A stretch of DNA of 43,338 bases from an uncultured Pelagibacteraceae bacterium (GTDB taxonomy: Bacteria > Pseudomonadota > Alphaproteobacteria > Pelagibacterales > Pelagibacteraceae), in NCBI GenBank assembly GCA_902635335.1, contig CACPNO010000006.1, forward strand, positions 1 through 43,338, given 5' to 3'. The translations under genes and the position numbers were made by a program. Below are positions 1 through 43,338 of this stretch, piece after piece. The notes below the pieces were generated by a model that saw nothing but the letters and a program-made list of their open reading frames with translations, made no database searches and was not told where the DNA came from. Each line of letters begins with the position of its first letter. Positions within the stretch are counted from its first letter, which is position 1.

Positions 1-1
1 T

Positions 2-433
2 GAACCTATTAGAGCTGCAGAAGCAGTGAAAAATGCAAGAGTTCTTGACTCTATTAAAAAAGGTGAGGGTTATGCATTTTATTGTTACAAACCACATGCA
101 ATTTGGGGAATGGCAGACGTAGTTATGCTTGAAGAACCAGCATATGATCCTGCAAAATATAAAATGATCCAACCAAAAGCTGACGCTGACTGGTATCAAA
201 AATCTTATGTTGCTTCAAAGGATGCTTTGAAACAAATTCAAATTGGATGGGGCACATCTCTTGAGAGTAAATCTCCAGCAATTGTAGAATTTTTCAAAAA
301 TTTCCAAATTACAGCAGACGATGTTTCTTGGATGGCATATGAAGTTTCTGTGCAAAAAAGAGACCCAGGAGAAGTTGCTAGAGATTGGATGTCTAAAAAT
401 AAATCAACAGTTGACGGCTGGTTAGGTTTATAA
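2..433 (+). CDS. proX: Glycine betaine/proline-type ABC substrate-binding protein, C-terminal part
   Basis: This is the 3' end of a periplasmic substrate-binding protein whose beginning lies outside the window. The frame is open from base 2, so the GTG at 26 is an internal codon rather than a start. Visible features are a CYKPHAIWG segment and several Trp/Tyr residues, typical of OpuAC-family proteins that hold a quaternary amine in an aromatic cage. The ProV-like ATPase and ProW-like permease follow directly, which supports uptake of glycine betaine, proline or a related osmolyte. The exact substrate cannot be read from this fragment. A GC-rich hairpin follows the stop codon and probably sets the ratio of binding protein to membrane components. 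Confidence 0.85.
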   Translation, partial: EPIRAAEAVKNARVLDSIKKGEGYAFYCYKPHAIWGMADVVMLEEPAYDPAKYKMIQPKADADWYQKSYVASKDALKQIQIGWGTSLESKSPAIVEFFKNFQITADDVSWMAYEVSVQKRDPGEVARDWMSKNKSTVDGWLGL

Positions 434-456
434 TTTAGTTAATTAAAGTTAATTTG

Positions 457-479
457 CCTGGCGACCATTGGTTGCCAGG
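457..479 (+). terminator. Hairpin after proX, probable attenuator/3' stabiliser
   Basis: CCTGGCGACC pairs with GGTTGCCAGG (ten pairs including one G:U) around a 3-nt loop, followed by a moderately T-rich stretch (ATCATTTTTA). It lies between proX and proV. It could terminate part of the transcripts or protect the proX mRNA 3' end, so that the binding protein exceeds ProV/ProW. The T tract is weak, so partial termination or RNA stabilisation is more likely than a full stop. Confidence 0.7.
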
Positions 480-514
480 TATCATTTTTACTTATTTTAA
501 GTTAAAATATTTTC

Positions 515-1567
515 ATGGAAGCAGCTATACAAATTCAAAATGTCTGGAAAATATTTGGCAATACATCACAAGACGCATTAGATGCAATCCAAAATAAAAA
601 AATTTCAAAACAAGAAGCGCTAGAAAAATATAATTCTGTAATTGGTGTTTCGAATGTTTCATTTGATGTCAAAAAGGGTGAAATATTTTGTGTAATGGGT
701 TTATCTGGAAGTGGAAAATCAACACTTGTAAGACATATAAATAGATTATTAGAGCCAACATCTGGAAAAATATTAATAAATAATCAGGATGTAATGCAAT
801 TTAATAAGGAGGACCTTCAAAATTTAAGAAACAAAAAAATCGGTATGGTTTTTCAAAATTTTGCACTGATGCCACACAGATCAGTTTTAGATAATATAGC
901 AATGCCTTTAGAAATTAGAGGTGTTAGCAAAAATGATAGGTTAGATGCTGCAAATAACATTTTAAATATTGTCGAATTACAAGGATGGGGAAATAAATAT
1001 GCTCATGAATTATCTGGAGGAATGCAGCAAAGAGTAGGTCTTGCTAGAGCATTAGCAGCTGATCCAGAATTTCTTTTAATGGATGAACCTTTCAGTGCTC
1101 TAGACCCTTTAATTAGACGACAACTTCAAAGTGAATTTATAAAACTTTCAAAGCAAATGAAAAAAACAACCGTATTTATAACTCACGATTTAGATGAGGC
1201 AGTAAGAGTAGGACACAGAATAGCTATTATGAGAGATGGAGAGGTAGTACAAATTGGAACACCAGAGGAAATTGTAGTAAATCCGTCTGATGAATATGTT
1301 GCAGATTTTGTTAAAGGAATTTCAAGACTAAAAGTCGTTCAAGCTAAAACAATTATGCAATCTATCGAAGAATATAAGAAAACTTTTGGAGATAATTCAA
1401 GAAATAATGAAAGAGTTAATGAAAACGATATATTAAGCAAACTCATTGAAACTTCAGTAACAGAGGATAAACCAATAATAGTCACAAATAATGACAACCA
1501 AGAAGTTGGTATAATTACACAATCAGATTTGCTGAAAGCAGTTGTTGAGGGGAATGATAGTGAGTAA
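515..1567 (+). CDS. proV: Glycine betaine/proline ABC transporter ATPase (ProV/OpuAA type)
   Basis: Cytoplasmic ATPase driving osmolyte uptake. Walker A (GLSGSGKST) is near residues 62-70, the ABC signature (ELSGGMQQR) near 165-173, Walker B (LLMDEP) near 187-192 and the switch His at about 224. The N-terminal segment with the helix around residues 15-40 precedes the nucleotide-binding domain, as usual in ProV/OpuAA. The region after about residue 275 resembles a CBS module (the DQSDL-like ITQSDLLKAV near the end); in OpuA-type systems tandem CBS domains sense ionic strength, but here only one half is clearly recognisable. It overlaps the start of the permease gene, which suggests translational coupling. 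The 350-aa length is slightly short for the family. Confidence 0.93.
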   Translation: MEAAIQIQNVWKIFGNTSQDALDAIQNKKISKQEALEKYNSVIGVSNVSFDVKKGEIFCVMGLSGSGKSTLVRHINRLLEPTSGKILINNQDVMQFNKEDLQNLRNKKIGMVFQNFALMPHRSVLDNIAMPLEIRGVSKNDRLDAANNILNIVELQGWGNKYAHELSGGMQQRVGLARALAADPEFLLMDEPFSALDPLIRRQLQSEFIKLSKQMKKTTVFITHDLDEAVRVGHRIAIMRDGEVVQIGTPEEIVVNPSDEYVADFVKGISRLKVVQAKTIMQSIEEYKKTFGDNSRNNERVNENDILSKLIETSVTEDKPIIVTNNDNQEVGIITQSDLLKAVVEGNDSE

Positions 1568-3062
1568 AGAAATTAAAAATTTATCTAGATCCGAATTAAT
1601 TAAAAATTTTGTGATTTCTAATCCTAATTATTACATTGATGAATTTAAAAAAATTGGAAGCAAACCTTCTTATTCTTTCTCTTTTAATTTATTTGCTGCC
1701 TTATTTGGACCAATGTGGTTTGGATTAAGAAATATTTGGAATTATGCGTTAGCATTTTTAATAATTGAAACATTTGCTGTTGTTCAAATAATTAGAGGCC
1801 TATTTGGAAACATTACTAAAGATGCCCTAGAAAAAATCGATAAAATTCAATCAACTATCGATTTTAGATACAAACAATTAGAGGCTGCAAAAGAAAATAA
1901 TCCAGATAAAGTCGAAGTCTACGAGAGGGCAATTAAATCACTCGAAGACGCAATGAAGGAATATGTTGTTGATGTTCAACAAATCGAAGCTTCAGCTATA
2001 TGGATTGCTATTTCAGGATTTGCATTATTAATTTTTGTAAAATTTATTCAAGGGATATTAGCAAATACAGTTTTAGAAAAAAGATACTCTGAATGGTTAT
2101 CAAATAAATCGATTAGTCCTGGAATGAAAACAAAAAATTATTTTTTAAGTATTGGTTTTACTATAATTATTATGTTTTTTTCAGTAATTCATTATAGCTT
2201 TCCAGGTTTCTTCTCAATAATGAATGATTTTCCTACACATCCAGAAATAAGACTCACCTCTATTAAATGGGTTGAAACAATTTTTGATTACGCAGTGATA
2301 AAAGGAGATGCAGTATTTACCGCAATAACAATTGGAATTAGATCTGTTCTTGATTTTTTAGAACTTTTATTTGTCAAAACACCTTGGATTGTGATCATAA
2401 CTACCATTGTAGTTTTAACTGCTTTATCAGCAGGCATAAGAACTGCAATATACTCTGCAGGATTTTTAGCTTACATGGGTTTTTTGGGATTTTGGGTTAA
2501 AGCAATGACAACACTTGCTTTGCTTGGAACAGCTGCAATTCTAAGTATTATTATTGGAATACCTTTAGGTATTTATTGTGCAAGGCGTCAAAGATTTTAT
2601 TCGATGATAAGACCAATTATGGACTTCATGCAAACAATGCCTGCTTTTGTATTTATGATTCCTGTCATCGCGTTTTTTGGCACAGGCAAGGTTGCAGCTG
2701 TAATTATTACAATGATTTTTGGAGGAACACCTGTCGTAAGACTTACAGTATTGGGATTAAGAGGAGTACCTGAAACTATTAGAGAGGCAGCAATTGCTTA
2801 TGGAGCATCTAAATGGTATCTACTTAGAAAAGTAGATTTACCGCTTGCAACTCCATCAATTCTTGCTGGAGTAAATCAAACTGTGATGTTAAGTTTAGCA
2901 ATGGTTGTTGTAGCCTCACTTATAGGAGCAAAAGGTTTAGGCCAAGACGTGCTAGAGGCACTTCAATATGCAAATGTTGGACAAGGAATTTTAGCTGGTA
3001 TTGCTATACTATTTGTTGCTTTAATATTGGACAGAGTAGTTCAAGGTAAGAAAAGAGTATAA
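1554..3062 (+). CDS. proW: Glycine betaine/proline ABC permease (ProW type) with extra N-terminal domain
   Basis: Inner-membrane permease of the osmolyte transporter. The ATG at 1554 is preferred to the upstream TTG at 1542; both overlap the ATPase gene, and 1554 keeps the overlap to 14 bases. The 502-aa product is longer than typical OpuAB-like permeases. Residues 25-75 have the FGPMWFGLRNIW pattern of DUF2628-like membrane segments, residues 85-135 form a charged helical stretch likely to be coiled coil, and the classical permease domain fills roughly the last 230 residues, including the EAA loop (REAAIAYGASKWYLLRKVDL). The extra domain may sense or recruit something; its function is unknown. 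Confidence 0.9.
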   Translation: MIVSKEIKNLSRSELIKNFVISNPNYYIDEFKKIGSKPSYSFSFNLFAALFGPMWFGLRNIWNYALAFLIIETFAVVQIIRGLFGNITKDALEKIDKIQSTIDFRYKQLEAAKENNPDKVEVYERAIKSLEDAMKEYVVDVQQIEASAIWIAISGFALLIFVKFIQGILANTVLEKRYSEWLSNKSISPGMKTKNYFLSIGFTIIIMFFSVIHYSFPGFFSIMNDFPTHPEIRLTSIKWVETIFDYAVIKGDAVFTAITIGIRSVLDFLELLFVKTPWIVIITTIVVLTALSAGIRTAIYSAGFLAYMGFLGFWVKAMTTLALLGTAAILSIIIGIPLGIYCARRQRFYSMIRPIMDFMQTMPAFVFMIPVIAFFGTGKVAAVIITMIFGGTPVVRLTVLGLRGVPETIREAAIAYGASKWYLLRKVDLPLATPSILAGVNQTVMLSLAMVVVASLIGAKGLGQDVLEALQYANVGQGILAGIAILFVALILDRVVQGKKRV

Positions 3063-3069
3063 TATCTTA

Positions 3070-4239
3070 ATGAACAAAAATGTATGGTTGCTATTTGCAA
3101 GCAACGCATTTGCATTTTCTGTTGCACCTGTGACAGTTTTTTTAAGTGGAATTATTGGAACTAATATCAGTCCAATCAAATCTCTTTCAACATTACCAAT
3201 GTCATTATCAATTGTTGGTACCGCTATTTTTATTATAGCTGCATCTAAAATTATGAGTATTACAGGAAGAAAAAAAGGTTTTATACTTTCATCTATAACA
3301 ACTTCATTATTTGCATTATTGGCAGCATATTCTGTATTAAAGCAAAATTTTATTCTGTATTCATTTTCTTGTTTTTGTCTTGGATTTGGAATGGCTTTTG
3401 CTCATCAGTATCGTTTTGCTGCAGCGGAAAGTGTTGATAAAAAACAAGCACCAAAAGCTATTTCATTATTACTTTTTGCAGGGATTTTGTCCGCTTTACT
3501 GGGTCCAAACTTAGCAAATTTTGGAAAAAATATTATTTCAGAGGGATTGTATGTTGGCTCGTATCTTTGTTTATCTTTATTAACTTTATCATCCATTATT
3601 TTTTTAATTTTTTATAAAGAAAATAAAGTCATTAATAATAAAAAAACAGCAAAGGGAAGAACAATTTTAGAATTGATATCTCAACCAAGATTTTTACAGG
3701 CATTAGTCTCATCATCTTTTGCATATGCTGTAATGTCTTTCTTAATGACAGCAACTCCTATCAGTATGCATGTTCATGATGATATGACTTTGAATAGCAC
3801 TAGTATTGTAATTCAATTACATATCATAAGCATGTTTTTGCCTGCGTTGATTACTGGAAATTTAATTAAAAAATATGGGCATAGCAAAATTATGTATTTT
3901 GGTGTTTTATTTTTTGTATTTACAATTATGCTTAGTTACTTTGATCAAACGGTAATCAATTATCTTTTTTCATTAGCTTTTTTGGGTCTTGGATGGAATT
4001 TTTTATTCATATCTGGAACAAGTTTGTTAGTTTTAAATTATAAGGAAGAGGAAAGATTTAAAGCACAGGGATTTAATGATTTTATAGTCTTTTCAATTCA
4101 AGCTACAGCTAGTTTAACAGCAGGAATTGTTTTAAGTTTTACAAGTTGGAAAATAATGAACATATTATGTATCCCATTTTTAATAATAATAATTTTCACT
4201 ACTCTGAGGGCTGATAGATTATTAGATAAAACCAATTAA
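3070..4239 (+). CDS. MFS family transporter
   Basis: A 389-aa protein with about twelve hydrophobic segments and the major facilitator loop motif between helices 2 and 3 (SITGRKKGF near residue 66). It begins 7 bases after proW and is probably co-transcribed with the glycine betaine transporter. The substrate cannot be read from the sequence. Its place at the end of an osmolyte operon suggests export or import of a related solute or metabolite, but this is inference only. Confidence 0.8.
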   Translation: MNKNVWLLFASNAFAFSVAPVTVFLSGIIGTNISPIKSLSTLPMSLSIVGTAIFIIAASKIMSITGRKKGFILSSITTSLFALLAAYSVLKQNFILYSFSCFCLGFGMAFAHQYRFAAAESVDKKQAPKAISLLLFAGILSALLGPNLANFGKNIISEGLYVGSYLCLSLLTLSSIIFLIFYKENKVINNKKTAKGRTILELISQPRFLQALVSSSFAYAVMSFLMTATPISMHVHDDMTLNSTSIVIQLHIISMFLPALITGNLIKKYGHSKIMYFGVLFFVFTIMLSYFDQTVINYLFSLAFLGLGWNFLFISGTSLLVLNYKEEERFKAQGFNDFIVFSIQATASLTAGIVLSFTSWKIMNILCIPFLIIIIFTTLRADRLLDKTN

Positions 4240-4304
4240 AGACGTGTCAACTTGTTACACCATATAGTTATTGTTTATTGACTTTAAAAGAATATATCAG
4301 CGCT

Positions 4305-4748
4305 ATGACTAAATATGATAAATTAACAAGTTCATTTATAATATTAATCAGTATATTTTTTACGAATATAGCTTTAGGTGCGGATGTAACAGTGGAAATG
4401 CTTAATAGGCTTGATAAAGAATCAAATGTTTTTGAGCCTAAAATAGTAAGAGTTAACCCTGGAGAGACAGTTCTTTGGAAGGCAACAGATAAAGGACATA
4501 ACGTTGAATTCATAAAAAAGGGTGTACCAGAAGGAGTTGGTAAGTTTAAATCAAAGTTTAATAAGGATGTTGAATATAAGTTCGAGGTCCCAGGAATTTA
4601 TGCTTACTGGTGTACACCACACAAAAATATGGGAATGATTGGTTTTGTGGTTGTTGGAGACGATAAATCTAACCTAGATGCTATTAAGAAGTTAAGATTT
4701 TCATCAAAGTCTAAGAAATTAGCACCAGGTTTAATAGACCAACTATAA
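4305..4748 (+). CDS. Pseudoazurin-like type 1 copper protein
   Basis: Small periplasmic electron carrier of the cupredoxin fold. The ATG at 4305 is chosen over the TTG at 4278 because it gives a compact signal peptide (residues 1-26, ending ALGA before DVTVEML). The expected copper ligands are all present: His65 (KGHN), Cys103, His106 (CTPH) and Met111, with the C+3 and C+8 spacing of pseudoazurin. The mature protein has about 120 residues, with a basic tail rich in Lys. Its electron partner is not in the window; candidates are a cytochrome oxidase or a periplasmic dehydrogenase. The stop overlaps by 6 bases the end of the convergent HAD gene. Confidence 0.88.
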   Translation: MTKYDKLTSSFIILISIFFTNIALGADVTVEMLNRLDKESNVFEPKIVRVNPGETVLWKATDKGHNVEFIKKGVPEGVGKFKSKFNKDVEYKFEVPGIYAYWCTPHKNMGMIGFVVVGDDKSNLDAIKKLRFSSKSKKLAPGLIDQL

Positions 4749-5405
4749 ATCAGCAAATATTTTTGAGTTAAGACGTTTAACTTTTATAAATGAATCCTTG
4801 TACTTCCCGGAGCGGTGATAATCGCCCGGGAAGGCAACACATCTTAATTTAGCTTTTTTAGCATATTTAAAACTAATTTCTGTATCTTCAATTGCTAAAC
4901 AATCTTTATTTCTAAGTTTTAATTTTTTTAGACAATGTAAGTAAATATCAGTTTTATTATTAAAGTTTTTTATAATTTTGTTGTGTCCGATGTAATCAAA
5001 ATCACTTTTTTTTAAATATTTATTTAAAGATATAAATACTGCATCAATATTATTTTTTGTAGTAGAGGTTACAAAGCCAATCTTAATTTTATTTTTTTTA
5101 CAATATTTGATTACATTAATTACCCCATCACGTGGTTTTATTTTATTCTTTTTTAAATAATTGTTAAAAATTAAGGTTTTTAAATTTCTGATTTTTTTGG
5201 CATCAACTAAAGTTTTTTTCTCTAAACTAAACTTTTTAACTCTTTTTTCGCCTCCAGATTTTTTTAACATAGATTGATATAATTTTTTACTCCAATACCA
5301 TTTTAATCCTGAAATTTTAAAAGCTGAATTAAAGCAATTTCTTTGAATATTTGATGTTTCTACTATCGTGCCAATAGAACCAAATAATATGGCTTTGATT
5401 GCCAT
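4743..5405 (-). CDS. HAD-superfamily protein lacking the catalytic Asp pair (CbbY/phosphoglucomutase-like)
   Basis: A 220-aa protein with the HAD fold layout: motif I at residues 8-13, helical cap, motif II Thr/Ser in GFVTSTTKN, and a motif IV-like IEDTEIS. In motif I the usual FDxDGT is FGSIGT, so both the nucleophile Asp and the acid/base Asp are replaced (Gly9, Ile11). It therefore should not act as a normal HAD phosphatase or mutase. The remaining sequence is well kept, which argues for a binding or structural role rather than decay. The ATG overlaps the permease stop (TAATG), making it the last gene of the ABC operon. I believe similar FGSIGT proteins exist in other alphaproteobacteria, but this is from memory. 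Confidence 0.85.
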   Translation of the reverse strand: MAIKAILFGSIGTIVETSNIQRNCFNSAFKISGLKWYWSKKLYQSMLKKSGGEKRVKKFSLEKKTLVDAKKIRNLKTLIFNNYLKKNKIKPRDGVINVIKYCKKNKIKIGFVTSTTKNNIDAVFISLNKYLKKSDFDYIGHNKIIKNFNNKTDIYLHCLKKLKLRNKDCLAIEDTEISFKYAKKAKLRCVAFPGDYHRSGKYKDSFIKVKRLNSKIFADL

Positions 5406-6286
5406 TACCCTTTAACAGCACCAGTGGTTAAGCCACTTATTACTTGTCTTTGAAAAAACATGACTAACATAAACAATGGTGCGGTTGCAGACACAACTGC
5501 TGAAACAGCCCACATTAAATTACCTTCATGCTGATTAGTACCAAGATAACTTTGTATTTTTGGAACCATTGTGTGGTTTTCTTGATTTAATAATAATGCA
5601 GTGACTGTAAAGTCGTTGTAAGCCAACATAAGACTAAACAAACCAGCTGTAATTACTCCAGGCCACATCACTGGCATAATTATATATCTAAATGCTTGAA
5701 AATATGAGCAACCGTCTATTAAAGCACTTTCATCTAATTCTTTAGGAACAGTTTTAAAAAAAGAGTAGAGAAGCCATAATGTAAAAGGTTGATTGATCGC
5801 AACTAAAACTACAATTGTGGTTGGTAAGATTCCCCAAATTTGTAATTCAAAAAAAGGAAAAAGATATCCTGAGACTAGAGTAATATGTGGCATCGCTCTA
5901 AAAATTAATGCTGCAATTAGAATCCAAAATGCATATCTTTCAGTAGATCTAGATAAAGCATATGCACCTAAAGTTCCTAAAAAAAGTGATATAGAGACAA
6001 CAAAAACTGTTACTATAATGGTATTTCTTGATGCTTTCCAAAATTCACCTTCAGTCCAAGCTTCAGAATAAGCTTTTGAAGTAAACTGACCACCTGTTTC
6101 TAATAAAGTATTAAATGCTGAGATTGCATACCACCAATCAGCTCTAGAAAAAAAATCTGCTCTTACTTTAAACGATCCCCAAAAAGTCCAAATGAATGGA
6201 AAGCATGCAATTAATAACCAAATTATTATAAAAGTCGTGTTAAATGTTTTAAGTGCATTTGATCTTTTGTCTAAACCATATTCCAT
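5405..6286 (-). CDS. CUT1-type ABC transporter permease (MalG-like)
   Basis: A 293-aa inner-membrane permease with about six transmembrane segments and the EAA loop (ESALIDGCSYFQAFRYIIMP, around residues 185-205) that docks on the ATPase. It resembles MalG/UgpE-type carbohydrate or polyol permeases. The start codon is fused to the stop of the partner permease (TAATG), and its own stop is fused to the HAD start. It pairs with the MalF-like permease and the binding protein upstream; the only CUT1-type ATPase nearby is at 12834-13883 on the other strand. The substrate is unknown. Confidence 0.9.
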   Translation of the reverse strand: MEYGLDKRSNALKTFNTTFIIIWLLIACFPFIWTFWGSFKVRADFFSRADWWYAISAFNTLLETGGQFTSKAYSEAWTEGEFWKASRNTIIVTVFVVSISLFLGTLGAYALSRSTERYAFWILIAALIFRAMPHITLVSGYLFPFFELQIWGILPTTIVVLVAINQPFTLWLLYSFFKTVPKELDESALIDGCSYFQAFRYIIMPVMWPGVITAGLFSLMLAYNDFTVTALLLNQENHTMVPKIQSYLGTNQHEGNLMWAVSAVVSATAPLFMLVMFFQRQVISGLTTGAVKG

Positions 6287-7314
6287 TATCTTGCCGTCCT
6301 AAATTCTTTCCAAGTCCTAATTAATACTGGTGCTAACAATATGGCTATACCAATAATAGTCATCATAGAAGTTGCTGCTGCAGAACCAAATAAGATTACT
6401 TCTTCGTTGACTAAATTATCATAGATTAACCATGATAAAGATTGAGCACTTCCTTCAGCGCTAAAACCAATTATTGGCTCAAAGACTCTAAAATTGTCCA
6501 TTAATGATATTAAAGCTACAAAAGTAACAACCGGATAAATATGTGGTAACACAATATGTCTGATTCTTTGGTATCTTGACGCTCCATCTATAATTGCTGC
6601 CTCAACAGGTTCTTGAGGTACTGTTTGTAATGCAGCATAAAAAACTACAAAAGCAAAAGGAGAATGATGCCAAATTCCATAGATAATTATAGTAATCCAT
6701 GTAAGCGTTCTAGATGATTTTAATGATAGATATGGATCTTCCATCATTAATTGTAAATTTGCACCAATAATTCCCTCTGCATCAATCATCCAAAATAAAA
6801 CAAGGGATCCTACTAATGGAGTAACTATCATTGGTAATATTGTACCAAATATTAATGGGCCTCTTATTTTTCTAGATATTGCATTTAAACTTAACGCAAT
6901 AATGAAACCTAGCAATAAAACATTGGGAGTTACAAATAAACAATACGTTAGAGTAAACAAAAGAGCTTTATAAAAAGGTAAATTTGTAACTTGATTGATA
7001 AATTCTCCAAAGGAGTTGGTTTCTTTCCAAAAATCTGAAATTTGCTCAATAGCTAAGTGATTTCTATCTATATAAGTACCAAACCCATTAAATTTACCCA
7101 AAGGTTTTTCATCTCTCAATATGGAGGTTGCTTCTTGATCAACAACTATTGAAACTGTACAACCAAAAGGATCACATTTTTTAACTTCTTTTACTACTTG
7201 ATCATGTTGGGCATAAAAAGATTGGATACCAGTAGATATTATTGGCAGACCAATAAACAAAATCATCGCCAAACCAGTTGGCAAGAAAAACCAGAAAAAA
7301 GTTTTATTTGGCAT
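6286..7314 (-). CDS. CUT1-type ABC transporter permease (MalF-like)
   Basis: A 342-aa permease with an N-terminal membrane segment, a periplasmic stretch of roughly 80 residues that holds two Cys four residues apart (CDPFGC), and then five further helices with the EAA loop (EAAIIDGASRYQRIRHIVLP, around residues 245-265). It forms a heterodimer with the MalG-like protein encoded next. The CxxxxC pair in the periplasmic loop could form a disulfide, which is uncommon in this family. A perfect hairpin separates this gene from the binding-protein gene. Confidence 0.9.
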   Translation of the reverse strand: MPNKTFFWFFLPTGLAMILFIGLPIISTGIQSFYAQHDQVVKEVKKCDPFGCTVSIVVDQEATSILRDEKPLGKFNGFGTYIDRNHLAIEQISDFWKETNSFGEFINQVTNLPFYKALLFTLTYCLFVTPNVLLLGFIIALSLNAISRKIRGPLIFGTILPMIVTPLVGSLVLFWMIDAEGIIGANLQLMMEDPYLSLKSSRTLTWITIIIYGIWHHSPFAFVVFYAALQTVPQEPVEAAIIDGASRYQRIRHIVLPHIYPVVTFVALISLMDNFRVFEPIIGFSAEGSAQSLSWLIYDNLVNEEVILFGSAAATSMMTIIGIAILLAPVLIRTWKEFRTAR

Positions 7315-7320
7315 TTAAAA

Positions 7321-7347
7321 TTAAGTGGGGATTAAATCCCCACTTAA
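7321..7347 (-). terminator. Perfect hairpin between binding-protein and permease genes
   Basis: TTAAGTGGGGAT and ATCCCCACTTAA form an uninterrupted stem with a 3-nt loop. On the minus strand it lies directly after the binding-protein stop and 7 bases before the MalF-like start. The RNA after the stem has only a short T run (AATTTTAA), so partial termination or 3' protection of the binding-protein mRNA is likely. Confidence 0.7.
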
Positions 7348-7356
7348 ATATTTATT

Positions 7357-8583
7357 TTATAGAAAGCCTTGTTCTTTAGCTTTACTGATATAAGCAGCTT
7401 CAACATCTTTCAATGCTTGTTCTGCAGACTCTTTACCCTGTAAGAACTCAACTATTTCGCTTCCTAATGCACCATGCATCAAACCCATTTGTGGTAACAT
7501 AGGGTAAGGTTTTGCTCCCATTTTTACAGCTTCAATTACACCAATAGATTTTGGTCCTGGTACAAAACCTTCAACTAACCAAACAGCTTGGTCAGCAGCA
7601 TCTGCAACCATTTTTTTATTTGAAGCAGCATGAGCTAGAGCAATAAAAGTTGCTTCTGCATCACTGTCAGATCTATTTTTTGCTAAAGTAAATCCATCCC
7701 ACCATAATGTAGCTGCAGGAATATTTCCTCCACCAACAGTTGCTGGTCCAGTTAATTTAGTTGCTGCAGTAATTTTTGCATCACCCTCATCATCTAGTAA
7801 AGTTCCAGATCTTGATGCCCATAATGTCATAAGAGCAACTTTTCCAGACTCCCATTCAACTTTGATTGCTTCACTATCGTGAGTAAGATAATCCGGGTTA
7901 CTTAAACTTGCTAACTTTTTAAGCATGTTCAGTGTAGCCACACCTTTTGCATTATTGATATTTGGTTCAGCAGTTCCTGCTTTAAAGAATTCACCACCAT
8001 GACCAATGAACATGTTTACAAATTCTTCAGCTAAATTCCATCCAGCTTTATACGCAGCTGCATACGGATGTTGCATTTTACCAGACGCTCTTATTTTTTC
8101 AGATGCAGCAACTACTTCTTCGTAAGTTTTAGGTACAGGTATACCTAATTCTTTTAAAACATCTTCTCTGTAATACAAATGTTGAGTGTTTGCCATAAAA
8201 GCAACAGCCATTACTTTTCCATCAATTGTAATTAATTGCGAGTCTTGTATTCCTTTTCCATATTTTTTAACTAGATCATCCATAGGTCTGATTAAATCTT
8301 GATTCATTAAAGGAACAATTGAACTATTAGCTGCAATTCTTGCTGAAAATTCAGAAGGATTTGCAGTTAAAGCTGGAACAGCAATTTTGTTGTGTTCTGA
8401 TGAGTGAGTAACTTTAAAATCTGCACTTCCTTTACATCCTTTGGCTGTTTCTACAAATGTTCTTAATGCTGGAAAATCATTTGCTAAAATATTTATTGAA
8501 CCACTTGGTTTACTGCAATGCCCATCAGCATATGCCGTTGTTCCAAAAAGCACGAACAATAAGGTTAATAGTATTTTTCTCAT
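7357..8583 (-). CDS. Extracellular solute-binding protein of a CUT1-type ABC transporter
   Basis: A 408-aa periplasmic binding protein with a clear signal peptide (MRKILLTLLFVLFG, cleavage expected after TAYA near residue 19). The fold is that of family 1 sugar-binding proteins (MalE/UgpB/SmoE-like): the YREDVLKELG and PKTYEEVVAA segments are typical. The name 'sugar' is a family default; polyols, glycerophosphodiesters or other solutes are possible. It is followed by a hairpin and two permeases, and preceded by catabolic genes of the same strand, so the imported solute is probably the substrate of those enzymes. Confidence 0.9.
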   Translation of the reverse strand: MRKILLTLLFVLFGTTAYADGHCSKPSGSINILANDFPALRTFVETAKGCKGSADFKVTHSSEHNKIAVPALTANPSEFSARIAANSSIVPLMNQDLIRPMDDLVKKYGKGIQDSQLITIDGKVMAVAFMANTQHLYYREDVLKELGIPVPKTYEEVVAASEKIRASGKMQHPYAAAYKAGWNLAEEFVNMFIGHGGEFFKAGTAEPNINNAKGVATLNMLKKLASLSNPDYLTHDSEAIKVEWESGKVALMTLWASRSGTLLDDEGDAKITAATKLTGPATVGGGNIPAATLWWDGFTLAKNRSDSDAEATFIALAHAASNKKMVADAADQAVWLVEGFVPGPKSIGVIEAVKMGAKPYPMLPQMGLMHGALGSEIVEFLQGKESAEQALKDVEAAYISKAKEQGFL

Positions 8584-8661
8584 ATTTTCTCTCTTTTTTT
8601 GGTTGTTTATAATTATTCTAAGAAAACTATATCTTTTAGAATTATGTAATAAAAGAGATTT

Positions 8662-9789
8662 TTAAATCACTTTTGACGCAAGTCCTGATCCAATCACAAG
8701 TGACTCAAGTTTTTTATAAACTATATTCTCATCAACATTTCCAAATCCGGCAAATGTGCTAAATCCACAATCAGTGCCGGCCATTAATTGGCTAGGATCT
8801 ATTACTTTAGAAAAGGCTAAAATTCTATGTTTTACAACATCTGGATGTTCAATAAAATTGCTCGTGGACTCTATTACTCCTGGAATAATAATTTTATCTT
8901 TTGGTAGTTTTATATTTTCAAATACTTCCCATTCATGAGCATGCCTAGGGTTAGCAGACTCTATCAAATACATATTTATGTTGGCTTTAAAAGCTATATC
9001 AATAATTCTATTTAACCCAATATCATGAGTGTGAGGTCCCTCATAATTTCCCCAACAAATATGCATTCTTACTTTAGTTGGATCAATATTTTCTAATGAC
9101 TTATTTAAAACCTCGACATGTTTATTTGCTCTTTCTAAAAAATTTTCCTCTGAAATGTCTTTATAAATCATATGCCTTGATAGAGCGAGGTCAGGGCAAT
9201 CGATCTGAAGAGAAAGACCACTATCAATAATTTTTTCATATTCAAATTTCATAATATCTGAAAGCTGTTCTAAATATTCATCATCATTTTTATAAAATTT
9301 ATTAGGTAGAAAATTACAAATAACTCCTGGTGATGGAGAATTCATAAACCCGTCACTATGAGAATTTTTATTTAATGCATCTTTAAAATTAAAAATATCT
9401 TTATTAATTGAAACATTATCTTTTAATTTTAATTCACTTGTGCAACATGGTCTTTTATATGTTGGGGTTCCACCAGATTGTACAAGTTTTTTTTTAAAAG
9501 ATGGAAAATCATCTAAATCTTTTGGAGCTTTTCTTTCACTTTCTCCTGAAAAACCTTCAACTCTATCTTTTATATATGTTGCATAACTAATTTTTGACAT
9601 TTCTCCATCACTTATTATATCAATTCCTGTATCAATCTGTTTTTTTACAACTTCTAAAACATTATTTCTTACAACTTCGTCAAATTTTTTTGTGCTTATT
9701 TCTTCTTTATTATCTTTCGAGGCTAAAAGACTTGAGAGTTCGTTTGATCTGGGTAGGCTTCCGACATGTGTAGTTTTTATTTTAACCAT
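8662..9789 (-). CDS. MetE C-terminal-like zinc protein (cobalamin-independent methionine synthase family)
   Basis: A 375-aa single-domain member of the MetE C-terminal family (TIM barrel). The N-terminus has the family's HVGSLPR motif, and the zinc ligands are intact: His243 and Cys245 (HIC), Glu277 (LIESAN) and Cys341 (TDCGF). Zinc in this family activates a thiol for alkyl transfer. Full-length MetE has about 750 residues, so this is not the ordinary enzyme; the family also contains core methionine synthases and epoxyalkane:coenzyme M transferases of similar length. The gene overlaps the upstream SnoaL-like gene by 8 bases, so it belongs to the catabolic operon. A transfer of an alkyl group from the imported solute to or from a thiol is the simplest inference. 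Confidence 0.85.
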   Translation of the reverse strand: MVKIKTTHVGSLPRSNELSSLLASKDNKEEISTKKFDEVVRNNVLEVVKKQIDTGIDIISDGEMSKISYATYIKDRVEGFSGESERKAPKDLDDFPSFKKKLVQSGGTPTYKRPCCTSELKLKDNVSINKDIFNFKDALNKNSHSDGFMNSPSPGVICNFLPNKFYKNDDEYLEQLSDIMKFEYEKIIDSGLSLQIDCPDLALSRHMIYKDISEENFLERANKHVEVLNKSLENIDPTKVRMHICWGNYEGPHTHDIGLNRIIDIAFKANINMYLIESANPRHAHEWEVFENIKLPKDKIIIPGVIESTSNFIEHPDVVKHRILAFSKVIDPSQLMAGTDCGFSTFAGFGNVDENIVYKKLESLVIGSGLASKVI

Positions 9790-10750
9790 GATTTAATAAA
9801 ATTTGTTTCCATATAGCAACTTCATCAAACAATACCCACTCCCTTATAATAAAGTTGGAGTAAAATTCTGCATGATTAATTCCCATTATAAATATTTTTT
9901 TATTTGAAGCTTTATCATAATCCATACTGTCTTTACTGTGAGTACCTTCTAAAAACCATCTAACTGATATTCTTGGATTTTGACCTGCTTCCTCTAAAAA
10001 ACCTACATGTTCTATAGTAAATTTTATATTTGAAAATATTGCTTTTAGAGAATTCCATTTTTCTTTAATACTCTCTCTTCCATGACCAATTTTATTTCCA
10101 GGCCAAAAAATATTAGCACCCCTATCATATCCTTCAAATTTATAATTATAATTAAAAATATTTTTAAGCATCTCTGAATATTTTTCAGCTTTTGATCCTT
10201 TTTTATATCTCTCAGCTTCATAATTTGAACTTTTATCAGTTTCACAATCGAATAGTTTGGATGCAGTTGAAATTCCTCCCTCACTTTCAATTATTTTCTT
10301 TGCAAATTCTTTTGGAGAGTAGCCAATCTGTCTTACCATCGCTCCTTGATCTCTAACAATCCACTCGTCATAAACTTGATTTTCTTTACATGCACAATCA
10401 GCAATTACTCTATAATAAATATCTTTTCCACTAGGCTTTCCGTAAAAACCATCACCTAGGTGTGTTCCTTTACTTAATATTCTATGGGAAGAGTGATATC
10501 CAATTTCGTCATTACCATTCCAAATAACATCCTCACCTAACAATTGTCTGTTAGGAAATTCTTTTAAAGTTGCATATGTTGCGTCTATAACTGGTTTATT
10601 GCCATAAGTAACTCCAAATGGTGATCTTACTGGTATATCGTTTGTATAAAATCTACCAATTGACTCAACATCTTTACCTTCCCAAATTTGCTCAGTTATT
10701 TTTAATATATAGTCAGGAAAGTCTTTGTATTTCTTATCAAAACCTTTCAT
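9782..10750 (-). CDS. Tandem SnoaL-like (ester cyclase/NTF2-fold) protein
   Basis: A 322-aa protein made of two SnoaL-like halves, roughly residues 10-150 and 185-320. Each half has the pattern of an N-terminal helix, a short 'FYTNDIPVRSPFG'-like strand, and the curved sheet with conserved His/Trp positions. Start: the ATG at 10750 is chosen over a TTG at 10768, because it overlaps the upstream stop as TAATG. SnoaL-fold proteins act as cyclases, hydratases, isomerases or simple binders, so no reaction can be named. A second tandem SnoaL-like protein is encoded on the other strand at 11747-12832. Confidence 0.75.
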   Translation of the reverse strand: MKGFDKKYKDFPDYILKITEQIWEGKDVESIGRFYTNDIPVRSPFGVTYGNKPVIDATYATLKEFPNRQLLGEDVIWNGNDEIGYHSSHRILSKGTHLGDGFYGKPSGKDIYYRVIADCACKENQVYDEWIVRDQGAMVRQIGYSPKEFAKKIIESEGGISTASKLFDCETDKSSNYEAERYKKGSKAEKYSEMLKNIFNYNYKFEGYDRGANIFWPGNKIGHGRESIKEKWNSLKAIFSNIKFTIEHVGFLEEAGQNPRISVRWFLEGTHSKDSMDYDKASNKKIFIMGINHAEFYSNFIIREWVLFDEVAIWKQILLNHG

Positions 10751-11694
10751 TATATTTGTGATACACAATTAAGAAGTGACTCATTTTTTTCTTCAATTTT
10801 AATACTAATGTTAGATCCAATTGGAACTGAAAATGTATCTTTATAATCTAATTCAATGGAAGAATTGTCTGTTTCAATGTTCCATTTCCCTTTTTGTGAA
10901 AAAAAAATTGTAGGTTTATCAAATTTTAAATTTTCAACTCTTCCTGTTGTAGATTTAAAAGTGCTTAAGCTAAATCCAGTATCTTGTTTTATAATTGGCG
11001 TTATTGATTTGTTTTGAAAGTTATTACCTAAAATATGTGAAATTTTAACATTATTTCCAATATTGCTTTCATTTTCAAGTCTCTTGTTAGTCTCGCATAT
11101 ATTTTTTTGTAATTGTTCTAGCTTATAATTATCAAATTTTATAATTTCATCCTTTGATATTGGGTTAAGTAATTTTCTACCATTTGGAATTTTTTGACTG
11201 TTTAAATCAATCAAAGAATTATCATCTAATAGCGCCATACCTGTTTGTTTTGCTTTTTTAAGAACCTCAGGTATCCATGTTACAATTCCAGGATCATCTC
11301 CACCAAGAACAACGAAAATAAAACCCTCCTCATCTCCTACATTTTCAAATGCTCTAAACATATTTGTTGGCATAGATATAATATCGCCTGGATTTAATAT
11401 TGTCTCATCTTTACCTTTAGAACCCCAATAAAACCTCCATTTACCTGAATAAATTATGAATACTTCGGCAGTCAAATGGCTATGCAGTCCAGAACCATTT
11501 AAGGGTTTTGCAGAAACAGCACCCAAGTTAAATCCATGAGGTTCTGATATTTTTATTGATTGATTTGCATCTTCAGCGACACCTGGTCCTAAAATAGAAT
11601 AATTTTTTCTCTCTTTATGACCTTTCAATTTACCTTCAACAAAAGGTAAAGTGCTTGGAGTTAAGTCCCTAAATTTAGCAAGTCTAATATTCAT
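10750..11694 (-). CDS. Two-domain cupin protein
   Basis: A 314-aa protein with a well-preserved N-terminal cupin and a degenerate C-terminal one. The first cupin has His71, His73 and Glu77 (GLHSHLTAEVF), but the expected fourth ligand in motif 2 is Arg114 rather than His, so metal binding would be by two His and one Glu. The second half (around 225-310) keeps the barrel pattern (FSQKGKW, SVPIGSN) without ligands. Bicupins include dioxygenases, isomerases and lyases; it does not look like the DMSP lyases DddW, DddQ or DddK of this group. It is the first gene of the seven-gene minus-strand operon. Confidence 0.78.
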   Translation of the reverse strand: MNIRLAKFRDLTPSTLPFVEGKLKGHKERKNYSILGPGVAEDANQSIKISEPHGFNLGAVSAKPLNGSGLHSHLTAEVFIIYSGKWRFYWGSKGKDETILNPGDIISMPTNMFRAFENVGDEEGFIFVVLGGDDPGIVTWIPEVLKKAKQTGMALLDDNSLIDLNSQKIPNGRKLLNPISKDEIIKFDNYKLEQLQKNICETNKRLENESNIGNNVKISHILGNNFQNKSITPIIKQDTGFSLSTFKSTTGRVENLKFDKPTIFFSQKGKWNIETDNSSIELDYKDTFSVPIGSNISIKIEEKNESLLNCVSQI

Positions 11695-11708
11695 ATTTTT
11701 TTAATTAT

Positions 11709-11730
11709 AATATTGTGATACACGAATATT
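11709..11730. promoter_or_regulatory. Near-palindrome in the divergent spacer, possible operator
   Basis: AATATT-GTGATACAC-G-AATATT lies in the 52-bp spacer between the divergent cupin and SnoaL-like genes. The GTG/CAC core is flanked by identical AATATT arms, symmetrical except for one extra base. A palindrome in a spacer that must hold both promoters is a plausible repressor or activator site. No regulator gene is adjacent, so the binding protein is unknown. Confidence 0.4.
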
Positions 11731-11746
11731 TCCAATAAATAAATAT

Positions 11747-12832
11747 ATGCATATAGAGCAATTTGATACAGGACTTAAAACTAAAACAAACGTTAAAGAT
11801 ATTGTTCTTTCACCAGAGCAAAATTTTCGAAATAAAAATTTAATTAGAAGCTATTTAAATCAAATTGTAAATTTAGGATTAAAAGAAATAGATAAAAGTT
11901 TGGATAAGGCGTTTATGAATGATGTAAAGGTCAATTGTTTTCATCCTTTAAATGAGTTTGTTGGAATAAAAAATTTAAAAGAAAAGCTCTGGACACCATT
12001 ATTAGAAGCCTTCCCAGATTTAGAAAGAAGAGAAAATATTGTAGTAGGGGGAGCTTTTAGGGATAAAATTTTAGTAGGGTCATACTCAACGTTATCTGGA
12101 TACTTAAAAAAATCATGGTTAGGGATTAAACCAAATTTTAAAATGATTAATCTCAGATGTTGTGAAATACATGAACTTAAAAAAGACAAGATAGTAGAAA
12201 GCCATATATTAATTGATGTTATAGATTTCTTAAGACAATGTGGTATTTTTCCAATCAATCCATCGAGAGGATCTGAAGGAGCTTGGTTACCCCCAATAAA
12301 TAATGATAGTGTAAATTTTTTTGAAAAAGATATTGAAATTTCAAATTCAAGTTTGAGACAAGCTCTTTCAATGAATAGAAGTCTTAATTTTAAACCTGAA
12401 ACAGAGAACCTATCTGATGAAGAATTAAAAAAAAGATTAATAGAACATCCTCAAAAAGAATATTGGCATGACAAAATGATATGGTATGGACCATGTGGAA
12501 TTGGTACATCAAGATCTTTAGAGGGTTTTATTGATATGCATCAGTTGCCATTTAGAAAATCATTTACTGAAAGAGATTATTTCAAACTTGGTCATTATTG
12601 TGAAATAGGGGATGGTAAATTTTCTTTATGTGCTGGTTGGCATAGTTTAGAGGCTTATTATGGTTCAAATGATTGGTTAGGTTTTACTGCAAATAATCAA
12701 AAACTAACAATGAGAGTTATGGATTTTTATCACCATGATGAAGGAAAAATTCGTGAAAATTGGGTACCAATTGATATACTTCATATTTTAAAACAAATAG
12801 GCATAGATATTTTGGAAAAAGTTAAAAATTGA
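11747..12832 (+). CDS. Tandem SnoaL-like (ester cyclase/NTF2-fold) protein
   Basis: A 361-aa protein with two SnoaL-like halves (about residues 30-170 and 225-360). The first half shows the LLEAFPDLERRENIVV pattern common in SnoaL-type ester cyclases; the second contains WYGPCGIGTSRSLEGF and MRVMDFYHHDEGKI segments. It starts a divergent two-gene unit with the ABC ATPase, whose ATG follows the stop by one base. Two different tandem SnoaL proteins flanking a cupin suggests that successive steps on one ring- or enol-containing compound are catalysed, but no substrate can be named. Confidence 0.75.
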   Translation: MHIEQFDTGLKTKTNVKDIVLSPEQNFRNKNLIRSYLNQIVNLGLKEIDKSLDKAFMNDVKVNCFHPLNEFVGIKNLKEKLWTPLLEAFPDLERRENIVVGGAFRDKILVGSYSTLSGYLKKSWLGIKPNFKMINLRCCEIHELKKDKIVESHILIDVIDFLRQCGIFPINPSRGSEGAWLPPINNDSVNFFEKDIEISNSSLRQALSMNRSLNFKPETENLSDEELKKRLIEHPQKEYWHDKMIWYGPCGIGTSRSLEGFIDMHQLPFRKSFTERDYFKLGHYCEIGDGKFSLCAGWHSLEAYYGSNDWLGFTANNQKLTMRVMDFYHHDEGKIRENWVPIDILHILKQIGIDILEKVKN

Positions 12833-12833
12833 A

Positions 12834-13883
12834 ATGGCAAATATAAAGTTCACAGGCGTTCATAAATCTTTTGGATCAAACAAGATAATAACTGAGTTTA
12901 ACCTTATGGGAAAAGATGACGAATTTCTCGTATTAGTTGGTCCATCTGGTTGTGGAAAGTCAACTTTATTAAGAATGATAGCAGGTTTAGAAAAAATTGA
13001 TGAGGGCGAAATATTTATAAATGATCAAAAAATTAATGATCTTCATCCCTCAAAAAGACAAACTGCAATGGTATTTCAATCTTATGCTCTTTATCCACAC
13101 ATGAATGTTTATGAGAACATGTCATTTGGACTGAAGATTGAAAAAAAATCTAAGGAGGAAATTCAAACAAAAGTTATGCAAGCAGCTAAAATTTTAAAAA
13201 TAGAGGAATTACTTGAAAGAAAACCCAAGCAATTATCTGGAGGTCAGAGGCAAAGAGTTGCCATTGGACGTGCAATTACCCGAAATCCTAAAATATTTTT
13301 ATTTGATGAGCCATTATCTAATTTGGATGCAGCTTTAAGAGCTGAGATGAGAGTAGAAATTTCAAAGCTTCATAACCAAATCAAAACCAATATGATTTAT
13401 GTTACCCATGATCAAGTAGAAGCAATGACTTTAGCTGACAGAATTGTAATATTAAATCTTGGAAATATAGAGCAAGTCGGAACACCTGATGAAATTTACA
13501 ATAATCCATCAAATATTTTTGTTGCTCAATTTATTGGAACACCAAAAATGAATATTTTACCATTAAATAGTGAAAATATTATTTCAGATAATAAAATTAA
13601 CTTTTTAGGGAACGAAATTACCTTTGAAAAAATTAAGTTTGATAAAAGTAAATATTTTATTGGAATAAGACCCGAACATTTTAATGTATCAAATGAAACT
13701 AAATTTAAGTTCAAACCTAAAATTGAATTAGTAGAAAATTTAGGAAATGAAAAGATAGTTTATATGAGTAATGATAATTTAGAGCTTAGTGCAAAAATTT
13801 CTAGTCAAATTGATTTTCAAAATGAGCTTAGATTTGATACTAAAGATATTTTTATATTTGATGAAAACGGAAGTAGAATTTAA
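12834..13883 (+). CDS. CUT1-type ABC transporter ATPase (UgpC/MsmX/MalK-like)
   Basis: A 349-aa ATPase with Walker A (GPSGCGKST, residues 36-44), Q-loop in MVFQSYALYP, signature QLSGGQRQR, Walker B FLFDEP and the switch His in VTHDQ. The C-terminal third is the OB-fold (TOBE/MalK-type) domain, with the family's IGIRPEHF. It is the only CUT1-type ATPase near the binding protein and permeases at 5405-8583 and is therefore their likely energiser, although encoded on the opposite strand. The gene is probably co-transcribed with the SnoaL-like gene one base upstream. Confidence 0.93.
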   Translation: MANIKFTGVHKSFGSNKIITEFNLMGKDDEFLVLVGPSGCGKSTLLRMIAGLEKIDEGEIFINDQKINDLHPSKRQTAMVFQSYALYPHMNVYENMSFGLKIEKKSKEEIQTKVMQAAKILKIEELLERKPKQLSGGQRQRVAIGRAITRNPKIFLFDEPLSNLDAALRAEMRVEISKLHNQIKTNMIYVTHDQVEAMTLADRIVILNLGNIEQVGTPDEIYNNPSNIFVAQFIGTPKMNILPLNSENIISDNKINFLGNEITFEKIKFDKSKYFIGIRPEHFNVSNETKFKFKPKIELVENLGNEKIVYMSNDNLELSAKISSQIDFQNELRFDTKDIFIFDENGSRI

Positions 13884-13918
13884 ACTTCCTTGATAAGTAT
13901 TTACCTAATTAACTCAAA

Positions 13919-14818
13919 ATGAATTGGATTATAGTCACAATCATCGCTGCTTTTTTTCAAAATTTAAGATCATCATTTCAGAAAAAAATTAACAAAGATG
14001 TTTCTACAATTGCTTCAACTTATGTAAGATTTTCATTTGCTCTACCTTTAGCCTTACTGTTATTTTTTGTTTATTTTAGAGAATTCGCAATTATTAAAGA
14101 TATACTTGTTCAACCAGGTTTTTTAATCAATGTTACATTAGCATCAATTTTTCAAGTTATTTTTACATTTAATTTACTCTACCTTTTTAAATTTTCAAAT
14201 TTTGTAGTAGGTACGTCACTTAGTAAGACAGAAGTTGTACAAGTTGCTTTATTTGAATATTTAATACTCAATGAAAAACTAAATATAATAGGAATAAGTG
14301 GAATTATAATCTCAACTCTGGGAGTAATTATTTTATCAATAAAAAATATAAAATTTTTTTTCCAAAATATTTTTTCTAAAACTACATTAATTGGATTAAT
14401 TTCAGGTTTATTCTTAGCTTTGAGTATTGTTTATTTTAGATCTGCAGCACTATCTTTGAAAAATTTTGAGTCAAATTTTGAAAAAGTAATATCAACACTA
14501 CTATTTGGTCTTTTAATACCTACAATAATCTTAACTATTTATCTCTTAATATTTGAAAAAAGAGAATTTAGTAAACTCTATAATGATAAATATGATTGCA
14601 TGCTAATTGGCTTAGGTGGTTTTTTTGCATCTTTATCATGGTTTTATGCATTCACATTAATTCAAGCATCATTTGTCAGAGCGGTTGGACAAATTGAATT
14701 ATTATTTAGTTATTTTTCTTCAAAATATTTATTTAAAGAAAAAATAAAGCTAACCGAAATCCTTGGTATATTTATTTTTGTAATTGGAGTTTCAGTTTTA
14801 TTGATTTCCCAAATTTAA
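13919..14818 (+). CDS. EamA/DMT-family transporter
   Basis: A 299-aa membrane protein with about ten hydrophobic helices in two homologous halves (the EamA repeat), including SLSKTEVVQVALFEYLIL in the first half and VRAVGQIELLFSYFSSKYLF in the second. It starts 35 bases after the ABC ATPase gene and could be read from the same promoter. EamA proteins usually export metabolites or amino acids; the substrate is unknown. It may remove an end product of the catabolic island, which is inference from position. Confidence 0.85.
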   Translation: MNWIIVTIIAAFFQNLRSSFQKKINKDVSTIASTYVRFSFALPLALLLFFVYFREFAIIKDILVQPGFLINVTLASIFQVIFTFNLLYLFKFSNFVVGTSLSKTEVVQVALFEYLILNEKLNIIGISGIIISTLGVIILSIKNIKFFFQNIFSKTTLIGLISGLFLALSIVYFRSAALSLKNFESNFEKVISTLLFGLLIPTIILTIYLLIFEKREFSKLYNDKYDCMLIGLGGFFASLSWFYAFTLIQASFVRAVGQIELLFSYFSSKYLFKEKIKLTEILGIFIFVIGVSVLLISQI

Positions 14819-14882
14819 TATTTGCATAGCACTTATTAATTATAAACAATTCTTAAAATTTTTGAATTTGATAGGTATGGTA

Positions 14883-15725
14883 ATGATTATTTGGATTGCA
14901 TCTTATCCTAAAAGTGGAAATACATGGGTCAGATCATTTTTATCTTCTTATTACTATACAAATAATGGAGAATTTAATTTTGAATTATTAAAAAATATAC
15001 CTCAATATCCAACTAGTAAGTTTTTTAAGACAAAAATTGAAAGACCAGAAGATATAATACACCAATGGTCACAATCACAAAAAGAAATTTGTAAAAGATA
15101 TAAAATAATTTTTCTAAAGACGCACAATGCTCTAATTACAATAAATAATAAGCATTTTACATTACCAAGATTTACAAAAGGATTTATTTATATAGTTAGA
15201 GATCCAAGAAATGTGGTTACCTCATTGAAAAATCATTATTCTTTAAATTATGATGAAGCATTAGATTTCATGAATAATCAAAAGAAATACATTTTTGATA
15301 ATAGAAAAAAATTTAAAATAGACTATTCAACAACTCATTTTTTAACCTCATGGTCGAGTCACTACAAATCTTGGATAAATACTAATTTATTTCCAAAATA
15401 TATAATCAAATACGAGGATTTAATCAAAAAGCCTGCTAAGATTTTTCGTGGGCTTATTGAATTTACAAATAAAATTTCAAATTTAGAGAACGATGTTAAT
15501 CAAATAAAATTAAATAAATCAATTGAAAGTACTAATTTTGCAAAACTTCAATCTTTAGAAAATGAAAACAAGTTTAATGAATATATTTTAGATAAAAATA
15601 AAAAAAAAATTAAATTTTTTTTATTAGGACCTAAAAATAATTGGAAAAGTAAACTTACAGTTAAATTTGGAAAAAAAATAAACTCAGTTTTTACTAAAGA
15701 TATTAATAAACTAGATTACAATTAA
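14883..15725 (+). CDS. Sulfotransferase family protein
   Basis: A cytosolic PAPS-dependent sulfotransferase-like protein of 280 aa. The start at 14883 (ATG preceded by TAGG at suitable distance) puts the PAPS 5'-phosphosulfate loop (YPKSGNTWVRSFL) at residues 6-18, as is normal; TTG 14862 and ATG 14877 are the alternatives. The 3'-phosphate-binding motif (IYIVRDPRNVV) is near residue 100, and a His in THN near residue 80 may be the catalytic base. The acceptor is unknown; bacterial members sulfate lipids, polysaccharides or small alcohols. The 3' end overlaps the convergent dehydrogenase gene by four bases. Confidence 0.82.
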   Translation: MIIWIASYPKSGNTWVRSFLSSYYYTNNGEFNFELLKNIPQYPTSKFFKTKIERPEDIIHQWSQSQKEICKRYKIIFLKTHNALITINNKHFTLPRFTKGFIYIVRDPRNVVTSLKNHYSLNYDEALDFMNNQKKYIFDNRKKFKIDYSTTHFLTSWSSHYKSWINTNLFPKYIIKYEDLIKKPAKIFRGLIEFTNKISNLENDVNQIKLNKSIESTNFAKLQSLENENKFNEYILDKNKKKIKFFLLGPKNNWKSKLTVKFGKKINSVFTKDINKLDYN

Positions 15726-17008
15726 TTTGAAAAACCGTACTTTCTCAATCTAACATCTCCTGTTCGCGCATGTGCTTCCATGCCTTCGTACCTCGAAATT
15801 CTTGCACAAGCTGCACCCACTTCTTTAGTAGACTCTTTAGTCATTCTTTGAAAACTCAATGTTTTAATGAATTTTCCTACAAACAAACCACCTGTATATT
15901 TTCCTGCACCTTTTGTTGGTAAAATATGATTTGTTCCTGAGCATTTATCTCCATATGCAACTGTAGTTTCCTCTCCAATAAATAATGATCCATAGTTCTT
16001 TAATCGGTCATGAAACCATTGAAGGTTTTTAGTTTGAATTTCTAAATGTTCAGGTGCGTATTCATCACTAATTTTTGCCAATTCTTCGTCTGTGTCGCAT
16101 AAAATAACTTCACCATAGTCTCTCCAAGCAGCGCCTGAATTTTCTTTTGGTAAATCTGGTAAATCTTCAATTAATTCTGGAACTCTTTGAATTACATACT
16201 CTGCTAATTTTTTACTTTTTGTAAATAACCAGGCTGGAGAATTATAACCATGCTCTGCTTGTCCGACCAAATCAAAAGCAACTAGCTCTGGGTCTGCTGT
16301 TTCATCTGCTATGACCGCAATCTCTGTTGGACCTGCAAATAGATCTATACCTACTTTGCCAAATAAAATTCTTTTTGACTCTGCAACAAATTGGTTTCCA
16401 GGACCAACAAGCATATCTGCAGGCGCATTTCCAAAAAGACCATAAGTCATTGCGGCAATAGCTTGCACACCACCTAAGTTCATTATTATATCTGCGCCAC
16501 ATAAATCCGCAGTATAAACTATCGCAGGATGAACACCCACACCTGGTTTTGGAGAACTACAAACAATAATATTTTTTACACCAGCAACCTTTGCTGTTGT
16601 TACACTCATCACAGCTGATGCTATGTGTGCATATCTTCCTGCAGGAACATAACAACCTGCAGTATTAACCGGAATTAATTTTTGCCCAGCATATAAGCCA
16701 TCTGATAACTCTACTTCAAAATCCTGACCATAGTTTTTTAATTGTGCTTCAGCAAATTTTCTTACTCTTTCATGAGAGAATTGAATATCATCTTTAGTCT
16801 TAGGATCTAAATTTTTTTTAATTTCTTCAATTTTTTCTCTCGTAACAATTACTTCACCTTCATATTTATCATATTTTTTTGATAGTTCGATACATCCTTC
16901 TTCTTTAGTTTTTTCAATATCTTTAAGAATATTTTCAACAATCTCTCTGGTTTTTGTATCGTCAGTTGATGAAGTTTTTGGTGATTTTTTTAAGTAAGTT
17001 ATTGCCAT
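15722..17008 (-). CDS. HisD-family dehydrogenase, HpsN (sulfopropanediol 3-dehydrogenase)-like
   Basis: A 428-aa zinc- and NAD-dependent four-electron alcohol dehydrogenase. The HisD catalytic set is present: Gln250 and His253 (GQAEH), Glu320/His321 (APEHLE), Asp354 (GDKCSGTNH) and His413. The substrate-facing segments differ from histidinol dehydrogenase: NTAGCYVPAGRYAHIASAVM at residues 115-134 instead of the YVPGGxAAYPSS pattern, which I associate with HpsN, the enzyme oxidising 2,3-dihydroxypropane-1-sulfonate to sulfolactate. No histidine genes are nearby; a phosphotransacetylase lies 42 bases upstream on the same strand. True HisD remains possible until a tree is built. Confidence 0.75.
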   Translation of the reverse strand: MAITYLKKSPKTSSTDDTKTREIVENILKDIEKTKEEGCIELSKKYDKYEGEVIVTREKIEEIKKNLDPKTKDDIQFSHERVRKFAEAQLKNYGQDFEVELSDGLYAGQKLIPVNTAGCYVPAGRYAHIASAVMSVTTAKVAGVKNIIVCSSPKPGVGVHPAIVYTADLCGADIIMNLGGVQAIAAMTYGLFGNAPADMLVGPGNQFVAESKRILFGKVGIDLFAGPTEIAVIADETADPELVAFDLVGQAEHGYNSPAWLFTKSKKLAEYVIQRVPELIEDLPDLPKENSGAAWRDYGEVILCDTDEELAKISDEYAPEHLEIQTKNLQWFHDRLKNYGSLFIGEETTVAYGDKCSGTNHILPTKGAGKYTGGLFVGKFIKTLSFQRMTKESTKEVGAACARISRYEGMEAHARTGDVRLRKYGFSN

Positions 17009-17050
17009 ATTTAAATCCTAATTTAATTATTATTTTTTTTCAATATTCAT

Positions 17051-17962
17051 TTAATCTAAAGCTACCACAGCTGCAGCAATTGAGGCTAGTCTTGCTGTCG
17101 CATCATCAGATCTACTTGTTATTACAACAGGGACCTTTCCACCAACAACTACACCAGCCGCACAAGCTCCCATAAAATATATCATCATTTTTACTAAAGC
17201 ATTTCCTGTCTCAACGTTTGGAACTAATAAAACATCTGCATCTCCTGCAACTTCATTTTTAATTCCTTTTATAGTTGCCGATTTTTTAGAAACACTATTA
17301 TCAAACGCTAGGGGGCCAAATATATCTGCATTAAAATTTTCTTTGCCAGCCAGTCTACAAATTTCCTTCGCATCAGTTGAACTTTGCATACTATCTAGAA
17401 CCTCTTCCGTTGCTGATAGAATTGAAACTTTAGGTTTTGGTATTTTTATTCTGTGACAAAAATCTATAACATTTCTTAAAATATGCATTTTGGTTTTAAC
17501 ATTCGGATTAACATTTAATGCACCGTCAGTTATTATCAGAGGATCATCTTCTTTATCTAATGTCATATGCCAAATATGACTTAGTCTAGTTTTCCCTATT
17601 AAGTTATATTTTCTTAACAAAACTTCTTTCATTAACACATCGGTATGTATATGACCTTTGACTATAATCTTTACATCACCATCGCCTGCTAGTTTAGCAG
17701 CAATTTTAGCAGTATTATTTTCAATTGGCTCATGAATAATTTCATAATCAGAAACATCAAATTTTAATTCTTCAGCTATTTTTTTAATTTCCTCCTTATC
17801 GCCGACCAAAACAGGAACTATTAATTTTTCTTTAACAGCATCCATCACAGAGAGCATTGGTAATTGTTTACCAGCATTAACAATTGCAGCTTTAATTCCT
17901 CTTTTTTGTTGAGCAATATCTAATAAATTATTTGGGCAAACTGTTGATTTATCTGAAAGCAT
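17051..17962 (-). CDS. pta: Phosphate acetyl/butyryltransferase (Pta-like)
   Basis: A 303-aa enzyme of the phosphotransacetylase family, interconverting acyl phosphate and acyl-CoA. Typical features are the N-terminal AIVNAGKQLPMLSVMDAVKE, the VLVGDKEEIKKIAEE segment, ITDGALNVNP, and the C-terminal VVITSRSDDATARLASIAA with its phosphate-binding Ser/Arg. The 303-aa length is that of single-domain Pta/Ptb enzymes. In bacteria that degrade taurine, Xsc releases acetyl phosphate, and Pta makes acetyl-CoA; this fits the taurine genes 9 kb away, although no acetate kinase or Xsc is in the window. Butyryltransferase activity is the alternative. Confidence 0.82.
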   Translation of the reverse strand: MLSDKSTVCPNNLLDIAQQKRGIKAAIVNAGKQLPMLSVMDAVKEKLIVPVLVGDKEEIKKIAEELKFDVSDYEIIHEPIENNTAKIAAKLAGDGDVKIIVKGHIHTDVLMKEVLLRKYNLIGKTRLSHIWHMTLDKEDDPLIITDGALNVNPNVKTKMHILRNVIDFCHRIKIPKPKVSILSATEEVLDSMQSSTDAKEICRLAGKENFNADIFGPLAFDNSVSKKSATIKGIKNEVAGDADVLLVPNVETGNALVKMMIYFMGACAAGVVVGGKVPVVITSRSDDATARLASIAAAVVALD

Positions 17963-18025
17963 AAAATTTATATATACTAATATGAATAAAAAACTAATAT
18001 ATCAAATAAAGTATAAGGATAAAAA

Positions 18026-18874
18026 GTGGAAATAGTTACTAAAATAGCTCCAATCGCTTTAGCACTTATAATGTTAGGTCTAGGATTAGGTCTAACTGGA
18101 AGAGACTTTTTAAGGGTAATAAATAATCCTAAAGACTTTATAATTGGATTTTTCTGCCAATTGTTACTTTTGCCGATAGTTGCCTACATTTTAATATCAA
18201 TATTAAATTTGCCTGTAGAGATTGCATTAGGTATTATGATTATTTCTGCTGCACCAGGGGGTGTTACTACAAATGTTATGACTAAATTTGCAAATGGAGA
18301 TGTGGCTTTATCCATTTCGTTAACTGCAATAATAAGTTTAATAAGTATAATTTCAGTTCCATTTATTGTTTTAAAATCAGCAGATTTACTTGGTGTTACT
18401 AATATCTCAGCAGATATTACAATGACAGCAATTACACTTAAGATGGCATTGGTTGTTACTGTGCCAGTAATTTTAGGTATGATTATAAGAAAATTTGCAG
18501 ATAATCTTATTTCCTCTAATCTTTCTATTATCAATAAAATAACAACAGCGTTGTTCATTATTGTATTTGCTGCAATTTGGATTGAAGAAAGAGAAAACAT
18601 TTTTAATTACTTAAAACAAGCTGGCTTTGCAGTATTAGTATTAAATGTTGTGATGATGATACTTGCATATTATATAGCAAAATTCTTTGCAACTGGAATG
18701 AAACAGAGAAAATGTATTGCTATAGAATGCGGCTTACAAAATGGAACTTTAGCCGTGTTTGTAGCAACACAAATGTTTAATGATATTACTTATATGATAC
18801 CAACAGCAGCGTATGCTCTTATAATGTACTTAACTGGTTTCGTGTTAATTTTTATACTTCGAAGATCTAATTAA
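18026..18874 (+). CDS. Bile acid:sodium symporter (BASS) family transporter
   Basis: A 282-aa inner-membrane protein with about nine to ten helices and the family segments GLGLTGRDF near residue 22, SAAPGGVTTNVMTKFANGD around 78-96, and the C-terminal ECGLQNGTLAVF. The GTG start at 18026 is supported by AAGGA seven bases upstream. BASS proteins are Na+-coupled carriers for organic anions such as bile acids, pyruvate, 2-keto acids or pantothenate. The divergent position next to pta and the HpsN-like gene suggests an anionic substrate of that pathway, possibly a sulfonate. Its end overlaps the convergent regulator gene by 8 bases. Confidence 0.88.
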   Translation: MEIVTKIAPIALALIMLGLGLGLTGRDFLRVINNPKDFIIGFFCQLLLLPIVAYILISILNLPVEIALGIMIISAAPGGVTTNVMTKFANGDVALSISLTAIISLISIISVPFIVLKSADLLGVTNISADITMTAITLKMALVVTVPVILGMIIRKFADNLISSNLSIINKITTALFIIVFAAIWIEERENIFNYLKQAGFAVLVLNVVMMILAYYIAKFFATGMKQRKCIAIECGLQNGTLAVFVATQMFNDITYMIPTAAYALIMYLTGFVLIFILRRSN

Positions 18875-19817
18875 TTTTTACTTTTTCAAATATTTTACAA
18901 ACTAAATCTGAAAAAGAAGAGATATTTTGCTCTTGAATTCTTATAGTATCCGTTAATGCTTGATCTTTAATATTTATAGTGAATTGTTTTTTTTTATTAA
19001 CACTAATGTATTTTTTTTTTAACAAATAATTTAATTTTCTTACAACTGTAGGTCTTGGAATATGAGTAATCTCAGAAATTGACATAGTGTTTACTCCACT
19101 TTCTTCAATATTAACCATATCTTTCTCCCATTCTGAAAAATTTAAACCAACACCCCCATAGGATTTATTTACTATAGAGTGACATGTTATAACCATACCT
19201 ACTGAATAAATTTCAAGATCTCCTAATTGCCTTTTCCATCTTGAGGTTAAAGAAAAAATAAACATATAAAAATAGTACCAGCAATATGAAAAGTTATTCT
19301 TTAAACGCTCTGATACTTCGTCGACATTTAAAGATTTTTCTATTAATTTTTCAATTTTCAGTAATTCAGAAATTTTTGATAATAATACACTCAAATTTTT
19401 AAGAGTATTTTTGGGTTGTACCAGTCTATAAGCTGACCTATCTATATAAATTTTTTTTCCAATTTTTTGAAGAACGCTTAATTTTTCAAGGTCGAGAATT
19501 TTTCTTCTAGTACTTTCCTTTGGAATATTTAAACTTCTAGATATTTCAATTATATTAATTCGATCTAATTCTAAGGATTTATCAAACATAAAAAAATTAT
19601 CATAACTCTCTATTTTTTTTATTTGTATATAATGCTCAAAATCTTTGTTAATTAGATAAAGAATAATTCTGTACTTATCTATATCGTTAAAAACTTCATA
19701 TGAAGAATTCATCCATTCAGATATTAATCTGTAGTATGTTGGAGCAAGTTTTTCAAAATTTCCAGTGATTAAATTTTGAATATTTTTTCCGTTGAGATTA
19801 TTTATGATTTTAATCAT
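18867..19817 (-). CDS. Putative transcriptional regulator with two winged-HTH segments
   Basis: A 316-aa protein I cannot place in a named regulator family. Two helix-turn-helix stretches are visible, near residues 86-127 (IIEISRSLNIPKESTRRKI) and 243-283 (SISEITHIPRPTVVRKLNYL). Both read 'IS..L/T.IP....(R)RK(I/L)..L.K', which suggests an internal duplication, and each is followed by a Lys-rich wing. The middle (130-235) has no recognised ligand domain. The gene is transcribed away from two copies of a 16-bp motif (19847 and 19879) that recurs in the tauA/tpa spacer, so autoregulation and control of taurine use are likely. A monomer with two different HTHs would suit a non-palindromic site. 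Confidence 0.75.
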   Translation of the reverse strand: MIKIINNLNGKNIQNLITGNFEKLAPTYYRLISEWMNSSYEVFNDIDKYRIILYLINKDFEHYIQIKKIESYDNFFMFDKSLELDRINIIEISRSLNIPKESTRRKILDLEKLSVLQKIGKKIYIDRSAYRLVQPKNTLKNLSVLLSKISELLKIEKLIEKSLNVDEVSERLKNNFSYCWYYFYMFIFSLTSRWKRQLGDLEIYSVGMVITCHSIVNKSYGGVGLNFSEWEKDMVNIEESGVNTMSISEITHIPRPTVVRKLNYLLKKKYISVNKKKQFTINIKDQALTDTIRIQEQNISSFSDLVCKIFEKVKIN

Positions 19818-19846
19818 TTTTTACTCAAATTTATTCTATTATTTGA

Positions 19847-19862
19847 AACCCAAAATGGACAT
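19847..19862 (+). promoter_or_regulatory. Shared operator-like motif, copy 1
   Basis: AACCCAAAATGGACAT, 30 bases upstream of the regulator start. It matches copy 2 (32 bases downstream, same orientation) and the inverted copy at 26603 in 13 to 15 of 16 positions. Likely target of the adjacent two-HTH regulator; inferred from recurrence in spacers only. Confidence 0.6.
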
Positions 19863-19878
19863 AAAAATAATTGTGTAC

Positions 19879-19894
19879 AACCCATTTTGGACAC
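19879..19894 (+). promoter_or_regulatory. Shared operator-like motif, copy 2
   Basis: AACCCATTTTGGACAC. It is separated from copy 1 by 32 bases start to start, about three helical turns, so both copies lie on the same face of the DNA. It lies 45 bases in front of the 70-aa protein gene and between the divergent genes. Confidence 0.6.
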
Positions 19895-19938
19895 AGAATA
19901 AATTTTTACAAATTAAACATGTGTTTAAATTGAGTCAT

Positions 19939-20151
19939 ATGAGTTATAATAAAAATAGTAGAGCATCTGATATTGAAGTTTCTTCTCAATTAACAGGTAA
20001 CACAAATATTGATACCCCTCAAAAAGTAAATATCAGTGCTCTCAAACTCAGAATTATTAAAAAAGAAAAAAAAGAGTCTTTAAAGAATAGAGCTTTCATT
20101 CTAACAATTTTCATGGTCTTGGGCACTATTGGATACTTTGTATCCAATTAA
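19939..20151 (+). CDS. Small single-pass membrane protein, function unknown
   Basis: A 70-aa protein. The ATG at 19939 is preferred over earlier in-frame starts (19792 and later) because those would put both operator-like copies inside the coding region and would overlap the divergent regulator. The first 48 residues are polar (Ser/Asn/Lys-rich), followed by a basic stretch (KKEKKESLKNR) and one hydrophobic helix at the C-terminus (AFILTIFMVLGTIGYFV). That layout is of a tail-anchored cytoplasmic protein. It sits next to the regulator and in front of an SMR protein; a role in either is only suggested by position. Confidence 0.6.
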   Translation: MSYNKNSRASDIEVSSQLTGNTNIDTPQKVNISALKLRIIKKEKKESLKNRAFILTIFMVLGTIGYFVSN

Positions 20152-20242
20152 GTCTTTTTAGTTTCATAATTTAAATTAAATTCAAGCACTTCAAAGACAT
20201 ATCAACTGTTGTAATAAATAATAATTAGTTAATAATAAAGTA

Positions 20243-20578
20243 ATGAAACCATTTACAGGATATCTAATATTAGCTTTAGGAATAACTACAGGAATAGCAG
20301 CAAATAGTTTTGCAAAAATTTCTGAGGGTTTTACAAAACTAACTCCTACAATTGCTTGCTTACTGTTAATGACTGTAACAATGTTTTCTTTAGCAAAAGC
20401 AATGTCTGTAATACCTGTTGCTTTTAGTTACTCTACTTATAGTGGTTTAACAGTAGCAGGAGTAGTAATCTTTGGTATGTTAAAATACAATCAAGTTCCT
20501 AATATGTATGGTTTTATTGGAATTTGTCTGATCGTGACAGGAGTTATAATGGTAAATTATTTAGGGCGCGCTGGCTAA
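20243..20578 (+). CDS. SMR-family transporter-like protein lacking the essential Glu
   Basis: A 111-aa protein with four transmembrane helices and clear similarity to EmrE (AKISEGFTKLTP; IPVAFSYSTYSGL; IVTGVIMVNYL). Aligned through the SEGFT segment, the proton- and substrate-binding Glu14 of EmrE corresponds to Gly17, and Trp63 corresponds to Tyr in STYSGL. No other acidic residue lies in helix 1. It therefore cannot work by the standard H+/drug antiport mechanism; it might be a partner of another SMR subunit or a carrier of a different type. It is convergent with the Ldh2-type gene, only 9 bases apart. Confidence 0.82.
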   Translation: MKPFTGYLILALGITTGIAANSFAKISEGFTKLTPTIACLLLMTVTMFSLAKAMSVIPVAFSYSTYSGLTVAGVVIFGMLKYNQVPNMYGFIGICLIVTGVIMVNYLGRAG

Positions 20579-20587
20579 AAATTTTTA

Positions 20588-21592
20588 CTATTTTAGAAGA
20601 GTTTGAATATCTTCTTTTATATTTTCTGGTATTTTTATTTCAGATTTTAAATTCTTTTTAAATCTTCTTAATTTATTTTCTCCAGGGTATAATATCTCTT
20701 TTAGTCCTTTTAGTTTAGGAAGTTTCTTTATTCTTTTAATATTTTCTTTAATTCTTTTTTTAAAATTTGATTGAAATAAATTTGCTTTCATTACTATAAA
20801 TAAATGACCAATATTTTGTGGTCCAGAAAAATCGTCGAATGGATCTTTTACTTTTCCACCGTGATTACCTCCTGTATAAACTCCACTTAAAATATCAACC
20901 ATCCATGCAAGACCAGAACCTCTAAATCCTGCAATAGGAAGTTGAACGCCCTCAAGAGCTTTCCTGGCATTAGTAGTAGGGTTACCAAATCTATCTAAAG
21001 CAACACCTTCAGGTATTTTTGTATTTGTTCTTGATGCAACTCTTATTTTTCCTCTATTGATCATTGAAACAGATGTATCTAAGATGAATGGTGCTTTTGA
21101 TCCTGTTGGCGATCCAAAGCAAATAGGATTTGTACCAAATAAAGATTTTATAGCTCCATGCGGAGCTATTGCAGGCGGTGCATTAGTAAAAACTAAAGCT
21201 ATCATATTTTTCTTTACTGCTTGTTCTGCGTAATATCCAGACATTCCATAATGACCGCTATTTTTAACAGCCACCAATCCTATTCCTGTTTTCTTGGCAT
21301 TTTTTATGGCTTTTTTTATTGCTATATCAGCTACAACAAAACCAATGCTATCATCACCGTTTATGTGAGCCACAGATTGAGAAATATTTTTAATTTTTAT
21401 TTTAGGTTTTGGGTTAATTAAATTATGATTTATACGGTCACAATACATTTTTAGTCTTGATAACCCATGCGTAGGAGCCCCAACTAATTCAGCATTAATT
21501 ATTGCATCTGCACATATTTTTGAATGATTTTTTGAAAGTTTATATTTTCTAAATATTTCAATTATAATTTTTTTTAGTTTAATTTTATTCAT
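20588..21592 (-). CDS. Ldh2/malate-type NAD(P)-dependent 2-hydroxyacid dehydrogenase
   Basis: A 334-aa oxidoreductase of the type 2 malate/L-lactate dehydrogenase family. His42 (APTHGLSRL) and His114 (NSGHYGMSGYYAEQA) are the family's conserved positions, and GTNPICFGSP forms part of the cofactor site. Members act on malate, lactate, ureidoglycolate, 2,3-diketogulonate or (as ComC/SlcC) sulfolactate. It starts directly after the stop of the epoxide hydrolase gene (TAAATG) and is the last gene of the tauABC operon. In a sulfonate operon a sulfolactate-type substrate is an attractive but unproven guess. Confidence 0.88.
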   Translation of the reverse strand: MNKIKLKKIIIEIFRKYKLSKNHSKICADAIINAELVGAPTHGLSRLKMYCDRINHNLINPKPKIKIKNISQSVAHINGDDSIGFVVADIAIKKAIKNAKKTGIGLVAVKNSGHYGMSGYYAEQAVKKNMIALVFTNAPPAIAPHGAIKSLFGTNPICFGSPTGSKAPFILDTSVSMINRGKIRVASRTNTKIPEGVALDRFGNPTTNARKALEGVQLPIAGFRGSGLAWMVDILSGVYTGGNHGGKVKDPFDDFSGPQNIGHLFIVMKANLFQSNFKKRIKENIKRIKKLPKLKGLKEILYPGENKLRRFKKNLKSEIKIPENIKEDIQTLLK

Positions 21593-22744
21593 TTAGAGTT
21601 TTTTTAAATCTTTATTAAAAAACGAACATATATCATTAACCAACATATCTGGCTCCTCCAAAGCTGCAAAATGACCACCTTTTTTCATTTTAGTCCATCT
21701 TTTTACATTGAATATTCTGTTTACGTATGACTTTGGTGGCCAACTCAACATTTCTTTTGGAAATTCTGCAATTGCTGTTGGGACTCTTATTTTTTTAAAA
21801 TTTTTGGGAAAGGGTCTGCCTCCTTCTTCTCTTCTACCAAAATAAATCCAAGCGGCAGAGTTAAAAGTATTTGTTATTATATAAATCATAATATTAGTTA
21901 GCAAAAAATCTTTTGTATATATTTTTTCAATATTTCCATTTTTTAAATCTGACCAAGAATAAAATTTTTCTAATATCCAGGCAGCAGTTCCTACAGGACT
22001 ATCTATCATTGCATAACTTAATGATTGAGGTTTGGTAGCTTGTTGAGTTCTATAACCTTCTTGCATAATTTGTTCATTAAAAAATCTTTTTTCCCATTTT
22101 TTTTCTTCATTTGTTATAGCACCTTTTGGATGTCTCATATTTAAACAATTAATATGAATTGCCTTACAATATTTATGATGATCATGCCCTAACCAATTAC
22201 ATACTGCTGAACCCCAGTCACCCCCTTGTGCAAAATATTTTTTGTATCCAAGATTTTTTGTCATAAATTCATTCATGATTTTTGCAATTTTTTTTGGACC
22301 AATTGGTTTTTTTGGTATACCTGAAAAACCAAAACCAGGAAGTGAAGGAACAATTACATCAAAACCTTCTTCTTTATTTCCTCCGAATCTTTCAGGATGG
22401 GCTAGTTTTTCAATTATACTTAAGAATTCAATAAAACTTCCCGGCCAACCGTGTAAAATTAATAGTGGTTTAGGATTTTTTCCACTGCCTTTTTCTTTTA
22501 TAAAATGAATTCTATTTCCATTAACATTAGCAATAAAATTATTAAAATTATTTATTTTTCTCTCTTGTAATTTCCAATTAAATTTTGAAATCCAGTACTT
22601 TGACATATTTTTCAAATAAGCATGATTTGTGCCATGAAGCCATCCATCCATATTTTGAATATTGTTAAAAGGAAATTTTCTTATTTTTTTATAAATGTTT
22701 TTTAAGGTTTTTTTAGATACATTTACCTTAAATTTTTTTATCAT
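21593..22744 (-). CDS. Epoxide hydrolase (EHN-type alpha/beta hydrolase)
   Basis: A 383-aa protein with the N-terminal EHN domain (residues 1-110) and an alpha/beta-hydrolase core. The oxyanion motif HGWPGSF starts at residue 98, the nucleophile is Asp176 in GGDWGS, and the catalytic His is about residue 358 in GGHFAALEEP. An Asp nucleophile is what distinguishes epoxide hydrolases from esterases. It lies 11 bases after tauC and abuts the dehydrogenase gene. Epoxide hydrolases are not part of known taurine degradation, so either the operon handles more than taurine or the gene is only co-transcribed. Confidence 0.87.
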   Translation of the reverse strand: MIKKFKVNVSKKTLKNIYKKIRKFPFNNIQNMDGWLHGTNHAYLKNMSKYWISKFNWKLQERKINNFNNFIANVNGNRIHFIKEKGSGKNPKPLLILHGWPGSFIEFLSIIEKLAHPERFGGNKEEGFDVIVPSLPGFGFSGIPKKPIGPKKIAKIMNEFMTKNLGYKKYFAQGGDWGSAVCNWLGHDHHKYCKAIHINCLNMRHPKGAITNEEKKWEKRFFNEQIMQEGYRTQQATKPQSLSYAMIDSPVGTAAWILEKFYSWSDLKNGNIEKIYTKDFLLTNIMIYIITNTFNSAAWIYFGRREEGGRPFPKNFKKIRVPTAIAEFPKEMLSWPPKSYVNRIFNVKRWTKMKKGGHFAALEEPDMLVNDICSFFNKDLKKL

Positions 22745-22755
22745 TATCTCTGTTA

Positions 22756-24681
22756 TTAACCCTTACCTCGCCAAGGTATAGTTTTATCAATTATTTTTCT
22801 TAACGTGATATCAAACAACAATCCTAACATCCCCATAATGAATATTGTTATCCAGATTACTTCATATTGAAAATATTTTTTTGCAACATTTTCAACAAAA
22901 CCAATACCTGTTGTTCCAGCTAAAAATTCAGCCGCAACCAAAGTTCCCCAGCACATACCTACAGCAACTCTTATTCCAGTAAGAATTTCAGGTAAGGAAT
23001 TTGGAAATATAACATGTCTTAGTATTTGTCTTTTTGATGCCCCTAGTGAATGTGCGGCGTGAATTTTAGATAATTGCGTTCCTGATGCGCCAGCTCTTGC
23101 AGAAATAATCATAATAGAGAGTGAAACCATGAATAATAAAAATACTTTACCTGTATTATCAATTCCAAGAACAGAAATGATTAAAGGTGCCCATGCTAAT
23201 GGTGGTACGGGTCTATATAGTTCAATTAGTGGATCAAAGAAACCTTTGGCAAATCTATTTAGTCCCATGAATAAACCCAATGGCACTCCAATAATTATTC
23301 CAAATACTAATCCTAAAAATACTCTTAAGAAAGAGTCCCAGATATGACCATAAGGAACAGGTATTTTAAATAATTTAAAATCACCTGTTACAATTTTTAA
23401 TACTTTTCCTTTAAAGTTTTCTTTAACAACACCTTCACTTGTGTGAACAGGATATTCACCTGGTAAAATATCAGCAATCCAATCTGGCAAAATAAATCCA
23501 ATTATTGAACTTACGTCTATCATTTCTATCCAAAGAAGAGGGATATTTTTATAACCAACACTTGGTTTAGACATTAATATAAATTTATTAAATGTATCTG
23601 AGGGTTTGGGTAACCATCTTCCTGACCCTTGTTCAGAACAACTTGGTCCACTAGAAACAATTGTTCCGGCTGGAAATAAAAGAATATCAATCAATCTTAG
23701 ACCAGCTTGCTCACTTTCCTGAAGGTTATCAAATTCAATAATTGCCTTTTGCATTTCATTTAGAGCATTCGGTGGATAAATACTTGCAAACTCTATTCTT
23801 CTTGCAATTTTAACAATATTTTTTGCATAATCAGATGCAATTTCATCAGAGTCATCTAGATTTTTTCTATAAGCTTTGACCTCGTCTTTTAATTGTTTTA
23901 TAGAACTTTTGAATTTTGGATTGTGATTTCTTAATTTGAAAAATTTATCATTTATGATTTTAAGCTCTTCAGCTGCTGCTTGAAATTTCAATCCTTTTGA
24001 TGTTTCAGCAACAAATGGGACTTCTATAGTATTTTCTATTGATCCTGTTCCAGATCTTACTGTAATTATACCCCATTCACCCTGTTCTGAAATTGCTTTA
24101 AGTCTATCATTTTTTTGATCATTAGTTTCAAATGGATAATCTTGCTTTTTAAAATTAGAACTTAAAAGTCTAATTTCTTTAGTCATCTCATCAATTTTTA
24201 TTTTTGTATCCATTTCAATTAAATCTTCATTTGTTAAAAGAGGTATTAATTGTTTAGTCTTATTTATAAAACCAACTAAAATTGTTTTTTGTTGATTATT
24301 TAAATCTTTAGAATTCTGTATTTCAGATGTAATTTTTTTTAGATTTTTGTTCTCGATTTTAATAATTGAGGTACTTTTAAATTCTCTTTCTTCGATAGGA
24401 AATTGATATTTTAATCCTAATAACGATTCATTAATTTTTGCAACTTGACATAATTCATTTGCAGATTTTGGATAAAAACCTTTTGCAATATCCCATGAAT
24501 AATAAAGCCAAACTAATAATATTGCAGCACTACCAACAATAACCCAGTGTGTTCCTCCTTTTGCTCTTTCTGGATTACCAAATACTGCATCAACTTTTTC
24601 AGTTTGAATAAGTCTTCTCCCATAAAGTATACATCCAATAATAGATACAAAAATTAGTATTGTTACTATTTGGGTTAACAT
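22756..24681 (-). CDS. tauC: Taurine-type ABC transporter permease with large N-terminal insertion
   Basis: A 641-aa permease, against about 250-280 for normal TauC/SsuC. Two hydrophobic helices near the N-terminus (about 1-20 and 47-63) enclose a short loop. Residues 70-390 are largely charged and helical, predicted soluble, and contain a CSEQGSG site. The permease domain proper begins near residue 445 and carries the EAA loop (HSLGASKRQILRHVIFP). It begins right after the tauB stop (TAAATG). The inserted domain is probably periplasmic and could dock the binding protein; this is inference. Confidence 0.87.
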   Translation of the reverse strand: MLTQIVTILIFVSIIGCILYGRRLIQTEKVDAVFGNPERAKGGTHWVIVGSAAILLVWLYYSWDIAKGFYPKSANELCQVAKINESLLGLKYQFPIEEREFKSTSIIKIENKNLKKITSEIQNSKDLNNQQKTILVGFINKTKQLIPLLTNEDLIEMDTKIKIDEMTKEIRLLSSNFKKQDYPFETNDQKNDRLKAISEQGEWGIITVRSGTGSIENTIEVPFVAETSKGLKFQAAAEELKIINDKFFKLRNHNPKFKSSIKQLKDEVKAYRKNLDDSDEIASDYAKNIVKIARRIEFASIYPPNALNEMQKAIIEFDNLQESEQAGLRLIDILLFPAGTIVSSGPSCSEQGSGRWLPKPSDTFNKFILMSKPSVGYKNIPLLWIEMIDVSSIIGFILPDWIADILPGEYPVHTSEGVVKENFKGKVLKIVTGDFKLFKIPVPYGHIWDSFLRVFLGLVFGIIIGVPLGLFMGLNRFAKGFFDPLIELYRPVPPLAWAPLIISVLGIDNTGKVFLLFMVSLSIMIISARAGASGTQLSKIHAAHSLGASKRQILRHVIFPNSLPEILTGIRVAVGMCWGTLVAAEFLAGTTGIGFVENVAKKYFQYEVIWITIFIMGMLGLLFDITLRKIIDKTIPWRGKG

Positions 24682-25479
24682 TTAATTTTCTTTCCCCATT
24701 ATTTCTTCTTCCATGTTCCAAATCATGGATAATATTTCTTCACGCTTAGATGAAAATTCTTTATTCTTTTTAATTTCTCTTAAATCCTCTTTTAAACCCA
24801 TTTCTGCAAAAGGAAGATTGTACTCTTTATGTATCCTGCCTGGTCTTGGCGCCATTACATATAATCTTTCACCAAGCAGTAAGGCTTCCTCTACTGAGTG
24901 AGTAATTAAAATAATTGTTTTTCCTGTTTCTTTCCAAATCTTAAGAACTAAAGATTGCATTTTTTCTCTTGTTAGAGCATCAAGAGCACCCAACGGCTCG
25001 TCCATTAATATTAAATCTGGATCATTTATAAGACATCTTGCAAGTGCAACTCTCTGCTGCATTCCTCCTGATAATTGATATGTAGGAGTATTACCAAAAC
25101 CTTTTAATCCAACTATTTCTAGCCATTCATCAACTTTTTTAGCTGTTTTAATTGGATCTTCTTTTTTCATTCTAAGTCCGAAATCAACATTTTCAGCAAC
25201 CGTTAACCATTCAAATAAAGCTCCTTGTTGAAATACCATTCCTCTTTCTACACCAGGACCATTAATTTCATTTCCACCAAGAACAATAGAGCCAGATGTT
25301 GGTCTTAAAAATCCTGCTGCTATATTTAAAAGTGTAGTTTTCCCACAACCTGAAGGTCCTAGGACTGTAAGTAGTTCACCTTTTTTAAGAGTGAAACTTA
25401 CATCTTTTAATGCATGAACAGTTTCTCCCTTAGGTGTTTTAAAGATCATATTTAGATCTTGAGAAACTAAATCACTCAT
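24682..25479 (-). CDS. tauB: Taurine-type ABC transporter ATPase
   Basis: A 265-aa ATPase with Walker A GPSGCGKTT at residues 41-49, signature QLSGGMQQR, Walker B LILMDEP and switch His in ITHSVEEA. It is of the nitrate/sulfonate/taurine class (NrtD/SsuB/TauB). It is encoded between tauA and tauC, but a terminator-like hairpin separates it from tauA, so its level should be below that of the binding protein. Confidence 0.93.
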   Translation of the reverse strand: MSDLVSQDLNMIFKTPKGETVHALKDVSFTLKKGELLTVLGPSGCGKTTLLNIAAGFLRPTSGSIVLGGNEINGPGVERGMVFQQGALFEWLTVAENVDFGLRMKKEDPIKTAKKVDEWLEIVGLKGFGNTPTYQLSGGMQQRVALARCLINDPDLILMDEPLGALDALTREKMQSLVLKIWKETGKTIILITHSVEEALLLGERLYVMAPRPGRIHKEYNLPFAEMGLKEDLREIKKNKEFSSKREEILSMIWNMEEEIMGKEN

Positions 25480-25511
25480 AAGATAACTTTATATAAAATT
25501 TTATTAAAAAA

Positions 25512-25541
25512 AATAGGCGCTAATTTTAGTTAGCGCCTATT
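25512..25541 (-). terminator. Terminator-like hairpin between tauA and tauB
   Basis: On the minus strand AATAGGCGCTAA pairs with TTAGCGCCTATT (12 pairs) around a 6-nt loop, and is followed by a T run. This is the form of an intrinsic terminator placed inside an operon. Partial read-through would give much more TauA than TauBC. Confidence 0.85.
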
Positions 25542-25561
25542 AAATATTTTTACTCTTTAAA

Positions 25562-26503
25562 TTATAAAGGTAAGAAACTTGTATCTACATTTCCACCTGG
25601 AGTTCCCATTCCTTTTAAGAATGCATCAAGGTTTCCACTTTCCATAGATTGTTTAGTTTCTTCTGGAGTTAAAAATTTAAATCCACTTAAAGTTTCTTTC
25701 ATATCTGCAACTTTCATTTCAGAAGCTTTAGACATAGCATTCATATCACTCTTACCTGCTCTGTATCTGTCATTTGCTTCATGAGTTACTTCTATAAAAG
25801 TTCTTAACATTCCAGGATTTTCCTTCATAAATTTATCAGTTACTGAAGTAATATCTATTCCTAGAATTCCAGCTGCTCTTGCTTCATCTACTGTTAATAA
25901 TCTTGAACCAACAGCTACTGCTGCTTTAATAGAGTTACCACCAAATAAACATGCCATTACAACATCACCACTCACTAATGCAGCGGCACCTTCTTCTGGA
26001 TCCATTTGAATTATATCCATTTTACTTCTGTCAGCTCCAACAACTTTCATACTTTCATCAAATACATATTCAGCCATTGTTCCTAGTGGAACTGCAACTT
26101 TTTTACCTTCTAATTCAGTTGCATTAGCTTTTGTAATTCCAGAAGCGTTAGATGTAACACAAGTTGTTCCACCCATTCCATATTCCATTGCAATATCAAC
26201 TAATTTGATAGGTGCATTAGATTTTACAGCATTAATAAAAGGCACTAAACCTTGAGAATAAGAAATATCAATATCCCCAGCTAGCATTGCATCAGTCATA
26301 GCTCCACCATTAGTGAAGTTCGTCCATTTTACTGGAACTCCTAGCGCTTTAGCAAAATTCTTTTTTTGCATGTCCTCTAAATTTGGACTTGGCCATTCTA
26401 GAAAGTATGCAACCCTTACTTCATTTGCAGCAGCATTTGCAGCTGATATTGATAAGTTAAGAGCAAATAAACTTCCTAAAATAAAGCTAATTAGTTTCTT
26501 CAT
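25562..26503 (-). CDS. tauA: Taurine ABC transporter substrate-binding protein
   Basis: A 313-aa periplasmic protein with a signal peptide ending in SAANA (about residue 24). It has the TauA/SsuA fold: VRVAYFLEWPSPN at the start of the mature protein, the GTMAEY and SGDVVMACLFGG ligand-loop segments. A good ribosome-binding site (GGAG) precedes the ATG. The taurine assignment comes from the divergent Tpa and Ald genes; a related sulfonate is possible. A TATAAT box at 26552-26557 (minus strand) may be its -10 element; the third operator-like motif lies upstream of it. Confidence 0.9.
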   Translation of the reverse strand: MKKLISFILGSLFALNLSISAANAAANEVRVAYFLEWPSPNLEDMQKKNFAKALGVPVKWTNFTNGGAMTDAMLAGDIDISYSQGLVPFINAVKSNAPIKLVDIAMEYGMGGTTCVTSNASGITKANATELEGKKVAVPLGTMAEYVFDESMKVVGADRSKMDIIQMDPEEGAAALVSGDVVMACLFGGNSIKAAVAVGSRLLTVDEARAAGILGIDITSVTDKFMKENPGMLRTFIEVTHEANDRYRAGKSDMNAMSKASEMKVADMKETLSGFKFLTPEETKQSMESGNLDAFLKGMGTPGGNVDTSFLPL

Positions 26504-26602
26504 TTTATCTCCTTAATTAAATTTAATTACCCTTATTTAAGTTCAATTTTGATTATAAGTAAATGTATTTTGTAAGCATATTAATCATAGGTGATTTGAA
26601 GA

Positions 26603-26618
26603 TGTCTAAAATGGGTTC
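26603..26618 (-). promoter_or_regulatory. Shared operator-like motif, copy 3 (tauA/tpa spacer)
   Basis: TGTCTAAAATGGGTTC on the plus strand, that is GAACCCATTTTAGACA on the minus strand. It is nearly central in the 229-bp spacer, about 100 bases from tauA and 115 from tpa. If the tauA -10 element is at 26552-26557, the motif is centred near -65, a usual position for an activator. The site matches the two copies in front of the two-HTH regulator. Confidence 0.6.
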
Positions 26619-26732
26619 AACTTTTGGTTGTATTTAATATTACGTAATGACATACTCAAAATGCACAGAAATTATTTTCTATTTTTTTATTTTAGTCTAT
26701 GAAAGAGTAATAATAACATTTTAAAAATATTT

Positions 26733-28076
26733 ATGAGTTCAGAAAAGCCACAAATACCAAATTCTTTAAACGAACATTGGATGCCATTCTCTTCAAATAG
26801 AGATTTTAAAGCAAACCCTAGATTAATAGTTGAAGCAAAAGGTGTATATTTAAAAAACCACCATGGTAAAACACAAATCGATGCAAGTTCAGGATTATTT
26901 TGTAATCCATTAGGTCACGGAAGAGAAGAAATTATTGAGGCAATAACTAAACAACTAAGAACAGTAGACTATGCTCAACCATTCCAACAAGGCTTTGGTG
27001 GATCATTTGAATTAGCAACAAGAATTTCAAAACATACACCGGGAAATTTAAATAGAATTTTTTATACTATATGTGGGTCAACTGCAGTTGAAACAGCAAT
27101 AAAAATTTCAGTAGCTTATCATAAAGCTAGAGGTGAAGGTGAACGATTTAGATTTGTAGGAAGAGAAAGAGCCTACCATGGTATGAATATTGGAGCAACC
27201 TCAGTTGGCGGAATGATCAACAATGTTAAAACATTTGCAAGTGTATTGATGCCAGGTGTTGTTCATATGAGACATACGCATTTACCAGAACATAAATTTA
27301 TATCAGGTCAACCAGAAACAGGAGTTGAGATTGCAGAAGACTTAGAAAGAATTTGTACAAACTTTGGATCAGAAAATATTGCGGCATGCATTGTAGAGCC
27401 AATTGCAGGATCTACAGGAACTTTAGTCCCACCAAAAGGATATTTACAAAGACTAAGAGAAATTTGTGATAAGCACGGCATATTACTAATTTTTGATGAA
27501 GTTATAACTGGATGGGGAAGAACGGGCTCTCCATTTGCATCACAAGAATATGGTGTTACACCAGATATTATTACAATGGCAAAAGCTACAACAAATGGAA
27601 TAAGTCCTTTAGGTGCAGTTGCATGCAAAGAAGAAATCTATGATACTGTAATGGATGGGTCACCAAAAGGTTCAATAGAATTATTTCATGGTTATACATA
27701 TTCAGGAATTCCTGTGTCTGTTGCAGCAGGATTAGCTGTTCAAAATATATTCGAAAAAGAGGACATATTTAATAGAGCCAAAAATTTAGCACCATATTTC
27801 CAAGAAGGTTTGATGTCATTAAAAGATATAGACGTTGTTGATAATATAAGAGGCTATGGAATGATGGGTGGAATTGATATTAAAATGGATAAAAAACCAG
27901 GAGCAGCTGGATTTACATGTTTTAAACATTGCTATGATGCTGGAGTGAATTTTAAAGCTACAGGAGATTGTTTAATTATCGCGCCAATGTTTATTTGTGA
28001 GAAGAAACACATCGACGAAATAATAGATAAATTAAGAACAGGGATTACAAATTATTCAAAAAGCAAAAAAAACTAA
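26733..28076 (+). CDS. tpa: Taurine:pyruvate aminotransferase
   Basis: A 447-aa class III, PLP-dependent aminotransferase. Asp255 (LIFDEVITGWGRTG) contacts the PLP ring nitrogen and Lys284 (TMAKATTNG) forms the Schiff base; GSTAVE near residue 115 binds phosphate. The reaction expected is taurine + pyruvate to sulfoacetaldehyde + alanine. It is divergent from tauABC and followed 9 bases later by alanine dehydrogenase, which recycles the alanine. This gene order is what makes the substrate assignment reliable; by sequence alone other omega-aminotransferases are possible. Confidence 0.92.
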   Translation: MSSEKPQIPNSLNEHWMPFSSNRDFKANPRLIVEAKGVYLKNHHGKTQIDASSGLFCNPLGHGREEIIEAITKQLRTVDYAQPFQQGFGGSFELATRISKHTPGNLNRIFYTICGSTAVETAIKISVAYHKARGEGERFRFVGRERAYHGMNIGATSVGGMINNVKTFASVLMPGVVHMRHTHLPEHKFISGQPETGVEIAEDLERICTNFGSENIAACIVEPIAGSTGTLVPPKGYLQRLREICDKHGILLIFDEVITGWGRTGSPFASQEYGVTPDIITMAKATTNGISPLGAVACKEEIYDTVMDGSPKGSIELFHGYTYSGIPVSVAAGLAVQNIFEKEDIFNRAKNLAPYFQEGLMSLKDIDVVDNIRGYGMMGGIDIKMDKKPGAAGFTCFKHCYDAGVNFKATGDCLIIAPMFICEKKHIDEIIDKLRTGITNYSKSKKN

Positions 28077-28085
28077 TTCACTTAT

Positions 28086-29201
28086 ATGAAAATAGGTGTT
28101 CCAAAAGAAATAAAGTCTCAAGAAAATAGAATTGGCCTAACTCCTGAAAGTGTTAAAATATTAACTTCAAACGGTAATGAGGTAATGGTTGAAAATAATG
28201 GCGGTTTTGAAGCTGGATTTTATAATGAACAATATAAATCTGCTGGTGCAAAAATTGTAGACAAAGCAGAAGACATTTTTAATGACTCTGAAATAATTGT
28301 AAAAGTAAAAGAGCCCCAATCAAGTGAAGTAAAAATGATTAAAGAAAATCAAATTGTTTTTACATATTTACACTTAGCGGCCGCAAAGGAACTCACGAAA
28401 GGTTTGGTAGACTCTAAATCAGTTTGTATTGCTTATGAAACTGTAACGGACAACAATGGTAGATTACCTTTGTTAGCCCCAATGAGTGCAGTTGCTGGGA
28501 GAATGTCAGTTCAAGCAGGTGCACATTGCCTTGAAAAAAACCAAAAGGGAAGAGGACTTTTATTAGGTGGTGCGCCTGGTGTTGATCCTGGAAATGTTGT
28601 TATTTTGGGTGGAGGAGTTGTAGGTGAAAATGCAGCAATTATTGCTACAGGTATGAAAGCTAAAGTTCACATAGTAGACAAATCCGAAAAAAGACTAGAC
28701 GAATTATCAAAAAAATTTGGTGATCTTATAATACCAAAATTAAGCGATGAAATCGATTTAGAAAAATTAATTTCAGAATGTGATTTGTTGGTTGGAGGTG
28801 TTTTGATCCCAGGTGCAGAAGCACCAAAACTTGTCACAAAAAAAATGTTAAAAAATATGAAAAGAGGATCTGTAATTGTAGATGTAGCAATTGATCAAGG
28901 TGGATGTGTTGAAACAAGTAAACCGACCACATTCGCTGAACCAACATACATTGTAGATGATATTGTTCATTATTGTGTAGCCAATATGCCAGGAGGTGTT
29001 CCAAGAACATCAACAATTGCTTTAAATAAAGCAACCCTCCCTTTCTTATCTAAATTAGCAACAGATGGATATTTAAAAGCTTTAGGAGATGATCCAAATT
29101 TTTTAGCAGGTTTGAATGTTCATAAAGGTCAAATTACATATAAGGCAGTTGCAGATGTCTTTGGATATGATTATTTAACTGCAAAAGATGCATTAAATTA
29201 A
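28086..29201 (+). CDS. ald: Alanine dehydrogenase
   Basis: A 371-aa NAD-dependent enzyme converting alanine to pyruvate and ammonium. The active-site residues Lys75 (VKVKEP) and His96 (TYLHLAA) are at the same positions as in characterised Ald enzymes, and the NAD-binding GGGVVGENAA is at 175-184. It forms a two-gene unit with tpa and closes the cycle that supplies pyruvate for deamination of taurine. Its stop overlaps the convergent tesA stop by four bases. Confidence 0.95.
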   Translation: MKIGVPKEIKSQENRIGLTPESVKILTSNGNEVMVENNGGFEAGFYNEQYKSAGAKIVDKAEDIFNDSEIIVKVKEPQSSEVKMIKENQIVFTYLHLAAAKELTKGLVDSKSVCIAYETVTDNNGRLPLLAPMSAVAGRMSVQAGAHCLEKNQKGRGLLLGGAPGVDPGNVVILGGGVVGENAAIIATGMKAKVHIVDKSEKRLDELSKKFGDLIIPKLSDEIDLEKLISECDLLVGGVLIPGAEAPKLVTKKMLKNMKRGSVIVDVAIDQGGCVETSKPTTFAEPTYIVDDIVHYCVANMPGGVPRTSTIALNKATLPFLSKLATDGYLKALGDDPNFLAGLNVHKGQITYKAVADVFGYDYLTAKDALN

Positions 29202-29809
29202 TTAAGAATTTTTAGTAGTTTTTTTTCAATATTACCACTTATAATTATAATTCCTTTTTCATTAGGGTGCATTCCATCGTCTAAATTTAATTCAGGATTT
29301 AAAGCAACTCCATCAAGCAAAAAAGGAATTAAATTTAAGTCATATTTATCAGATAGTTTTTTATAAATTTTATCAAATTTATTTTTATAATCTTTTCCGT
29401 GACTATCTGGTGCCACCATTCCTGCTAAAATTATTTGAATTTTTTTGTTTAATATCTTTTTTATTGTTTTCTCCAAATTTTTTTCAGTTTCATTTGGACT
29501 AATACCACGCAACATATCATTTGCACCAAGACCAATTAAGATTAAATCGATATTCTTTTCTGCAATTGTCCATTCTATTCTGTTTAAACCACCTGCAGAT
29601 GTATCACCTGATACACTTGCATTGATTACCTTAACTTTTAAACCATTTTTATTTAAATTGTTCTCAAGCACTGAAGATAGATGATATTTTTTATCTAAAC
29701 CATATCCTGCCATTAGACTATCACCGAATAAGACAACTTTGTAATCGGCTTTAGCTACAAATCCTGGTATTAATAAAATAATTATTTTAATTATTAATTT
29801 TTTAATCAT
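29198..29809 (-). CDS. tesA: GDSL esterase/lysophospholipase (TesA-like)
   Basis: A 203-aa SGNH hydrolase with a short N-terminal signal-like helix (residues 1-20). The catalytic Ser31 is in block I (FGDSLMAGYG), Asn98 in block III (GLGAND), and Asp178/His181 in block V (DDGMHPNEKG). It is the periplasmic thioesterase/arylesterase type. As in many proteobacteria it is divergent from ybbA-ybbP. Here the two ATG codons overlap (CATG, 29807-29810), so there is no spacer at all. Confidence 0.92.
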   Translation of the reverse strand: MIKKLIIKIIILLIPGFVAKADYKVVLFGDSLMAGYGLDKKYHLSSVLENNLNKNGLKVKVINASVSGDTSAGGLNRIEWTIAEKNIDLILIGLGANDMLRGISPNETEKNLEKTIKKILNKKIQIILAGMVAPDSHGKDYKNKFDKIYKKLSDKYDLNLIPFLLDGVALNPELNLDDGMHPNEKGIIIISGNIEKKLLKILN

Positions 29810-30482
29810 GAATAAACTTTTAAAATTATCTAATGTTAGTTTGAATTATACCATAGATAACAACTCTATAAATATTTTAAAAAATATTAGCTTTGAGGTA
29901 GACTATAAAGAGACTATTTCAATAGTTGGAGAAAGCGGTTCAGGTAAAACAAGTTTAATTATGTTAATTGGAGGTCTCGAAAAGATTTCAGCAGGAAATA
30001 TTTTTTTTAAGGACTCAGAAATATCCAATATGACTGAGGATGAAATTTCTGAAATCAGAAGAAAAAATATTGGAATAGTATTTCAATCATTTTATTTGAT
30101 ACCAAATTACACCGCACTGGAAAATGTAAGCCTATCTCTAGAAATAAATAAACTTGATAATGCAACACAAAAAGCAAAAGAAATTTTAGATAGATTTGGA
30201 TTAAGCAACAGATTTAACAATCTTCCTAGTCAGCTATCAGGAGGTGAACAACAGAGAGTAGCTATTGCAAGATCTGTTGTAATGAAACCAGAGCTTATTT
30301 TGGCTGATGAGCCAACTGGTAATTTAGATAGTGAAAATACAGAGAATATTTCTAGTTTACTTTTTAATTATATAAAAGATGAAAACGCTAGCTTAATTAT
30401 GGTCACTCACGACCATAATTTAGCTAATTTAACTAAAAGAAAAATAACTATTAAAGATGGAGTGATTAGTGAAAATCAATGA
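29808..30482 (+). CDS. ybbA: ABC transporter ATPase (YbbA/LolD-like)
   Basis: A 224-aa ATPase with Walker A GESGSGKTS (41-49), signature QLSGGEQQR, Walker B LILADEPTGNLD (typical of the LolD/MacB/YbbA type) and switch His in MVTHD. It partners the FtsX-type permease that follows with a 14-base overlap. Such MacB-like systems work as mechanotransmitters rather than ordinary importers; the role of YbbAP is not settled, but the link with TesA is widely conserved. Confidence 0.9.
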   Translation: MNKLLKLSNVSLNYTIDNNSINILKNISFEVDYKETISIVGESGSGKTSLIMLIGGLEKISAGNIFFKDSEISNMTEDEISEIRRKNIGIVFQSFYLIPNYTALENVSLSLEINKLDNATQKAKEILDRFGLSNRFNNLPSQLSGGEQQRVAIARSVVMKPELILADEPTGNLDSENTENISSLLFNYIKDENASLIMVTHDHNLANLTKRKITIKDGVISENQ

Positions 30483-32994
30483 TTTAAGTCTTTATTCTAA
30501 ATATGCATTTCGTGATTTAATCAGAAGTTATTCGAAAATTTTAAGTATAATAATTACATTATTAATTAGCCTATTTATACTTAGCACTATCTTAACCATC
30601 GAAGACAGTTTAGAGAATGAACTTAATGAAAATTCAAAAGTTCTTTTAGGAGGAGATTTAGAAATTGATTATAATAACAGAGAAGGAGATAGTAATTTAA
30701 TAAAACAGATTGAAAATATTTCAACAGTATCTCAAGTAGTTGAATTTAGCACGATGATTTCAACTATTGAAAAAAAACCTAATAAAACATCATTTACAAG
30801 AATAAAAGCTATAGATCAAAATTATCCTTTATATGGAGATGTAATTTTTGAACCAGTTGGGTCATTAAAAAAATTAAACGAAATCGATAATACTATTCTA
30901 GTAAATGAAAACATTTTTAAGAATTTGAATCTTAAAATTAATGATATTGTAAAAGTTCAAAATAAAAAATTTAAAGTTATTGGTGTTGTAAAAGTTCTTC
31001 CCGATATTGGTGGAGCATTCGTATTTGGTGATTTTGCATTAACAGGAAAAAAAACATTAGATAAATTAGAATTAAATACATTAGGAAGTTTCTTGAATTA
31101 TGAATACAAAATTAAATTTGATGATTATAAAAACAAAGATAAAAAAATAAATGAAATTAAAAAAATTTTTAAAAATAATGATAAGGTAAAAATACAATAT
31201 CCAGAAAATTCTGCAGGGGGCATAAAAAGAATTATTGATAATTTTTCACAATTTTTATCACTTGTTTCAATAAGTGCCATGTTAATTGCTGGAATAGGAA
31301 TTGCCAATACTCTTCTCTCATTTATTAATCAAAAGAACTCATCAATTGCTGTTCAAAAAGCAATTGGAATAAATTCAGGAAATATTAAAACTATTTATTA
31401 TTTGCAGTTGCTTTTTAGTTTAATCTTTATTTCTTTAGTTGCTTATGGGTTAAGTTTCTTCTTGGTTCCAGTTGTAGATAAATATATATCAGATGGGCTT
31501 GGATTAAATATTGAGGCATCATTTTCTTTAACAAATTTATTTATTGTTTTTGTGGTTGGATTGTTAGTTATAATAATTTTTTCAATCCCAACTGTTAATT
31601 CAATTGACCAAATTAAAGCCTCTAGTTTATTTAGAAATGTTTTTCAAAGTTTGCAGTTTAAATATTCAAAATTATCAATTAGCTTAAGTTTGTTACTTCT
31701 TACCATTTTAGTCAGCTTGTTTGCTTCCAGGTCTTCGATTCCTACTTATAGTTTGATATATTTTGCCTCATTCTTTATATGTCTAGCCGTCTTTTTTTAT
31801 GTTTCCCGTTTTATAATATTATTGTTGAGAAAAAATCTACTTAATCTTGGTATTTCATCAAAAATAGCAATTAAAAATATTACACAATCAAAAAGTATTA
31901 CACCTATAACTGTGATGTCACTTGGACTAGGTATGACATTGTTACTAACACTTGCATTTGTAGGCTCTAATTTTAAAAGAGAAATAGCAAAATCAATTCC
32001 AGAAATTGCTCCTGACTATTTTTTTTTAGGGATCCAAAATAATCAAAAAAATTTGTTTAAAAAAATAATTATTGATTCTGACAAAGAGGCAGTCATGGAA
32101 ATTGTTCCTATGGTATCAGCAGGTCTTGTAAAAATAAATGGAATAGATCCAAATACATATATTTCAGATTCTAATGATAGTTATTGGGTAATCATGAATG
32201 ATAGAAGAGTTTCATGGGTTAATACAATTCCAAAAGACAATCCTATTTTAGAAGGCAGTTGGTGGGATACTTCAAAACCAAATAAGTTGCAAATATCACT
32301 GGATAGTAAAGTTGCAAAAGATTTTGGAGTAAATATAGGTGACAAATTTACACTTAGAATTTATGGAAGAGAAATTGAGGGAGAAGTAGTAAATTTTAGA
32401 TTGGTTAACTATCAAGATTTAAGTATCAATTTTGCAATGCTACTCAATCCACAATTCGCAGAAAATATTCCACACGAATATCTCTCTACAATAAAATTTA
32501 AAAATATTAAAAGTTTTAATGAAGTTAATTTCTTAGATAAATTTCCAAGTGTATCGATAATAAAAATTTCAGATTATTTGTCAAAAGTTACCGATGTTCT
32601 AAATAAAGTTTTTATAGCAGTCAGCATATTATCAGCTGTAACGGTTATTATTGGCTTAGTTGTAATCTCAAGCGCGATAATTGTTCAAGGAAAAATTAAA
32701 ATTTTTCAAAATCTGGTTTTTAAAATTTTAGGTTTTTCTAAGAAGGAAATTATAATGTCTTCAATTATTGAATTTATAATTTCTTTTTTATCTATAATAT
32801 TTTTTTCAACTATTTTTGCAGTATTAGCATCAAAGTTTATCATAGAAAATATTTTTCAACTTAAATGGTTATTTGAAATAAATATATTTTTCTATGTTAC
32901 TATTGGAGTAGGTGTAGTAACACTAGCTCTAATTATAATTACAAACTTTAGGTATTTAAGTCCAAAAGTATATCCACTTGTAAGAAATGAGTAA
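30469..32994 (+). CDS. ybbP: FtsX-like permease (YbbP type)
   Basis: An 841-aa membrane protein starting with GTG inside the end of ybbA. It has one N-terminal helix (about residues 22-42), a large periplasmic domain, then groups of helices, a second periplasmic domain (about 490-710) and three C-terminal helices. The duplicated FtsX/MacB domain pattern (LLIAGIGIANTLLSFINQKNSSIAVQKAIG) is clear. It works with YbbA in a periplasmic or lipid-related process of unknown detail. Confidence 0.9.
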   Translation: MKINDLSLYSKYAFRDLIRSYSKILSIIITLLISLFILSTILTIEDSLENELNENSKVLLGGDLEIDYNNREGDSNLIKQIENISTVSQVVEFSTMISTIEKKPNKTSFTRIKAIDQNYPLYGDVIFEPVGSLKKLNEIDNTILVNENIFKNLNLKINDIVKVQNKKFKVIGVVKVLPDIGGAFVFGDFALTGKKTLDKLELNTLGSFLNYEYKIKFDDYKNKDKKINEIKKIFKNNDKVKIQYPENSAGGIKRIIDNFSQFLSLVSISAMLIAGIGIANTLLSFINQKNSSIAVQKAIGINSGNIKTIYYLQLLFSLIFISLVAYGLSFFLVPVVDKYISDGLGLNIEASFSLTNLFIVFVVGLLVIIIFSIPTVNSIDQIKASSLFRNVFQSLQFKYSKLSISLSLLLLTILVSLFASRSSIPTYSLIYFASFFICLAVFFYVSRFIILLLRKNLLNLGISSKIAIKNITQSKSITPITVMSLGLGMTLLLTLAFVGSNFKREIAKSIPEIAPDYFFLGIQNNQKNLFKKIIIDSDKEAVMEIVPMVSAGLVKINGIDPNTYISDSNDSYWVIMNDRRVSWVNTIPKDNPILEGSWWDTSKPNKLQISLDSKVAKDFGVNIGDKFTLRIYGREIEGEVVNFRLVNYQDLSINFAMLLNPQFAENIPHEYLSTIKFKNIKSFNEVNFLDKFPSVSIIKISDYLSKVTDVLNKVFIAVSILSAVTVIIGLVVISSAIIVQGKIKIFQNLVFKILGFSKKEIIMSSIIEFIISFLSIIFFSTIFAVLASKFIIENIFQLKWLFEINIFFYVTIGVGVVTLALIIITNFRYLSPKVYPLVRNE

Positions 32995-33009
32995 GTTTAA
33001 ATTATTTTA

Positions 33010-33405
33010 TTAACTTTTTATCGAGGTTTTCAAAGCTTCGTAAATTAAATCTTCTGTAGTTTCTCCTATACTTCTATAAACTTCTTTATCACCCTTAAAA
33101 ATCAATAGAGTGGTTTGATAGAGTACATTAAATGAGTCAGCTATATCTCTATTTGTTACATCGAACGAAAAATATTCAATGTTATCAAATTTAATATCAG
33201 ATAACTCACCTTCTTTTTTTGCTGTTTGCAAAACTTTCATCTGATTTGCACATGATCCACAGTACTCTATCCAAGAACTAATAACTATAACCTTGCCTTC
33301 AGATTGAGCTTTCTCAAATAGTGCTTTATCAAATGTAGTTTTCTTTTCCAATGCATTTGCACCAAATGCAAATAAACAAAGTATAAAGATAATTACTTTT
33401 TTCAT
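33010..33405 (-). CDS. Periplasmic thioredoxin-fold protein
   Basis: A 131-aa protein with a signal peptide (MKKVIIFILCLFAFGANA) and a CGSC active site at Cys49-Cys52 (WIEYCGSCANQM). It resembles the C-terminal domain of DsbD or the thioredoxin_7 family. The expected role is thiol-disulfide exchange in the periplasm, either reducing or oxidising; the redox partner is not in the window. It is a single gene with no co-directed neighbour close by. Confidence 0.85.
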   Translation of the reverse strand: MKKVIIFILCLFAFGANALEKKTTFDKALFEKAQSEGKVIVISSWIEYCGSCANQMKVLQTAKKEGELSDIKFDNIEYFSFDVTNRDIADSFNVLYQTTLLIFKGDKEVYRSIGETTEDLIYEALKTSIKS

Positions 33406-33500
33406 AATTTTAATTTATACGATGAAATCAATAGATGAACATACATTATAATGACACATGTAAGCTTAAATTTATTTAGTAATGAAAAATTTTTTTTTTC

Positions 33501-33524
33501 TAGGCTTCTATTTAGCGAAGCCTA
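33501..33524 (+). other. Isolated hairpin of unknown function
   Basis: TAGGCTTC and GAAGCCTA form an 8-bp perfect stem with an 8-nt loop. It is preceded by a run of about ten T on the plus strand, so neither strand shows the hairpin-then-T order of an intrinsic terminator. It could be part of a small RNA or a protein-binding site upstream of thiV. Confidence 0.5.
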
Positions 33525-33680
33525 GTATTATAATTAACTTATAATAAGAGAGAGATAGATATTTATAATCATTGTATTGATTTGAAACAGCGTTACTTAT
33601 GAATATTAGCTATGTATAATCTGTATATATGTTCAAAAATGGCACTTTACTTATTTAAACTATGACTTAAATTGAATAAT

Positions 33681-33740
33681 GGGGTGCCATATAGGCTGAG
33701 ATATACCCTTTGAACCTGTCCGGTAATTCAGAAAGGGAAG
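33681..33740 (+). promoter_or_regulatory. TPP riboswitch upstream of thiV
   Basis: The THI-box core is plain: GGGGTGCC at 33681-33688, CTGAGA at 33696-33701, ACCC at 33705-33708, TGAACCTG at 33711-33718, GGTAAT at 33722-33727 and AGGGAAG at 33734-33740. GGGT pairs with ACCC (P2), and P3 is reduced to GCC/GGC with a five-base loop. The AGGGAAG end lies one base before the ATG and must double as ribosome-binding site, so binding of TPP would block translation without a separate expression platform. Confidence 0.95.
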
Positions 33741-33741
33741 A

Positions 33742-35172
33742 ATGGATAACATAAATATATTAAATCAATTATCTGCAATATTATTAACCTTAACTATAAG
33801 TATAATTTTTGTCGTAATCGGACTTCTCTATTCAAAAAAATATCAAGGACTTAACAATTATTTAGTAGCAAGTAGATCAGTAGGTACTTTTTCTTTAACA
33901 ACCAGTTTAGTTGCATCTGCATTAGGAGCATGGATATTATTTGGTCCTGCATCAGCAGCAACATGGGGAGGAATAGGGGCTGTTATTGGATACTCTCTAG
34001 GTACTGTATTCCCTCTTTTTATCTTAACTTATTTGGGAAAAAAATTTAGAGATAATTATCCAAGAGGGAAGTCATTAATTGAAGTTGTAAGATCTAGATT
34101 TGGCTCACAATTATTTAAACTGATTTTGTTTTTATCTATTTTTTATATGTCGATTTTTTTAATAGCAGAGATTACTGCAGTTTCAATTTTAATAAATTAT
34201 ATTTCAGGAACAGACTTATGGATTACAGCTTCAATCGTGATCATAAGCTCACTGATATATACTTTATACGGAGGGTTAAGAGCTTCAATTTTTACAGATA
34301 ATATTCAATTCATAGTATTTGGTCTGTTATTGTTGATATCATTTTCATATTTAATCTCCTTTAACTCAAATGAGTTTAGTTTCGAATTTATAAAACAAAA
34401 CAAACCAAATTTACTAAGCCCAGGTTACTTGCCAAATTTCACTGCTGGCTTAACTTTTTTTATAGCTGTAGCAGCAACTAATCTTTTTCATCAAGGTAAT
34501 TGGCAAAGAGTTTATGCTGCTAAAGATAATAGAGTTTTAAAGAATAGTTTAATTGTCTCATTTTTAATAATCATACCAATAGTATTTATGATGGGTTTTT
34601 CAGGGTTAATTGCAACTTCTCAAAATTCAAACGTTATTCCTGATCTTGCATTTTTTTCTTTATTGCTGAAAGATAATGCAATTTCTCTATCAGTTATAAT
34701 AATTGTTTTAGCAATTTCTTTAACAGTAAGCAGTATAGATACTTTAGTAAATGCTATTTCAAGCCTAATTATTGTCGATGGGAATAAAGTCTTAAAATTT
34801 AAGGGTGATTACTTAAAACTTTCAAAGCAAATAATAATATTAATCTCTATAATTTCATTTTTTGTAGCATCAAAAGGGTTGAGTATTTTATATTTATTTT
34901 TATTGGCTGATTTATTTTGTTGCGCAGCAGTACTAAGTATATTTTTTGGTTTTTACTCAAAAAAGTTTAATGAAAAAAATGCATATGTATCAATTATAGT
35001 TGGATTGATCGGTGGAATTCTTTTATTTCCCAGTCCTGACTTTTCAAAATCAATTCTGGTTGGAATAATATTGCCAATAGATTTTTTACCGGTATTTGTC
35101 TCTCAATCCTTACTGTTTTGTTCTTTTATAGTTGCAACATTTTTGCCCATTTTAACTTGGAAGCTAAGGTAA
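33742..35172 (+). CDS. thiV: SSS-family symporter, probable thiamine-precursor (HMP) transporter ThiV
   Basis: A 476-aa sodium:solute symporter with about 13 helices; the sodium/substrate region GPASAATWGGIGAVIGY (residues 72-88) and the FHQGNWQRVYAAKD loop are typical of the family. The TPP riboswitch immediately in front shows that it serves thiamine supply. In SAR11 this gene (ThiV) is regarded as the uptake system for the pyrimidine precursor HMP, which these bacteria cannot make. Transport of thiamine itself would be the alternative; sequence alone does not decide. Confidence 0.9.
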   Translation: MDNINILNQLSAILLTLTISIIFVVIGLLYSKKYQGLNNYLVASRSVGTFSLTTSLVASALGAWILFGPASAATWGGIGAVIGYSLGTVFPLFILTYLGKKFRDNYPRGKSLIEVVRSRFGSQLFKLILFLSIFYMSIFLIAEITAVSILINYISGTDLWITASIVIISSLIYTLYGGLRASIFTDNIQFIVFGLLLLISFSYLISFNSNEFSFEFIKQNKPNLLSPGYLPNFTAGLTFFIAVAATNLFHQGNWQRVYAAKDNRVLKNSLIVSFLIIIPIVFMMGFSGLIATSQNSNVIPDLAFFSLLLKDNAISLSVIIIVLAISLTVSSIDTLVNAISSLIIVDGNKVLKFKGDYLKLSKQIIILISIISFFVASKGLSILYLFLLADLFCCAAVLSIFFGFYSKKFNEKNAYVSIIVGLIGGILLFPSPDFSKSILVGIILPIDFLPVFVSQSLLFCSFIVATFLPILTWKLR

Positions 35173-35217
35173 ACCATTATTTACATCTTGTTAATATAAA
35201 TATATTATAAATCAATT

Positions 35218-36324
35218 ATGAGTTTTATTTTGCCATTTATAATATTAATTATTGTAGTTGTATTTATTCATGAATATGGACATTACTATTTTGCAAAAAA
35301 ATATGGTGTTGGGGTAACAGATTTTTCAATTGGTTTTGGTAAAGAATTGTTTGGTTGGAATGATAAATCTGGAACAAGATGGAAGATTTGTTGGATTCCC
35401 TTAGGAGGCTATGTAAAATTTTTTGGAGATAGAAATGTTTTTTCTCAAGCTGATCAAGAGGAACTATTAAAAAAATATAGCAAAGAGGACCAAGAAAAGC
35501 TATTTGTAACGAAACCTCTTTACCAAAGGTCTTTAATCGTTGCAGGTGGACCTATAGCAAATTTCGTTTTAGCAATATTTATTTTTTTATTCATATATAT
35601 GTTTGCTGGAAAAGACTTTACACCAGCAGTTATTGACGAAGTCCAAAAAGATAGTCCAGCAGAAGTAGCGGGGATGAAAAAAAATGACATAATTCTTGAA
35701 ATTGATAACAATAAAGTTGAGAGCATTCTTGATGTTTCTAAATTAATTTTAATGTCAACATCTGAGATAGTTGATTTCAAAATTTTTAGATATGATCAAG
35801 AGATATTATTAAAGGTTAAACCAAAAATTGTTGCAGGTCTTGATAATTTAGGAAATAAAATTAACAAAAGAATAGTTGGTATTAAACTAAGTCCATACAA
35901 TAACGAAATAAATCATAAACGATTAGGGCCAGCAAATGCATTAATAGAGTCTGTTAAAGAAGTCTATTTTGTAACTACCTCATCTCTTAAATATATGGGT
36001 TCAATGCTTACTGGATCTGGAGATAGTTCACAATTAGGTGGACCAATTAGAATAGCAAAGATTTCAGGCCAAGTGGCTGAATTTGGAATATTGCCATTTA
36101 TTAGCATGATGGCTTACATATCGATAAGTTTAGGCTTAATTAACCTTTTTCCAATCCCACTTTTAGATGGGGGTCATTTAATGTTTTATGCATTTGAAAA
36201 GGTTTTAGGAAAGCCATTAAGTCAAAAAACACAGGAAGGTTTTTTTCGAATCGGAATGTTTTTATTGTTAACTTTAATGTTTTTTGCAACGTTCAATGAC
36301 CTTAAAGATTTAGGCTTATTTTAA
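35218..36324 (+). CDS. rseP: Site-2 zinc metalloprotease RseP
   Basis: A 368-aa inner-membrane protease. The zinc motif HEYGH is at residues 18-22 in the first helix, a PDZ domain occupies about residues 115-200 (KDSPAEVAGMKKNDIILEI), and the third ligand is in the LLDGGH motif near residue 316. It cleaves transmembrane anti-sigma factors and remnant signal peptides. The usual bamA and cdsA neighbours are absent here, as far as the window shows; the next gene is HU, after 150 bases. Confidence 0.94.
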   Translation: MSFILPFIILIIVVVFIHEYGHYYFAKKYGVGVTDFSIGFGKELFGWNDKSGTRWKICWIPLGGYVKFFGDRNVFSQADQEELLKKYSKEDQEKLFVTKPLYQRSLIVAGGPIANFVLAIFIFLFIYMFAGKDFTPAVIDEVQKDSPAEVAGMKKNDIILEIDNNKVESILDVSKLILMSTSEIVDFKIFRYDQEILLKVKPKIVAGLDNLGNKINKRIVGIKLSPYNNEINHKRLGPANALIESVKEVYFVTTSSLKYMGSMLTGSGDSSQLGGPIRIAKISGQVAEFGILPFISMMAYISISLGLINLFPIPLLDGGHLMFYAFEKVLGKPLSQKTQEGFFRIGMFLLLTLMFFATFNDLKDLGLF

Positions 36325-36476
36325 AGGGATTTTCTAACGTTAAAAAAAGCATTATAAATCAATACTTATTTACAACTATATATTGTGGTAAATTTAATTA
36401 GAGACACAAAAAAAAAGCTTGAATTATCAACGATTTTGTTAAGTATATAAATATAACCTTTTAAACCGGAGCTAAA

Positions 36477-36752
36477 ATGAACAAAAAACAACTTATTGCA
36501 AAATTAGCAGGGTCATTAAATCAAAGTAAAGCTGATGCTGAGCGTACATTTGATACGATTACCAACACTATTTTGGACGCATTAAAAGGCGACGATAATG
36601 TGAAAATTGCTGGTTTTGGAACATATAAAGTGGCTAAAAGAAAAGCTCGAATTGGTCGAAATCCAAGAACTGGAGAACAAATCCAAATCGCTGCTTCTCA
36701 AAAGGTAAAGTTTTTGCCTGCAAAAGCGCTTAAAGAAGTTTTCAATAAATAA
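36477..36752 (+). CDS. DNA-binding protein HU
   Basis: A 91-aa histone-like protein with the complete HU signature (GFGTYKVAKRKARIGRNPRT) and the arm Pro in NPRTGE. It bends DNA and organises the nucleoid. GGAG lies six bases in front of the ATG; TTGAAT at 36419 and TATATA at 36444 are a candidate promoter with a 19-base gap. The gene has slightly more GC-rich codons than its neighbours, as expected for high expression, and a strong terminator follows, so it is a single-gene unit. Confidence 0.96.
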   Translation: MNKKQLIAKLAGSLNQSKADAERTFDTITNTILDALKGDDNVKIAGFGTYKVAKRKARIGRNPRTGEQIQIAASQKVKFLPAKALKEVFNK

Positions 36753-36760
36753 ACTTTTAA

Positions 36761-36805
36761 AACAGCCTTTATTAAAAATTAGAATTTAATAAAGGCTGTT
36801 TTTTT
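36761..36805 (+). terminator. Intrinsic terminator after HU gene
   Basis: AACAGCCTTTATTAAA pairs perfectly with TTTAATAAAGGCTGTT (16 pairs) around an 8-nt loop, followed by seven T. It is the strongest terminator seen in the window. Confidence 0.95.
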
Positions 36806-36918
36806 ATACAAGCATATGGTGTACTACATGCAAATACTGCATATCTCTTTTAAATAACAATCAATAGTTTTTAGTTTTATTAATTCTATAACTGCACCTT
36901 TAATTAAACGGAGGTGAA

Positions 36919-38220
36919 ATGGTTAAACTTTTAAAAAAACTGGCTGGTCCATTAGTAAGTATATTTTTCTTACTAAATATGACTAGTGCAGGTTATGCTG
37001 AAACTACAGTTTCAGCTGAAGTTGGTTTCATATTCAATACATTTCTTTTCTTGGTTTGTGGTTTCTTAGTAATGTTTATGGCAGCAGGTTTTGCCATGCT
37101 CGAATCAGGGATGGTGACATCAAAAAGTGTATCAGTAATATGTGCGAAAAATATCGGATTATTTTCAATAGCTGGAATTATGTTCTGGATGGTTGGATAT
37201 AATTTAGCATACGGAATTCCAGAAGGCGGATACATTGGAAGCTTTACTCCATGGTCTGATGCAAGTTCAGTTGATACTGGATATGCAGATGGATCTGATT
37301 GGTATTTCCAAATGGTTTTCTGTGCAACGACAGTTTCAATTGTATCTGGAACATTAGCTGAAAGAATTAAATTATGGCCGTTCTTTTTATTTGCGGCTAT
37401 TCTATCAGGAATTATCTATCCAATCGTTATGGGTTGGCAGTGGGGAGGTGGCTGGTTAGCAGCTGCTGGTTTCTCTGACTTTGCTGGTTCAACACTTGTT
37501 CACTCAACTGGAGGTGCAGCAGCATTAGCTGGAGCAATTCTTTTAGGAGCTAGAACTGGTAGATTTGATAAATCTGGAGCAGCTAAACCTATGAAGCCAT
37601 TTGCAGCATCTTCTGTACCATTGGTAACAGTTGGTGTATTTATTTTATGGCTAGGTTGGTTCGGATTTAATGGTGGATCACAATTAGCGATGGGAACATT
37701 TGATGATGCAGTAGCAGTCTCAAATATTTTCATTAATACAAACTTAGCAGCCTGTGGTGGTGTATTAGCAGCTGGTGCAATAACAAGATTAATGTCGGGT
37801 AAAACTGATGTCATTCAAATGCTTAACGGAGCAATTGGTGGTCTTGTTGCAATTACAGCTGAACCATTAATGCCTTCACCGCTAGCAGCAATTCTTATAG
37901 GTGCGATCGGTGGAATAATAGTTGTCTTTGGAACTAAATTATTATTCTCACTAAAAATCGATGATGTAGTAGGTGCAGTACCTGCTCACTTGTTTGCTGG
38001 AATTTGGGGAACTTTAGCAGTTCCACTAACTAACGGTGATGCATCATTCGGAGCGCAGCTTCTAGGAGTAATCTCAATCAATGCATTTGTATTCGTAGTA
38101 TCTCTAATAGTATGGGGAATTATGAAGGGAACAATGGGTATAAGATTGAGTAAAGAAGCAGAAAGACTTGGAACTGATGTTACAGAGTCTGGAGTAATCG
38201 CATACGCAATAAGAGACTAA
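36919..38220 (+). CDS. amtB: Ammonium transporter
   Basis: A 433-aa Amt/Rh-family channel with eleven helices after a cleavable signal-like segment (residues 1-28). The pore twin His are His195 (LVHSTGGAAAL) and His357 (VPAHLFAGIWG). The ribosome-binding site GGAGGTGA at 36910-36917 is near perfect, indicating strong translation. No glnK gene is next to it. It takes up ammonium, the main nitrogen source of these bacteria. Upstream (36812-36844) there is a GCATAT direct repeat of uncertain meaning. Confidence 0.96.
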   Translation: MVKLLKKLAGPLVSIFFLLNMTSAGYAETTVSAEVGFIFNTFLFLVCGFLVMFMAAGFAMLESGMVTSKSVSVICAKNIGLFSIAGIMFWMVGYNLAYGIPEGGYIGSFTPWSDASSVDTGYADGSDWYFQMVFCATTVSIVSGTLAERIKLWPFFLFAAILSGIIYPIVMGWQWGGGWLAAAGFSDFAGSTLVHSTGGAAALAGAILLGARTGRFDKSGAAKPMKPFAASSVPLVTVGVFILWLGWFGFNGGSQLAMGTFDDAVAVSNIFINTNLAACGGVLAAGAITRLMSGKTDVIQMLNGAIGGLVAITAEPLMPSPLAAILIGAIGGIIVVFGTKLLFSLKIDDVVGAVPAHLFAGIWGTLAVPLTNGDASFGAQLLGVISINAFVFVVSLIVWGIMKGTMGIRLSKEAERLGTDVTESGVIAYAIRD

Positions 38221-38252
38221 AGAATAACTATCTCTCTCTCTCTATAGTTGAT

Positions 38253-38282
38253 AAAAGGCCCCTTAACTGGGGCCTTTTTTTT
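38253..38282 (+). terminator. Intrinsic terminator after amtB
   Basis: AAAAGGCCCC and GGGGCCTTTT enclose a 6-nt loop, followed by eight T (38275-38282). The A run in front means it could also stop transcription on the other strand, coming from the convergent peroxiredoxin gene. Confidence 0.95.
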
Positions 38283-38724
38283 AGATATTTTTTATGAAGT
38301 CTAAAACCTCTGCAGCATGGCCCGCTGCTCTAACGTTTCGCCATTCCTTAATGATGTTATTTTTCTCGATAATAAAAGTACTTCTTACTGTGCCCATAAA
38401 TTCTCGACCCATAAATTTCTTTTTGACCCAGACTTTGTAAGCATTTAACGAAATTTTATCTTCGTCTGCCAATAGTTCGAATTTTAAATTAAGTTTTTTA
38501 CTCCATTTCTCATGACTTTGTAGACTATCTTTAGATATTCCAAAAATTGTGCATCCAAGTTTCTGAAATTTACTTAAAAGTTTATTAAAATCATTAGTTT
38601 CAATTGTACATCCACTTGTATTATCTTTTGGATAGAAATAGAGGATGACGAATTTTGATTTTACTTTGTTTAATTCAACAATTTTGCCTGAAGTTGATAA
38701 TAATTTAAAGTTTGGTGCTTTCAT
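38281..38724 (-). CDS. bcp: Peroxiredoxin (Bcp/PrxQ type)
   Basis: A 147-aa thiol peroxidase. The peroxidatic Cys39 lies in NTSGCTIE with the preceding FYPKDNTSG of the family and Arg in TVRSTFII near residue 115. The resolving Cys that many PrxQ proteins have five residues after the first is Asn44 here; Cys58 is the only other candidate. It removes hydroperoxides in the cytoplasm using thioredoxin or another thiol. Its stop codon lies inside the T tract of the amtB terminator. Confidence 0.92.
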   Translation of the reverse strand: MKAPNFKLLSTSGKIVELNKVKSKFVILYFYPKDNTSGCTIETNDFNKLLSKFQKLGCTIFGISKDSLQSHEKWSKKLNLKFELLADEDKISLNAYKVWVKKKFMGREFMGTVRSTFIIEKNNIIKEWRNVRAAGHAAEVLDFIKNI

Positions 38725-38741
38725 AATTTTGTTTTTAGCTT

Positions 38742-39737
38742 TTACAGAATTTTATCTAAAATGAAATTAGAAACTTTATCCACAGTTAAATTTTTCATAC
38801 CGTTTCTGTCTCTATTCAAAGTATTTTCTTTATAGTTATCGGGAGTAATTGCTAAAATTTTGCTATATTTCAGTTCGCTTACTGGATCATTACAAACTAG
38901 TCCAAAACTTTTGACACCAAGAGCTGCAGCCACATTCACAGGTCCAGAATTATTTCCAACATAAAAAGAAGATTTTTTCATTATACCCATAATGTTAGCT
39001 AAATCATATTTTGAGCAATTAATAAAATATTTATTTTTTGATAAATTTATGATTTTAGATGCCATGTGATCATTCTTTTTGCTACAAATTAAATAGACTT
39101 TCTCAAAAAGATTTTTTTTAAATAAAATATCTGCTAATTCAACGAATTGTTCTTCATACCACATTCTAAATTCTTCACTTGAGTCAATTCCAAAAGATAT
39201 AATTTTTTTATCAATTTTTTTTATATCTATATCAATATCATCTCTTTCAAAATTAATTTTTAATTCTGGAAATATATTTTTAATTTTAATGTTATTTAGT
39301 AATAATAATTTTTGAGATTGATCAGAGTAGCTTAATTTCCAATCTTCTTCATCGAAAAAATTTTTACAAGTTAACCATTTTTTCTGATTACCCAATCCTG
39401 GGCCAATTATATTTTGGATGCCAGCAAATTTTGCTGCTATAGCGGGTCTACTAATTTTATCTAATACATATAAATGACTAAAATGGCCATTTTTTAAAAA
39501 TTTATAAAGTTTAAAAGTATCTACCCAATAATTAATATTCTTTCTAAATTTATTGTATTTAACATTTTCTATGTAATCTAAATCCTTAAAAATTATTTTT
39601 GCTCGCGTTCCTTCTCTAGTAATTAAAATAATGTTTTTTTTATGATGTAAACTAATAGCCTTGATATATGGTAATTGCCATATTAAGTCTCCCACTTTTG
39701 TATGCGAGTAAACAATACAAATATTTTTATATTCCAT
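38742..39737 (-). CDS. Glycosyltransferase family 9 (heptosyltransferase-like)
   Basis: A 331-aa GT-B fold protein with the N-terminal VGDLIWQLPYIKAI motif (residues 16-29) and the C-terminal GNNSGPVNVAAALG nucleotide-sugar site near 260-275. Such enzymes add ADP-heptose to lipopolysaccharide core; other sugars are possible. It is 17 bases upstream of bcp and so probably in one transcript with it, without an evident functional link. Confidence 0.85.
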   Translation of the reverse strand: MEYKNICIVYSHTKVGDLIWQLPYIKAISLHHKKNIILITREGTRAKIIFKDLDYIENVKYNKFRKNINYWVDTFKLYKFLKNGHFSHLYVLDKISRPAIAAKFAGIQNIIGPGLGNQKKWLTCKNFFDEEDWKLSYSDQSQKLLLLNNIKIKNIFPELKINFERDDIDIDIKKIDKKIISFGIDSSEEFRMWYEEQFVELADILFKKNLFEKVYLICSKKNDHMASKIINLSKNKYFINCSKYDLANIMGIMKKSSFYVGNNSGPVNVAAALGVKSFGLVCNDPVSELKYSKILAITPDNYKENTLNRDRNGMKNLTVDKVSNFILDKIL

Positions 39738-39935
39738 TAATAAGTTTATTAATTTTAAATATCATTATTTAAACATTTCAGTATTTGTCCAGTTTTTTGT
39801 TTATTATCACTTTCAGAGAAATTTCTTAAAATAAATTTTAATTAAATCAAGATTTATAAATATTACTTATTTATAAAATTACAATTAGGTGTTAATAATA
39901 GGTATCTTAAAAACTGAAAAAATTTTATAAAAAAT

Positions 39936-40322
39936 ATGAAAATTAAATCTTCAAGAGATCTAGTGACAGAGGCCTTAAATGAAATTAAAACTATTTCACC
40001 TCAAGAGGGTTTAAAAAAAATAAATAATAAAAGTTGTAACTTAATAGATATTAGAGACATAAGAGAGTTAGAAAGATTAGGAAGAATAGAAAACTCTTTG
40101 CATGTGCCAAGAGGCATGTTGGAATTTTGGATGGACCCTGAAAGTCAATATTTTAAAGACGGTAAAATTGATATTAATAAAGAAATGGTTTTATTTTGTG
40201 CTGGTGGATTGAGATCAGCATTAGCTACTAAATCTTTACAAGAAATGGGTTTCACAAATGTCTGCCATATTGAAGGTGGGTTTGGAGCGATGCAAAACTC
40301 AGGTTTTAAAGTAGTAAAATAG
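39936..40322 (+). CDS. Rhodanese-like sulfurtransferase
   Basis: A 128-aa single-domain rhodanese. The active-site Cys88 is in LFCAGGLRSALA, and NLIDIRDIRELE (35-46) and HVPRGML are the other family motifs. It carries a persulfide sulfur for transfer or detoxification. No genes of a sulfur carrier system are adjacent; it stands as a single gene with about 200 AT-rich bases before it in which I see no clear signal. Confidence 0.88.
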   Translation: MKIKSSRDLVTEALNEIKTISPQEGLKKINNKSCNLIDIRDIRELERLGRIENSLHVPRGMLEFWMDPESQYFKDGKIDINKEMVLFCAGGLRSALATKSLQEMGFTNVCHIEGGFGAMQNSGFKVVK

Positions 40323-40331
40323 CTAACCCTT

Positions 40332-40805
40332 TTAATCTAACAGGTTAACTCTTCTAGCATAGAACATTCTTATTATCCAATATACAACTAAACCTAGTGG
40401 ACCAATAAAATAAGTTATTATTATTGGAATGAAGACTATATATCTAGACATAAATAATTTTTGACTATCTTTCATTATCCACGTTCCACAAAATAAGTTT
40501 ATTGCTAAAAAGTGTGTCCAAAACATTATCAAAAAAGCTTCAGCTTCAAAAAGATTTCTCAAGTCATACAGACCAAGGTACAACGTAAAATTATAATCAA
40601 AATCATATCCAGAAATATAGAAATAATAACCTAGATAAACATAGACAGCCGTTAAAATAAAAAATGGGAATACAGAAGTAACCAATAATCCACAAATCTT
40701 TGACTGTGGAAAAATAATCAGAATTAACCAGAAGGGTATTACACCTATATTTAACCACAAATAAATCATCTCAATGGTAAAAAAAGCTGCTATTTGTTCA
40801 ATCAT
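40332..40805 (-). CDS. DUF4281 (ABA4-like) membrane protein
   Basis: A 157-aa protein with four hydrophobic helices. The segments FWTHFLAINLFCGTWIMKDS and YFIGPLGLVVYWIIR match my recollection of DUF4281, the family of plant ABA4 (neoxanthin formation) and photoprotective bacterial relatives. The function in bacteria is not established; a role with carotenoids is possible, as SAR11 makes retinal for proteorhodopsin. It is divergent from recX with 29 bases between starts. Confidence 0.72.
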   Translation of the reverse strand: MIEQIAAFFTIEMIYLWLNIGVIPFWLILIIFPQSKICGLLVTSVFPFFILTAVYVYLGYYFYISGYDFDYNFTLYLGLYDLRNLFEAEAFLIMFWTHFLAINLFCGTWIMKDSQKLFMSRYIVFIPIIITYFIGPLGLVVYWIIRMFYARRVNLLD

Positions 40806-40834
40806 ATTATTTTTATATTATATTAAATAAAACA

Positions 40835-41398
40835 ATGATTCCCATAAAAAATAAAAAAAAGACTTTAGAAGTAACCGTTGATGAGATGACGAATTTTGCA
40901 CTTAATTATGTAGAAAAATTTGCACCTTCTAAACAACAGTTAAGAACTTATCTACTAAAAAAATACTTAACATCAAGAACTCCCAATATAAAAAAAAATG
41001 ATGTTTCTAATCTTATAGATATTGTTCTTGAGGATTTAGAGAAATCAAAGTTTATAAACGACAAGTTTTATTCAGAGTCAAAAGCAAAAAGTTTAATTCA
41101 AAGAGGATCATCCATCAATAAAATAAGAAATTACTTAATGAATAAAGGTGTAGGTGAAAAATATATTAAAAATACAATTGAACAAATAAAAGATAAGAAT
41201 GAAGATCAGGATTTTTTTTCAGCCATAAAAATCTGTAAAAAGAAAAGAATTGGACCATCAAGACAAGAGAATAATCGAGCTTTGTTTTATAAAAAGGATA
41301 TAGGAGTATTAGCTCGTTCAGGTTTCGATTTTGAAGTTTCAAGAAGAGTTATGGATCTTGAAAAAGATGAATATTTAAAAATAATTAATCTTCTTTAG
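40835..41398 (+). CDS. recX: Regulatory protein RecX
   Basis: A 187-aa, highly helical basic protein with the repeated three-helix RecX pattern (ALNYVEKFAPSKQQLRTYL near residue 27, FINDKFYSESKAKSLIQRG near 78). RecX binds RecA filaments and limits their activity. recA itself is not in the window. The last 14 bases overlap the end of a small minus-strand gene. Confidence 0.88.
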   Translation: MIPIKNKKKTLEVTVDEMTNFALNYVEKFAPSKQQLRTYLLKKYLTSRTPNIKKNDVSNLIDIVLEDLEKSKFINDKFYSESKAKSLIQRGSSINKIRNYLMNKGVGEKYIKNTIEQIKDKNEDQDFFSAIKICKKKRIGPSRQENNRALFYKKDIGVLARSGFDFEVSRRVMDLEKDEYLKIINLL

Positions 41399-41531
41399 TT
41401 TTTTTATTTTTTTCTTCTAAATAGTATTGAATTTTATTTCTTATATAGTTTTTAACCATCACAAATACAATTAAACCAAATATTGTTACAGATACAATTA
41501 TAATTAAAATTATTCTTAATTGTTCGCTCAT
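41385..41531 (-). CDS. 48-aa single-pass membrane protein
   Basis: A short gene read from the sequence: MSEQLRIILIIIVSVTIFG starts a helix of about 20 hydrophobic residues, followed by a basic, charged tail ending KKTKED. Its ATG overlaps the stop of the inositol-phosphatase gene as TAATG, and its end overlaps recX by 14 bases. The coupling supports a real gene. The function is unknown; size and shape resemble small accessory subunits or membrane anchors. Confidence 0.65.
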   Translation of the reverse strand: MSEQLRIILIIIVSVTIFGLIVFVMVKNYIRNKIQYYLEEKNKKTKED

Positions 41532-42304
41532 TATAAATTTTTACTTCTCTTTAAAATTATACTTGGATTTTTAAAATCTTTTTTACCATACGTAATTTCA
41601 TTGCCATTAAAATCTGTTACTATTCCACCTGCGTTTTCAAGAATAGCGTGCCCTGCAGCTATATCCCATTCGCAAGCTCTTGGCTCAGCAACATATCCAT
41701 CAAATTCTCCTGTAGCTATTACACAAAATTTAAGAGAGCTTTTCATTCGAACGTATTGAGTAACTCCTAAATCCTTATGAATTTTTTCAATTTCAGGTTT
41801 TAGTTTGTTTGAATACGAAACTACTTTTATTGAACCTTTAGGACTAATTTTCTTACAGTCTAATTTTATAGTTTTGTTAGAAGTAATTTCATATGATTGA
41901 CCTTTTCCAAAACTATAAAACATCCTTTTTTTTGCAGGCACATTAATTAAACCGGCAACAGCTTTTCCATTTAATATTAATCCAGCGTTAATAGTGAATT
42001 CCTCACCATCATTTATATAGTCGTATGTTCCATCAATTGGATCAACTAGCCAGAAGTTTTTTAAATTATTTTTAGATTTATTGTGCGAAGTTTCCTCAGA
42101 AACAATGGGTATATCTGGTGTCAATTCTAGCAATTTTTTTGTGACAATTTTATTTACCTCAAAATCACCATTGCTTACAGGGGTATTGTCTGATTTGATT
42201 TCCTTTTTTAAACCCTCATATCTTAGATTAATTGAAACTTCTCCAGCCACTAGAAAAGTATTAATTAAATCTTCGACAACACTCTTAATTTTACTTTCAT
42301 CCAT
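41531..42304 (-). CDS. Inositol-phosphatase-family protein (CysQ/SuhB-like)
   Basis: A 257-aa Mg2+-dependent, Li+-sensitive-type phosphatase. The metal site motifs are SEETS, WLVDPIDGTYDYI and EWDIAAGHAILENAGG. The ATG at 42304 overlaps the end of the DUF3553 gene (ATGGATGA) and is preferred to the ATG at 42340. CysQ would remove 3'-phosphoadenosine-5'-phosphate formed by sulfotransferases such as that at 14883-15725; SuhB-type inositol phosphatase is the alternative. Confidence 0.88.
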   Translation of the reverse strand: MDESKIKSVVEDLINTFLVAGEVSINLRYEGLKKEIKSDNTPVSNGDFEVNKIVTKKLLELTPDIPIVSEETSHNKSKNNLKNFWLVDPIDGTYDYINDGEEFTINAGLILNGKAVAGLINVPAKKRMFYSFGKGQSYEITSNKTIKLDCKKISPKGSIKVVSYSNKLKPEIEKIHKDLGVTQYVRMKSSLKFCVIATGEFDGYVAEPRACEWDIAAGHAILENAGGIVTDFNGNEITYGKKDFKNPSIILKRSKNL

Positions 42305-42473
42305 TATGATCAATTCTTTCGAGTTCAATATTATTTGCATTTATTACTTTTTTTCCAACATTTTGGAAATTAACAGTTACTTTGTCATTAATAATAGACT
42401 GAACTTGACCAATACCCCAACTTTTATTAGCTGGATTAATAACTTTGTCACCTGGTTCAAAATCTAAAATCAT
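42297..42473 (-). CDS. DUF3553 small protein
   Basis: A 58-aa protein read from the sequence. [20 protein letters not shown], then [15 protein letters not shown] and [15 protein letters not shown], matches the small DUF3553 family of alphaproteobacteria (a basic, beta-rich, CarD/KOW-like fold, my inference). It is the first gene of a three-gene minus-strand unit with overlapping starts. The function is not known. Confidence 0.8.
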
Positions 42474-42514
42474 TTAATTTAACTTATAATGGAAATAAGT
42501 ATAAATACCATCAA

Positions 42515-43338
42515 ATGAATTTAGAAACTAACTCATTAGGATTTAATAAAAAACCGTCAGAAACTACAGTAGTGGTAGCAATGTCTGGAGGTGTAGACTC
42601 ATCAACTGTTGCTGGGATGATGAAACAAGAAGGTTATAATGTAATTGGAATTACTTTAAAACTTTACAATGATGGCAAAGAAGTTGCTGCTTCAAAACAG
42701 TGCTGCTCAGGTCAAGATATTATGGATGCAAAAAGAGTTGCGCATAAATTAGATATTGAACATAAGATTTTATATTACCAAGATAAGTTTAAACAAGGTG
42801 TTATCGATAACTTCGTTGAAAGTTATTTAAAGGGCGAAACACCAATACCATGTGTACAATGCAACCAGACAGTTAAATTTAAAGATTTATTTGAATTTTC
42901 GAAAGATTTAAATGCTGATGCGCTAATCACAGGTCATTATGTGAAAAGTTTAACACAAAATAACTTAACTAATATGTACCAAGCAATTGATGAAAATAGA
43001 GATCAAAGTTATTTTTTATTTAATACCACAAGAGAGCAATTAAATTATATAAGATTTCCACTAGGTGGACTTCTTAAAGACAAAACGAGAGAAATTGCAA
43101 AAAATTTGAATTTGAATGTTGCTGATAAACCAGATAGTCAAGATATATGTTTTGTGCCCAATGGAGATTATGCTTCTGTAATAAAAAAATTTAAACCAGA
43201 ATCGTACAAGAAAGGAAATATAAAAAATTTGGATGGTAAAGTGGTTGGAGTACATGATGGAATAGTTAATTTTACTATTGGACAAAGAAAAGGAATTAAA
43301 GTTTCAAATGAAGAGCCATTTTATGTAATTAAAATTGA
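42515..43338 (+). CDS. mnmA: tRNA-specific 2-thiouridylase MnmA, N-terminal part
   Basis: Starts at the ATG at 42515 and runs past the end of the window (274 codons seen). The P-loop SGGVDSS is at residues 24-30, the catalytic Cys116 in [11 protein letters not shown], the second Cys212 in SQDICFV, and FTIGQRKGI follows near 253-261. It places sulfur on uridine 34 of tRNAs for Lys, Glu and Gln. It is divergent from the DUF3553 gene with 41 bases between the starts. Confidence 0.95.

Follow-up and report, generated by a model that had tools for sequence, protein, structure and literature searches.

SAR11 bacteria rank with the most abundant cells of the surface ocean; their diet is mostly inferred from a few known pathways. 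Several described systems contain proteins related to those considered here. Cobalamin-independent methionine synthase (MetE) shares the family of its C-terminal domain with epoxyalkane:CoM transferase, quercetinases and acireductone dioxygenases hold their metal through three His and one Glu, and in the RraA family the pattern [DE]-X20-R-D marks the catalytic (class II) pyruvate aldolases. For histidinol dehydrogenase (HisD), GSAPL is given as the motif (PMC11382572). The open-access PMC literature yielded no publication on a cluster of SnoaL, cupin and MetE-like genes and, as the first-pass annotation of the present DNA had supposed, no described pathway with this gene set.

In the window, the whole stretch of 43,338 nucleotides of a SAR11 genome that was analysed, nine open reading frames at 4743-13883 form two divergent units, with the starts and stops of neighbouring genes overlapping or almost abutting; profile searches recovered all frames, families and orientations, as well as the tight packing, as first read. 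The leftward unit (minus strand) encodes a bicupin, a tandem SnoaL protein (SnoA), a MetE-like protein, a binding protein, two permeases and a pseudo-HAD, and the rightward unit (plus strand) a second tandem SnoaL protein (SnoB) and an ATPase. The nine genes are a conserved uptake-linked catabolic module and no chance grouping, because MetE-like, bicupin, importer, SnoaL and HAD genes co-occur across 80 loci around SnoaL relatives, a set counted with identity thresholds, in which some contigs are truncated and, as in the alignments of close SAR11 homologues, some genomes are entered twice. Retained near the SnoaL relatives are the MetE-like gene (79/80), the bicupin (77/80), the binding protein (76/80), the permeases (76/80 for the UgpA-like, 75/80 for the MalG/GlcU-like one), SnoB (74/80), the HAD (73/80) and the ATPase (42/80). 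This ninth gene is not universal: 26 SAR11 loci lack it although SnoB and the HisD-like neighbour are both there. With the genes together in these loci and relatives clustered in many other bacterial genomes, the co-occurrence anticipated at first reading was found, and the scattering elsewhere that would have spoken against it was not.

The block is carried by 16 of the 51 sampled genomes of the genus, the window's own included, and in all ten island-free genomes inspected the flanking genes stand at the same site without it; it is thus a flexible island in SAR11 genomes. A viral link of the island was set aside, since viral contigs yielded no confirmed relative of the MetE-like protein, none of the six stretches that fit the pattern being confirmed.

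Two permeases, a solute-binding protein and a UgpC/MalK-type ATPase are encoded together in the window, as expected of a CUT1 ABC importer. The MalG/GlcU-like (5405..6286, minus) and UgpA-like (6286..7314, minus) permeases were recognized by profile matches, the extracellular solute-binding protein of family 1 (7357..8583, minus) by Pfam SBP_bac_1 (E 2.6e-15) and the ATPase (12834..13883, plus) by NCBIfam UgpC (459 bits, cut-off 432). Compared with solved sugar-binding proteins, the binding protein shows distant matches only (best E 1.8e-10). In the beta-phosphoglucomutase-like pseudo-HAD (4743..5405, minus; Pfam HAD_2, E 5.6e-15), the nucleophile motif DxD is missing and FGSIG stands in its place, such that an active phosphatase was rejected. 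In 87/87 homologues, G9 and I11 stand where the two catalytic aspartates would be; because this replacement is uniform, the broken HAD, recognized as such from the start, is an old and kept state.

SnoA (9782..10750, minus) and SnoB (11747..12832, plus) each show two Pfam SnoaL stretches. For SnoA, an ATG at 10750 is the more likely start codon compared with the listed TTG at 10768, since most homologues in the alignment begin with M.GF there. The nearest folds to the predicted model of SnoB (pLDDT 90.3) are those of SnoaL-like cyclases and double-NTF2 epoxide hydrolases; among the VIA-align matches listed, 3kkg aligns to the first domain only (Z 18.1, rmsd 3.2, 144 residues), and with both domains Lsd19 is the top Foldseek match (TM 0.31 on the query). 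Most loci read contain two to five SnoaL genes per cluster, with five in L054.

The bicupin (10750..11694, minus) has a Pfam match (Cupin_2) in its first cupin only, and its predicted model (pLDDT 89.5) aligns over the whole length to bicupins. His71, His73, Glu77 and Arg114 occur in 115/115 homologues covering at least 80%, the first three constituting the predicted metal site and Arg114 lying at the usual fourth-ligand position as placed from the cupin motif; with Arg as the fourth residue in every one of these homologues, the protein departs from the three-His-one-Glu rule. Among the VIA-align matches listed, YxaG reaches Z 21.5 (rmsd 2.3 over 222 residues, about 14% identity), with oxalate decarboxylase, DUF861 and storage bicupins scoring within about 1-2 Z of it. 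The modelled fold is that of the bicupins to which quercetinases belong, a fold which alone gives no function. Ring opening by the cupin, as originally suggested, is therefore consistent with the ring-cleaving quercetin dioxygenases among the nearest folds but is not singled out, as other bicupins are about as near. An oxygenase role is not assured, because of the Arg in fourth position and because the protein of Deinococcus and Priestia is a short form with one cupin (219 and 207 aa, respectively).

The MetE C-terminal-domain-like zinc protein (8662..9789, minus; Pfam Meth_synt_2, E 6.7e-16) carries the catalytic zinc ligands and thiol-binding motifs of its family. The zinc site was correctly read as His243, Cys245, Glu277 and Cys341, the first three being kept in 108/108 aligned homologues, many of them close SAR11 relatives with some genomes present twice, and the last in 107/108 (one gap). 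The GSLP/DGE motifs, which are of homocysteine type, are found in 107-108 of the 108. Although it stays below all NCBIfam methionine synthase cut-offs (best 105.9 bits vs 406), the protein is predicted from these residues to be a methyl (or alkyl) transferase onto a thiol. On two sphingomonad plasmids, homologues share their region with a LigM-type O-demethylase (Croceicoccus, E 4.6e-155; Sphingobium, by annotation), MetF, FolD and PurU.

Larger clusters were found in Rhodobacterales, Rhizobiales, Novosphingobium, Pantoea, Priestia and Deinococcus, where tandem SnoaL and cupin genes are joined by a HisD-like dehydrogenase, an alpha/beta hydrolase, an aldolase, a LacI regulator and an importer, mostly also by an SDR and often by either a MetE-like protein or an amidase; the core with HisD-like, LacI, hydrolase and aldolase genes occurs on plasmids and in other genomes. 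Among 44 loci picked for carrying matches, some of which are cut at contig or region ends, SnoA is present in 37, the cupin in 35, HisD in 32, the binding protein in 32, LacI in 31, SnoB in 29, the SDR in 27, the hydrolase in 25, MetE in 20, RraA in 14, HpcH in 7 and the amidase in 7. In the 33 loci with SnoA and cupin, again partly cut and two of them from one genome, MetE (17/33) and amidase (7/33) do not overlap (Fisher p 0.003, kinship ignored). The defining core is the tandem SnoaL proteins plus the cupin and not the methyl step, as several otherwise full clusters, among them L050 and the seven amidase-type loci, have no MetE-like protein. Cupin, hydrolase and aldolase genes are repeatedly adjacent, RraA and HpcH/HpaI aldolases swap, and the [DE]-X20-R-D pattern is present in 14/14 RraA proteins of the loci read. 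For the cluster of Octadecabacter, the closest models are 3-oxoadipate enol-lactonase for the hydrolase and the PRK07060/KduD type for the SDR, with all matches far below cut-offs. As a side observation that touches on sunscreen compounds, discussed below, MetE clusters are found in many marine hosts and the amidase in hosts from leaf and soil as well as in some marine ones. The SAR11 block is without the hydrolase, SDR, aldolase and amidase, and no cluster-type RraA was found in the 26 SAR11 genomes searched, a weak negative as the set includes no known-positive genome. The initial view of the island as a degradation route thus holds in that the genes are co-inherited with their own importer, but the nine genes are a reduced version of the larger cluster.

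A possible continuation in SAR11 is encoded elsewhere in the genome. Over the 51 genomes of the genus, IolD exceeds the cut-off in 14/16 island-bearing and 10/35 island-free genomes, with one additional partial case, G426 (Fisher p 0.00016, or 0.00024 with G426; kinship ignored). A related HpcH aldolase is present in 12/13 versus 2/13 genomes (Fisher p 0.0002, kinship ignored), its surroundings and its kinship to the cupin-linked aldolases having been read in 12 genomes and the other three positives judged by length; the candidate of G360 is unrelated (25%). In the genomes read, the neighbour of IolD is an HpcH aldolase akin to those linked to cupins. This association with the island is a hint only, because kinship is uncorrected and there are other genera with IolD but no island.

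The block, at a flexible site of SAR11 genomes, is probably a catabolic island linked to uptake that degrades an imported polyhydroxylated compound, and we infer the reactions, their order and the substrate as follows. The CUT1 transporter would import a small polyhydroxylated compound, either sugar-like or carbocyclic, on whose ring or enol forms the two tandem SnoaL proteins may act as hydro-lyase, isomerase or hydrolase, the metal-binding bicupin performing a ring opening or rearrangement and the MetE-like zinc protein methylating a thiol, probably homocysteine, with the methyl group of the compound. In the larger genomes, this core would feed the alpha/beta hydrolase, a HisD-like four-electron alcohol dehydrogenase and often an SDR, with a final pyruvate-type aldolase delivering central metabolites. 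The gene content suggests a polyhydroxylated, perhaps carbocyclic, substrate with methyl and hydroxymethyl groups.

Other readings draw on parts of the same evidence. The HisD-like protein next to the island (15722-17008) is of the HpsN (DHPS 3-dehydrogenase) type, with GRYAH matching the HpsN motif GRY[AS]H and a match to solved HpsN at E 2.5e-158, and a phosphotransacetylase also adjoins, by which the island could be part of sulfonate catabolism. This is highly improbable, as the HpsN-like gene is found in 30/30 genomes tested, 16 of them island-free, and at 10/10 island-free sites; it is consequently a backbone neighbour outside the island, and island membership in DHPS/sulfonate catabolism was rejected. 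In the non-SAR11 loci read, moreover, 37 cluster HisD-like proteins carry GK[FY]P[MIL] (29) or GR[FY]P[MIL] (8) in place of the HpsN motif, with L041 (GRYSH) and L191 (GRYNN) as exceptions, and the annotation shows no sulfonate gene within the larger clusters first read. A role in one-carbon or methionine supply only, SAR11 keeping the methyl group for methionine and discarding the remainder, would fit the homocysteine-type motifs and the missing downstream aldolase and hydrolase genes, yet is improbable given that SnoB and the bicupin, needless for pure demethylation, are nearly always kept alongside, and that IolD with the adjacent HpcH offers a possible downstream route.

A possible though doubtful alternative is that a sugar or sugar acid, O-methylated or modified in another way, is degraded by a non-phosphorylative route with no carbocycle involved, in which SDR and HisD would oxidize, lactonase and alpha/beta hydrolase open lactones, SnoaL proteins serve as dehydratases and the aldolase split a 2-keto-3-deoxy acid. 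The LacI regulator, the CUT1 importer, the KduD-like SDR, the HpcH/RraA aldolases, a fuconolactonase-like amidohydrolase in 5/44 loci and OtnK/OtnC in two clusters agree with it, but none of the known types of sugar dehydratase or kinase is a recurrent cluster member, thiols are poorly methylated by simple methyl ethers and, to our knowledge, up to five SnoaL genes together with a bicupin are atypical of such routes. Mycosporines, mycosporine-like amino acids or 4-deoxygadusol appear unlikely as substrates, although their chemistry would explain MetE, bicupin, amidase, HisD and RraA jointly: MetE would take the methoxy methyl, the bicupin cleave the resulting cyclic reductone or enaminone, amidase or SnoaL proteins free the amino acid, HisD oxidize the hydroxymethyl, and a carboxy-hydroxy-oxoadipate-type aldolase yield pyruvate and oxaloacetate. 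Plasmid hosts stem from surface seawater, leaves, soil and a solar saltern, among others, in line with such compounds. However, the SAR11 block is without amidase and RraA, many clusters are without MetE, whereas all mycosporines, as far as we know, carry a methoxy group, and in the saltern archaeon the stretch read contains no cupin gene; a described mycosporine catabolic gene set for comparison was not found in the open-access literature. It is equally unlikely that the SnoaL-cupin-HisD-aldolase clusters are the missing bacterial route for degradation of these sunscreens, with a reduced form carried by SAR11 in sunlit waters. The preferred reading, degradation of an imported polyhydroxylated compound, has in turn to accommodate a binding protein that matches nothing closer than distant sugar-binding proteins, the gaps of MetE by which methyl transfer is not universal, the truncated enzyme set of SAR11 and a 43% identical MetE-like gene in Rhodococcus (L036) that stands without SnoaL or cupin neighbours.

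An importer and enzyme set present in about one third of the genus sample points to a common natural compound whose breakdown is so far undescribed; with related, often richer sets in microbes of sea, soil and leaf, it resembles a widespread degradation pathway that still lacks a name. As the larger clusters reside in culturable bacteria, the question is approachable without growing SAR11. Compared with known systems, the importer has all four parts of CUT1 ABC importers in the window, including an ATPase above its family cut-off, but its binding protein and permeases are far under every named substrate model and many SAR11 alleles are without the ATPase gene. The MetE-like protein shares the Meth_synt_2 domain, zinc ligands and GS[LF]P and DGE motifs with the cobalamin-independent methionine synthase II family, but falls under the curated cut-offs and is linked to SnoaL and bicupin genes. 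The modelled bicupin resembles quercetin 2,3-dioxygenase in its two barrels and HxHx3E ligands, and differs by its fourth ligand and the similar scores of other bicupins; SnoB has the predicted fold of SnoaL polyketide cyclases and of double-NTF2 epoxide hydrolases (Lsd19, MonB), but the SnoaL proteins here stand in importer operons and have two domains per chain. The HisD-like protein of Octadecabacter scores 428 bits to TIGR00069, whereas it and its relatives have neither the HpsN motif nor the HisD motif GSAPL given in PMC11382572. Like myo-inositol catabolism, island-bearing SAR11 usually hold IolD with an adjacent related HpcH aldolase, though away from the island, and other genera hold IolD without a SnoaL island.

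The nine-gene block at 4743-13883 is an island, and it is the reduced SAR11 version of a widespread, uptake-linked, catabolic and apparently undescribed module, the reactions of which are predicted. ORF and family searches bore out the positions and families that the first-pass annotation had assigned to the nine open reading frames, which, in a genome of 807 kb and 64% completeness with the window as its contig C6, are organized in a leftward unit on the minus strand (bicupin, the tandem SnoaL protein SnoA at 9782-10750, MetE-like protein, binding protein, two permeases and HAD) and a rightward unit on the plus strand (a second tandem SnoaL protein, SnoB, at 11747-12832, and the ATPase). The most likely start codon of SnoA is the ATG at 10750, not the TTG at 10768.

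Among 197 genomes of the family searched, strong MetE or SnoB matches are found in 16 of the 51 genomes of the own genus, the own genome included, while no match as strong was observed in the other genera. All 10 island-free genomes fetched retain the flanking genes, namely a transporter which we take to be taurine-type, an Ldh_2 dehydrogenase, Pta and an HpsN-like gene (the window copies were characterized by Pfam), interspersed in some genomes with a few further genes, but in none with any of the nine island genes. As island-free genomes keep the flanking genes, the originally proposed limits fit the island closely, and the HisD-like gene at 15722-17008 lies outside it, as a neighbour; an HpsN-like gene occurs in each of 30 genomes tested, of which 14 bear the island and 16 do not. 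The window also encodes an epoxide-hydrolase-type alpha/beta protein with an EHN domain (21593-22744), flanked by an Ldh_2 dehydrogenase and an NMT1-type transporter; three of the 10 island-free genomes (loci L207, L211 and L213) have it close to their HpsN gene. In several SAR11 alleles, the interval from the island ATPase to the HpsN gene contains a second CUT1-like permease pair with flanking genes (10192-15275 in locus L091). By its motif GRYAH, given for DHPS 3-dehydrogenases in PMC11382572, and by similarity, the gene product of 15722-17008 is a predicted DHPS 3-dehydrogenase (HpsN). In another SAR11 lineage (33 loci; for example L163, 6610-7896), GRYNN replaces GRYAH at the sulfonate-binding motif of the sole HpsN-like copy, so that its substrate may be shifted; the island ATPase is missing in nearly all of these loci.

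Conserved co-occurrence of the genes elsewhere, suggested as a check at first pass, was indeed observed. A SnoA scan of genome contigs identified at least 553 relatives, and the best 80 of these (76 from SAR11, four from other alphaproteobacteria), scored with identity thresholds, are accompanied by the MetE-like protein in 79, the bicupin in 77, the binding protein and one permease in 76 each, the other permease in 75, SnoB in 74, the HAD in 73 and the ATPase in 42 loci. The lower ATPase count is real, because 26 SAR11 loci that span SnoB to the HisD-like neighbour lack the gene in between; such loci (among L142, L150 and L162-L188) may use a different CUT1 ATPase. When the class was sampled as a whole, 22 of 289 genomes, counting the own genome and one marginal case, proved to carry SnoB relatives. 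On plasmids, SnoA relatives were found in 53 and bicupin relatives in 55 records with many genera in common, such as Sinorhizobium, Ruegeria, Roseibium, Deinococcus, Ensifer, Vibrio and Novosphingobium; Phaeobacter (six records) tops the SnoA list only.

The proposed degradation island is real and wider than was visible from the sequence alone, the SAR11 copy being a reduced form. Ruegeria, Octadecabacter and Marinovum combine the core of tandem SnoaL and cupin proteins with a HisD-like protein, LacI, an alpha/beta hydrolase and RraA, the former two also with an SDR, and clusters of Alloyangia, Roseibium, Sinorhizobium medicae, Martelella, Priestia, Pantoea and Novosphingobium carry an amidase but no MetE-like protein. 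The importer is mostly CUT1; Roseibium has a TRAP system in addition, and MFS carriers are encoded in Priestia, Pantoea and Novosphingobium. Deinococcus encodes three long and one short SnoaL proteins, a one-cupin protein (219 aa; 207 aa in Priestia), a hydrolase, an HpcH aldolase, two HisD-like proteins and a carbon-nitrogen hydrolase; a solar-saltern haloarchaeon possesses four long and one short SnoaL genes, a MetE-like gene and an ABC importer, with no cupin gene within the stretch read. Across 44 loci picked for carrying hits, SnoA was counted in 37, the cupin in 35, HisD and the binding protein in 32 each, LacI in 31, SnoB in 29, SDR in 27, hydrolase in 25, MetE in 20, RraA in 14, and HpcH and amidase in seven each, whereby, as labels are best hits, counts for generic families (SDR, LacI, hydrolase) may be inflated by bystanders. 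In L108 and L110, two of the 44 loci, the MetE-like gene occurs but the core does not, and MetE and amidase coincide in none of the 33 loci that carry both SnoA and cupin, a pattern weakened by locus truncation and relatedness. In Ensifer (L107, 7209-13113) and Vibrio (L111, 7291-12578), the bicupin lies beside an HpcH aldolase, an alpha/beta hydrolase and the 3-oxo-tetronate kinase and aldolase genes OtnK and OtnC, with OtnI additionally in Vibrio; these may represent a C4-acid outlet and a clue to the substrate.

Predicted from families, putative ring opening by the cupin, hydrolysis by a protein distantly resembling enol-lactonases, four-electron oxidation by the HisD-type protein of a CH2OH adjoining OH or NH2, and a class II pyruvate aldolase step by RraA or HpcH/HpaI would together amount to a putative breakdown of an oxygenated ring bearing a hydroxymethyl group. 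The RraA proteins read all carry [DE]-X20-R-D (14/14), presumably the mark of such aldolases. In a methyl-bearing branch, the MetE-like protein would hand the methyl group to homocysteine. Mycosporines, cyclohexenones with a methoxy group at C2 and CH2OH and OH on C5, match these activities in detail: the demethylated ring is a cyclic reductone, and cleavage and oxidation would lead to 4-carboxy-4-hydroxy-2-oxoadipate, substrate of a known RraA-family aldolase. However, SAR11 carries the core only and MetE is not universal among the clusters, and mycosporines, the chemistry of which was reasoned rather than computed, are an improbable substrate class.

There are hints that ring products could drain into the IolD route. 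True IolD (in genome G349 802 bits for TIGR04377, cut-off 715) is usual in island-bearing SAR11 genomes, 14 of 16 versus 10 of 35 island-free ones, uncorrected for relatedness, and the HpcH aldolase beside it shares 42-47% identity with the cupin-linked aldolases found in Ensifer and Vibrio, the truncated aldolase of the own genome 50-52%. One IolD island (L194, G349:C1:399000-417000, 2938-9316) encodes IolD, Gfo/Idh, 2-hydroxyacid dehydrogenase, aldehyde dehydrogenase, HpcH/HpaI aldolase and a ribose-type importer; as no IolB, IolC or IolJ match was found among the genes scanned there, the island may encode a variant of the inositol route.

The high-confidence model of the bicupin has its nearest folds in oxalate decarboxylase (Z 22.9 with rmsd 6.5 over 258 residues), YxaG quercetinase (Z 21.5 with rmsd 2.3 over 222 residues) and DUF861 proteins, which score too similarly to be told apart. 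His71, His73, Glu77 and Arg114, the latter at what we take from the cupin motif to be the usual fourth ligand position, are invariant in 115 of 115 homologues. The first domain of the SnoB model resembles SnoaL-like cyclases (Z about 15-18), while for both domains double-NTF2 epoxide hydrolases rank first with low TM-scores. The HAD, called catalytically broken at first pass, has lost both aspartates in 87 of 87 homologues and is a predicted conserved non-phosphatase.

In the MetE-like protein, the zinc site noted earlier is indeed kept, ligands and GSLP/DGE motifs being retained in 107-108 of 108 homologues. A Rhodococcus homologue lacks a SnoaL or cupin neighbour. On Croceicoccus and Sphingobium plasmids, homologues share a region with MetF, PurU, FolD and an aminomethyltransferase-family protein, in Croceicoccus similar to the vanillate O-demethylase LigM (E 4.6e-155), which supports a predicted methyl-handling role. 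The MetE-like protein itself scores far under the cut-offs for methionine synthase.
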